Source of the DNA: Filosporella fistucella
Lineage: Eukaryota; Ascomycota; Leotiomycetes; Helotiales
Direction of reading: 5' to 3'
NCBI GenBank assembly: GCA_030077755.1
Contig: JAQJZZ010000013.1
Coordinates: 1,364,001-1,428,000, forward strand
DNA length: 64,000 nt
Under the pieces are notes generated by a model. The model did no database searches and had not been told where the DNA came from. It was given only the letters and a program-made list of their open reading frames with translations. Positions 1 through 64,000 of the stretch are shown here, piece after piece. The position numbers and the translations under genes are program-made. The stretch's first letter is position 1, and each line of letters starts with the position of its first letter.

Positions 1-1237
1 CTTGGGGTCTCCATTACTTTGCATCTGGGGGTCGCAGATGTCTTTAGAGGAAACAAAAGAGGCAATTCCAAGAAGTTGCTGACGATATATTGGCTTGACG
101 AGTTCCCACGCGTCTCGGAATAAGACCATCTGATGAAAGATGAAGTGATGTAATGCGGTATTTAGAAAATTGAAGGTTCAATATCGGTTGAAAATCTTCA
201 TGGTTTCCAAGCCTGTGTCGCATCTTCTTTCTCATCAGCTTTCTGATTAAGGTCTCCCTTGCTGCAGGAAAGTAACAGGGGAACAACCGTTGATATCATT
301 TCCAAGAATTCAACAATAGAGACGTGCAGATACCTTTGAGCTGAACTCAATCGAGCGAGGGAGCTGTCATGTCAGACGACTTGCTCCTTAACTCTATAGT
401 GGATCCCGCAACATTCGCCGCTATCGCCAAGGTCTCCAGGCCCTGAGCCGCCTGACTCGCTGCCACCCTGGGTCTTGGAGTCCCCAGCGGAGAACCCAGC
501 AAGGCAATTGAACTCCAATCAAGTCATCTCCGCGCATGGAGCTGACTACGGGCCAGGATCCAGAAGCCGTCAAAACGCGCGACAAGCATTCGACAACTAA
601 CAGGAACATTCCTCGCTGGAACACCCATCACTGTCTATCCCTTGGCAATTGCTTCATTGCAGCGAGACTTGGTGAGGCAATTGATTGATTCGATTATTCG
701 GCCAGGCCAAGACTAGTAAGGCCGTGGAGAGTCGCTTGACGCAATGTTCCAAGAGATATAGCATGGCTAGTTACGCAGATTGTTTCTACGGTTGTTCTTC
801 GCGTCTTCGATGCCTTGGTCTCGAGGAGGCTCCTTGGTTGGCAGAGCTCTTGGGTTGGATGAGTTTGATGGGGCTTCTCCACATGGGGATTGCCGGCTCT
901 TGTTGCTATCATGTTCAGCCAGCTTGGCTCCTATAGGAAGAAGAGCTACGTCTCGTAATTGGAGAGGCGATTGAGAGAAGTGTTAGTTGTGGGGATAGTT
1001 GTGGAATTTTTATCTGATCATCATGAAGTCGTTCCTTGTCCATGTCTTGTGCAAAGCCTGGATGAGGAGATGAAGTGGGTTTCAATTGTTGGATTTGGGG
1101 TTCCGGGGCTCTGGGGATGAAGTATATAGAGATAGTATGTTCACCTCACTCTTTTCTTTGTAGATCAAGCTCATCCTCTTTCTTCACTCGTCATTAGCTT
1201 CGAAGTATCCTCCACCAATATCTTTCACATCCTCAAT
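1..1237. other. Upstream region, no supported gene
   Basis: Several short frames exist on both strands but none has a family signature, and all three plus-strand frames around 370-600 look equally coding-like with stops. The last 120 bases before 1238 look like the promoter and leader of the permease gene: a TATATA box followed by a CT-rich stretch. Confidence 0.6.
1123..1129 (+). promoter_or_regulatory. TATA box of the permease gene
   Basis: TATATAG lies about 110 bases before the ATG at 1238 and is followed by a CT-rich stretch (about 1145-1180), a common fungal start-site context. Confidence 0.5.
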
Positions 1238-2734
1238 ATGGCGGACATCCACAGAAGAGACTCAGCTGGCATCGTGCCTGATGCTGTAGTTCTGAATCGA
1301 AACAAGAAACCTATCGATGATCATGCCGTCACGGGTGCTGGAGAGATCACTGTCAGACAATCCATTCTGCCAGTCAGTTTGGTTACTATCCTCTTCTTCA
1401 TGTGGGGATTCGCATACGGACTACTCGATGTTTTGAACGCACATTTCCAGACCGCTCTCAGCATTTCGAAGGGAATGAGTGGTGGGTTACAGGCTGCGTA
1501 TTTCGGAGCGTATTTTATTGGTCCTTTGACATATTCTGGATGGATTGTGCGCCGCTTTGGATATAGATGGGCATTTATATCTGGACTTTGCATTTACGGT
1601 GTTGGTGCATTGATGTTTTGGCCTTCTGGCTTAAAGAGATCGTAAGTTGTTTTGTTCATAGTGGACAATAAAACGTCATAGATAGCTAATATTCGCAGAT
1701 TTGGTGGGTTCTGTGGAAGCATGTTCATTGTTGGTTCCGGTCTCTCTACCCTCGAAACTGCCGCAAACCCTTTCATCGCAACTTGTGGTCCACCCAGGTA
1801 TTCCGAACTCCGTCTTACACTCGCACAATCTTTCCAGGCTATTGGAACTGTCGTTGCTCCTGTCCTTGCATCCCAAGTTATCTTCAAGAACGTCGACGAT
1901 ACTTCGCTGCAATCTGTGCAATGGGTTTACCTTGGTATCGCCATCTTTGTCTTCCTTCTCGCCATCGTCTTTTTCTTCGTCCCTCTCCCTGAAGTTACAG
2001 ATGCCGATATGGCCAACCAAGCCGAGCAAGCCGCAGCTGATACTGATTTCGAAGACAAGCCCCTCCGAAAGCAATATACCCTCTTCTTTGGAGTTTTCGC
2101 ACAATTCTGTTACGTCGGTGCTCAGGTCGCATATGCTGGATATTTCATTAACTATGTCACCTGGGTTAAGCCTGGAACTTCTCACGCCACAGGTTCCAAT
2201 CTCCTTGCTGTCGCACAAGGATGTTTTGCGATCGGTCGATTCGTTGCAAGTGGTCTGCTAAAATTCGTCAAGCCTCGTCTCGTACTCATGGCCTTCATGA
2301 CTGGAGTCGTAGTCTTTGCCGTTTTGGTCATGGTCATCAAGGGAAATGCTGCAATCGCCATGATTTCGCTGGTGCTCTTTTTCGAATCTTGTATCTTCCC
2401 ACTGATCTTCACACTTTCCCTACGTGGCCTCGGAAGACACAGCAAGAGAGGAGCAAGTTTCGTTGTTGCCTCAGTCAGTGGTGGAGCTTTGTTCCCTCCT
2501 GTTTTGGGAGCAGTGGCTGATGCTTTGGGTGGTAATACACAAAAGGCATTCTTCATTCCATTGATTGGATTCGCTATTGCCGCAACCTTCCCCATCTATT
2601 TGAACGTATTCAAGGCAAAGAGCTTGGATGGATGGACTGAGAAGGTCAAGGTTGGAATTGAGCCAAAGAAGGATGTTGAGACTGGTGACGAATATAATGA
2701 GAAGGAGGCTGTTTCTCAGGTTGAGAAGTTGTAA
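1238..2734 (+). CDS. FHS-family MFS permease (L-fucose / glucose-galactose type)
   Basis: Proton-coupled sugar permease of the plasma membrane, FHS branch of the major facilitator superfamily; the substrate cannot be told from sequence. Coding exons are 1238-1641 and 1699-2734, giving 479 residues. The 57-nt intron (GTAAGT...GCAG, branch GCTAAT) joins in phase. The first membrane segment carries the FHS signature FFMWGFAYGLLDVLNAHFQ (near residue 48), followed by further hydrophobic helices and a charged loop in the middle near DADMANQAEQ. Length and a hydrophilic tail rich in Lys and Glu are normal for the family. The ATG has a purine-poor but acceptable context and no upstream in-frame ATG. 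No neighbour suggests a sugar-utilisation cluster. Family is confident; substrate unknown. Confidence 0.92.
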
Positions 2735-3778
2735 GATATGGATTTTTGGGTGGTGTTTGGGTATAGAACAGGAACACACGGATAGAGGTTTTAAATAGAG
2801 GTTGGGATAGAGATAGACATGATATACCATTCTGTTTTGCAACTTGATTTCCGTCTTGTCTTATTGTGCAACTCCCTTGTAATCTGACACGCAGTGAGAT
2901 TGCTCGGGATTTGGCTATTTCAACTGAGCAATTTCCAATTTTACTGATAACTTCATGACTGGTTCTAATGAGTCCAATGAATCAAGTCTATGCAAGTGGG
3001 AAGAGCTCTAGGCTCTCGAAGTCCAAAGTTTCCACATTTTAATAGCGTAGTGTCAAATGTCCATAATTTGTAAGACCTCAAGACCAGGCACAATCTCTCG
3101 TGAGAAAGATAATATCTACACACGCAAGCAAAGTCCAATACTACCAGATATTATAGAGATGTGCTTTTCGAGCCCTGGAGGTCTAGAGCGGTCTGCCTGA
3201 CCAATTAAAATGTCAAGTACTATCGAAGTACAAGATTTCAAGGCTTAGCATATTGATTTAGGAAAAAATAATATTCACATACGATACAAGGCTTGATAGG
3301 TATTTTCTAGTGCTATCGAGACGCAATCAAGTGATGTAACAATAACCTTCAGGTCAAAACACACAAATGCAGAAACTCCCATTCGCGAGCTTAGCAAAAT
3401 CGAAGGTCCCTCCTTGTTCATTTACCCATTTCTTCACCTTCGTGATTCATATTTCAGTGTATAGTCAAGGACTCGACAAACAATCGAAGTGGATCTCGTT
3501 TCCCGGCAGAAGAGCTCTTTACGGCATTTTTTTTATTTCCTAAGTGGGCGCTAGTGGGGCACCCAAAATTATCTCCACAATGCGCCAGCACTCAATCCAA
3601 GAAGAAAAATTAACTCAATATCTGCTTGTCGCTACGTATCGGTACCAAAAACTCTATTTATCTTCTAGATATTTAAATCAAAAAGTGAAAAAAGAAACTA
3701 AAGATTTTCAGATATTGAAACCAAAAAAAAGGTGAAAATTAAAAAGCTGAAGATTTTCATATGAAAATCAAAAAGGTG
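2735..3778. other. Intergenic region, no gene seen
   Basis: AT-rich spacer between the permease and the tRNA gene. Only short chance frames (for example 3544-3735, Lys-rich from A runs). The last 250 bases are rich in GAAAAT/GGTGAAA-like simple sequence. Confidence 0.6.
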
Positions 3779-3784
3779 AAAAAA
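3779..3784 (-). terminator. Pol III terminator of the tRNA-Tyr gene
   Basis: A run of six T on the minus strand begins 18 nt after the tRNA discriminator base, a standard RNA polymerase III stop. Confidence 0.75.
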
Positions 3785-3837
3785 TATGAAGGTGAAAGTT
3801 ATCTCTCAGGCGCGAGTCGAACGCGCGACATTCCGGT

Positions 3838-3847
3838 AGACTGAATA
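3838..3847 (-). other. Canonical anticodon-loop tRNA intron
   Basis: TATTCAGTCT lies between base 37 (A, 3848) and base 38 (A, 3837), the position cut by tRNA splicing endonuclease. Ten bases is short but plausible. Confidence 0.8.
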
Positions 3848-3860
3848 TTACAGCCGGACG

Positions 3861-3910
3861 CTGGTGATGTTAGTGATATGTTGTTAAGTTGAAGAAGCGC
3901 AGAAACTTAC
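3861..3910 (-). other. GT-AG intron inside the tRNA-Tyr D arm
   Basis: On the minus strand this 50-nt block starts GTAAGT, contains CACTAAC with the branch A about a dozen bases before the end, and ends ACCAG. These are the consensus donor, branch and acceptor of the protein-gene introns in this window, and the length is in their range. Exact removal rejoins TATGG to CGTCC and rebuilds the D stem. It is not at the position cut by tRNA splicing endonuclease. Spliceosomal removal from a Pol III transcript is inference. Confidence 0.8.
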
Positions 3911-3936
3911 CCATAAACCAACTAGACGACCGAGAG

Positions 3937-4837
3937 TTTGTTTTTGTTGTGATTGGCCAATCTTATTTCATACTATAAACATTATTGACAAAGTGGAAGC
4001 GGGCAGGGCTGGTAGGCAACGAGGGGCGGCTTGGAGTTATAGGCAGTCAGGCCTGGAAGTTTGGAGAGGATGAGCTGAAGTTTTCCAAGTAGTAAGTCTT
4101 GTAGGTAGTGTAATTATTAGAGCCCTATCGTTTTATCCTAGCAAAGCTAAGCACAGAGTCAAGCCTACTAGAAATCCTTAGAGACATCCCGACTCCTTAA
4201 CATTTGGGACCTCATTTGTTGTTTAATGCTCTGCCTGCTGGGGCAACATATCGGGACGCTGGCCACTCACTCTAGATCCATGCCGAGCATGGGATTTGTG
4301 TAGTCAATTGAGAAGAGCTCTAAATAACTTGAATTTTGAGAAACAGATATCAAGAATTACATTATACGATATGCATCTATTGCCCTTTCGTCAACCTAAG
4401 ACTCAGGAGACACATTTCCCTTCAGGGTCTCGAGGTTCATCACATGACGTTATGCCCGCCTTTTCAGATTGCTCTCTGCTCTCTTTCTCTCTAATGCATA
4501 GATCTAAATACCCAATACTGCTGATATTATAGGCTTTCAGCACTGCATAGTCCAGCATTGTCTTACGATCTAAAATGTGCTTGGCTCAAAATCACGTTAC
4601 CTACCAACCTCCTCATTGTCGCTTCCTCTCTCTTTCAGTGTGACTACAGCGCAATGTCAATGCAGGTACATGTCATTCACTGTCCAAATGCACATATTAG
4701 CCTCTAAGCTTGCTCCGGTAATGACTCCGTTGCAATTGCGCTTGCCTGAATCAGAAATTCTATAGCAAATTTTCATATTATTGACCCCTCTTCATCTCTA
4801 TCCTCTCGCCCTAGAATTACATACAACCACACTCAAG
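3937..4837. other. Intergenic region, no gene seen
   Basis: Spacer between the tRNA and the 2EXR gene. The frame of that gene can be extended upstream only to a TTG at 4781, so the ATG at 4838 is taken as its start. No other structure recognised. Confidence 0.5.
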
Positions 4838-5677
4838 ATGTTTATCCTCTTCTCCAATCTCCCAGTAGAGCTCAGAAACCATATCTGGGCTCTAGCAGCC
4901 AACAACGAACCCCGCATCATAGACGTCTGGAATAAATTCGATGGTCGTCTTGCTCACGACTGCACTTTCTACATCTCACACTACCACATCATGCATGCTG
5001 CTATCGCACCGCCCTCTCTGCTAGCTGTCTCCAGGGAATCCAGGAGCATAGCGCTAGAGCACTATGTCCTTGAATACAGGACCGCGATGCGGATAGATGA
5101 ATTCGTCGAAGTCATACAAGCAAAGGTCTACATCAATTACGCCACTGATACGCTCGTGCCAAGAGGGTTCTGGAACATGGTTTCTTTTGAGGATTTTGTG
5201 GGACGCTGTTATGGACGCTTACACACCTTGGCTATTGATATTAATCAGAGATTCTGGCATGACAATTTGAAGGATTATGTTGTGGCTGGTAAATGGATTC
5301 TGGATGGTGTGAAAGAGGTGTTTCTCTATGATACGAGAGGCGGGGAGAGGTGGAAGGGAAGCGAGAATTTGCACAGGTATACCGAGGTTGAGAGGCCGGA
5401 AAGGATGGATTTGAGTTTCAAGGAGGTGGGTGGGGGCAGCGAGGCTTTGAAAGAGGTGAGGGAGATGATTTTGAGGACGTTGGATATTGCTGAGGGAAAA
5501 TTTGCAATGGAAGTTGAAGAGGGAATCGGGAAGAAAAAGATGAGGCTCAAGTGGTATGACAATGTCAAAAAGACCAGGCAGGGAAAATATGTCAGGCCTG
5601 AGGTGAAGATTATGGAGTTGGTTACAAGTATTCCGGAAGGGACTGTTATGATGCCGCCACGGCATTGGGACGACTGA
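4838..5677 (+). CDS. 2EXR-domain protein
   Basis: Single-exon gene of 279 residues. It opens with MFILFSNLPVELRNHIWALA, the F-x-x-LP-x-E-L-R-x-x-IW motif that defines the fungal 2EXR family, and continues with PPSLLAVSRESRSIALEHY, the second conserved block (residues about 60-80). The family is abundant in ascomycetes and has no assigned biochemical role; the N-terminal motif resembles F-box-like interaction modules. The C-terminal third is charged and Glu-rich. The start is the first ATG in the frame, context CAAGATG. Neighbours give no functional hint. Confidence 0.85.
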   Translation: MFILFSNLPVELRNHIWALAANNEPRIIDVWNKFDGRLAHDCTFYISHYHIMHAAIAPPSLLAVSRESRSIALEHYVLEYRTAMRIDEFVEVIQAKVYINYATDTLVPRGFWNMVSFEDFVGRCYGRLHTLAIDINQRFWHDNLKDYVVAGKWILDGVKEVFLYDTRGGERWKGSENLHRYTEVERPERMDLSFKEVGGGSEALKEVREMILRTLDIAEGKFAMEVEEGIGKKKMRLKWYDNVKKTRQGKYVRPEVKIMELVTSIPEGTVMMPPRHWDD

Positions 5678-7676
5678 TGTGGAGAATATCGTACTTTTTG
5701 CATGGATTTGGGTAGTTTCAGCATGATGGAATAGCGAGAAGAGGCTTGGATTGAATCGAGTCATTGATATTGGATATTATGAGCGCAGAAACATTGGCTA
5801 CCTATTCCTCACGGTTCCACAGGCTGGTGTTCAAGATCTTATCTTTTCTGAAACAAGTATCGCTTGAATATTATAACTTACAGAATCCAGATCATACAAG
5901 TCCTGCCCCACCAAACAATCAATTGTCGTGTATTGAGCAAACCTCAGATCACATAAAGGGACAAAATCCATCCCCTCCAAATGGCGATCCCCATTCCTCT
6001 TCCTCTTCCTCCACATATCCCTTCTTATTACCTTTCCCATTCTCCTGCTTCTCCTGCTTTTTGATTCCATTCTCCACCTGATTTGAAACAGTTTGGTCTA
6101 TAGCCATCGTCGCAGCAGCATAGTCGTGTGGTAGATTGAAGGTGAAGACTGCCATTGTGCTGGACGATCGAAGGGGAGGTGTGATAGATGTCTCAACCCG
6201 AAGAGGTGATTGACAAGTAAAATTAGGGAGGATGCTAAGGAGAAGACTGATGTAAGAGATATGCATACTAAAAGTGCGAAAGAGAGGGAGGGGAGGGGAG
6301 GCAAACTTGTGTCTTTTGAAGTAGTGTAGTTGTAGAACAACTCAGAGCAGGTATGAATTCGATTTCTCGTCGCTATATGTCAAGCGCGAAGAAGCTAAAA
6401 TTTCAAAAGGTAACAGCTAATCCTTATATCCCTCCACATTCACATCGCCTTATCTCCACCAACTCCCTTCCATATCCGTCTCTGCTCACAGATTCAGCTT
6501 CACACCCTCCAATTCCAAGCAATCTTATCTCAAAGCCAGCATCCGCATCCGCACATACCCTCTTGGGATCCATACTTTTCAGCTTCCTGAAAACGGATAT
6601 TCGTACCACCACCTTACCGAATAATCTCCTATCCCTACCCTCCTTTCCTTCGATACTGCGCTCCATATCACATGTGGTACATTATTCCTTTACCAGTAAT
6701 GTAGCATATCAACTCCTTTCACTATCTATACTTCTTCCTTGTGCATATACCTCCACATTCCAAGTCCAACCCAACATTCTCCTAGTCATCTGCGCATCTG
6801 TATCAGAATCACCAAGTTCAGTCTGCCTCATTTTTCGCCGTTATACAAGACAGTGTGCCAGTGAGCACCGTGCATACTGAATGAGGTTCCCACTGCAATC
6901 TTGATTGAGACATTATGAAAGAGGTCTAGCCCTATCCTCGATTGGATATTGCTAGAACCGATACAACTGCTTTGTTGATTGGGATATTATGGAAGGGCGA
7001 TTGTTGGTTTTCTCGTTGGTGAATTTGTCGGCATGGGGGTGACGACCACCAACCGTCAAAGCATAAAGTAGTCTACCAGCCAGGATAAACTACTATTTTT
7101 GTTGCCCGCTGCTGTAAGGAATGTGTGGTTGGATCTGAGTTTCCTTTTGAAGAATCTGTTGACTTCAAAACCTAGCCACCTGGAGGTACCGCTGGTACCA
7201 GCCTGGGAGGAAAGAGGTAGGAAAGGAACGGCCACCACCAAGAAGCACATGTAATTAGCCATAGCAGCAAGTAGAACAGAATAGCATACCTTACAGCACA
7301 TAGACATTGAATTTTCGATTCATATTTTCTTCACATTTTATGCTATTTATTTTTATCTTCATTCCTCCGATAAATCTGTTCAATTCGGCCGTGGTATCAT
7401 ATCCCCTTCATCCCAACCATCCCCAAATATCCAAAAATAACATCCAATCCACCCTCTCCTAAAATGTTCAATGCATATATACAAATACATATGCCAATGC
7501 TAGGCAGCGAATGCAACACGAAGGTATATCCCAAAATCAGAATGGTATGCAAAAACGCCGATATGCGAAGATGTGTGGTATCGCAATTTCTTCTCCTCCT
7601 GCTCCTTCACTCCTGTTCTCCTTTCTCACTCCTCTTTCTCTCCTCTCTGTCCGAACTCAGTGGCCACCCCAGCACA
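5678..7676. other. Intergenic region with only weak ORFs
   Basis: About 2 kb without a convincing gene. A minus-strand frame at 5949-6266 encodes a short protein with a run of Glu, and plus-strand 6353-6880 an open frame of 175 residues; neither has a recognised domain, codon bias or splice structure. Part may be the 3' UTR of the large minus-strand gene that ends at 7677. Confidence 0.5.
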
Positions 7677-10600
7677 CTATCCTCTAACACCCACCCTCTG
7701 CAAAAACACCGGCACATCGCTCAAATCAACTCCATACTCCTCCACTGTCCCCTTACTCCTAATAGCATCACCTCCAAGCATACCCTTGCTTCTCGTTCCC
7801 GCACTGCCTACCAACCCTACTCCACGCTCATACCCGTAATCCAGACCTCCCGCAAATCTGTCTAGGACGAGCATGTCCGAAGTGCTGTTTTGGGAGGAAT
7901 GAAATTGTTCTTCGCTGGATGGGTGGACGGGAGAGCGAGATGGAGGAGGATAATATTCTGCTTCCTCTTCATAACTTGAAGATAGAGGATTGTAGGAAGG
8001 AAGAGATTTAATGCCAAATGTGTGATCGTATCCTCCATGTGCATCGTCATATCCCACACCTCTATTCCAGCTGTTGTCAAAACTTTTCCTCCCATTGAGA
8101 TTATTGTTCTCTACTCTGGCATGTGAGGGGTCGACGCTCTTCTTACTTGGCAGCTGGGATATGGAAGGGCGTTGCAATTCCATGCTTTTACGTGCCTGTA
8201 GTGCTTCACCTGCTGACTTTCGGCGCGCAGCCCAGGCATTAGAAGTCTGAGACCATGCTTGAGGTTCGGTGTCAGACTGTGCTGAATGAGCTGGTGGAAG
8301 TGGTGGCGTCCGTTCTGGTGCTTTGGCAGGGAGGGGAGGGGTGCGTGATGGTGGGATGATGGTATGTGCTCCTAGTGGTGTAGGAGCCATCTTCCGCTGA
8401 GTCTGCATACTAACCGGAGGTGGGGACTTTGCTTTCAATCCTTTGGCAGAGATATTAGACAAGCGTCGATCGTCTTCCTCATCGTACTGTGGAACAGGAG
8501 GGATGGAAGGAATATTTGCCCAGGAACGCCTGTTAGCATGCGTTGCAGGTGGTCTCGAGTGTCTTTTCATTTCACTGAATGAGCTTCTAGTCGGAGAATT
8601 CTTAGCCTGAATATGTTCGTAGCTCTTTCGTGGCTGAATCGGCCCCTCATTACGTGTGCGAGCTTGGTAAAACTGGGTGGCAGCATCAGCTTCGAAGGAT
8701 GCAGTCATTGATTTTGCTCTGTCATCTCGAATGATTTTCCTTGGGATTGTGTTCGCCGCCAATTCATAAGGCGACTTTCCGAGCGAGGACGAGACGTTAT
8801 CAAACGAAGTCAGATGTGTCTCGAACTCTTCATTTATTTGGGCCCTGGACTTGGAATTTGGTCGACTCTGAATCATAGGCTGTTGGAAAGAATTCCGTCC
8901 TCTTTCAGGACCCTGATAAGTATTTCGTCTGTCATATCCTGGTTGCAGAATTTTTGGATGTTCTGGAATGGTTTCTTGTTTCGGAATGGCAGGCAAAGCA
9001 CTCTGGAGACGAGCGAAACTCAGTTCCTCCCTCACTTCTGTACTCCCAACAGAGAATATCGTCCCAAGTGTTTCCTTGCTAGAACTTCGTCTCAAACCAA
9101 TATCACCAGCCATGGTGTTAGGGAAACAAGCAACCGGAAATCCGTCAACTCTCTCATCCAGTCTACGTCTCGCTTCAGCTGAAGGAGGCGGAATAGCCAG
9201 TACCTCGCTAGGAGTGCGGAATGCTTGAACTGTATACGGCTCAGCAGGCTGGACAGACAGTGTTCTCCTTTCCATCTTCGTAATCCTCTTGCTGGAATTT
9301 GAGGAGACATCAGACGTTGCTGGACTGTCTTCTCTTGTACTTGTACGTGGTACGGCTGGCATACTCTTTCGACGCATTTTTGAACCTTCCAGATTTGGCT
9401 GTCTTAAAGCTTCCACGGAAGTATGGGATTTTGATTTCAAAGAAACAGGCGGTGCTTCCCGGAATGGTTGAGAGGGGAAATCGTCCTGTGGCAATGCTGG
9501 TAGAGATCGCTTCACACGAATTGTCATTTCCGAAGAGTTTGATGCTACTGAATACGTGCTTGATGGAATTCTTGTGCCCTGGTCAGGACTATTCTCCGCA
9601 TATAGCTGGTCCCTCCCAGATGATTCAGAATAAGTGTTAGAGATCCTTCGTTCAGAATAAATGCTCGAAGAAACTCTAGAGACAGTTTCTCTGGGCGTAG
9701 CTTGTGAGTATGTGCTTGAGGAGACTCTAGAAACAGACCCTCGAACAGTTGCTTCCGAGTAGGTGCTGGACGAAACTCTCGAGTCTGTTTCTCGAACGGT
9801 AGCATCCGTATATGTACTCGAAGGTACTCTCGAAGTAGACTCCTTTGGTGGCGTAGGCGGAGCATCTTTCCCTGGCACGGCTGGTCCATCTTTCTTGAAC
9901 GATCGTAGAGAAACATTCGAGCTGTATCCACTGTCGGCTTTAGCCAGTGGTTTGGGCGCAAAATCTCTTGGCCCTTTAACGGCCCTTGTTGGAGCTTCAT
10001 ACCCTGAATCAAAAGACCTATGTAGGCGTTCGGAAATATCTGGAGTTGTTGGCTCTGCTTCAAAAAGCTCATCCTCGACGGCCATATGCTTGCTCGTAAC
10101 CTGAAAGCCAGGTGAAGGTGGAGGCGAATTGTCGAAAGAGAACGGTGATAATTCAAGATCTTGCTGATACTCATTTGCCAATTCTAGCGCTTTGGTAGGA
10201 GATTCAGTGGTCTTGAAAAGCTGCGCATGCGCTTGAAAGTCGAAGAGCGCAAATGACGAATCTGACATAGTCAACTGTGTCTCTACCGTCAAATCTCCAC
10301 GCTCAGTCTCATGTGTCTGCCTCAATGGCGATTCGGACCGTACAATCCATGGCGCTTTCCTCGCCTCTGATGGCACCGACAGAGTATTGCTTCGATGACT
10401 TCGAAGTCGAGCACTTTCAGTACTTCTCCGCTCCCCAATTGTCAGATAATCATCTTCTGCACCCATTGTCGCAGCTCTACCCTCAAAGCTAGGGACCGGA
10501 CTCGCAGCGCCATTTGTTATTCGCAGACTCCCTAACTTGAAAGCCCCGATATGTCCATATTCCCTCCCAGTAGGTGTTTCTGTTCGTGGCCCAGGAATGT

Positions 10601-11415
10601 CAAATTCGGGGTTAGGAGCTAATGCGACTAGATTCGAAAGAGGTGAGTTCGTGGGCCTCGATCTATCGTAGTAGTAATCTCTGAGGTCATCTGCAAGTAC
10701 TTGAGATGGCAGAGAAGTCCTCGAATCATTTTCTGCCCAACTTGTCCTTGTAGCAACTCCATGTTGGAGAAGCGATCGCCTTCGTATTGGAGCATATAAT
10801 TGTGTGTCTGAGTTTCTAGAAACTAGAGGGTCTGCAGTCGATGTTATAGTGTCCTCTATTTTGGACATTCGCTTTTCGCTCTGTTCTGGTGTTGGGGAAG
10901 GCAGCTCTGCGACGAGAGAAAGTCGTGGATTATGAGAGTATTGTTGCAAGGACATTCGTTTGCGGGGAGGTGGTCTGCTGTCAAATTGTCAGCATAGTTT
11001 ACAAAGTGCGATTGATAACTTACAGCTCCACTACCGGGTTGTAGTATGAATCTCGAGATGATTCTCTAGTCGCTGAATTTCCTGGCCTTGGATCCCTCGA
11101 CCATCTATGCTCAATAGGACTTGGTTCAACCTCTTTTACAACAAGTGCTTGATCTTTCTTGTACTGCGAGCTCCTCGATCTGAACAAGCTCAACCTCTTC
11201 TTCGGCTTCTCTTGCTTCGGAGTGTCCTCTGGCTCCAGGACACACTGCCGATTCTTCGTAGGAGAGGCATTCGTGGTGATCGAATTTCGGCGACTAACAG
11301 GAGCTGAAGCAGATACTTTCCTACTCAACAAGTCCGCACTGGAATTATTGTTGGTTCGTGGTTTCGACAACTTATTGGGTCGTCTTGGTGTGGGGGCAGA
11401 CTGTTCGTTCCCCAT
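7677..11415 (-). CDS. Large Ser/Pro-rich disordered protein with N-myristoylation signal
   Basis: Unknown family. Two exons, 11415-11024 and 10977-7677, with a 46-nt intron (GTAAGT, branch GCTGAC, CAG), give 1230 residues. The only ATG at the 5' end starts MGNEQSAP: Gly2 with Ser6 is the N-myristoyltransferase consensus, suggesting membrane attachment; no Cys follows for palmitoylation. The rest is low-complexity, rich in Ser, Arg and Pro, with polyproline SH3-type stretches (for example SRTPPLPAKAPERTPPLPPA near 8290-8350) and many RxxS sites typical of heavily phosphorylated scaffold proteins. A 17-residue unit starting SRVSSSTYS is repeated almost four times. A second AG four bases downstream of the chosen acceptor would remove one residue. 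A cortical signalling or polarity adaptor is a guess; no enzyme domain is seen. Confidence 0.85.
9645..9833 (-). repeat. Intragenic 51-bp tandem repeat (17-residue unit)
   Basis: About 3.7 copies of a 51-bp unit encode SRVPSSTYT / SRVSSSTYS / SRVSSSTYS / SRVSSSIYS, each followed by a variable acidic-basic stretch. A degenerate fifth copy (TRIPSSTYS) lies just downstream. The repeat keeps the reading frame. Confidence 0.8.
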
Positions 11416-14400
11416 ATTGAAAAACAAACAAGAAAAACCACTCTACACCGAATTAATTCCTTCCATCCTCTATCCGTCTCAATATCGAAAATCTCCGGAC
11501 GGCCAAAAGAGAGAGGCTATGAGGGGTTGGGATGCAAATATGGAAGAATAGGAATTCGATGATGAGACGAGGGCAAGATGGTCGATACACTGGGGTACAA
11601 TCAGGATTATGGCGATATTCCTTGCAAAGATTGGATGACCCTTGTTGTACCAGGGATAATTAGGTGGAGGCAGGATAAATTGGAGAACAGTGGCTTCAAA
11701 GCGTGGGTGTTTCAGTAGGTGTTGCAGGCATTAAGGAGAAATGTTTGTCGAGACGAATCGCTTGGGAAGACAAGCTGGGGATGATACCGAAGAGTGAGAC
11801 TGTCAATATAGTAACAGTGAGGATGAGGAAGAAGGGAAGAGGAAGTAAGGAGGAGAGACAGGAGACAGGTGGGAAAGGCATAGCTTGACTCCAAGCTCCG
11901 ACTGTACGTACTAACTCACCTCGCCATAGTCATGATGCTACTGCTACTGTCCCTCCGTGTACAAGTATGTTTTGGATTGCTGCATTTCCTTGGTCTTGCA
12001 CGTTGTCCGGGCGGCAATTGGCGTAGTCTGGTGTAAACAAGGGGTGCTTAGGGGCAGGAGCATGGTATGGATAGCTTTGGCCAATTGGACCGGGCGAGAC
12101 TTCGCGTGAACACGATCGCCAACGACGCCGTCGCATCAATTTCAGGATTTTGAGGCGGGAGTGCATTAGCTGTGGCGGTGCATACGGGTAACATGGCAAT
12201 TAATCTTGTATCTACGAGGTTATATTGTATCTATATTATATTAATATATATCAGCCACAGTGGCGTAAGCTGGCTGCTGGTTAATACAGGAAGATACTTG
12301 GAGCTGAGAAAAAGGGCGGGGAGAGTTACAAAGTCAATTACGAAGCTCTTTTCCTTCTGAACACAGTCCCATCCCATCTCGATTTGGATCATCCTTATGA
12401 CTGACAGAACAAACACATATCCTACGTCCAACACATCGTGGCAATAAGACATCGTAATGTGGCAAAAGCGGTGAATCTGAGACTGATAGCTGGCGATAAA
12501 GCCTGACTCGCCAAGTCGATCCAGATCCAACTCCGCCTTTGCCCACTTAACTCACTCTCAGCATGCATCTACCATTATTTTGCACATCTCAACAAAACCA
12601 GACTCAATTCTCGACCTGGTAAGTGGCAAGTAATCTCATGATTTCATACACAATTGAGCTTCCATGAAAGTTCCGGTGCATCTCATCATGCATAAATTAC
12701 GGCACTTCAAAACCTTGTTAAAAGCAGGATGTGTCCCATCTCTAAATGCATGACGGTGCGGAATAGGCGAAAACATGATTTGTGCTTTGAATGTTGGTGC
12801 TGGTTTCGAATGGCCATAGTGGTGTGATGTGATGGTTGGGATGATCAAGCATATATAAGCATATGATACTTCCCGGCTTGTACTTTGAAGGCTATATTTG
12901 GTGAGTTGCAGCTTGTTTGATTCCTGGTTCAATTGGGGCGGAAACCATATGTCACGTGGTGTCCGTGAGCAAGTGAGGCTTTTCAGCTTTGGATGTCTTA
13001 CCTCACACAACGAATGTGCAGGTTAATGAAGGACTATGTTGCTGCTTCTACTCTAAACTGGTGTGGTCACTGTGTTTGACTCAGGACCAAGGCAGAATGG
13101 AGGGTTCTATGTAAGACAAAAGGCTCTTGCACTTCGAGCTTTGACTGTCCTCGAACACCTGTAGCACCTCGATCTGACGCCTAGCGTTGGCAAAATACTA
13201 AGTTCTAGCAGTGGCCTGAGTGTAGGGCACTCGATGCAGTATTTTATCCTCCTTTGACTATTCCATACTTACTTCATTGGTGCTCCATCCGTTTTCAACT
13301 TCTATTTGCATATGTCTTCTGCTTCTATAACGAATCACACAGCTGTAATCGAAGCTCGATCCTGAGGATAAGTTCCTGGATTCCCCGTTACCTGTGCTGT
13401 CTATTATCCTCACTTCATCGATCTACGACTTTTGAGCCTTCATGTCGTTCATTGTCTTTTGTTCGTTTCTCACTTTCCCATCAATAACCATCTCGTGTTT
13501 TCAGGTACCAATAGCGTCGAAGTTACAGTCCGAAAATAATATCATGCCATACCGGTGGTACCTGTCCCTTCCCCACTTCCGCCGTTCTAATAAATGGTCT
13601 ATTGCACTCTTCTAAATTGTCAAGCACCTTTCTCCTCCGATCTGATGATGTTGACACATGCCAGCACAGTTCAAGCTTCAATTGAGAAGGACGTAACGAG
13701 CCCAATAGTACAAGTCTGTGAGATTAGGCTAGTTTCAAGCTACAAAACTCCAAAGTATCTACTATAAAAAACTTCTAAGGTGTCGAAAACACATACGCAT
13801 TGAATATCCCTAGTATTTGTCCTGACCGTAGACAGTCATACCATCAGTCTCATAACGACTGATTTCTTCTGATTAGTTGCATTATAAGTGACTTTGTAAT
13901 CTTATTGACTTTCCAAACTGTCCTAACCGGATCCCAGAACAGCATTTCAAAGTATGATACACGTGATCTCTAGCATTCGCCGTCTACTGCCAAATGCAGA
14001 CAAGTGAAGCTATCATGAGATTCCTTATCTAACATCCCGAACTCTATCCGTTGGTGCCAGCATTATAGAGAATCTCTGACGTATAATCTGTATCCGTATT
14101 ATAATTAGCTACTACGATCACATTATATTCTTCACTTCAAACTCTTTTACCTCCTCTTCTTCCACCTCCTCAACTCATCACCAATAACCATTTTTCCAAT
14201 CTGCAGTACAACTATTCATCAACCCACAAAGCATCTACCAGAGTCCAGGCGTTCTCTTCGGAGGATTCCATCCACTCCCGCAAGCTCATGTGCTATTGTG
14301 TACGATTCCGATTTCTGGCCGTAGCTCAATCCACGAAGCCTCTTATCTCTGCCCGTCCTGCCCACGAATCATAATGTAGATGATGCACTTCCTACCAGGA

Positions 14401-14883
14401 TGCCCTTCACACTCATGTAGGTCGTGAGTAATAAAATCACAAGTGTGCAGACGGAAGAGGGGTAAGCATCAGTAGAGTAGAATAAGGTAACTTTGAAGAC
14501 GTTTATATTGGAGTCTAAACAAAATAAATCAGATGAAGTCAGGTAGTCTTTACTCGTAGAATAGAAATACAGCAGAGACCGAGCTACCTTAATCGATCTT
14601 TCAACGTCTCGGCTTCCGGGTCCAGGATCAGGGCAACTTAGCGATCATATCCACTAAACTATAGGCTCCCTCCACCATTTGTTCTGAACAGCCGGGCTCC
14701 AGCTGCATCCACACCCGCCAATCACCTCCCCATCATCCCTCCATACACAACATCCTTCACAGGAAGCCCTCCGAACAATGATTGAAGTATCTCGACAACA
14801 CACTTCCAGCTTCCTCTGCAAGCACCCCACTTCATCTTCCGGCCAGAGCAGATCTTGATGTCTACGAAGCCTGCAGAAGAAGG
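11416..14883. other. Long intergenic region, no gene seen
   Basis: About 3.4 kb between divergent genes. Frames here start at TTG or are CT-rich on one strand (for example 13254-13487, 14654-15075 minus). The CT-rich stretch around 14130-14280 is compatible with a long leader of the Zn2Cys6 gene. No RNA gene or repeat recognised. Confidence 0.5.
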
Positions 14884-17383
14884 ATGGAAACAATCACAAT
14901 ACCCTCTCCTACTGCATTCCTCTCCTCTCCCGTCTTGAAGCCTGCTCCAGAACCACCTCCACCACCAAAGCGCAAACCACCTCCTGCAACAAAATCTGCC
15001 GCTTCCGCAAAGAAGACAGGAGGGATTGTAAAACCCAAACAATCCAAGAGTCGCAACGGTATGGGCTTCACCCATTTTCCTCTCTTATCTGAGGGAAGAT
15101 AAGGCTAACCAAAAAGGTTGTATAACATGTAAAGCAAAACGTTTAAAATGCGACGAAACACACCCGAGTTGTCAGCAGTGTCACAAAAGGAGTGTACCAT
15201 GTGGTGGATACAAAAAGGATTTCAAATGGAGGCCGTTTGAAGAAACAACTTTTGTCAATAAAGCTGCTCCACCAAAGCTAAAACGAAGTAGGTCCTTCGA
15301 GCAGAAATAGGACACAACTGATACTCGCAGATTCAATATCACTAAAACCGCCAGATCTTCCGGCCGCAAGTCCAAGCGATGGCTCTTCAGAGTCAACACC
15401 CGGGGCGGAGGAAGTGAGGGAGGATACAAATATGGAATCGTTCTTCCACGCTCCAGCTCCGACACCACCACCATCCTTCACCCCCCCCAATTTCGATATG
15501 AACTTTGGTCCCTTCGATATGAGTAACTCACCATACATGCGAGAACTACCTAGGCCGAGATTCGAAGCGGATCATGTCACAAGGAGTTTAAGTAGTCTGT
15601 TCGAGGAATCAAATCCGCTACCTCCAAGACCAAGCTTTTCTGGACAATCTCCAAGGTTGATAGATCTACTCTTGCCGGGTTCCGAATTGAATGCTAGACC
15701 TGGAACGGTCACTATCCCTCCAATTGGAATGCCTTTACCTGCGCTGGAAATGCCAATGGAACAATATGTGCCCACAGTGGAGATGCAGGAGACTAGTTTG
15801 GAGGATGATGTGGAGGAGATTATTAGGGAGCCACAGATGTCGGACACAGACATGTGGATGTCTATGCGGAGTCCTCATGCCTCGAGATCGCCCACTGCGA
15901 CACCGTCAACACAAAGAGGGGACCCATTCAGTAACAAATTTTACCGGCAGCCGGAAGTTCAAGCTGGGAGTAAGGAGATGTTGATGTTGAGGTTCGACAA
16001 GCAGACTTGTGGAATATTGTCTGTGAAGGATGGCCCTACAGAAAATCCATGGAGGACTTTAATCTGGCCGCTGGCAAGAAATTCGTCGCCTTTGTACCAT
16101 GCGATTGCTTCCATGACAGCATTTCACACATCTAGGGAGAAGCCCAGCCTGCGGGTCGATGGGATGGAACATATGAGAATGAGTATCCGTAAACTAGCTA
16201 CCGACATCCCGAAGATGCGAACAGATACAGCACTCGCAACAACATTGGTACTAGCATTCTCTGAAAGCTGGGATCAACATATCTCTACCGGGATTGAACA
16301 TCTACGAGGAGCCAGGATACTCGTCAACCAGGCTTTAGCATCACATAGGAAACGTAATCTAATGGGAGATGATTTAGCGAGACTAAGGTTCCTATGCAAT
16401 ACATGGGTTTATATGGATGTCATCGCAAGACTGACTTCAGTTGACGACGACGATGCAAGTGATTTCGAAAATGTTCTCGCGCCGCTCAATTCGATTGCCA
16501 ACTTCAACGAGATTGATCCTCTTATGGGATGCGCTAGTAGCTTGTTTCCTCTCATCGGACGAGTTGCAAATCTTTGCAGGAAGGTTAGAAAGGTCGAATC
16601 GAATTCAATTGCTATCATCAGCCAGGCCATCGAATTGAAAGAACTTATTGTGCAATGGTCACCACCGCCTCTGCAATCTATTGACCGGCCGGAAGACCCT
16701 ACTTCGGAAATTACTCACGCCCTTCAAACAGCAGAAGCATATCGCTATGCCACTCTACTCTATCTTCACCAAGCTGTTCCTGAAATTCCATCATGGACGT
16801 CCGCTCAATTGGCAAAGAAGGTCCTGGTCTACCTCGCAACGGTCCCTCTTTCTTCCCGTCTCGTCATCGTTCAGATATATCCCCTTCTCGCCGCTGGCTG
16901 TGAAGCCTACGAAACAGAGGACCGTAAATGGGTTGAAGAAAGATGGGAGAGTATGAGGAACAGAATGTGGATAGGGAATATCGATCGATGCGAGGAGGTT
17001 ATGCATGAAGTTTGGTCTCGACGCGATAGTGTAGAAGCTGCTCGGAATGCCAAAGAAAAATGCAAGCAGAGACCATCAATGACACATTCGGAGAGCTCGA
17101 AGCGGAAATTCGAAGAAGAAATGGCGATGGATGATATGTTTTCTTTCTCAGAAATGTTGAATGGACCGAAAAGACAGCGGAGTAGTTTCTCGGGTTCTTA
17201 CAGTCCTGTTCAAGGGGAGAGAAAGAGAGTGCATGAGCCGGTGGAAGAGGAAATGGATAAAGAGTTGACGGTTAGAGGGAGACTACATTGGGTTGGCGTG
17301 ATGCAAGATTGGGAGTGGGAAAGTAAGTCAATCTCAATTCTATAAAACGAAACGTGCTAACGCCTTCAGTCCTCCTGGGGTAA
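14884..17383 (+). CDS. Zn2Cys6 transcription activator with fungal_trans_2-like region
   Basis: Fungal-specific nuclear DNA-binding regulator, 783 residues. Exons 14884-15058, 15117-15287, 15331-17322 and 17370-17383; all introns are GT-AG and in phase (branches CTAAC in the first and third; the second is only 43 nt). Residues 60-87 form a perfect Zn cluster: C-x2-C-x6-C-x6-C-x2-C-x6-C, starting GCITCKAKRLKCDETHPSC. Upstream is a Pro/Lys-rich stretch (EPPPPPKRKPPP) that may act as nuclear signal. The large third exon has the helical repeats typical of the fungal transcription factor domain found in UGA3/ARGR2-like proteins. The last exon encodes only the terminal ILLG after WEWE, an ending common in this family. 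A TTG-extended frame lies upstream but no ATG in frame. Target genes unknown. Confidence 0.93.
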
Positions 17384-17427
17384 TTCCTGCTATCCAATCT
17401 ACCTAACACAAAACTCCCTCCATAAAA

Positions 17428-18024
17428 TCATCGTCTAGAAAGCCCATTCCTACCCAACCACTCTCGGACTCCCCCATCTCCGCCGCCTCCTCTAATCCTT
17501 CCCGGGTTCAACGCCTGCACTCCGGTACCAACACTCGGTCCGAAGCCTCCTCTCCAAGGATCATTCGGCCAGCTTCGACTAGCAGTCTGTCTCCTCCTTT
17601 CCTCAGCCTTCATCCAAGCCTTCGCTATGCGCTCTTCTCTCTCCTGCCTCCTCACCTCGTTTTCATGAGCATGCGAAAGGAACGCCGAATATGTATTCGG
17701 ATGAGGAGTCATCTGTAGCTGTGGTACAGCAGCTGGTGTCCCAAGGAGTGTAGATGTCGTCGAGAGATTGGATGTCGATGTATTTGCCGGTCCTTCTGGA
17801 TGCGTGTATGGATGTGTGAGAGTAGCTGGCGTGGAAGGTGGTGATGGGAGGCTGGAGTAACGATGGGAGTATGGTACCTCGGGTTGGGTCAGAGCCGTCT
17901 CCTGGGTTTCTGTTGTGGCTGTTGAGGTGGTGCTTATGAAAGACCAGCGATTTGATCTTTCTCTTGGTCTTCTCTTTCGCTCCTTGATTTTTGGGAGCGA
18001 GAGGGAGAGAGAGAAGAGATGCAT
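17428..18024 (-). CDS. Small Ser/Thr-rich basic protein of unknown function
   Basis: Single open frame of 198 residues from the first in-frame ATG (18024, MHLFSLSLSLPKIKERKRRP). After a basic N-terminus comes a Ser/Thr/Pro-rich linker, then a charged, probably helical block (HENEVRRQEREERIAKAWMK) and a Gly/Arg-rich end. No known domain. It converges on the Zn2Cys6 gene with only 44 bases between the stop codons, so the two transcripts probably overlap. Codon order looks protein-like and the helical block is not simple sequence, but conservation has not been checked. Confidence 0.6.
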   Translation of the reverse strand: MHLFSLSLSLPKIKERKRRPRERSNRWSFISTTSTATTETQETALTQPEVPYSHRYSSLPSPPSTPATLTHPYTHPEGPANTSTSNLSTTSTLLGTPAAVPQLQMTPHPNTYSAFLSHAHENEVRRQEREERIAKAWMKAEERRRQTASRSWPNDPWRGGFGPSVGTGVQALNPGRIRGGGGDGGVREWLGRNGLSRR

Positions 18025-20949
18025 TCTTGCTACTTCTGCGGAGTATTTTCTTGTTTGTCGTCTTTTTTGGGATGTGAGATGCTGGTTGTTGGTTGCGGTG
18101 ATGATTGATGGCGTAAGGGTGGGAAAGCACAGATCTATGATTGTGGATTGATATGATTTGATTGATATGGGCGAATTAGCGTGGTGTCCTGGTGTTGGGT
18201 GTTTTCTTCTTCTATCCTTCCTTCTTGTCTCTTTTCCTCTCAATCCGGGGATCGAATATAAGATAGATTGTCGCTGTTCTCCAAAGCTGTTGTGGATGCG
18301 TACAAGGAATATAGCTATCAGGCCCCACAGATATATCGTAGATACTCCAATTCAAATTTGTGGACAAGAGAACAGAAGTCTTAACAGTACCAACTCCTCC
18401 TAATATTTCCCAGATCGAAAACAGGAACTAATCCTCGGTACGGTGGAACGGGTAGATGAAGCAAGAGGTGGAGTAACTGGTGGAGTCCTCTAACACATCA
18501 AAGGTATACAGAAAGGATAAATGGATAAGATGTCTCTCTGGCGATGAGAAAAAAACACAAAGTGGAAAGGTCACCCTCTCTCTCTTCTGATTTCTCTGGC
18601 ACAGTACCAAGGCACTCCCTTCCTTTTTCCCAACACCCGAGCTTGAAATTATGCACCTCTCACCAGACCCCAAATGACTGGTTCCTCAGCCGTCTTTCCT
18701 CGGCACTCTCTTTGCTTTTTCCCAAATGACTTGCTGGGATTATGCTTTGACAACTCTTTCTTGCAGGATAAAATTTTCTGGGACGATGTACTGTAGATTC
18801 CGGAAATGGAATATGCGTGACCGAGGACGTGTGTCTTGATTGCTGGCAGAGTCAGGAAACTGGGTGGTGGGAGAAGGTATGCGGTGGATGTGCAGATATA
18901 TGGCGTTTAGCGCGGATGGATGATCCTTGCGTGGGGTTTATGCCGAGTGGGAAAGAAGCCTAAGACTTGGGATGGCCTTGGTGGGATGAAACGGTGAGAT
19001 GAAAGATCAAGGATGGAGAGGCGGATAGGAGGAGGTATAGAAGTTTTGATTTGGTGATCTTTCTGGTGGGATAGGAAGATCTGGTTGGTTGGAGAGACTG
19101 AAACTTGTTATGGACTTTCAGTTTTTGGTTTTGCTCCCCTGACCAAGGGAGAATCTACTCTGATTCCAGTCGCTAAAAGTGAAAAGATGGAAATCTTGAT
19201 CACTTCATCTACCGAATCTCCGGTTATACAAGAGGATCCGCTTCAGATACTCCGGGGTGCCGGGACCGTGGCAATGGGTATATGGTCTGATAGTCCCTTG
19301 TCGGAATGGTGATTTGAGCGCTTGAAATTCTGCTCTCTTGTGCAGAAATAGCTATTTCTGAAGACCGGCAGTGGTGATCTACCGGGTAGAGCCGTTATGG
19401 GGTGATTTGTAGATTTTGGTGGAGTTGTGGAGTTTTGGTGGAGGTAAATGAGTTGGTGGGGCTTGGATTGATAGGGGAAAGCAGGCTACTTGAAACCGAG
19501 GGAATGTACGTCGAATCGGGAGAATGTAGATATTCTTCAAGAATAGAGGACTTTGTCCGAGGTAATGATATTTGAATTTGTTTTGGAGGTGGTGTTGTGG
19601 AGGTTGTGGAGTTTGTGGGGTCCGGGGTATGTGCTGTATGTTTTTGCTTTGTTCCACAAACTTGGAGCTGTGAAACCAGAACCAACAATTGTACCACTTT
19701 GCGCCACGAGCTGCGATTCGGAAGAATGTGTTCAAGGAACACGATTTCAAGGCGCAGGGAGATTTAAACTCTTTACTCTCGAAGTGAGCGACACGTAAGA
19801 TGATGCCGTTGAGTAATCTTGCCCGTCCCGCTAATTGTGAATGGAATAGGATCGTTTGCACCTGACAGAAAGATTATATAGAGATGCTGAGGTAAGATCC
19901 AACGATACTGTGGAATTAAGTTACTGATCGGAGGGATGTTTGTAAGCGTGAAACCACAATTGAGGCTATCGCGGCGATGATTAATCTGGGGTTTGGAGAT
20001 AATGGAGAAAGTAGCTAGCAAAAGGTGGAGATCCAAAAGTCCATCTACAATGTGGGAGAAGAGGGATTTATAGAATTACACAGATTGCTTCTAGGCTTTC
20101 GAATCTCTTGGCCCAAGATGGATAAAATTGTGGCTAAATTGGTGTGGCATTTACATGGTTTAGATATGATATTCTGGGGATTTCAGAGCAGCTGAGAGGA
20201 TAGACTGAAGCCTCATCAAGTAAGATGTTCCTTACATATCAACACAAGACACACCGTTTTCTCTACCGCTGTCAAATCTGCACAATCTCTGTATCGTGAT
20301 GGTGAAAGGTGGAGGAGACAAAAAGAGATAGCGATAAGCTTTGAGGTCTGAGGACAGATTACTTTTTCTCTTGAGTCAGTGGGATTCTTGCTTGGCTTTC
20401 CTTGGCTATAACTTGGGGTGCAGGTGTGAGAGTTTTGGGAACGAAGTGTCAATGAGAGTTTTGGATAGGTTGGTAGATAGAAGTGGCGTACAGGAGTGGG
20501 GGATGACCCGATAACGGAGAAGCGAGGTTGATAAGGGGAGGTGTCACAAGGTGATGTTTCATTCCACAGGGGTGAGCTTGTGACGTTTGGTAGAAGCTTA
20601 AATCTTGAGCTGTTGTACGAAACGTAATGTTTTGGAAGTGGTGTTAGGCATGCTTTCGAAAGGCGCAGTAAAAGGGGGAAGGCAGAATGGAAAGTGATTC
20701 ACGTGTAAATTTGGGAGTGTCTTAGTATTAGTAATAGTATCAATGAGGGGTAAATGATTTATATCAATAGGGAAGAATGAAATAGTTTGATGATGCCGTC
20801 AGTCCAACGCTTTCTATTATTTGTATTAGTAATTTCAAGAGATAAGAGTCATCGAAAACTCCACAGTAGTACTAAATTTATCTTTATATTCTAACCAGAC
20901 AGATTTCGAAGCAGAGTCGAACAGGGATATTAATTCCATATGTCTTTTT
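18025..20949. other. Intergenic region, no gene seen
   Basis: About 2.9 kb, purine-rich on the plus strand from 18800 to 20100. The minus frame 19379-19861 is Pro/His-rich and lacks any motif. Probably promoter of the 17428-18024 gene plus 3' flank of the SET gene. Confidence 0.5.
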
Positions 20950-22688
20950 CTATGCTGAATCTGACAACCCGTTTGATTGAATCGCTTTTGTAACTTCTGG
21001 AATCGAATCTCCATTTGCCTCTGACGTGCACTTTCCACATCTGCACGCCATACCAAACCAACCCATCAACTTCTTGCGTCTATCAACAAGAGGCATTTCA
21101 TTCCCTTTTGATCCAATGTAGCTGATGCACATCTCTTCTCCCTTTTTACAATCTCTCATTGCAAACATAGTAACCTCCGAACTAGCGTTGTCATGTCTCC
21201 AATCAACGTTCGGACTACAACTGTGATTCAACATGCTATACAGTCCACTAATACTGGTTCCAGGCCATTCCCCAAGAGTTTGACCGTGTTTGTTGTTTTG
21301 TAATCGACATTTGATAGTATGCAGAACCCATGTGTCATACAGCTGATTTGTAAAGACGTTGATGCCAAGAGTATGTAGAATCGTAATTGGTGTTTGGATA
21401 TGATCTTCAAAGTTGAAAATAATAAGATTCGGCTCTTTGAATCCATATGCCGGCGTAAGTCGTACCAAGAGCTTGCTTTCTAATGGATGATCAGCATCTT
21501 CTTCGATGCTCAGAGCCAAGACTCTCATCAATAGCAATGCATCCAAGGTGAAACTTGTGGTGCTTTTCGCTTTTTGAGCAGCTGTGTAAAGATAATCAAA
21601 ATCTTTCCCGCAAATTGGATCGTGAAACGTCTCCAATGCTGTATCGGCACATTCTTGAGAGCAGTAGAGGACAGAACAGCAAGTATTCCAGAAATTTCCA
21701 GTTGGACAAGCACAACATGTCGGACATCCACCAGGATCCGCATCAACTCCAACTGACCCCGCACTCATCTTATCAATCAAGACTGTCTCGCCAGCAGCGA
21801 TATCCCTCGTGGCTATAGCACCAATACAATCATCCTCTGTAGCCGTATCTCCATTCTCTGCAAGTGTATCCCTGATTGTACTCCTCACCACCATACAGTT
21901 TGTCGACACTTTCTTGAAATCTTCTTCTATCCCTGCAAACACCTCTTCATTCCTGACCAAGAGATCATCACTCATGAACGGATAAGCAGTCGGATATACA
22001 CCTCCATTCGAAAGCGTATTCTCCATCTGATCCGCGTTCATCTCTCCCCTCTGTACTTGCTCTTTCAAAATGGCTTCTCTTTGCCCGTACCAAGAATCCG
22101 CATTTGCTACCTCGCTGGGGAAAAACTGATCATCCGGAAACTTTTCCATTGCCTCCCGACTCATGCGCTGATAATCACCACAGCAATTTGCAGCCATGAG
22201 GCCCTCCATTAGTTCGGTCCAGATCTGTAATTCCAGCCTTTTCAACATCTCTTTCACCTTCTGAGCCAACAATTCAGGCGTAGAAACTGTGTCCGCCCAC
22301 CGTATCCATGCTGGATCAGTAGTATGGAGGACATAAGTCTTCTTTCTAAACGCCTTCCTGACCTCTTTCCCCAATACATCATTTTCCTCATTTAGGCCTG
22401 CCTCTACCAAAAGACGTGCTTTATAAGCATCTCCGAGCGCTAATTCGGGAAATCCTAGTAAACGCAAACAATTACTCCGATTTAACCATGTTTCTGGATC
22501 GTAAGGTAGAACAGATAGTTGTTCTGTTAGATTTATAACCTCATCGCTTTCTGTAGCGAAGGACTACGCTTGTTAGCGGTGGAGAAAAGACAATTTGATG
22601 TACAAACTGTGGGGTCCAAGGGGACATAGGGAGAAATCTCGCAGGCCGAGGAAGGGATATATTGAGTGTATTTCCAGGGAGAATCCAT
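20950..22688 (-). CDS. SET/MYND (SMYD-like) protein, 5' end unresolved
   Basis: Probable protein lysine methyltransferase of the SMYD-like type, or a fungal TPR-SET protein. The main exon (about 22550-20950, more than 500 codons) opens with a TPR-like block (WLNRSNCLRLLGFPELALGD). The SET region begins near IATRDIAAGETVLID, is interrupted by a Cys-rich MYND-like insert (CPTCCACP...YCSQEC...H...C), and resumes with the SET core NHSCSPNVDW, then GEEMCISYIG and a post-SET CRCGKC motif. The S-adenosylmethionine and lysine-channel residues therefore look present. The start is uncertain: the exon frame has an upstream stop at 22566-22564 and needs a 5' exon. ATG 22688 (MDSPWKYTQYIP) is the best candidate, but the likeliest splice (22603/22551) makes TAA at the junction; a 22607/22540 pair is in phase but has weak sites. 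Confidence 0.75.
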
Positions 22689-23242
22689 TTTAGCTTCTCT
22701 ACCTAGCCAACGGTGGTAGAAGCGGACAGTATGTTTCAAATCGATTTCCTGGTGCTGGTGCTGATTTTGAGATAAGGCGGGTATTGAAGTTTTGTGAAAA
22801 TTTATGTGGAAATGTAGGCAAGGATAGGTGATTCGATGGGTGGCGGAAAGCGGGTCATGACTCGTTGTATCACGTGTGGAGATCTGGGAGCGTGATTTAT
22901 TCTTTTTGGACTACGATTCTCTGGGTCAAGCTTGAGAGAGTTAGGATTGTAAGTGGGGTTTTTAATTTACCCTTTTAGAACAGCCTTCTATTGTACAAGC
23001 CGATATTGTCGTCTTCCACTCAGCAAATTGGAAAAAAGGGATTCTCGCTTAATAAGGGGTCTTCCTTCTTTGGTCCCTTATTTCATATTTATTCTTCTAG
23101 TTATTGTCCGAGTAAATAATTATAAGTTCGTAAGATAACATATCGATTCTTCACCTGGCTAAAGTTCAAATCCAAGTCACAGACTTCCGCCTACTTCAAG
23201 ATTCCAAAATCATCTCCCTAAGCTACTTTTGCTCGTCTTACC

Positions 23243-23436
23243 ATGACTGCCCTCATCGACCACGTCGTTACAAAAATCTCACCTCTCTTGAGGCGAATAT
23301 CTCCCGCCAGGCCTGTACTTAACTCTCTTGCTTTCGATATTCTGCCTCATTCCAACAACCTCCCATCGACGAATTTGACGAAGGGTGGGAAGACTTAGAA
23401 GGGAGGATTGACCAACAGCTAGGTGGCATGTACTAG
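23243..23436 (+). pseudogene. Possible decayed short gene
   Basis: ATG at 23243 opens 51 codons (MTALIDHVVTKISPLLRR...) ending at 23398. An overlapping frame gives a more protein-like tail (QQPPIDEFDEGWEDLEGRI) that stops at 23436. A frameshift or unseen intron would join them. No family recognised. Confidence 0.25.
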
Positions 23437-23766
23437 TCCAAGTTCATGAAAAATGTAGCAGTTAGAAGGTGCAATATAATAGAAGGTCAATATATGCTTT
23501 TGAATGAGAGGATTTAGAGGTAGCGATTAGGATAGCAAAAATGTATATTATGGATATATGAATTGGATCTTAACTAGTAATAGCAAAAAGGCTCGAGGAG
23601 GCTGAAATATGGATGTAGACACAACTAGCATCACCTTGATTTCGCGCGTCCTCAACTTGAGGCTCTGCTGGCAAATGGCACGCCTACGTTCAAACTCAAA
23701 ACCCATTCTAGAAATCGCGCCTCAAAACTTATGATCCCTTTCCAAACACTTGATATCTCTAAGACT

Positions 23767-24063
23767 CTAATCCAATATTTGCACACTATCATTTGTTACT
23801 TGTGGCCGTTTCACAAGTAAATCCCGTACCGCGGACAATTTGCTGCCAATTTTAATCGGAGGTTTATTATTACTATTAGTCCTTCGACTTATGGGTTGAC
23901 CTGGATCTGAGATCAGAGCGGAGTCATTTAGAACTTGTGGTCGCTTCACAAGTACATCCCTCTCAGTTGTCAGATCACTGCGAGTGAATCTGATGTGAGG
24001 GTCCCTTTTGATATCTACACCTTGTGTTACAAGGCGCGTTGTGATTGGCTGATTCTTTATCAA
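23767..24063 (-). repeat. Two-copy imperfect repeat in an open frame
   Basis: The minus frame contains RDVLVKRPQVLNDS and again RDLLVKRPQVTNDS, about 45 residues (135 bases) apart, each preceded by a similar QPI...R block. DNA copies can be seen as CTTGTGGCCGTTTCACAAGT and CTTGTGGTCGCTTCACAAGT. It may be a fragment of a repeat protein or a non-coding tandem duplication. Confidence 0.45.
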
Positions 24064-24241
24064 ATTTGTCTAGTCTAGAGTATAGAGTAGAAACCCTTCT
24101 GGAACTCCAATTACGATGCCGGAATGGCATGCGAGAGTTTTCAATCCTACTTCCTTACTTAAGCTCAAACCCATGTAATATATAATTCAGAGTTAGCTAA
24201 GTGATGTAGATCTTCCGCCCCACGATTTATCACGCCCGAGT

Positions 24242-25420
24242 TCAAACCTCCACACGTGTAACCTCACTGCCGTCGAAACTTGGTGCCCTTACTATCCGCT
24301 CTCCAGATGTGGTGCTTTGCTTCAATCTTGACTCGTTTTCCGACGATTTGCCAAAAGTAGACCTAGTTTCCGACTTCCCAGATGTTCCTTTGAGGCGGCG
24401 GCAGAGAAGAGGTTTCAAGGCTGGAGCCGACGCACATATCTGCGTTTGTTACTAAACAATATCGTTTAGGTGATCTAATCTACTTACTATGCCAATATCA
24501 AGCTCGATAGTATTCAGGAGCCAGACTGGGTAGGACTGCCACGTTGAGTCAAGAGCCTTCGCACTAATTATTGTGAATACGATCCGGCAGAGCCCAGCCA
24601 TGCAAACTACTGAGCTCAGACCAAATAGCAGGCACAAAAGAATTTTTTGCCTGGCGGGCATCGCCAATTTCGCGAAAATAGAGATAGGAAGGCAGACAAC
24701 CATGAAGTCGGTACAGGTATTGTAAAAACTCCACACTACTATATTGATTGATGTATTCAGACACTCGCGTTTTGGGTTTGAAAAATCCCAGTACGCGCTT
24801 ATGGGCCTGAAATCTATTGAGAACACTAAACGGCACAGGAGGTTGAAGAGTACTCACCTGCATTGAAAGATACACATAAGCGGAAATACTGTGCCTGATA
24901 TCAAACAAAGGGTCATCATTGATATACATGTCCAGTCCCTCCCGAGCCCTCTGAGTCGCCACATGAACGTGAGCGCCGAAAGTTTCGTAAAACATGCCGC
25001 GATAGCGAAAGTACATTGAATTGGAATGTTTAAGGCGAAACCAGCTTCAAAGGTATCATAGTGCATATCCCAAACATGGCGGTTGAAGTCATATTTCAGG
25101 CCCTGCAATGCGGACAAGGAGTTCATCGCCAAACATGTGAGCTAAGTTACCGAGTCAATTGGACACATTCAACAACAGGGATTTGACTTTGCCTCACAAC
25201 TCACCATTGCCATTAACATTAAAATGTCATCTTTTCCAAGATATTTGGAAATAAATACTCGCGTGTAGATACGGAGAGAAACCACAAGCATCGTGATCCC
25301 CATCATAACCAAGTTTATGATAACCAAAGTGAGCCCCCTAGTGACTGGATTGCGGTAATTTGGGACTGGCCATCCATGTTCAATCGCAAACATTACAACA
25401 GATACCGGAATGCTTCCCAT
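24242..25420 (-). CDS. PTH11-like / fungal rhodopsin-fold integral membrane protein
   Basis: Seven-helix plasma-membrane protein of the PTH11-like (Fung_rhodopsin) family, whose best-studied member is a putative surface receptor in appressorium formation. Exons 25420-25205, 25141-24858, 24806-24488 and 24439-24242 give 338 residues; all introns (48-63 nt) are GT-AG and in phase. Family marks: RIYTRVFISKYLGKDD after helix 1, KLSALTFMWRL in helix 3, QCRPISAYWD after helix 4, and a last helix running into GIICASAPALKPL. Seven hydrophobic segments can be counted. The C-tail (about 60 residues) is Ser/Lys-rich and cytosolic. No CFEM domain precedes the helices. The start is ATG 25420; the frame extends only to TTG upstream. 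Confidence 0.9.
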
Positions 25421-27262
25421 GTTAGGCAAGATAACAGAATCGAATTTTATAAGTGATAGCAGTAAAATTCAATTTTCCAGAGGGATCCTGGGTCTGACGG
25501 AAGAGGGAATCTGTGCAGGGAAGATGCGGGATGTACGAGGAACAGGCAGCTCAACCCCACAGCCCTCTGATTAACAATGTCTCATTAACAAACCTTTCCG
25601 CTAAAGCGTCTGCAGGTTATGTCTAAGACAGCACTGTCATGAGTCGGGACGAATGTTGGAGGCTCAGAATTGACGAACAAATGAGAGCATGCGAATTTTA
25701 CTAGGTAGTGTATTCTACAGTAGTACCTTGCATTTGGGCTTCGCTGTGGTGGTATTGGCTGGGTTTCCCACCTTCAGCGACAATTCGTCGGATTAGAGTC
25801 CGCGAGCCCCCCAAAAGTCAAATTGGGTCGTGGCTTTTATTGATGCTTCACGCCATGATGAAGCTAATGGAAGTATCCAGGGCCTAGGAAATGGGGCGAG
25901 TCGCGCCGTGTATTGATGGATTCCGAGGAATGAGGTTTCTTGGGAAAAGTGAGCCAATCTGTTAATTCTCGCTGTCACCCTGCCTCTTGATGGAGCCACT
26001 TTGCGAAATAAATGATAGGGGCAGACTTGGCTGTTTATTGGTGCTAATTGACAATGTGCAACGGCATTTTTTTTTTAAAAGCAGCCAGAACGGAGTGGCT
26101 ACTAGACAATGTGGCTGTTTTCATGTAATCAAAGTGGTAGTCGAATAGGGATAGGCCTATTGGGTTGCCGTAACCCTCACATACGACCACAGACGGAGGA
26201 GAATTGGGTTATCTACACAAATTTTCGCATATTAATATCAGCAGCCTCGAAAGTACATATCAGGAGCTCGTATACAAGATCGCGCCCGAGTTTCTTTCGC
26301 ACGTGATCTGGACGCCCATCCCAATGTGAGAATCAGGAGCTTAGGTCCTAGATCATTTACTTAACAATTATTTGAATACGACTCATTGCCATTACACACT
26401 TAGAATAGGACATCAGATTCGAACCGGAAGTAACCATTCATAGCCGTCTCCACATTCAGAGTCTTAGCACCGATGGAGGCAAGACTATCCGCGGCATAAG
26501 TAGCAATGTAAGCTTCGCCACCCATTTTTGTCATATGTAGTAGTGAACGTGTTGAAGGCATAAAAAACTCTAATTTAAAGCTTATTTTATATATTTACTT
26601 AAAGTATAATAATTAGTTTACAAGTTAGTACTTATAACGTTTATGTAAGAGATAAATATATTATTAAAACGTTCTATACTATAATATTACTAAATATAAA
26701 GGATATTATTTGAACGGACCTTTAGGCAACAAAGGCAACAATAGATAACAGACCCCTAAGAGCGAATCAACATCCGAATCAATGAAAGATTTTGATAAGT
26801 GAGTTTCTATTTTTGCAGCGAGACAACCTTTGATAACTATTGACTTTTCAGTGTCCAACATGAATGTTTTCGAAGCTGACATTCAACATCTCAAAAGGCA
26901 TAATCTTAGCACGCTCCCCGAAACCAAAACCTCTCTTCACACGTAATCAGCCCTTATTCGATGGAAGTTTTTTTTCTCTATAGGATAACCTGATCTCAAA
27001 CGTGTAGTCTAGTACCCTCGATGTATTTTATCAGTAATGAAAACGAGAACATATAAGCCAGGTTTTGAACGATAGTAAATTCTACAAACAATTAGCTCAC
27101 GTTATCTATACTATGAAATCAACTCTCAATAAAGCAGGCGGCAATACGCTGACAATTAGCTTCCGCATTCCGTTTCTTGAGGATTAATAATGCTCCTAAA
27201 GATCCCCTATCTAAGTAACCCACATTCTCAGATGGGGTAGAGAGTCCAAGAAGAAGCAGCAT
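25421..27262. other. Intergenic region, no gene seen
   Basis: Contains repeat copy A (26179-26390). 26560-26720 is a strongly AT-rich patch. Remaining frames are short and featureless. Confidence 0.5.
26179..26390 (+). repeat. 5S-rRNA-derived repeat, copy A
   Basis: Starts ACATACGACCACAGACGGAG, clearly related to the 5' end of fungal 5S rRNA (ACATACGACCATA...). The body and tail (CACGTGATCTGG, then CTAGATCATTTA) also align by eye with copy E. Not a functional 5S gene: the rest has drifted. Confidence 0.7.
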
Positions 27263-27746
27263 TTATTTCCTCCGCTTCTTTAGGCTCCCAAAGATATCAG
27301 CATCAATGGATAGGCCTAAACTGCCTAGTAGTCTGCTATGGATCAGACATGCCTGGGCCCGCAAGCAGAGCGAAAACTCTGGCTCGAGCTCTCTGAACGG
27401 ATTTGGCCTAGTCCCCATGATACTCGAATCAATCAGAATTGCTAGATTTTCCTCGTACATAAATAAGCTCATATCTACATGGCCTACCATAATTGATAGC
27501 TCCGTCCCAACGCGCCCAACCCCAAGAAGGAACCCGAATTAGATGCTCGACCTCGCCTGAATGGGGTGCTACTATCCATGAGAGGCCTCGAACAACATAT
27601 TTGGACCATATACCTATCATATGTTGCTCAGAGTGGTGAAGGCGAGCATGGAAATAGGATGATATTCCTGCGAGTGCTGGGGAAGCAGTATGTCGTCTTT
27701 CCCTCTTTTTCAGTATATCGAACCCACCCACAGATTTGGGCGCCAA
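27263..27746 (-). pseudogene. C-terminal remnant of a HET-domain (heterokaryon incompatibility) gene
   Basis: Two overlapping minus frames are pieces of one protein. The upstream frame (27746-27429) reads ASPALAGISSYFHARL, then GIWSKYVVRGLSWIV and IRVPSWGWARWDGAINYG, matching the block after the HET domain in fungal incompatibility proteins (ALSGLA...Y.AGLW...L.W...Y.APSWSWAS.DG). The continuation (GHVDMSLFMYEENLAILI) is in the next frame down to 27263, so a frameshift lies in the shared stretch 27429-27490. The HET domain itself is missing upstream. In intact family members the protein triggers cell death after fusion of unlike strains; this copy cannot. Confidence 0.7.
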
Positions 27747-27871
27747 TATCCGAGGAACGATTCTTGTGAAACATTGGGCTCTAGTTGGTGATCACGAATA
27801 CTCTTGCGCTTCAACAGCCGATCACAGCATGACGCCTAGCTCGCCATTGCGTAGCATTTAGAGATCGCTGT
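27747..27871. other. Short spacer
   Basis: Sequence between the HET remnant and the T5orf172 gene; the Trp before Pro-Ser is not extended upstream into a recognisable HET domain. Confidence 0.4.
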
Positions 27872-30067
27872 TTACACAAGTGCAGTGACCTTGACTAATG
27901 GCAGCTCGCCCTTCAGCCCAGCCTGCCCATCCAGCACTTTCATGACAGAAGCCGGTTTGACTATGGGCGTGCTGTCTATGCCTGTAGCAGCCTTCAACGA
28001 GCAAGTCTGCAGCGAAACAGGATCTAGATTTTCCACCAGCGTTTTGTCTGCATCCCAGTCGCTGTTCTCAACGTCGTCATCGTATCCGAGCAGTGTTGTG
28101 CATTCTACGCCAACAAATGTAGTTTCGTCGTCGCTTTCTTTGGTTTTGGGTTCTGCCTGTGGTTCCATGGTCTTGCTCTGGTATTGCGATATTGTCAGAT
28201 CAGAGACGAGCTGGAGGAGTGTAGGATCCAAGGGCGGTGATGGAGGTAGTGATACCTCCTCTGGTCGCAACTCCTCTCCAATTGGAGACGGACTCCGTCG
28301 TATATATTCAGGTAATGGCTCTGTCTGTGCTGCGTCCTTCGATGCCAATGAGTCAGTCTGTAGCCGTGCTCCAAATAGCCAGCTTGCTTGTGTAGATCGC
28401 TCGGCCCCTGTAAGACCAGCCTCTACTAGCGGATGGAACCTGAAATTGAACTCTGATGACGGTAATCGGAATGCTTCAGATACCATTTCTCCTTGTGGTG
28501 CAGGCTCGGGTTGCAGGCTTGCCTGTGACCACCAGTCTAGCCCGAAAGATGGCTTATTCCTAGGCACTGACTCATCCGTGACCGACGATTGATCTGTGAA
28601 AGTAAATTCTGCCTTTAGCAATGATTCAGCTGTGATTTTTGACGCACATTTGACCTCGTTCGTCTCAGAAAGTGATGTTCCCAGTAGTAGGTCCTTTTTA
28701 GGAACCGCACTCCTAAGAGACAACTCCTCTGGGCGACTTGCTAGTGGCTCAAGTCTAAGAACAGACATTTGTTCTGCCAAGGTAGTCTCAATGACCTCTT
28801 TTGCCCTGAAATTGGATTTCGGAAGATTGAGTCTATCGTTGATGACGATGGTCTCTAATCCCCTAGCCAGGTCTGCATACTGAGCTACTGAAGCTTCATA
28901 TCGATCTAACAATTTCCTCGCAGTGATAGTCTCCCCCTTGCCAGTCATGTCTTGCACAGCGTCCATCCACTCACTTCTGAGTTTGCCAGTAGAATCGTAC
29001 GGCCTCGCTCTTTTCATAAATTCGGCCCATTCACCAACGACTTTCTCGGCACTCTCTTGGCCGATCTCGAACCACTCCTCATGGCTCTTCCGACAATGCG
29101 CAGCCTTGCAGATGCCTTCACGGCGCCATTCCATGACGAGCTCGTGGTGCACCAGCGTCTCGGCCCGGTGAGCGTTGGGAATGTTGTGCACACTGAATAG
29201 TAGATTCGGCGTATAACCGCACTCAGACCACTCGTCTAGACGGGTTTGAACGGTACGTGAGGTCCAGCCAATCTTGACATGGCCTGGAGAAGAGCTTCGG
29301 CTGAAAACGTACAGTGCTCCTTCTCTGAAGTCATATTCCTTCTCGACCAGGTAATTTAAGAGTTTGGAGGCCACCGAATTCTCGTAAAGGTGTGGTTCAT
29401 TGACATGCGGAACGAATTCGGGCAATGGTCCTTCGCGGCGGCGTGATATGGTTCTCGTCATAGCTAGATTTGTCAAATCATTGCCGTTGCGTGGTCGCAG
29501 GTTGTAACGCTGTTCAGTGAGCGGTTCATGTGTAGGCCGAATAATTGATTGTGCTGCGACAGTTTCGGACAGAGTTGAGCCATCTGCGGAAAGCCTTTCT
29601 CTATCGGACAATGGAGTGGAGGTGCTACAAGATTGCACGTCAAGTTGGTTGACAACGCTAGCTGTTGAAACAACAAGTGTACTTGCATGATCCGTGGCGA
29701 AACTGATCTCCTCAACAGTGGCCAGGAGAAGAGACGCTGCACCCTCTCGTTCTAGGATTTCCTTCTGCCATCGCTCAGCCAAAGGTTCCAAGTGGCCTAT
29801 ATATTGTATGCGATCTCGATGTTGAGCCCGGCCTGATCTGCAACAGTTACACAAGATATAGTCTTTTAAGAGATCAAGGCTAACAATGCCTGATGAGGCA
29901 TCGATGATTTGTTCGTATAGTTCGATTGCGCGCTCATTGTCTGATGTTCGACAGTCCCAGGAGCACCTGTTTTGGGTTGTCTTGGCTAGAAATATGCACT
30001 GTCTTTGGTTTGAAGGATTGAGATCGTAGAACGATATATAGTATGGTACACCAGGTTCGACAGCCAT
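27872..30067 (-). CDS. T5orf172 (GIY-YIG-like) domain protein
   Basis: Intronless gene of 731 residues. Around residues 250-365 lies a T5orf172 domain, the GIY-YIG-related fold of bacteriophage T5 orf172 and fission yeast Mug113: ALYVFSRSSSPGHVKIGWT, then TRLDEW and HRAETLVHHEL supply the expected Tyr, Lys-Ile-Gly, Arg and Glu positions. The N-terminus has a second conserved module (RQCIFLAKTTQNRCSWDC) typical of the fungal versions. The C-terminal half is acidic and Ser-rich with no domain. GIY-YIG relatives cut DNA, so a nuclease role is possible but untested for this branch. The ATG is the first codon of the frame. It lies between a HET remnant and Dicer-like 2. Confidence 0.88.
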   Translation of the reverse strand: MAVEPGVPYYISFYDLNPSNQRQCIFLAKTTQNRCSWDCRTSDNERAIELYEQIIDASSGIVSLDLLKDYILCNCCRSGRAQHRDRIQYIGHLEPLAERWQKEILEREGAASLLLATVEEISFATDHASTLVVSTASVVNQLDVQSCSTSTPLSDRERLSADGSTLSETVAAQSIIRPTHEPLTEQRYNLRPRNGNDLTNLAMTRTISRRREGPLPEFVPHVNEPHLYENSVASKLLNYLVEKEYDFREGALYVFSRSSSPGHVKIGWTSRTVQTRLDEWSECGYTPNLLFSVHNIPNAHRAETLVHHELVMEWRREGICKAAHCRKSHEEWFEIGQESAEKVVGEWAEFMKRARPYDSTGKLRSEWMDAVQDMTGKGETITARKLLDRYEASVAQYADLARGLETIVINDRLNLPKSNFRAKEVIETTLAEQMSVLRLEPLASRPEELSLRSAVPKKDLLLGTSLSETNEVKCASKITAESLLKAEFTFTDQSSVTDESVPRNKPSFGLDWWSQASLQPEPAPQGEMVSEAFRLPSSEFNFRFHPLVEAGLTGAERSTQASWLFGARLQTDSLASKDAAQTEPLPEYIRRSPSPIGEELRPEEVSLPPSPPLDPTLLQLVSDLTISQYQSKTMEPQAEPKTKESDDETTFVGVECTTLLGYDDDVENSDWDADKTLVENLDPVSLQTCSLKAATGIDSTPIVKPASVMKVLDGQAGLKGELPLVKVTALV

Positions 30068-31037
30068 ATCTAATGATGCGGAGTATGAATATTTGAGATT
30101 GATTCGGCCAGTCTACTCTGTCTACAATGAAAAGTAAGGCCTTCGTGGTGGTCATGCCCTGTTCGCATCAGGAGCACAGGATCATTTATCAAGTCCTGCA
30201 ATCCAACAAGACATTGCTCATCCACGCAACACCATGGGGCTGTGAATACACATGTGCGTCGTGGTGTGGCAGCTCCGTATTCAAGGATGAGGCAGCTTCG
30301 TCCTATAGCCAGGCACCATTAGCGCCGAGGCGTTCTCTCTTCTGGCGCATGCTTCTCAATCCGGTTCGGTGGAAAGCTTCCCTCGAGCTGATTCATTCCG
30401 TACTGTACAGTACAGTATAGAGCACAATATGGAAGGCTGAGATAAGATCAGGCAATCACACTGTCCGAGGCTACCGAATCGAGCTAGTACCGCTTAGCTG
30501 CACTTCAGACGAGAAAGGGCCGGTCCGCGTTGCTTTGCATATTTTAATCTCGGCTCAAAGTTTAGCCGTATATATATATCCAGATGTCTACACTTTATTC
30601 TACATACGACCACAGACTGAGGAGAGTTGGGCTATGTACATAGCCTTCGGAATAACTGCATCACAATGCCAAGTCACGTCTCAGAAATTCGAAATTCGGT
30701 CCAGTTCGACATCCGTTCAACTTGACTAGTCACCAGCCTCTTGAATCTGAGTGTCTAGACCTAAGATCTTGAATTATTTACACAGCAACCCCCAAGCCAT
30801 GCGCTAGTATATCTTTAGGTTATAATATTCAAGTAGAAGAGGAGTTGAATGGGTTTGGTAAAATTGAATTTTGTAAAAGAATCTCCTACCTACTTATGAG
30901 TAACCTCTCAGAACCGGAGGAAATATTATGAGCCGAGGATTATCTGTATAAGGACCAGTTAATTGACAGACTTTGAAGTCTGCACAAGAATCTATCTTGG
31001 TTTCCATTGGCTTAATGCGTTCTGGCTGCTATTTGCG
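30068..31037. other. Intergenic region with repeat copy B
   Basis: Promoter side of the T5orf172 gene and 3' side of DCL2. A short TACTGTACAGTACAGTA palindrome-like run lies near 30402-30418. Confidence 0.5.
30602..30785 (+). repeat. 5S-rRNA-derived repeat, copy B
   Basis: Head ACATACGACCACAGACTGAG is the best preserved 5S-like start after copy F. Tail CCTAAGATCTTGAATTATTT resembles the tails of copies A and E. Confidence 0.7.
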
Positions 31038-34000
31038 TCATAACCCCGGAGATCGTAACCTTTCATTCATACGTCTTAGCTCAGCCATCGCCCCTTTAGC
31101 AGCTCTTGTCTTTGCTTCATCATTGTTTTTCCCATTATCACCTTCATATATCAGATCCCCCCGCACAAACACTTTGCACCTTCTCCCACTCTTTCCGTCT
31201 TTCAGTTCAGACGCATGTAGTTCGTACACTACCTTTGCTCCGCCAGCCAGAATGCCTAGTTCCTCCCTAGGGTGCAGAAGATTGATTCTTTCCTTGATAA
31301 TTCTGCGGAGATACTTGATGATCCCCATTTGGTCCAAGATTTTTCTGCACGCCTCCATAGACCCCGAGTCAATCCAAACCGCTCCTATAAGACTCTCTAC
31401 TATGTCTGAGTAGAACTTGTTCGCCTGAATGCTTGCCAGTAGTGTCCAAGGGTATTCGCTCCCCGATTCAATTGCCGAGAGAATATCATGGCGTAGTGCT
31501 GTATGCCGCTGGACTATCTCTTGTTGTTCTATGCCGACATCAAGCATTCCGTGTCTCATAAACCGCCACAGCGGCATTTGAAATTCAGAATATATCACTT
31601 CCATGACACCAGTCAGGTGATTTTCCTTCGAACATGTTTCTTTTTGAGTAATACTCCACTCAAGAGCGATGAAAGCAAGGAAATCGTGATTGACTAAGGC
31701 TGTCTTGCAAAGATGCATGAAGGAAAGCGGAAGGATATCCTCAAACCTTGATATTTCGGTGACTATCAAGGCCTCCAGAATGCTGTCGCCAAGGAACTCC
31801 AACCGCTCGTAGCTCGCAGTTCCGGTATTGATAGATCTGTGCGACATGGCTTGGATGATCAGTGACTTCTTCACGAAATAATGACCGGCCAAGCTCTCCA
31901 ATTGACATAAGTCTTCCGGTATTGGAACATCCACGGGTGCAACGTCAAATAAATGCGATCTTCCAACTTCAATGCTTGGCATGTCAATTTCTGGCAAGAA
32001 AATTCGAGCAATCGACAGTGATGTTTGGAAATCTCCCATCTTCCATCCGGCGCCAATGAGGGATTCCACAACATCAGCAATCGACTTGCTCGAGATCTGC
32101 CTAGTCCCATTCTCTTCAATTTTCAGTAGTTCTTCAACATAGAAAGGACGCCATCTCTTTCCGGTAAAGACATCCGTAAAGATAAACTTGTCTAAACCAC
32201 GATCGATAGCAGCTTTGCATAACCGAGAGTTCGACACAATTGCGGCTCTCTTGGCGGATAAGTAGCCTTCCGGCCAGTGATTATCTTTTGAATCGAGTTA
32301 GCTCTCGTTGATACTCGGATTTACCGGAGTTTCCGTGAACAGATTATAGTGAGCAGGATGGGAGCGGCAACTCACACTTGGAAGCTAGGAAGATGGAAAC
32401 AATCATTTTAAGAATAGAATCTCCCAGGAACTCAAGCTTTTGATAGTTGTCTTTTCCCTGGGCACCAGAAGTGCTGATTGCTTTTTGAACTATTGCTAAG
32501 TCGGAGATGTCGACATCGGCAAGCAGGGACGAGCAAAGCTCTTTGACGATAAGTTCGTTTTCTATTTTGTGTAAGAGGGATGGAATGATTGAGGAAAATT
32601 GAGAGAAAGCAGTTGGTATAGCATCCCTCTTGAGTCTAGATTGCGGCAAGACACTGAAGTATTCTTTGCCGACTGTTTCATGCCCTTTGGCGACTGGGTG
32701 CAGAAAATCTGAGCGGCCGGACCACCTCTTTACTGCCACAAAGGACTGATTCGGAGAGAATGACTCGTAATCTTTATCGGGGTGTTGTATCGATTGAATA
32801 GAGGGCTTTGATGATAGAAATTTGTGGAATAGATACGGGTGGCCGCAATTTTGAGAATCCCTTAGTAGGCCCATCGATTCATCGAGAACGTCGTCGTCAG
32901 CCAGTGAAATGCACCCAAGCTGTCGTTGGCTGATTTTGGCATTCAATCCCTCGAAGACGACCACATGTCGCTTTTCTTCAACTTTCCAGCGGTGTCCAGA
33001 TGCAAGTGAGAGTAAAGTTGCAGTATGTTCCAACTGCTGGTTGCAATACTCCACATTCCTTGGTGGTCCGCTCTCAAGCTTCCACTGACTAGAAGCATCC
33101 CAAAATATCAGAATCGGTTCAAGATCTGGGAGATCAATGGGTATTGATATTTCGATCTCGCATTTTATGAGGCCATGCTGATCTTTCAAGGCGAAAACAC
33201 GTCGTTGCAGCTTCTCTCTATTCTCCCAAGCATGAGCAATTGATGTCCAAGGGTTGAAGAGTCCATCGATTTCAACCATAGAGTCTCCTTTTTCAATGCC
33301 GCTTGACGGTTCTATAAAATTGAGTGGCAGTAGATGGTCATTGACAAGTCCTGCATGATATAGAGCAGTGTATGCTTCGAATGCCGCATCTTTCATCGCA
33401 TTTTTTTCGGAGCGCCAAAGCATTTTACTGACGAAAATTTGCAGTTTCGGATCAAGGGTGGCTGGTAAAATAACTTTTGCTCTGAATAGTGCTCGGTTGT
33501 AGTTCTGATTCTCGCCTTCGTTTCCGTCCATGATGATGTAAACTGGCCGCATGTCCACAGGAGCTTGGGTGGAAAGTCGAGAACAGAAGCATTGCAGGTG
33601 ACCTTTTGCGTTGTCCAAATCAAGCCGGGCACCGGTACTTGGTACTCTGAAGTAACGGCTTCTGCACAAGTCCCCTTCACAATTCTCAGAATCTACAAGT
33701 TCCTGCACTTCCCTTTGTTCATCTTCGTACTTTTTCTTCATCTCCAATTCTAGATCCTCCCATTGTCTAGTATGATCTGGTGATGAACTTCCCAGCAACA
33801 GTGCCCATCTTGATCCAGGCAATCGCGCCCTCCCTCTACGCTGGATATAAGACTTGAGACTCGAGGGTTCATCAAAGCAGATTACCAGATGACATCGCGG
33901 GACGTCGATTCCCTCTTCAAGTACGCTTGTAGCGATGAGAATATTGATATCGCCGGACCGGAACCTGCTAAGAGCGTCCTTGTGTGTGACTATTTCAAAA

Positions 34001-35635
34001 AGCTCCCGCTTTCCAGAACCTTGCTGAGAAGCTCCGACCACGGTGTCAAAGCGAAGTCGCTTGCTTGTTGCTGGGTGTATCGAGAGGAGCTGCTGGAGAA
34101 GGGACGCAGTTGTTCGTTGTTTGACAAAGATGATGCCAGTAGTCATTTGGTCATAAGACTGAAGAAATTCGATGAGAGCGCGGACTTTGTCAGAGATTGA
34201 GGCTTGGGACAGCATAGTCAGGTTATCTGGGGATATATCCACCCTGCGCAAAGTGCTGACGAGATGTCGATTTTTAGCATCCTTCCATGTGGTAGTCGTG
34301 ATATCCTTTGAGTCAGAAGATCTTATAAGAGTGGAGACAACTTGGTGGATGTAGAAGTCGGCTGCCCATTGTCCCAAGACTTGACACATCTCATTTGCAC
34401 GTCTATCTATAGTTTTCATATGTTTTTGTGTGAAAGTACTTCTGCTCATTACTGCCTTTACCATTTTGTCTCTGCTAGCCTTTGTGTTTTCAGACTTCAA
34501 GCTTATGATTTCCGGGTCTGCGTAGATATCAAGCTTCTCGTAAACCTCAAATAAGTTTTTCATGACGGACGTGCTTCCGAGGGTAGTTGAGAAGGGCTCG
34601 CTTGCTTCAAAAGGAATGCGAACTGTATCCGGTAGATTCACATGAAGCAGCAATTCCTCTTTCTGAATATGAGGACTTTTGCATACAGAATCTAGGACCG
34701 ATTCGAGGGCCTCCATTGCTTCGCTTTTGGAGCCAATTACGGGGCTTGCCGTCAGTCCAAGAATATGTGGCACATATTGCTTGGAGTGTTTCTCCGGCCA
34801 ATAGAAATCTGTCATGATCTTGCTACCAGGACTTCTCCCAGTACAATTGTGAGCTAGATCTGTCAGAACGATGTCATGGATATGCTGAAATGAAAAAGTC
34901 ACTCACCTTCATCGAAAACAATGAGAGCTAGCGAACCGATGCTAACGAATCCATGGCAAAGTGCTTCATGCAAGACGGCGAATGTTGACACAACAATACT
35001 TGTATTTGCCAGCATGGAGTCCCAGATGACTTTCTCTGTCCACCGGTCAACGTTATCAGCCGAAGTAAATGACTTGATTTGTACTGAGGATATCTGCGAA
35101 CGAAGAACATCAAATTGCTGAGAGCAAAGGGCGATAGTTGGTGCTAGAAGCCATATGAGCTGAAACTTTGTTAACCACATAGCTACATACATTGTAGTGT
35201 TGAGACGAACCTTCGGAGACGATGATATCTGGAGCTGGTGTTTAATACGCAGAACAGCGCTAGAGATGAGATTTTAGCATGCTGGAGGAGCATAAGCGTC
35301 TCTGGATGAAATTATTGAATCTTACACGTGTGTTTTGCCGCTCCCGGTATCCATCTGGCACATAAGACTGTTAGACTAATGCATTTGCACAGGTCGAGGA
35401 AGGATATAGTTACAGCGACAATAATATTCCTCTTGATGCTTTCCTCCAGCATCTCCAGCTGATACGCTCTTGAGTCAAAAGTACCATTTCCACAACCGTC
35501 AATATGTGAAATTGTATCTGTGACTGAGGAAAGAGGACTATCGTAGTCCAAGAAGTTCTTCTCCAGCATATTCTCATGCTCATGCACTTGGGAAGCTGGC
35601 ACTGGCGCTGGCAATGGTTTACTATCATTTGCCAT
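31038..35635 (-). CDS. DCL2: Dicer-like protein 2
   Basis: Ribonuclease III that cuts long double-stranded RNA into small interfering RNAs; in ascomycetes DCL2 is the main antiviral and transgene-silencing Dicer. Six exons: 35635-35414, 35354-35326, 35259-35211, 35159-34907, 34853-32376, 32284-31038; 1425 residues, all junctions in phase. Helicase motifs in order: MDTGSGKTH (Walker A, split from its neighbours by introns), FDEAHNC (made by splicing 34907 to 34853), LGLTASP, and YIQRRGRARLPGSRW. A Dicer dimerisation region follows; no PAZ is seen, as usual in fungal DCL2. RNase IIIa: KLEFLGDSILK and ADVVESLIGA; RNase IIIb: RLEFLGDSILEAL and SDIVESLIGAVW, so both catalytic acidic sets are kept. 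A degenerate dsRNA-binding region ends the protein. Apparently intact. Confidence 0.95.
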
Positions 35636-35693
35636 GTTTTTTTCTCCCCGCAAATTCTGAGAGCAATGATCAGGGGGACTAGCGCTCCAGTTT

Positions 35694-35702
35694 CTTTATA
35701 TA
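35694..35702 (-). promoter_or_regulatory. TATA box of DCL2
   Basis: TATATAAAG on the minus strand lies about 60 bases before the DCL2 ATG at 35635. Confidence 0.5.
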
Positions 35703-36942
35703 AATTGGTGTTGATCCAAATTTATAGGCAATAACAACTTGGACTGACGAATTGAGTTCGGTGAGAATTGATCTTGTTCGATTCTTTGAGCAACAGTCAC
35801 AATGCTGGCGGCCGGGAGATTCATATATGCCTTATTCCAAGATAATTAAACTGCCAGATTTCATGAGTGCATGTGTTGGTAGAAACTTTCCTTGGCAAAA
35901 CTGGTACCTAATCAAAGAAGTACTCTAGTACAGTACATAACTGTCAAGGCGCCTAACCTGCTGTCAGCCTCACCGGCCGACGACGCCTAAACAGAAACCT
36001 ATGCACGAGGCCTCACTAATACAGACGACTGCATGTGTGACTGATTATGTCACATGCATGAGTAACACCAACAATGTTGTACAGCTGGCTCCACTCAGCT
36101 CATACAAGCTCCAACCCTCAGCTGTGGAGTTACTATATGGGCTCCATAGGCGGACTGCTGTTGGTGCTATTGACACAGTACCCTACAGGGGAGAGTCCCC
36201 TGTGAGCAGCTCTGGGCGTTTGGCAGCCGCACTAACAAATGTGCCGTAAAACCCGAAAAGCACCTGCTCACTGCTTAGATTACCTGTACTATCCATGATA
36301 TCCTGGTGGTTCACTCAATTAAATCCGTAATAAATTGTTGATGCGGGAAAAAACCTTATCTATTTATTCTCTTTCAGATACTCTACTTTCCTTCAAGAAA
36401 TTCTGCTTTATTGACACAAAATATTTGGGATCCCTGGTTGAAAATGTACGATATTGAAAAGGCTGTCCCCGCCATACAAATTCGCTACCATTGATAGTTG
36501 TGAAAAATTTTCTCTTATAACTCAAATGCTCATGTCGAGAGATGATTGCAGAGCGATGGAAGGGAGATTACTGAAGGAATCACACGATGTTGACCTAGCT
36601 GTGCCATCCCAAAAAGGCTTATGATTTCTGACAAGATTAAAAATGCAGACCAAGGATTTAGTTACGCTTGTTCACCATCAAATCGAGAACTTTAGCTCAA
36701 TATTGAATTTGATATCATAAAGTTGACTCCAAGGAGCCAGGCCACGAGAATATATCAAAAGATTTGATTTAAACGGACTCGTTCGCTATCTGTCACCGCT
36801 ACAGCAAAGAAAACAGAAAACAGAAAACAGCTCCCAAGCAATTATTTCCAAAAACCGGGACCCCTCCACATACTGACATGTAGACCAAAAAAGAAAAGAA
36901 AGGGCAAATAAACCAAACCCTATCCACAACCAATGTAGCTTG
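35703..36942. other. Intergenic region, no gene seen
   Basis: DCL2 promoter and 3' flank of the C2H2 frame. A plus frame at 36001-36249 has no motif. Confidence 0.5.
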
Positions 36943-37852
36943 TCACTGCTGATGCTGATTTTGCTGGTGACGCCTGACATTATCCGTCCTTCCCTCATAA
37001 TCGCAGTCGGGACATACTATTGAGTCCCTCGGAATATTGTTATGCTGAGCGTACGTTCGATGAGTAGACCAGTAGTGTCTATTCAAATCTTTTTGCTCAG
37101 CATATCTGGGGGTGCCGTAAGGACAAAGCGCGCATCGTAGTGGCCTTGTGTGGATCCGCAGATGTCTTCTATAATCCTTGTCAATCATTGTATGTTGGAT
37201 ACTAGCCTCCAAGGACTTACTTGAGTAGGGATCGCTGCAAGAATCCCTTGGAACATTGCTCACATCGGAAGATCTGATCCTCGCGGCGAGTACTTTCGGA
37301 TTCGAGGTTCTGCGGGACCACACTGGACGCTGAATCAATCGCATGTAGTGAACCTTCACAATTAGCTGAAGGTTGAAATGGCCACGAACATTGAGGAGGT
37401 GGAGGGTGATGAAGGAACTGCGAAGGGTTTGAGAAAGTTTCCACACTTTCACCCAAAGGTTGAAGAAAGCCCATATCGGTGCCTAAGTCGAGGTGTACGT
37501 TCTGCTGCCCGTTGGAGGGCCCGTTCTGAGGAACTATTCCTGTGATATTTGAATCCTAATGGTTCAAGTAAAACAAGGAATCGTCCCTGGCAGCGTCTGG
37601 AGAAGCTTCGACGTAGGCACTGTATCCCACGACTTGATTAATCGGATCTTCGACCAGATCTTGAAAATTTTGGCCGCTGGTGGCAGAATTAAATCCGTCA
37701 AGGAAGGAATCAGGATAACGAGGCAGCTCAGGCGTGTTATAGTCCCAACGGGTTGGCGATAGAACGTTTACATCGCCCATGTAACTCGTGTCACCCATGC
37801 AAAACTGTTCGGAATGGTGAATTTCCTCGGTGGTGGAATTCCACATCTGCAT
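36943..37852 (-). pseudogene. C2H2 zinc-finger gene with in-frame stop
   Basis: Probable DNA-binding factor with three C2H2 fingers, in exons 37852-37221 and 37168-36943 (52-nt intron, GTAAGT, in phase). Splicing rebuilds finger 1: CEQCSKGF...LLKRHLRIH. Finger 2 is CALCPYGTPRYAEQ...H...H and finger 3 CPDCDYEG...H...H; the protein ends QHQQ. The N-terminal 98 residues are acidic with Asp/Ser-rich stretches. A single TAG at 37558-37556 interrupts an otherwise continuous frame (...LFYLNH, stop, DSNITGIVPQ...). CAG to TAG is a simple change, and no convincing intron covers it. It could be a recent nonsense allele; alternatively translation starts at ATG 37474 and the upstream part is separate. 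A 5' exon before 37852 is also possible. Confidence 0.6.
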
Positions 37853-39037
37853 CACTGCAATCGGCCACCTATATTGTCACAGATACGTAATCAGCCGACG
37901 AGAAAGCTAATTAGCATGAGACTTTCTCTATTGTATGCTTGGGAGAAGAAAAGTGCGCAGAATAATTTCCCTTCACTTGCACTGTCTTTCTAGAAATGGA
38001 TGTGAAATTTCTCAACGGGAGGCACATACCTTCTTCAAGCGCTCTATTCTTGAATTTCTTCCCCGAATACCTAAAAATCCTTGGCGGACGTCTTAATGTG
38101 GCTCGTGACACAACAGTTCTGGGGAAGGTTGGTAGATTTGTAACTTCACTGTCAAAGTAATGATCTTTTGTGGTGAAGTGTCACAACGCATCCTAGCCTT
38201 ACGGCCCTCTTGACGCTCGAACTCAGGATATATGTTTTGAGTTGAAGGGTGGTATGAGCGAAAGTTTTTCAGTGGATGCCTGGTCACCACTTTTAATCAA
38301 ATATTCTGGACTTTGAACAGTGTGGTAGCTCAAATGAGCTGAATTTAGACTGCTAATCTCAGAGGCTGACATGAGGCCGACTTAAGCTGAGATGCCCGTT
38401 CGCGAGGCAGAAACCATGGTAAATCCTATGGAACGACGATGACAAAATTACGCAAGGGAACCGCGGTATTGAGGACTGCTTGCACGTATAGGTGTAACGT
38501 AATGAACCAATTTCATATTTAGGAGGCCAATTACATGATAGATTCCAAGAATGTTGGAGGCCATTTATGCAAGAGGCCGACAGCAGCAAGCACTAGCCAT
38601 GCGAGAGGCCGATTGCATGGTAGATTCCAACAGCAGACGAGGCTGCATATGCGAGAGGCCGATTGCATGGTAGATTCCAACAACAGACGAGGCTGCATAT
38701 GCGAGAGGCCAACCGCAAAGTCGACTTGGCGCGCAGGTATGAGCAGGGCGTAAGGCTGTTTGTTATCTAACCAAACTTGCGAATCAAGTTCTCCTGGATG
38801 AGGTTGGAGTGCCGATTCCTGCTTTTTTAGGCAGACTGTGCCCATAGCCTGCAATAGGCTCGAGGTCTCCGTACGCCACATTGTGTTATGTTCCAAAGAG
38901 GTACATAGTCTGGCATCTTTCCTTCAGTGGCATTAAGTCTTTGGTAGGAAAGAATACTTGTTTGAATACCTTCTGAACAGTAGATTTGAGCTGCGAATAT
39001 CCCGAATAAAAGCTTCCCGTACAATTTCCCGCGAGAA
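37853..39037. other. Intergenic region with minisatellite
   Basis: No gene recognised. Contains a 50-bp tandem repeat (38601-38715) and its degenerate relatives upstream. Confidence 0.5.
38601..38715. repeat. 50-bp minisatellite
   Basis: Two nearly identical 50-bp units (38601-38650 and 38651-38700, one visible difference) starting GCGAGAGGCCGATTGCATGG, then a partial third. Degenerate copies of the GAGGCC...AGATTCCAA core occur from about 38521. Confidence 0.85.
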
Positions 39038-40799
39038 ATGTCATCAGAACAGAGTAAGCCCAACGCATTCCTTAATTATCAATTATTGCAATTAACATGT
39101 GGAGATCTAGAATATCTGCAAACCAATTCAGGCTCTCGCGCTCCTGGCATGCCGAGATCAAAATTCACCAACCGGTTCTATGAACCTATCTTGCTTCTTG
39201 CTGCACTCAATCGAGCATCACCAGACCACCAGATGCCAAAAGCTCCAAATTTATCACCAGATATAGCACAATCTCCTGAGCTTGACTTTCACTGCTTTGT
39301 TAACAAGCTTGCCCTATTGTGTGACAGTGATAAAAATGGCACAACTGTGACGGCTATTGTTGTTTTGCAATACCCAGACCGCATCCAATACCGATTCGCG
39401 TCAAACCAGCGGAAAGAGTCTGATCTGATCCATACCCAATCATTTTTGGAAAACATTCTGAAAGATTTAGGAGCGATGGATGATAGTGGTTTGGCTTTGT
39501 TGAGCTCGCATATCTTGAGTAAGGTCATATCCTTCACGCGGCCGAGGATTGGATCTTACGTCAAGTTATTAAAGGAGCAGATTCACTTTTGCATTAGTGA
39601 TTGTCAGAGAGATGACTCGCAAGAGTGTAGGTTTCACTGACAGTCATAAAATTTTCAAGAACTGAATTTCCCTCCAGCAAGATCCATTCTAACAAAACTT
39701 GAGGAGTTGAGGGAGCTGGCGAGTTTCTCCACTGACAAGGATCTGGACAACATGACGTGCAAGTATTCTGTGATCACCTCAGATGATTTTAATACTAAAC
39801 AAATTCATAGTTTCTATGAATTGCGAGAGCTTAATACATGCTATCGACATGCTACACCAGTCTGAGGTTGACAGTCTCATCCGCAATAAAACCAAGGACG
39901 GCAGAATGAATCAGTCTCTATATTGGTCGGAATTTCGCCATGCCTCAGGACGTCTGCTCTCTTACCTTCACGCGGTCAAATGCCTTATTGCGACACGTAA
40001 AAGATTGCCAGAGCTCTTCGAAGATTTTGAGGTCTGCTACATTGCTTCCTCCATCCCAGAACCGATACGGAACAGCATCAAAGATGACACCCTTTCTATG
40101 AGCGATATCATTGGTCGTATGACTTCTGACCTCACAAAACAGGATACGTATAGGGCACACGCGGAATTTCTAAAAAAATTTGACGTGGACAGCATAATAC
40201 AATACTTGGCCAAGAACAAAAACTTTCGGCCCATCGTTCATGCTGAAATTGTTGTCCTAGAATCCCTCTCAAGTTCCGGTATCACAATTCCCTCGCAGTT
40301 CTTTGGCGGTTACAAATATATCGGCTGCAGCAAACCTTCTTGCAGATTGTGTAGCTATTACTTCGCCTTCCACCCTAGTACTATTGAGTCTCGGCCAACA
40401 CACCGGAACCTCTACCACAACTGGAGAATGCCCGTTTTCAGTGCCAGTGAAGGTCCTGAACCTGGGTCAGCTAGGGAAAAACTCATGAACAAAATTTTGG
40501 AACAAGTGAGGAGAGATGCCTTTCAGACTTTGAGAGAGAAGGTTCCAGAGAGAAAAGAACATGATTCAAATACGGAGCCGACTTACCCGATCGATGGTAT
40601 TTCAACTCGAGAGCATGATATTACTCGCCATCTGACAACAAGTTTCAAATCTTTTGACATTGGGCGATTCCGAAATAGTACGTCGTATAACTTTCGTCCC
40701 ACGACTCGATCAGAACCTGTGGGGATATTCGTAGCAGATAACAGTAGCGAGAACGAGGACGAGGATGAAGATGGTGATGATGGCGGCGTGATATTGTAA
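39038..40799 (+). CDS. OTT_1508-like deaminase-fold protein
   Basis: Member of the fungal expansion of OTT_1508-like deaminases, predicted zinc-dependent nucleotide or nucleic-acid deaminases with unknown substrate. Model: 39038-39626, 39678-39762, 39830-40799, 547 residues. Intron 1 is clear (GTAGGT...CCAG, 51 nt). The second is needed to leave a frame that stops at CRYHATPV-like sequence; donor 39763 (GTATTC) or 39757 with the weak acceptor at 39829 fits the phase. The catalytic region is in the last exon: IVHAEIVVLESL gives the His-Ala-Glu signature, and YIGCSKPSCRLCSYYFAFHP supplies the two zinc cysteines. HRNLYHNWRMP follows, as usual in this family. The tail is acidic (ENEDEDEDGDDGG). 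No signal peptide. Possibly intracellular conflict or defence protein, by analogy only. Confidence 0.82.
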
Positions 40800-41241
40800 C
40801 GAACCATACCAGATAATTCATGGTGAGATCATAAATGGACTAGCTAGCCCCTGAAAATGGATCTTGGATTAGAATGATACTAGTTACACTACTTTCATTT
40901 CTAACTTAGTTGCAGTTAACAAGTCTCGGTGCTCTGAAATGGACATATCAGCTATGTGAAAAACAGAAGCTACCAAAAGTTTGAACAAAATTGTGCCGTA
41001 AGTGTGAAGAGAAGTCGATCATACCACATCAGGTATATCATTGCGATCAAGACGGGCTCAGTGGGTTCTCTAGTGAGAGCGTCTGCTATAATCAGCACCG
41101 GATTTGAAACCGTTCAAAGGCTGTAGAAAGATGAAAAAAACTTAATGCCCAGCAGTGAAGTTTGCGGCATTATACACTATCTAGATAGATTACGTGGATA
41201 CTGCTAACAGACGAATTTTCTGCTCATATGGCCAAACCGCT

Positions 41242-41450
41242 CAAACGACCACAGCCTGATGAGAACTGGGCTATCTCAACAGTCTCAAATGCTTCAGCAT
41301 CAGTGCCAAGAAAAGCTTTGTGAGTACTGGCGCTCAATTCCCTATTTTCAAACTCCCACATCTGATTCGCTCTCCCATTTCATAAATCCAGATATCGGGA
41401 CCCAAGATCTCGTACGATATAATTAATGTATGAGAGAAAACAAAGCGCAA
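41242..41450 (+). repeat. 5S-rRNA-derived repeat, copy C
   Basis: Head TCAAACGACCACAGCCTGAT, then GAGAACTGGGCTATCTC; body and a tail with CCCAAGATCTCGTACGATA follow as in the other copies. Confidence 0.55.
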
Positions 41451-42264
41451 TCTTCATATCTTTAAATCTCTTAGATCAAAGATTGGAATGAGGTAAAGGG
41501 CAGAATTCAACCCAACTGAACGCGCAAATTTGATTAACGACTAGACATCAAAGTAGGTAAAGTGTAATGCTGGTATTCAAAGCTAGAAAAAGCAGTAAAC
41601 CTAAGATATCAATTAGCATAATATAAACATTGACGAGAAATCCATTTACTTATATCCAAGGAATGGAGGGGTGATGTAACGGTTATAGCAATGAGGAGGT
41701 TGGTTACATGTTGTAATATGTTACAAGGTTGGGACTAGGAGCATATTCGGACCAGTTTTGGATGTGAGAGTATATATAAAGGAGGTTTGCCCTACTTCTC
41801 GCACCCTATCTTTCTGTTTCCTTTATATTCGACCTATAGTATACGAATCGCCTCCTTCAAAGTATAACCATATTTTGGTCTTATTTCTTGGATTGCTTGT
41901 ATTGGTATAAAGTCAAATCATTAATCCAGGTTGCCCAAGCTTATTAACTCTTAATAATAACTTCTCCCACGATAATAATATCTTGGATTACTTGGACACA
42001 TTTCTATTTAGGTTAATCTGAATCTGAAAAGCTTGAGAACACGATCCAGGTTTCTGTGTTTCTAAGTCAGCCTATATAGAGCAGGGTCTTAACAGGCGCA
42101 GACACGGTTCTACCTCTGTAAAATTGGGCCAAGTCTAGCAATTAGTGTAGATCCTTCAATGTATAAATTAACTAATCAGCCTGTGATTATTGGCTGGTAG
42201 AAATCGAGAAATAACTTACCTTATCAAAAATTGTATTATAATTTAAAACAACAAGGAACCAGTC

Positions 42265-42375
42265 CCATACGACCATAGACTCATTGGCTCAGCTCAATTG
42301 CCTTTGTCCCACATTGGCAAGAGGTCTATGCCTCCTCGATGTCAGCTCCAAGGCTTATTTACTCCAATCCACGTG
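42265..42375 (+). repeat. 5S-rRNA-derived repeat, copy D (degenerate)
   Basis: Head CCATACGACCATAGACTCAT matches the first 17 bases of the family; the body diverges soon after and the end is unclear. Confidence 0.45.
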
Positions 42376-42471
42376 CTTGATTTCGCTTTCTCGATTGACA
42401 GACGCCATCAAAAAGCGAGATTCTAATTTGCACAAATAATGAGTATATTATAAAATAAGACAATATCCTCC

Positions 42472-42672
42472 ACATATGACCACAGAATGAGGAGAATTGG
42501 ACTATCTACTAAACTCTCGGTGCATTAGCATTAATGAACCTCAGAATGCATCCCCAGAACTCATATCTAAGCACGGACTCGGTTTCATTTCACGTGACCT
42601 GATCGTGTCTCTCGAATCCGGGGATCAAAACTTCAAATCTTAGATTATTCGATTGATCGTTTAATAATGGTT
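42472..42672 (+). repeat. 5S-rRNA-derived repeat, copy E
   Basis: Head ACATATGACCACAGAATGAG, then GAGAATTGGACTATCTAC. Body shares CCTCAGAATGCAT, CACGTGACCTGATC and the TCTTAGATTATT tail with copy A. Confidence 0.65.
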
Positions 42673-42728
42673 AAAAGGTTTGATCCATATTTTCTCGTCG
42701 GCCGCTGCTTTTGAAACGGCGGCCTCTC

Positions 42729-43345
42729 TCAAATTTTCATTACGCAAGGAATATACATAGGATTGACAAATAAGGGAAACCCTTTTCTTATAACCTCAGC
42801 CCTTGCCTTCACTATGCTATCATGTCCTCTAGCCTTTTGACAAGTTTGCAGTTGAATAATATCGTCAAAGACATCTGCGAGATTTCTAATCAATGCTATA
42901 GCCTTATCGGAGTCAGGTGATGCAAGACCGGTCTAAGCAATAATCTTTCTGGCCCTTTTATAGATATGTGACATGCGAAGAACTTGCTTACTTCGCTCTT
43001 AATGCCTTGCTGATTGATGCAGACTCCATGGAACCCACGGAACAAAGCCAGCAGGTCGAAAATCTGGCAATTCAACAGGCTTTTCAAGGGATAGATAGAC
43101 TTTACCCCAAGAGGAGCTGAGATAAGTATGCAACTAGAAGACCAAAGGGAGCTGATATATTTACGTATATATACAAGATCCCTAACGCTATGTTCATGTC
43201 GAAGGACTTGGTCTTCTTTGGCATAACCAGCCATGAACTCATTAAGAATACAGTAGGTAACATTAATTAAAATTGTAGAGCAGTACGAAATCCGTGCACC
43301 CTCCCGCTCTCTCAAAAAGGGGGCAGAGGTGCTTAGGTCGTACAA
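42729..43345 (-). CDS. Unknown protein, 5' end missing or unresolved
   Basis: Not recognised, but exon structure is visible. The last exon (42932-42729) reads TGLASPDSDKAIALIRNL, then DVFDDIIQLQTCQKARGHDS and ends PCVMKI. It joins in phase, across a 59-nt GTAAGC...TTAG intron, to an exon ending NQQGIKSE. Further upstream, GYAKEDQVLRHEHSVRDLVY and PLGVKSIYPLKSLLNCQIFD are probably separated by a 48-nt intron. The N-terminal frame begins only at TTG 43345 and has no ATG nearby, so either another exon lies upstream or the gene has lost its start. The encoded piece is helical and soluble. It could be a family member limited to related fungi. Confidence 0.45.
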
Positions 43346-43862
43346 TTATAGTCTATGATAGACTTCATTAAGCTTAAATTGAAATCAACACATCTACGGC
43401 TCGTCTCGTACATTTTCTATTGTCTATACTTAGCGCTTTCTGATTTTGGCAGGTGTTTATCCCTTCGCACAGCAGCCACACGAAGGGACAGACGTTGCTG
43501 TAAGATCTCGGATATTGCTTTTGTCTGCTGATCGTTGTTCAACGGGATTTAATCCATGAATTTATGGTCTCATCTTGGGAATTCTTCCCGGGGCTGAAAG
43601 CGTGGCGAAGCTTATAGGGCGCCACTAGGATTTAAGACCGCTCAGACTGAGATCCTGTTGGACAGGTTCGGCCGGTAACCCAAAACACGACATCCAAATA
43701 ACTTTCAGCTGTATGCGAACTATCGGAACAAATTATTGGGAATCTGTTTATTGTAGAATGATCTGTATAAATGCCCACAGCAACCCTCAAAAAGACGAGT
43801 TTCACCTGCAACCCCATCACCCAAACCTTTTTTCTTCGCAGTCGATCCAATAATTCGCCATA
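43346..43862. other. Intergenic / promoter region
   Basis: TATAAAT at 43766-43772 lies about 90 bases before the ATG of the next gene. Confidence 0.5.
43766..43772 (+). promoter_or_regulatory. TATA box
   Basis: TATAAAT, 91 bases upstream of ATG 43863. Confidence 0.5.
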
Positions 43863-44318
43863 ATGAATTTTCTCAAGCAAGCAAATGCGACCTTTAAGTC
43901 CGCCAAAGAGCTAGAGAAAAATCTTGCCTCAGTCGGCATAACAAAGAAGACATTCACGGGAAAGAAGGAAGAGCCGGTCCCATCTACCGTCCCTGCCGGA
44001 ACTACCGAAGTGCCTGCTCACAGTGAGTGAACTTCCTCTCAAGTTCAAGCTTGACCGACTGAATATGTAGTTCGTCAATCTTATGAAGCGCGGAAGCCGG
44101 AGTTTGAAGCACAGTTGGCGGCCTTGAAAGAACTCGCGTGGGCCGCTGCACTTGATGCTGCCGCTAAGAACGCCCATGCTGACCAGCAAGCTGCGAAAAC
44201 TGCCTCTCCCGAGTGAGTCGTCTCCAAAGTAGTGAATATCTTACATCTAATGCTTGCTAGCTATGTCCTTGATGCGCTTGTGAGACTCCAGGAACATGTC
44301 AAGAAATTCGAGAAGTGA
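43863..44318 (+). CDS. Small Ala/Lys-rich helical protein, three exons
   Basis: Unknown function, 119 residues. Exons 43863-44022, 44071-44212 and 44261-44318; both introns are 48 nt with GTGAGT donors and TAG acceptors, and both junctions are in phase, which makes the model convincing although every exon is short. The N-terminus MNFLKQANATFKSAKELEKN is amphipathic; the middle (EAQLAALKELAWAAALDAAA) is strongly helix-forming; the end is HVKKFEK. No signal peptide, membrane segment or Cys. It may form a coiled coil. A TATA box sits 91 bases upstream. The minus-strand frame over it (43929-44189) is a shadow. Confidence 0.75.
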
Positions 44319-45288
44319 AGAAGGAGAAGGAGCAGGAGTAGGAGTGTGGTGGAACCTCTGTGGATATTGAATGTGGACATGCAATTAGCATATTATCCTC
44401 GGCAGCGAGACTCAACAAGATGTTTCCTTAGATCAGTAGCCTTACATTCACTATAACAGCTTTAAATATCTATTCATTGGACCCTGCCAGCAACGCAGGT
44501 CCCCTTACTCCCTCGCAACTTTCAGGAACACTGCTGCGCATCAGTCCCTAAATCATATCACCCCGAGTCTAGTTTTCCTTTCTAGCAGAGCCGCTTCCTC
44601 TTCAGACTTTGAAACAGTGTAATAATAATACTGCTATCAACTTAAAAAGTTGATTCTATTATGAGGAGCCAGGAGGAGGTATCTTTGTCGGTAATTCGAC
44701 AAGTATATATACGTTTGTTATCTGACAGTTAGCGGGGTTAATGGCGGGGTTATCACTAAGACATGTAGCATTTACCCCACTTTGAAATATGTGTGAGACT
44801 TGCCGAAGAATATTATATATAAAGATTGAGATTCTGATCTGGAGCGTAGGAGACATGCAGTGGTATGTTTATATAAAACTAAGGGATACTCGTGAAGTAT
44901 ACACAGCTTTAGCAGTAGCATTTCCTTGCTGACTTCATCCTTGGAAAACTGCACCTTTACTAGATAGATTGAACAACAAACCCTTACCTATGTAGAGCTT
45001 AAATAGTGGTTAAGTTAATTCAATAATAATAAAGACATCTAGATAGATGTTGTAAAAATGGAGCTCTTGGCCCTTGGCTCGGCAATCACAAAGAGAAGTT
45101 AGGAGGGGGAAGGAAGGAAGACCAGATCACGTGGTGATTCCAATTGGCCACGGGGATTTTGGCAGAAATGTCCGAAGCACCCCTCTCTTACCCCGGGAGG
45201 GAAGAATCCTTCAGATTCTCAGCCGATGTGAAATCGACATAGGCCAAACAGCGTTGGAAAGTTGTATCTTCTCAACACCATTAACGTC

Positions 45289-45480
45289 ACATGCGACCAT
45301 AGACTGAGGAGAACTGGGCCATCTAGTCAACTTTTCACACATCAGTATCAAAACCCTCAGATCGTATATTCAAAATTCCTATCTTGGGTCACATTGAAGA
45401 CCTTCAACCTGAGCTGGGCACGTGTGTCTTGAACCAAGAATCGAGACCTTCGATCTCAGGCCTTTGCGATAACACAGGCA
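45289..45480 (+). repeat. 5S-rRNA-derived repeat, copy F (least degenerate)
   Basis: Head ACATGCGACCATAGACTGAG, GAGAACTGGGCCATCT. Further on, CCCTCAGATC can pair with GACTGAGG of the head as in 5S helix II, and TTGGGTCAC...GAAGACC resembles the 5S TTGGGTGGGTGACGACC block. Suggests descent from a whole 5S gene. Confidence 0.65.
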
Positions 45481-46467
45481 GAAATTCAAGCAATATGCCA
45501 AGTACTATTAGCCCAACTCAACTGCACCAGGAAGCCGAAAATGTCAGTGAGCCGAGGGCTGCGATAAGTGAGAGAGCATGGAGTTTAGGTGGGCAATAGC
45601 TTTGCTCTGCCTCACATGCTCGAGGCCGTGTTCTTAGTTTGTTTGTTTCCTGGGGAAAGCGGGTGACAACTGGCGAATATCGATTAATAATGCACTTTAC
45701 CAGTGTAAGAGCGGTCCTGATAACCGCCCCTCAAACCGGTATCCTAGACAAAGTAATAAGGCACTGGTAGCTTGCCTTTGCCAAACCATTTTCATGATGC
45801 TCTTCCATTGACTAGCAAGTCTTTGTTCGCGGTTCTTACGATTTAATAATTCTAAGCATTCATGTCGTTGCATAGAGGGATTTAAACAAGCCAAGCTGCT
45901 ACCTCTTCAAATGCACCTTCATAATTGAGTGAAAGACTTAGCGAGGCTAGACTTCTCGGGAAAGGGCATTAATCAATTCTATTTTGACACTATAATCATT
46001 GCACATTGTCGTAATAGCCCGAACTTACTCAGTCTCTATCGCAAGAGATTATCAAGTGAGTTGTGATCCTTCTGTGGTCTCGTGACTTTGGGCTTATTTC
46101 TCCCCTAGAATTTGATTCTAAGTACAAGGGTCTTCTTAGGCTAGTTCCGTTTTGTAATTCTCGTTCACCAGTAGATCCATCTATAAGTTATGAGGAGGCT
46201 GCAACTGCCACGAAAGCCAGACTCAACTTTTTTTTTTTTTTCGCTGGCTCTGTTTTAGTGTTGGGACGTGAGCAGCTGCTGCTTTAACCTGAGCTCGGCC
46301 TGAGCAACCTAAGCACACGGCAGAGTCAGCCTAAGCATGCACTGAGCGGCTAGTTTAGGTTCCAAAGGGAGCTCGTTCTGGCTCCCTTGATGCTCGGTTA
46401 CACTTTCCTCGTCCGTCTTGTCTCCAAGCATAAATCCTATTTTGGCTCCTTTACGACCGACAACTTG

Positions 46468-46605
46468 TTACACAAGTACCTGTTATATAATAACTAGTCG
46501 TGCAACAAACTGTTTTATAATAAGTCTTTGTAGGGCAAACTATTATATAATTGCTTGTTGTGCAAAGAGTTGTTATATGATAGCCCATTATATAACTACT
46601 TATTG
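46468..46605. repeat. Degenerate AT-rich minisatellite
   Basis: Three to four imperfect copies of a unit of roughly 30-40 bases containing GTGCAA, then TTATATAATA, then CTTGT/CTAGT. Confidence 0.5.
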
Positions 46606-46843
46606 TATAGATATATGAGACTTGGACTTAGGCGTCAGCTTAAATCCTTCCCCATATCTTTCCTTAAATACTGAATATGGTCCATCATCGGACGCTGCTG
46701 GAGTCTTATTTCTGGGAGACGACTCCTCTTTACTGCCAGTTGGATAGTAATGCTGTTAGGAACAAGATAGTTGCAAAAGGACCGAATTGTAAGGTTACCG
46801 GAATCCTACCTTGAGGACTCGGGAATAGGCTAATTAACGCTAA

Positions 46844-47785
46844 CTAAACGAGTAAAGTACTATTGGTGCTGCCCTGAAAGGCGTTACCAATGCTCTCTAT
46901 GTCCCGCGATATCTGTCGCAATGTCTCATTATCCAATTGCCCACCAGTTTGTCTCGTCCCCCATCTAGTCGCTCGTTTGGTTTCGTGAAGAGTCTTCCCA
47001 TTAGTCGAAACGATGACCTGTACCGCGTCAACCGTTGCATGGTTCTCAATTTCATTCACTTCTTTATTGATGTACTGCTCAGCTTTTAATTGTATCTCCA
47101 TCGATTCCCGAGTAGATTCTCACTTTGCTCTCAGCTCTGCGATATAAACCGCTTCAGTTGGATGTAGTTGAGGTCTTCATCTTCTCAGTCAATAGGCTGA
47201 AGAGCAGCTTCTCATGGACTTTGGGCTTGGTATCTATAGCTGGGAAGTCCTTTGCTTGCACTCATCTAGAGCCTTCCTCGTGATTGTCTCTGGGATGGAT
47301 CTTTCATCAGTACTGCCGCCGGCGTTGGTGGTAGGATTCGTCGTAAGCTGGATTTGGCTAATGTGCTCAGATAGCTGAGCACTGATTTCTAGGCAAATCT
47401 CCGTGTTCATCGTCTCCTCCTTGACCTGCGTTAGCTCAGGCCCTCTGCCACGCTTTTCCCAAGTATGACGTCAAGTTTTCCATCAATTATATTGAGAGAG
47501 TCCTGTAGATATAATTTGGTGACATTAAGGAGCTCCTTATAGCCTTCGATGCTTTCAATTGAGAGCACATTTGCGGCTGTCCAGTTTGATTAGAATCCCG
47601 TCAATGCATTGAATGAAGCAGATACGTACGTCGTCGCTGAGAAAACCTGCCTCCCCTGCGAGATCGCGCACGTTCTTTTGATGAGACTGGTAACCGTTGA
47701 TTGTCTCGAAAAGCGCGACACTAGACTGAAAAGCGAAGTTACCCAGAGCCACTATCCCAGAGACTTTGCCAATAAGTAAAACCAT
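46844..47785 (-). pseudogene. Broken gene with STAND-type fungal N-terminal (PigL_N-like) domain
   Basis: From ATG 47785, MVLLIGKVSGIVALGNFAFQ, then SSVALFETINGYQSHQKNVR matches the start of a common fungal protein class (hydrophobic helix, then FQSSV.LY.T...F.SH.K.VRDL.EE) that often precedes NACHT/ankyrin receptors. An intron near 47637-47580 (GTATCT...ACAG) leads to VLSIESIEGYKELLNVTKLY. The frame is then lost near 47448 (one base missing before PELTQVKEETMN), shifts again after TSQL, and TGA replaces an expected Arg codon just before ESTREsMEIQLKAEQYINK. The C-terminal motif (DAVQVIVSTNGKTLHET...GWRTRQ-like...LRQISRD) is the family's usual end. Several independent lesions argue for a pseudogene; an intron-rich live gene is less likely. 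Confidence 0.6.
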
Positions 47786-48055
47786 TGCTAATAGTTGATC
47801 ATCGCCCTTGTAGCCAAGGGTGCTTTGCGAATATCCTCCATGATACCAATTCTTCGAGCCCAATGGAAGCATCGGGGCCAACAAATTTTCATCTGGGGAG
47901 TCCATAGCGGAGCGGAGCGTAGATGATGCAGAGACCTTTCGATGATTCAAGGGTGAAGAGGCATTAGCTGCTACCTAAATGGGCTCAGCAACAACCGAAG
48001 GAATATTATCATGTTTCATAACAGTTTTGAGTGCATCTGATTCACTTTTTATCAG

Positions 48056-48625
48056 TCAAGAGAGCGATGGACTCTTCCTGATACCTTTATGATATATTGA
48101 TCCTCCAGGAAGGTGGAGCGATGGTGGTGCTTCGCTCGTTATCGGGTCTGCGACTCGGATGGGCTGTGTCTCAGTCATAGCCATATTCTTTGAGGTTATA
48201 AATCCTACAAAGGTGTATGCTGGGTTTTGTGGAAGAAGATTCCATACAAGGACAGGGACTCGGAGAAGTAAAAGGGAAGAGAAACGACCATATATCCCTT
48301 CAATCTTGCTGTCCTTAGCTTCAGACGGAAGTTGACGAAGCAAATACTCTTTCCAGGCTGAGATTTCAAGTTCATGTTTGCCCGGCCTAATGGCAAGGAA
48401 GATTTGTGGACACTCTAGTACCTCCTCAGTACACCTTTTCCTTTTCCTGGCACCGGGTCCCGCTGCACTCGGTGTAGGAGAGGACTTTGCTTCCGTGGAG
48501 CTACTAGCAAATGAAGTACTGCTACTAGATTGTTCAAAGTCGTTGAATAGTGGAGCTGTTTCTTGAAGTGGAGCTGTGGCTTTGGCAGGCCTAGGGCCAA
48601 GAGCGATGCTTCGACGCGGGTTGGT
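48056..48625 (-). CDS. Terminal exon of an unidentified protein with basic NLS-like motif
   Basis: An open frame of 189 codons without an ATG in its first 150, so it must be a 3' exon or a fragment. It reads Ser/Thr-rich linker (FEQSSSSTSFASSSTEAKSS), GARKRKRCTEE (basic, nuclear-signal-like), then a folded-looking block: CPQIFLAIRPGKHELEISAW, KEYLLRQLPSEAKDSKIEGI, YGRFSSLLLLRVPVLVWNLL, and ends after ITSEAPPSLHLPGG. The block is not repetitive and looks conserved, but I do not recognise the family. No upstream exon could be assigned: the region to 48816 has stops in all joins tried. It might be the detached end of the broken gene at 46844-47785 or of another locus. Confidence 0.45.
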   Translation of the reverse strand, partial: TNPRRSIALGPRPAKATAPLQETAPLFNDFEQSSSSTSFASSSTEAKSSPTPSAAGPGARKRKRCTEEVLECPQIFLAIRPGKHELEISAWKEYLLRQLPSEAKDSKIEGIYGRFSSLLLLRVPVLVWNLLPQNPAYTFVGFITSKNMAMTETQPIRVADPITSEAPPSLHLPGGSIYHKGIRKSPSLS

Positions 48626-48874
48626 TTAAGAATCCCGTGTCCAAAGTCGCCGTTGTAACTCTAGAAGTTATTATTAGTAAGATTCTGACTCAGTCACAAT
48701 GATCAAGAAGTATTGGGGCCTCAGCATGTGTGATAGTGTCCCAAACTCTAATTCCAAACCCAGTAATGAGCATTGCACGACCAAGGTGCCTCTATGATAA
48801 TTGTATGATAAGATACATTGGAGGCCGAAAGCAGCGGCTTCTTGATTATCCATCCTTTATACACAATAGAGTCG

Positions 48875-49296
48875 TCACTTTGCTGCATTTTTCACCCAGT
48901 TCTTGTTAGGATATACCGTCCCATCCGCAGCAACATGCGCGGACCCCAAATATTCTCCGTTCGCATCTTGCAGCTGAATAGACACAATTTCTGTGTGTTG
49001 AGGAACAGTAGATGATGCATGCTCTTTCCCCCTACAATGATAAATTAGCTTGTGCGAACGCAAGATATGATTTCTGAGACGAACTTTATTACCACCTTCT
49101 TGGCCTTGTTATTCTGATCAATGAGTTAGTATAAAGAATATACACAGGATACAGGTTTCTGATTCGTAATTACCTGTTTTTTGAGAGATTTGAGACCATT
49201 TTTAACAGAGGTTTGAAACGCTGCTCCCAAGTCCGCAATGCTGGCCTTACTCTGACTGGAAACAGAAATATCGCTAAGAGATTGGGAATCAGACAT
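48875..49296 (-). CDS. Small three-exon protein, unknown
   Basis: Unknown function, 102 residues. Exons 49296-49174, 49113-49085 (29 nt) and 49031-48875. Introns: GTAATT...TCAG (branch ACTAAC) and GTTCGT...TGTAG (branch GCTAAT, 53 nt); the GTTCGT donor is also used by DCL2 here. All junctions are in phase. The protein opens MSDSQSLSDISVSSQSKASI (Ser-rich), has a Lys-rich centre from the tiny exon, and a compact end: EIVSIQLQDANGEYLGSAHV, AADGTVYPNKNWVKNAAK, which looks like a small beta fold. No signal peptide. A TATA box (49411-49417) lies about 115 bases upstream. Similar in size and exon pattern to the gene at 43863 but not visibly homologous. Confidence 0.7.
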
Positions 49297-49410
49297 CTTG
49301 AAAGCGACTAAAAAGTTGAAGAATCGATAAATATGCGAGCCGTTTCTTATTGTTTCCGGAGAGGTTTATTTGCAATTGCGATACAAGAGATCGAGGTGAA
49401 GCAGGCTCTG

Positions 49411-49417
49411 TTATATA
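49411..49417 (-). promoter_or_regulatory. TATA box of the small gene at 48875-49296
   Basis: TATATAA on the minus strand about 115 bases before ATG 49296. Confidence 0.4.
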
Positions 49418-49923
49418 CTCGTGTCAGCTGGAACACCTCTCTCTCTCTCCCCCACTCAAATATCTATTTCGGTAGAAGTTGGAACCACTATCAATTGAAA
49501 CATGGGATGCATAAACCTCAAACCAGTGGTCAGAAATAAGTCCTGGGCCGCACGCTGAAGCGCCGTGTATGGTGGAGGAGCAATGCGTTGGACCATATTT
49601 ACTGGTGTATATATATATATATTGTCACAAGCAGTAAATAGAGGCAAAAGTACAGTGCCAAAAGGTCTATTCCTAGTACTGACGACAAAAGGCAAGGAGG
49701 AAAGGAGGACGTGGGCAGAGCGTGAATACAAACAAGGGCGCTCGGCAAGGCGTGGCCTCTGATTGGCCCACCGTCCCGACTCATCCAATATGGTCACGTG
49801 CTGCTCGTGACATATATCGGCACTTGGCCCTGGCCGGTCACACAAGACCGCAAGAATGTTTGGCACCAAATTCATATTCGCTAGATTCCATCCGTTTAAA
49901 AGTGGAACGCAATTAGATAGAGT
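49418..49923. other. Intergenic region
   Basis: Includes a (TA) microsatellite at about 49604-49621. No gene seen. Confidence 0.5.
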
Positions 49924-51593
<1,670 letters not shown>

Positions 51594-53324
51594 TCTGGAC
51601 GTTCAGTATTTGGCCCTGACAAATAAGTCACCATAAGACATAGTGTAGCTTGCTCATTAGTCCAGATCATAACACAGTCCAACAGCACGACCAATGCTTA
51701 ACTGTTGGCAGCCTCTTATTCCACTTGGTAAATCAAATTCTAGATTATTTGAACGTTTATGATGTACGTCGCTGTGATTCATGTTGCTACAAGCTCAATG
51801 CCCCTTCCAGTTTGTTCTATGTTTAAATGTTCCGGGTTTCATAACCCACCTCATCTTTTCCTCTACATTGCTTTACCTTAACTCTCGCTCTCGTTGCCCT
51901 TATCCTAGTAGGCACAATTCTCGCCACTGATTTTATAGCTCTGCTGACAGATGGCGTCGAGTCAAAGCGGAAATACTGTCAACTTCTGTAGAGCCTTTCA
52001 TCCCGAATATTGGACAGCTCTTGGCAGATAAAAGCTACTCAAAACAAATCACCATTTGTGTTTAGCGATCAATGATGTTGGAGAGGTTTCCGTATATCGA
52101 CACTGCTGCTGGCGTAGTTGGTCCAGGCACACAAAATCTTGAAATATAATAGACTATGTATCCAAACGCATTCAAGCTAGAAGGAACCCTATCATCTCAC
52201 GTTTGCCAAAACATCGCATGCTAGAGATCCTTACGCACACTGCTAAGCGGCAGCTAGGCGAGCTTATATCATGCATAGTGCCCTCAAGCTAGATCACCAG
52301 GAACCTACCAAATATGAGTTAGATATTAAGAAAGATTCAAGAATTATCAGCCCAGCTAGCCGCATGCCTTGGGACAGTGTTCAATTTATATAATTGTGAT
52401 TAAGTATAAAGCATTGCCCTCATCATCCTGATCAACTACTTCTATATCCCTGTACCGCTTTCCTTTACTTTCTCATCCCTCTGAGCTTTCTCAAATTCCA
52501 CGATCCCCTTGCCACAGGTTCCCAACATACCGACGAAATAGATATAGAGTCTCAAGCTACTATAATCAGGGCACTGCGCAGGCATGGCGATTAGATGGGC
52601 TTGCTAGAAGCCCGCACGCTTACTTGAGTGACCTGCTTCATGGCGCGAGCGAGATTAGTAAATGGTTAAAGCAAATTCCGTTTATAAATACCTCTTCCGT
52701 TTCTTTATGGTTGCCGGCAAAGTTTGAGATAGCACCGTAGCCCGGCGGTTGCGAGGATTAAAGGTAATAAAAGGTAATTTTTATCTAAAGCGGCGTATCG
52801 TCTTTAATTAAGATAAGCTATAAGAGCCGTATTTCTTATACTATGCGATTAAGATCTAAGTATATTTTAATTAATAAAACTCAAGGTTCGCTAGGTGGTA
52901 ATAATTATCTTATAAGCAATACTTAGAGAGCTTATATAATAAATGGTTAATGGTATTATTTATTGCCTTTCACTAATAGTATCTATTTATGAAATTTCAT
53001 TAAAATCTTAGACTCACTTTCGAGGAAATAAAACCTATTCGCTAATTTATATCCTGCTCCAGCGTTATAATATAGTGTGAAGGGATAGGAAGTATGCCGT
53101 TTAAGTGCATGATAAATAATACAATAACCAAAATAATAGGGGTGGTATTTAAAAGAAGAAAAAGGATTATATTATTAAGTTATGCTCGGGCTATACTATA
53201 TGTGAAGTGAGCACCGGAGCGGAAAAACTATTTACCGGTAAAACACGTGACCTAAAATCACGGGGCTTTAACCCCACCATATACGTCTTCCCTTAAGAAT
53301 AGTCGCCCCTTAATTATTCCACAC
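51594..53324. other. Transition into AT-rich DNA, no gene seen
   Basis: Composition is ordinary to about 52,700 and then becomes strongly AT-rich with frequent TA dinucleotides. No LTR boundary could be located by eye. Confidence 0.5.
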
Positions 53325-55853
53325 CTACTTCTCTATATTCCAATCCTCTATAAAGTAAAGACCCTCTTTATAGGCCTCCGTTAAAACCCCTTTATTTAAT
53401 ATATCCATATCTGGCTTAACCTCGGGCATGGGAGTTCCGGAAGCACGAGATTGCTTTAAGTGAAAATAGAACGACTTCTCCTTAAATACACGCTTCTCCT
53501 CCTTTATCATATCCCTATATAAAGCCAAAGCCACACGCGTAGCTCTTTTACGTCCTTTTATAATAAATCTGTGAGCAGCTTCCCTATCATTACCTAATAA
53601 TATGTTTCTCTCCTTTAAAATTATAGGTGAGCTCTAGCGTTTACGATATATGAGAGTATTAGACAAGGCCCCTAAACCCCCTAATTTAAAGCTTATAGGA
53701 AATCTAAAGGGTATAGCGCCATATTTATTAGCTAGCCCGGATGGCGTAGCTATTAGAGTAATCTAATCTTTATATAACTCGGATAGCATATGCCAAGTGC
53801 CTCCCTTAATCACTTCCAAGTTCTCCTTATTATCCTATATGCCTATAAACCAGGGAAGCATTATATATTACACCTTTATGGTAAGACTAGTAGTATTATG
53901 GGGTATTAATAGCAATGTGATTTGCGCGTCTCCTGATTTATAGGGTACGTTCCTCTAGCCCTCTAATCCTAAAACTTTGGCGTCTTCTTTAATAAAAAGC
54001 TGGTTAGTAATCTGATAAATAAACCTATTTATAGCCTATCCTCGAGTAATTACGCGATCCCATTATTCTCCTAGCTTATGCTATATTTTAGGCAAAAAGA
54101 ATATGCAATTCTCATCGTCCTCTTTATTTATTAATATTATTACTTAAATTATATATATGCCACGCTACTTGGCTAGCAAGTCTAATATATTAAGATTAAT
54201 ATAATAAAAATAAATACTATTTTTAGGAATATAATATTTCATATAATAGGGGTAGCTAATTAAATGCCATATAGCATTAGGCCTTAATGCCGCGTATAGC
54301 ATATAATAGGCATAATCTTGGCGCATTAATTGCTAAGCGATTAAGTAAAACATGTTTTTTAGCTAGCCTATATTCTTGCGACCATTAATTTCTTAAAAAT
54401 GCTAGCGGTATATATTAAACTCATCTAATATTTATTTCTTTAATTCCGGGTTTTAAAACCACTAATTAAAGAGCGGGGTAATAACGGATCCATTAGCCTT
54501 TTATTTAGGAAGAATTATGGACTCTTAAGCATTTAATATCTTTTCTTAATTAAAAACAAATTCGGATCCCTGCTTATTATAAAAGAACTTATAAGGGCCT
54601 AATCCATTAAAAGGTCTTGGTGGTTGACTTATAACTCGAAACCATTAATATATCGCCTTATTAGTCTTTAATTTTCCGATATCCAAGTAATAGTTAAGCA
54701 CGTATTTTAATTAATGGTCTAAAAGAGGTTAATCTAAGCGTTTGATATAGAGCCCAATTTGTCCTGCTATGAGCCGCCCATGTGGAAAGTAGACCTTTTT
54801 AAATATATATATTTTAGCTAGTAGCTTTATCCTAATCATAATCCCAAGTGCCCTCTTCTTTTTCACTATAATCTTCTAGCCCTCTATAACATCTTTTATA
54901 TAGCGGCACTAGCTGCTTATTACCTATATATCCTCATTATCTTCCCCGCTATTCGCTAGCTCTTCCTCTATATTATTTATTTCTTTTTTATCTAGCTTAT
55001 CCATGGGTCCTAGAATTATATTATATTCCTCTGCTTCTTCTCGTGGCATGCGAATTCCTTTGGATCTAAGAGCCCGACCGCTACCCTTAAGATTCATACC
55101 TAGAATCGGTAAATTTTAACCCGCCGGGCGGGGTGAAATTTCTCTGCTACCGTTATTATTATCTAGTTGCATCGGGTCTTTAGGGATAGGCTCTTCGATT
55201 ATTCCTATACTAATCTCTTTTAAAAATCCGTAAACGCTAAAAGTTATTCCTAGCTTTCGTGCTTGCCATAATAAAATTTCCTCCACCTTTTTATTTCAAA
55301 TCTTCCATGCTTTATTAAAATCACTAAACGTGAGACCCTTAACTGGCTTAGCCCATTTCTTTCCACTAGTAAGACATTAAACTATTATAATATTTATTAG
55401 TTACACTAATTGCTCTAAGCTACTAGCAAGTCGAGCTAGCTTTTTATATGTATAAAGGAAATTTAGCGAGTAATTTATTTTATTTAATTATTTTATAATA
55501 CTATTATCCTTCCACCTATTATAAATAGCCTTTTTTGCCTCATATATTCGGTCCCGTCTCTTCTTATTTTCCTTAATAATCAATAGCGCCTATGCCTATT
55601 TATTAATAAACTCATTCTCTGATATATATATCTAATAAGCTCCCCCTTCCTGCATAAATAAGAATACTTCCTTAATTATATCTAATGCCCTTTTATAATA
55701 TTATAGCATGTCTTAAAGAATGCCTGCCTTAATCTCATATCTGTCTTATTCTAGTATACCTATAAGGTAATCCTTTACCTCTTATATATTCCGAAATATT
55801 ATATTAGCAGTAAGAATAGTGCTCTTAGATCAAATGTCTAGTGCGTTCTCCAT
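53325..55853 (-). pseudogene. Dead ORF of 843 codons, unknown mobile-element protein
   Basis: The frame from ATG 55853 (MENALDI) to TAG 53325 is exactly 843 codons. Wherever I followed it, no frameshift is needed; the many stops are TAA, TAG or TGA. The N-terminal part is helical and charged (KRRDRIYEAKKAIYNRWKDN), a middle part reads LYAALRPNAIWHLISYPYYM and GDAQITLLLIP, and the last 69 codons are still open (53534-53325), ending ASGTPMPEVKPDMDILNKG and FIEDWNIEK. I do not recognise the family and see no DDE, reverse-transcriptase or recombinase signature. Preservation of the frame with only transition-type stops says it was a coding gene when RIP struck. It faces the ORF at 56483 across a 629-bp divergent spacer. 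Confidence 0.6.
55121..55135. repeat. GC palindrome 1 inside dead ORF
   Basis: CCGCCGGGCGG core extended by AAATTT-type arms (55111-55141). Confidence 0.6.
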
Positions 55854-56482
55854 AGCTATAGTATAACCCGTTTTCTCATATGGTTTAAAGGGAAAAAGAT
55901 TAAAAAGAAAAAGAAGTTTTTAAGGAAAAGAATCCTTAAATAATTGGTTTGATTCGGCCAAAGGTAAATTGCATATGGCTTATAGTTAATAAAAGCTATT
56001 AAATAAATAATTTAGTTTTTAACTAATCATTTGCCTTTGCCCCCTACCCTAAACGTCTTCTTACTTAATAAATAAATTTTCTAGCGCTAACCTCGACCTT
56101 AATAAAATAATCAAAAATAGCCCCTAAGGACTCAAAGAAGTGTGCTGCCGTTTATAGCAAGGGCAAGAAGTAAGCTAGCGCTATGCGAAGACTGCTTTAA
56201 CGGGTACTCGCTTTTTATGGCGTTTATAAAGTTTGACTTTAACTAATAATTTGCTTTTACTTGCCCTTCTTTTTAAGGTTTAGCAATTCGCCTTTATATA
56301 ATAGCAAGCCTCGTCCTTATCTTATTCCGAGTATAAATATCCTTCCCTATTCCCTTTTAACCTTTTCTTTTTAATAATTTTTTAAGTTAGCCAGGTAGGT
56401 GCCTCTTTATACCATTCCCTCCCCTATTTATAATAGTTTCCTCCCTAACTAGTCTCCTGTAATATACCTTAAGCACACTAAA

Positions 56483-57799
56483 ATGTCTTTACCCAAGCAC
56501 TAAAATAATTCGTTTACTCCCGAGCACCTCGATCCTATTACCCTATCAGATATAGCTCCTTATAAGCCCGCTGCCTTTAACCCCATATATTATACCATTA
56601 CTGCCCTTATGCATAATTTAACTAATCCTGCTCTTGCCTGGCCCATAGCCGAATCCGTTAAGGCTAGCATGGCTCCTGCTCCTATTATTACCAAAGCTGC
56701 TAGTTACTAATTTACCGCCCAAAATCCCACTATTGCCACTCCTAAAAAGAAGTCTTTTAGTGGAAAAGCTCCTGCTTTTTCTCCTGGCGACCCTGCCACT
56801 TTAGCCGGTATCAAATTCACTACTACCTATATTAAAAATGCTAAACTCTTTAATCTAGACCCTGCTAATTATACTCTAGAATCTTTACGCAATGCTAAAG
56901 TCAAATACCGCCCTCTTTTTAACTACCTCTTTAGCATCTTATAATTTGCTAATACCATATCCTAAATCACATAAATAGAGGTCTGCTCATTTAAAGCCAC
57001 ATTTAAACCTTACCTCAAAATTTAACTAGCCCGTAGCCATTTCGGCTATCCACTTATTGGTCCTAATGGCGGTATTTTGACCATTCTCGGTAAGGAATAT
57101 AACGGTGGTAACTTTAACCTGCCTGAGTCTTCCTATAATAAAGCCATTATTGCCGACTACCCAAATTATTAATAATGGATTAAATATCTTCTAAATGCTG
57201 GCAACCCCATTATAATTAAGCCTTATCGCTATTACCCAGCTCCACCTCGTCCTTTTGCTACTAAAAAGGCTTCTACGTCCGCCACCTCTAATATAAAAGA
57301 CCATAGTGCCAAAGATTCTCCTATCTCTTCCGGAAAGGGTAAAGGAAAAGCTATTATAAAGTCATTTATCGCTAATTCCTCATTTGCTAAAAAGACTAGG
57401 AAGCGTAAGGCCCCTAAATCTAGCACTATAGACGATTCTAATGCTATTATAAACGCCGATCCCACTCCATTTAAGAAGCCTAAGCTTAAAATAACCTATA
57501 CCCCTATAGCTAGCTCTCCTCTTACCAGTTCTCCTCCTGCTGCTCCTATCAAATAAACTAAATCTAAGAAAACTTTGCCATCTCCATACCCTAAAACTAA
57601 GCCCGAACCAACCCTAAAGAAAGCCAGAAAACCTAAAAAGACCAAGAAATCTAAGAAACCTACTCTTATTCCATCTAAATCGTTTAAATGAATTATAACT
57701 AAGAAAAGTCTCAAAGATTATATACCCTTAGCCGCCTATAACCCAAATAATGAGGCCGGTAATAAATCTAAGGATAATAAAAAGGCTAGCGAGAATTGA
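56483..57799 (+). pseudogene. Dead ORF of 439 codons, unknown, basic C-terminus
   Basis: ATG 56483 to TGA 57799 is in frame throughout. I counted nine internal TAA and one TGA and no frameshift. Protein-like blocks include FTPEHLDPITLSDIAPYKPA, GYPLIGPNGGILTILGKEYN and WIKYLLNAGNPIIIKPYRYY, then a Pro/Lys-rich tail (KKARKPKKTKKSKKP) that could bind nucleic acid. The family is unknown. Transcribed toward the Ty3 pol and away from the 843-codon ORF; probably the partner gene of the same element. Confidence 0.6.
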
Positions 57800-58289
57800 A
57801 TATAAGTCTTTTCCTTTTAAAATAATGCGCTTTCTCGAGAGCTAAATAAAAAAAGGCGTAAATGAAATAAATACCTAGGCAGAATAAATAATAGATATAA
57901 TAAAATAGAAAAATAAAATAAAATCAAATATTAATTCTTCCCCCCCTTTAATAAATAAAACTTTTATATAAGCTATTCTTAGGCATATTACAATTCATCT
58001 TGCCGGGCAAGGTAAAATTTCCTACTATCAAATCCACTTGCTATATGTTAATAGCTATCATTTAAGATAACCCTAAAACTCTACTTAGCCGGAATCGCTA
58101 CTTAATAAGCTTCCTATCTTCTCATTTCCGCCTCCCTTCTCTCTATTCCTCTAATTAATAGATTTAGATCCCTTTATTCCTCTAGTGGAATTTTTATAAT
58201 TTCTTTATCATTTCCCCTCTCTTACTCTATTACGTTATTATCGCCATTTCCGCCGCCTACTTCTATATCATCTTTAATTATTATAGGGT
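57800..58289. other. Spacer with palindrome, no ORF
   Basis: AT-rich sequence between the two convergent dead genes, including palindrome 2 (TCTTGCCGGGCAAGG, about 57998-58012). Confidence 0.5.
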
Positions 58290-58680
58290 CCCAAATACCT
58301 TGCCTTTGCTTAAAGACTTTTATTTTATTGCTAGTATATATCCTATGCAATCTTGTCTTATCCATTTCTTTTAAAAAATAAGTTCCCTTATCGGGAATCA
58401 CTTTACTAATCCTAAATAAACCTAGCCACTTATACCTAAGCTTTAACCGCGAGGATATATCTATTTCCTATAATGTATTATATAGCAAAATAACGTCTCC
58501 CCTTTTTATTTCCCGGATTTAAATTTATTTAGATCTATTAAATCGATTCTTGCTAGTAATGCGTATTTTCTTTTATTTTGCCGCGGCTTCCTCCAAATCC
58601 TCATCCCTTAGCTAAATCTACCGGGCCCTAATCGCCAATAGCTCTATTATGCTTTAAATACTTTCCCAATCCAAAATTCT

Positions 58681-58914
58681 CTATATGGGGATCCGTATTT
58701 CTATAGGTAGCACCGCTTCTAATCTATAATTTAAATAAAAGGGCGAGAACCTAATTATTATCTTTATCATCGCTTTATTAATTAATAGCATAGCATGCAA
58801 ATTGTCTATCCACTTTCCCTTTCCTCTGTCCGTTATCCTGGCTAGAGCTTTAATAATTGGCTTATATCCTCTTTCTATTATCCCATTTATAATAGCATAA
58901 TAGGCAAAGACCAT
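58681..58914 (-). pseudogene. Integrase fragment of the Ty3 element
   Basis: Open fragment reading INGIIERGYKPIIKALARIT, DRGKGKWIDNLHAMLLIN and SPFYLNYRLEAVLPIE, the conserved end of the integrase core (P..NG..ER.H..I...L) and the following FYL.YG.EAVLP block. The zinc-binding HNETGHKGRESTY-like region is about 500 bases upstream on this strand. Confidence 0.8.
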
Positions 58915-59699
58915 AACGCGCTAAATACCGTACTTATATGTCAATTTCTTGACTAGGCCTTTATTTTCTGGCCCCCTATTAATACTTAGCTTCCCAAATA
59001 TCCCGTGTCAGCAAATCACATCTTCCCACATGAAATTAGCTATTAATTCCGAGGTCGCTATACTTAATACACGTCCTTTAACCCAGCCTAAGAGATCGCA
59101 TTACGCTAGGACCAAGTATTTCTTCCCTTTATACTCCGGCATATAAATAATATCCAGGCTAACCTTTAACTAAAGAGCATTAGACCAGGTTAAATATAGG
59201 GGTTCCTCTTATTAAGCACTACTTTATAGCTAGCACCTATTATACCTTAAGATAAACGCCTTTATATCTTTATAGCAAGAGTCCTAAAAATATTTCTCGG
59301 CCACCTTTTAATAAGTGCTTTCTCTTCCTTTATGCCCGGTTTCATTATGGAGTGCTTAAAGAATTGCTTCTCTTTTAGCTTCTAAGTTAACCACTCTTCT
59401 TTTTGGCAGACCCTTATTCGCCCTTTGGAATAGCACCCCTCTCTTAACCCTATAATTAAGCGCTCGTGTTTTAAATAGCCTAAAATCGGATTTCGCGACT
59501 TATAGAGGCTTCTTGAGTATTATCAAAAATTTAGTTATTAGCCTTAAGTTAAGACTCTAGTCCCCTTTTAGCAAAAATGCTTAAGTAAATCCAATTCTAA
59601 CCTTATGGTATAAAATAACACGATAAGAATCCATGTGAGCATTAATAAAATTATTAATATCTTCCTCTTAAGCTTTTAGTCTTAGTTCCTTTTCTATTG

Positions 59700-60700
59700 C
59701 CGGTCGCCGAGATAGCTTATTTATAGTGGTATATTTCTTCCTAGGAACGTGCTTAACCTTAAAATCAAATAGCCGGATCTATGCTATTTAACGAGTTACC
59801 AATGCTCCTAATAAATCGGATATAATAGAATTTAATTAAGCCACTAGGATAGCTGCGTTAGTCTCTAGCAGGAAGTGCACCTTATAAAGATATTTTCGGA
59901 CCTTCTTAAGAGCCTTTAAAACGCCTTTATATTCTCTTTTTATTGCGTTATAGTTTTGCTCGGCCTATGACCATTATCCACTATTATACCGGACCGGGTG
60001 CCTTTTCTTATTAATATCTAGCTGCATTAAAACCATTCCCCACCCGTATAAACTAGCATCCACTACTAAAATAATTAAGCTAGCGCCTAAGGATATGTTT
60101 AATCGCATAAGTGCCGGTGCCAAAGTTAGAGCCAGTTTTAATAAATCTATAATAAGATCATGCTTATATAACCATATAAACTTTATCCCCTTATAAAGTA
60201 GTTAATAAAGCGGTAATGCTATAATTGCAAAATCCTTAATCCATATCTAATAATAGACGCAAACTCTAATAAACGCCCAAACTTTTATTATTAAAGAGCA
60301 CTTCTTTTAATTAATAATTTTTAGCACCTTTTTACTATCTGGCGAGCGTCCTTATACATAATACACATATCTAACTAGCTTAATTTCATTTACTCTAAAC
60401 TATGATTTTGGCCCAATTATAGCTCTTGCCCTCTTAATATTTGCCAAAACTTGGTCTAGATTAACTAAGTGCTCTAAAATAAACTTTTAAATCCTAGGAG
60501 CAGCTTCCTCCTCATTATACCTCATACGCGGACCAAGAATAGGCATATTATCCATAAAGATTTTATAATATTCGGGAATATAATCTTTTAAAATTGCCTT
60601 TCCTGCCCTTATAAATTGAGCAACGGAATTCATAATACCCTATACTAAAGTTGTGTATTTAACTAGCCCTCGAGATATTATAAACGTAGTTATATCCTTG
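59700..60700 (-). pseudogene. Reverse transcriptase and RNase H region of the Ty3 element
   Basis: FMDN at 60558-60547 stands at the RT active site (normally Y/F-x-D-D; second Asp codon is AAT, a G-to-A change expected of RIP). Downstream, LVVDASLYGWGMVLMQLD (about 60080-60010) is the RNase H start, and HVPRKKYTTINKLSRRP its end. Several TAA/TAG stops interrupt it. Confidence 0.8.
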
Positions 60701-61805
60701 CTATTCGGGTATAAAGAAATCTAATCATATTTAAAATAAAAATTAATAAGTAATATAATCTGGCATTTAGCAAATTCTTCCGAGATTTTATTTCTATCCG
60801 GTAATAGGTTGGCGTCTTAAATAGTAATAGCATTATATTTTATAGCCATATTAACCAATCTATGCTTTTTATTCTTTTTCTTTATAGCAAATCACTAATT
60901 CCGATAAGGTCCGTGATAAAACTCTAGTATACCGGCCTTAAGTCGCTTATTAATTATCTTATCGATTTCCCTTATTAAATGTCGCGGCATGGCAAATCCG
61001 GGGCTTTGCTAAGCTTTATGCGGCACCGTTTATATCTCTTATAGCGGAATAACATCCTTATTAATCCGTCCGCACTCTAAAAACTCAAATGTAATGGCCT
61101 TTTCCCTTTTAAATAATAGTTCTAATAATATTTCCCTTTTTCTTTCTTATAGCCCGTCTCCTATAATTAACTTCTTAATCCTCTCTTCTATTAACCTATT
61201 TCCTCTTTTAATATTTAAAAACTTAGGGATTAGCTATGCATCCTATTTATTTCTTAGCTCTACCGGCCCTCTCACTTGCTCTATTTCCAGCTTCTTTTAT
61301 TTCCAATTTAGGTTTCTACCGGGCACTAACCTATTAGAAACACCTTCTTTTATAGGCATAACCTTATTAGCCTTATTCTTATATATATTAAAAACGTTAA
61401 TAATAGGAAAGAAATGCTTCGCTTAAAGCAAAGATATAAAATTAGTCGCCCTTAAATAAGTAATATCGCCCCTAATATCTTTTATACTTATAGAAAAAAC
61501 TTTTATTCCTTCCTATTCCCAAATACCATTATTTAACCCGCCGGGCGGGGTAAAATTTAAAGCTAATATCCCTTCCCTATTAACCTTAGTGCTAGGCTTA
61601 CCGGGCAGCCGCACCGCCTTTAACCCGGCTATAAGTTTCCCTAAATAGCAGCTCTCCCTTAATGGGAGTTAGCCATATTAATAACGTAAGCTATGGCTTG
61701 CTTTATCCTTTTATTATTAATAACCATTATAAATTGGAAGCTATCCCTATATAAAAAGGAAAGTAGGCTAGTAATAATAAACGGCTGCCTTAATATAATC
61801 TCGTT

Positions 61806-62102
61806 TTACGGGTTATCCATAATAAAGAAGTTTATTATTACTTTTATGCTCCTAATCTTAATAATAACGTTTTCATAAATCCTAATAAACCTTTTCTTCT
61901 TACCGCTATAATCAATTATCCCAAATTGAGGGTTAGGTCTAATTCCTAAGCCAGTCCGCTTAGCTAGCTTGGTGTCTATAATATCCGCCTTAGCCCTATA
62001 ATCAAGTAGCGCTGGCTTTTTAATCCCTTTAATCTTTACCCGGAGCTTCGGACTAGATATAATAAAAGGTGATTTAGTTTCCTTTATCACCGCCGAATTC
62101 AC
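61806..62102 (-). pseudogene. Retropepsin fragment of the Ty3 element
   Basis: Open fragment of 98 codons: SPKLRVKIKGIKKPALLDYR, AKADIIDTKLAKRTGLGIRP. LLDYRAKADII corresponds to the retroviral-type protease site (LLDtGA.ADII); the Gly of the D-T/S-G triad is Arg here, consistent with point mutation. Confidence 0.75.
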
Positions 62103-64000
62103 TTAAACCTTATCGTCCTCCGCTTTTCCCTTTATATGCGCCGGCATGGCAGTGGCCATATTCTTAAATAATATCTTTTATAGCATATCCGAATAGGCTA
62201 GAACCTCTCTTTTAATAATCCCTTTAAGCTTATTATTTAAGATCTTATTTATAAGTTTTAAGGGATTGATAGAGCGCTTTAATATATCTAGATACCGCTT
62301 AACTCTTTAAGCTATTCTTGGTCTTACCTTTTTTAAAGCCTCGGTTTATTCTTTATTAATATCTATTTCCTTTACTTCGCTACTTTTAATCACCTCATTC
62401 TCCGTAGTTGCCTTCCTCTAGTTCCCGGCCTTAAGAATCTTTAGGATAGCTATTTTCCTTTCCTTATTAATCCTTTCCTTTAATACGCGCCTTAGATTCT
62501 CCCATTTTTCCTCTTCCGCGGCCCCTTTCCCTCCTCGGAGCATGGCAGCTATAATAAAGATCCCCAAATTAATAATTTCCTTAACCTCTTTATTATCCGA
62601 TTTATTTATTTAAATAATAGTACCAGATATTTTACCTATATTTATATGCCGGACCGGCATAGGCTAAGGTGGTGCTTATTCCTAGAAATAATAAATAATA
62701 TCCTTTCCTTTCTCCCCTCTAGGAATATAAGCGGATCTTCTTCCTTTACCTGATTTCCCTAAAAGCATCCTTCCTTTAACGGTTTTATAAATAAGGCCTT
62801 ATTCGCAATTAATCCTAAAATCGGGATATTATTATTTAAAATAACCCTCTTTTAAATAATAATAATAGCGCATTATTCGAGGATAATACGCTTTTCTAGC
62901 AAAGGCACCTATATTAGGTATTAGTCCTTAAGGCGGAGCCGAAATGTTAACTTTGCTTATAATATTAGTTAAATAGGCACCGCGATTCTCCCCGCTAAGC
63001 GGGGTAAACCGAACCCGTTGGCCTCCTATCCCCATATCCGCAATCGCTTTAATAGACATAGCCAGAGATTAGAAAGCCTTAATTAAATCCTTAATTATTC
63101 CTTTAAAGATTACCTAAGCTCGCGGGTTTATAATAAGAACTATAAACTGCTTTTCCCTTAATATCTAAGCCGTATTTCCGAATTAATCCACTAATTAACT
63201 TAGATTCTCGCGCCCTTAAGCATCGGAATTAAATTCTTAAACCGTCTTATTGCTCGCCAGAATCTTAATAATAATCTTAATCATATTAATATATACCATT
63301 ATAAAGGGAAGCTTGATATTAATTTTATTCTTTTAAATAACCTTATTCTAAATCCCTTAGGAAAGACCATTTAAAAACCATATTCCCCTTATATAATCCT
63401 CGATTTAACCCTTTTTTTTTAACGTAAATAATATAGCCGTGAATTGTCGGATATAAGCATGCGTTTCAGCCTCGTCACCGCGCTTCTTATTCTTTAAAGC
63501 CTCTAAGAAAGCGCGAGAATTCATTTGCTAAATGGCATTATAATCCTTATATTTTATTATAAGTGCTTTAACCAATGCACTCTAGTCCTGATTAACCCAT
63601 TCCTATAACGTTTTAATATATTAGCCTATAGCCGTGGCATAGTATCTCGGCAGCCATTTAATCTTCCCTTTTTTATCCCATTTAGCATCTTTAGCCTAGT
63701 CTTTAAACCTCTCTAGGAACTCCGTAATATTATACCCTTTAAAGTATAAAGCCCTAGGACTATGCGGAAGGGGTATGGTAAGCACTACCCTTATAAACAT
63801 TATAGCTATTATCTAAGTAATCTAATCCTATATTATATCCGGTTCTTCCCTAGGAAGAAATTCTAATTCATTTAAAAAGCTCACTAGTGATATCGAAAAT
63901 CGTAAACTTAATAACCTATATTTTAAAAACTTAAGTAAGACTTATATACTTAATAAAACCACTATTAGAAGGATTTATAAAACGGATATAATTAATCCCT

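Follow-up and report, generated by a model that had tools for sequence, protein, structure and literature searches.

At least 17 nuclear tRNA genes of Filosporella fistucella, one for tRNA-Tyr among them, carry putative spliceosomal introns

Within the analysed stretch of the Filosporella fistucella genome (the window, 64,000 nucleotides), a tRNA-Tyr(GUA) gene has been identified whose D arm is divided by a 50-nt insert. Judged from the DNA sequence, this insert is very probably a genuine U2-type spliceosomal intron within a functional gene of the Pol III type, and the gene is one of at least 17 of this kind. The window gene is composed of the following elements:

3802..3936, minus strand: interrupted tRNA-Tyr(GUA) gene, read from 3936 to 3802
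3911..3936, minus strand: 5' exon, tRNA positions 1-24 (numbered by eye); the joined junction is uninterrupted in a second tRNA-Tyr copy
3861..3910, minus strand: 50-nt spliceosomal-type intron between positions 24 and 25, GTAAGT...CACTAAC...CAG, delimited by its motifs and by an empty site
3869..3875, minus strand: CACTAAC, resembling a branch site; its presumed branch A (3870) precedes the 3' splice site by 9 nt
3802..3860, minus strand: 3' portion of the tRNA, beginning at position 25 and ending with the discriminator base
3838..3847, minus strand: ordinary 10-nt tRNA intron after position 37, given by ARAGORN as i(41,10)
3918..3929, minus strand: A-box region, positions 8-19, uninterrupted; read from the sequence at the usual place of this box
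3814..3822, minus strand: B-box core GTTCGACTC, uninterrupted
3779..3784, minus strand: T6, a candidate Pol III terminator 17 nt downstream of the gene

The original prediction had described a minus-strand tRNA-Tyr(GUA) with this insert and its three motifs at 24/25, a normal intron after base 37, and an intact B box and T6. All these elements are present in the sequence, with the normal intron (3847-3838) delimited by ARAGORN, the B-box core contiguous at 3822-3814 and T6 at 3784-3779. Exact removal of the insert, which had been said to restore a tRNA, yields a sequence called tRNA-Tyr(gta) by ARAGORN with exact ends. One detail, the rebuilt D stem in a canonical tRNA, is not supported by energy folding: the minimum-energy fold of the spliced tRNA-Tyr gives no cloverleaf, which is based on ARAGORN and comparison instead. 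In the best energy fold of the unspliced sequence the acceptor and T arm are kept. Unspliced, and with introns allowed, the gene is read by ARAGORN as tRNA-Gly(tcc), the 50 nt being misread as an ordinary intron; over the whole window, ARAGORN and Rfam at default settings detected no tRNA. The insert site is 24/25, not 37/38, where the separate intron is located, and the insert has one alternative placement, shifted by 1 nt, with an identical spliced product.

The comparison with other tRNA-Tyr copies that had been proposed was carried out. The spliced tRNA-Tyr query found only two loci in the genome, the window locus and C13:2082267-2082399. The second copy lacks the window insert but is interrupted elsewhere. 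Its D arm is whole and forms the empty site of the window insert (24 nt, exact), so that the limits of this insert are independent of the motifs. In its T stem, between positions 52 and 53, it carries a different 50-nt insert (GTATGT...GCTAAC...TAG), for which the window gene is in turn the empty site. As both tRNA-Tyr genes found are interrupted, no normal tRNA would arise from either unless a GT...AG insert is removed.

The search was extended to the window's own genome (45.8 Mb, 19 contigs) and revealed at least 17 tRNA genes that are interrupted, in total at nine positions of the cloverleaf and on seven contigs (C1, C4, C7, C10, C12, C13 and C15). Intron sites and isotype names, assigned by eye, are as follows:

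3/4: Arg-TCG (L051), the least certain of the 17
8/9: Lys-CTT a and b
13/14: Arg-ACG and Arg-CCG
19/20: initiator Met a, b and c; Val-CAC
24/25: Tyr-a (the window gene)
25/26: Ser-TGA
46/47: elongator Met a and b
52/53: Tyr-b and Gly-CCC
64/65: Asp a and b

The three-nucleotide 5' exon of L051 is deduced from its GTAAGT motif and from acceptor-stem pairing. Several of the interrupted tRNAs also possess an ordinary intron after base 37. The 17 genes stand among about 75 nuclear loci judged by eye to be clear tRNAs; this share is approximate, since the searches overlook interrupted genes and some hits are unread. The loci come from the Rfam tRNA family, B-box patterns and DNA queries, the last of which skip very common words; the list is incomplete, about 20 further B-box matches lie outside the set of loci read, and all copy counts are lower bounds. 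The Rfam family gave at least 61 hits (63 of 1940 candidates scored), 12 on the presumed mitochondrial contig C8 and 49 elsewhere. A query composed of tRNA sequences matched only seven places in the genome, the three initiator Met genes among them, and a covariance model built from 24 tRNAs of this genome and tried on 14 loci returned 16 matches, mostly partial for interrupted genes. By eye, no nuclear tRNA-Gln was recognised in the loci read, from this incomplete list; such a gene may be hidden by an intron.

Once the inserts are removed in silico, ARAGORN identifies a tRNA in 17/17 sequences, with ends at most 1 nt from those expected, and the predicted RNAs thus appear restored; the isotype called is unexpected in four (elongator Met a and b, Lys a and b). 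Unspliced, 11/17 give nothing. The unspliced elongator Met b comes out as Met(cat) with the ends as expected, and of the five other unspliced calls three have a wrong isotype while two (Asp-a and L051) have the right isotype and wrong ends.

Other tRNA-like sequences of a different construction have been observed. L042, L102 (two genes) and G000:C14:2021758-2021791 (only the T arm seen) form tRNA-like gene pairs about 240 nt apart. In the three L042/L102 genes that were read, the D arms are TAGCTTAATGGTAAAGC or similar, and a stretch of 80-90 nt lacking GT...AG limits replaces the normal anticodon loop; L129 and L130 are possibly related to these pairs.

The analysed inserts share characteristic features of U2-type introns: (i) a length of 47-55 nt, with a GT start and a YAG end in 17/17 (CAG in nine, TAG in eight); (ii) a donor that is GTAAGT in nine, GTAAGC in four and one of four other sequences in one each; (iii) a match to YTRAY 9-12 nt before the end in 17/17 (distances counted by hand for elongator Met b and Asp-b), with CTAAC, CTAAT or CTGAC branch sites in 15. 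A GT donor, a CTRAY-like branch site and a YAG acceptor are thus found throughout. The combination of GT, a branch motif 6-14 nt before the end and AG is present in 17/17 inserts, whereas 20,000 shuffles gave on average 0.0044 of 17 and at most one. The limits are fixed by an uninterrupted relative for only seven inserts (Tyr a and b, Lys a and b, Arg-ACG, Asp a and b), and those of the other ten were set by eye from tRNA structure and the GT-AG rule, which favours the chance test. Among the seven, the joined 24-nt junction is uninterrupted in a relative for five: Tyr-a and Tyr-b each in the other, Lys a and b in L063/L064, and Arg-ACG in L035. For Asp a and b, the joined query has a full-length match of 98% at C3:1944561-1944646, as judged from the alignment and not from the letters. 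Twelve inserts can slide by 1-2 bases with the same product, only one of the equivalent placements being GT-AG; the remaining five have a single possible placement.

In the protein frames of the window, four intron candidates were found; they are 46-57 nt long, and their branch motif lies 9-13 nt before the end. The scan demanded splice motifs, without homologues, and therefore only size and spacing are independent points of likeness. Among all 20 introns (17 in tRNA and three in U6 genes), the longest match is 16 nt, at the 3' end of the two Asp introns. Introners are mobile spliceosomal introns and could account for many introns in one genome, but they occur as many near-identical copies, whereas the tRNA and U6 introns, compared among themselves, share only short matches; an introner origin was rejected for want of long shared sequence.

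The remainder of the window shows several further features. A Dicer-like gene at 31041-34906 on the minus strand, with helicase C, Dicer dimerisation and RNase III matches, is present in two open pieces and has a candidate intron at 34854-34906. Pfam matches at 15282-17342, 27875-30112, 39774-40796 and 4766-5674 correspond to Fungal_trans_2, T5orf172/MUG113, an OTT_1508-like deaminase and 2EXR, respectively, genes that are ordinary in filamentous fungi. From 52001 to 64000 the GC content falls to 32-39%, and from 56 kb on the GC skew is about -0.25 to -0.32, both unlike the rest of the window.

The number of uninterrupted copies per isotype was assessed with joined-exon queries against the genome, which gave 36 matches (30 of 30 candidates scored). 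All copies found are interrupted for initiator Met (3/3), elongator Met (2/2) and Tyr (2/2), as is the single copy found for each of Ser-TGA, Gly-CCC, Val-CAC and Arg-CCG. Uninterrupted copies are present for Lys-CTT (2/4) and Arg-ACG (2/3), all of them read, and for Asp (3/5), of which L103 was read and the other two are deduced from a continuous match. An uninterrupted initiator D-arm junction with 0-1 mismatch is absent from the 45.8-Mb assembly; the search (18 nt, up to 3 mismatches) returned 22 places, three of them with 2 mismatches, one being the Arg gene L007.

Exons and introns of the interrupted paralogues differ in their conservation. The Lys paralogues are identical in the exons (85/85) and agree at 27/45 positions of the intron cores. 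The initiator Met exons agree at 71-72 of 72 positions, and in the a/c pair 72/72 exon positions stand against 30/46 in the intron cores. The Asp paralogues agree at 84/87 and 28/42, respectively, while the elongator Met genes are more diverged (92/112 including the ordinary introns, 21/42 in the intron core). The intron cores of the Lys, initiator Met and Asp paralogues match at 0.55-0.67, compared with 0.50-0.53 after shuffling. Near-identical exons together with unlike introns in most interrupted paralogues make silent copies unlikely, and the pattern, as read from the sequences, fits functioning genes whose introns are fairly old rather than dead copies with recent insertions.

Introns of the same kind have been found in the U6 gene. 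The best Rfam U6 hit (L124, G000:C7:2968184-2968282 with flanks, minus strand) contains three GT...AG inserts:

U6 intron 1: 49 nt, GTAAGT...CTACTAAC...TTTAG
U6 intron 2: 54 nt, GTATGA...AACTAAC...AAAAAAG, ending in AAG
U6 intron 3: 51 nt, GTAATT...ATACTAAT...TATAG

Each has CTAAC or CTAAT close to its end, and their removal leaves a canonical-looking U6 core from ACAGAGA through AGGATGA. With three spliceosomal-type introns in this gene, the spliceosome would be needed for its own U6. A diverged U6-like match (L125, G000:C6:601060-601162, plus strand; 44 bits, at the family cut-off) spans the model in 103 nt and is either a second U6 or a pseudogene. Not every Pol III gene is affected, since all of the at least 27 matches to 5S cover its full 120 positions within 120 nt and are thus uninterrupted (of 1964 candidates, 47 were scored; judged from the spans). 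A complete rDNA unit was not found in the assembly by a search that skips very common words; only four 18S rRNA fragments of 41-88 nt and 88-98% identity were returned, at G000:C9:2687182, C10:2809457, C16:2256510 and C18:602762. The unit is either missing or made up of words too common for the search, and the assembly may therefore lack some sequence.

The textbook route for nuclear tRNA introns is the tRNA splicing endonuclease. The ordinary introns after base 37, one of which is present in the window gene, also lie in nuclear tRNA genes; the 17 inserts differ from them in site, in signals and, presumably, in the machine that removes them. The original prediction knew of no fungal nuclear tRNA with a spliceosomal intron, and its statement holds among the matches listed from the open-access literature, in which no nuclear tRNA gene was reported to have a spliceosomal intron. 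In the portions of the sources available, no word beginning with “spliceosom” appears in PMC4090602 or in the tRNAscan-SE 2.0 paper covering 432 fungal genomes, the single one in PMC3978253 concerns protein-coding genes, the text of PMC11782384 on introns of tRNA genes has no spliceosomal ones, and one paper speaks of “non-spliceosomal splicing of tRNAs”.

The closest precedents are other non-mRNA genes. According to the portion of PMC5832005 available, U3 and U6 are the only small structured RNAs so far known to be often interrupted by introns, and the U3 introns are normal spliceosomal ones. The fungal U6 snRNA and U3 snoRNA introns resemble the tRNA inserts in being mRNA-type GT...branch...AG introns in genes for small structured non-coding RNAs; here, unlike those precedents, tRNA genes are concerned, at nine sites and in every copy found of several isotypes. 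Short spliceosomal introns are also described in the rDNA of lichen fungi, and a 57-bp one was removed after being placed in yeast rDNA (PMC8527467, in its available text). These too are ectopic introns in non-mRNA genes, but they reside in rRNA made by Pol I, unlike the tRNA genes considered here, and “tRNA” is absent from the main text of that paper. Non-canonical tRNA introns are documented, in the available text of PMC4090602 and PMC3978253, for archaea, red algae and nucleomorphs, at sites that include 3/4 (Thermoproteales) and the D and T arms. Those of archaea and Cyanidioschyzon merolae are bulge-helix-bulge (BHB) introns and those of Guillardia are inserts of 3-24 nt with a splicing route that is unknown, none being described there as spliceosomal.

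Four other explanations have been considered. Removal by the tRNA splicing endonuclease through a BHB motif has the precedent of the archaea and C. merolae just mentioned, and in a crude test four pairs are possible at two of the 17 junctions (Arg-ACG and Val-CAC). At the other 15, however, only 2-3 pairs form, two in the window gene (G-T allowed, offsets 0-3, without a random control), and the GT, branch-site and YAG signals would be left unexplained, which makes this reading highly improbable. An artefact of assembly or contamination would be betrayed by nothing seen apart from the rDNA unit that was not found, and since 17 loci on seven contigs carry coherent signals and the window also holds ordinary fungal genes, it can practically be set aside. 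The introns might also be spliceosomal and yet reside in Pol II transcripts, the tRNA genes being transcribed by Pol II or the tRNAs excised from longer, capped RNAs. Pol II transcripts are the usual substrate of spliceosomes, and in eight genes, by positions assigned by eye, the intron lies either within the A-box region (4/17: Lys a and b, Arg-ACG, Arg-CCG) or at its edge (4/17: initiator Met a, b and c, Val-CAC). Against this stand a B-box core contiguous in 17/17 genes and T-runs downstream of 13; Val-CAC and elongator Met b were read only a short way, and no T-run is present in the 50 nt past L051 or in the 34 nt past Asp-b. U6 is a Pol III transcript, and that of the same genome has introns of the same kind. 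Transcription by Pol II is therefore regarded as unlikely.

The remaining alternative, that the introns have silenced or pseudogenised some tRNA genes while intact copies do the work, was one of the two options left by the original prediction, the other being spliceosomal action on a Pol III transcript. It draws on the uninterrupted copies of Lys-CTT, Arg-ACG and Asp, on sequence possibly missing from the assembly, and on the view, in the available text of PMC4090602, that short insertions in the D or T arms of eukaryotic tRNA genes are mostly pseudogenes. It does not explain why no uninterrupted copy was found for the seven isotypes initiator Met, elongator Met, Tyr, Ser-TGA, Gly-CCC, Val-CAC and Arg-CCG, nor why the exons are intact, and in Lys, initiator Met and Asp near-identical, while the introns diverge with their splice signals preserved in all 17. 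The same near-identical exons and unlike introns speak against a recent insertion that made a silent copy. A general reading as tRNA pseudogenes was rejected on the conserved exons, the lack of an uninterrupted initiator junction and the lack of an uninterrupted Tyr copy among those found. Silent copies are thus a very unlikely explanation, and the option of a spliceosome acting on a Pol III transcript is favoured, all copies found for Tyr and for both initiator and elongator Met being interrupted.

The anatomy, the positions, the repetition over many loci, the conserved exons and the initiator junction described above are features of the DNA itself, from which we infer that the introns are removed in vivo, which polymerase is at work and in which order the steps follow. 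Most likely, the spliceosome removes the introns from Pol III pre-tRNAs. The pre-tRNA would be transcribed from the gene with its intact B box to the T-run, and the spliceosome would then take out the intron of 47-55 nt by means of the GT donor, the CTAAC-like branch site and the YAG acceptor. An ordinary intron after base 37, in the genes that have one, would be left to tRNA splicing endonuclease and ligase. Where the intron lies in the acceptor stem or at 8/9, end trimming would probably follow splicing, because trimming needs folded acceptor and T arms. The spliceosome is likely to be obligatory for all initiator Met, elongator Met and Tyr tRNAs and perhaps for the sole Ser-TGA, Gly-CCC, Val-CAC and Arg-CCG tRNAs, with U6 requiring three rounds. 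As every initiator Met, elongator Met and Tyr gene found is interrupted, cytosolic translation should need this splicing, and protein synthesis in Filosporella fistucella probably depends on the spliceosome.

Many of the interrupted tRNA genes are overlooked or misread in standard searches, and genomes with apparently missing tRNAs therefore merit a second look. The three initiator copies and the nine sites may serve as natural replicates for intron gain in genes without a reading frame. If the proposed reading is true, nuclear tRNA splicing would have a second route beside the tRNA splicing endonuclease, and the spliceosome would be able to serve short, folded Pol III transcripts routinely. 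Translation initiation in this fungus would then be directly coupled to spliceosome capacity, possibly as a means of growth or stress control.
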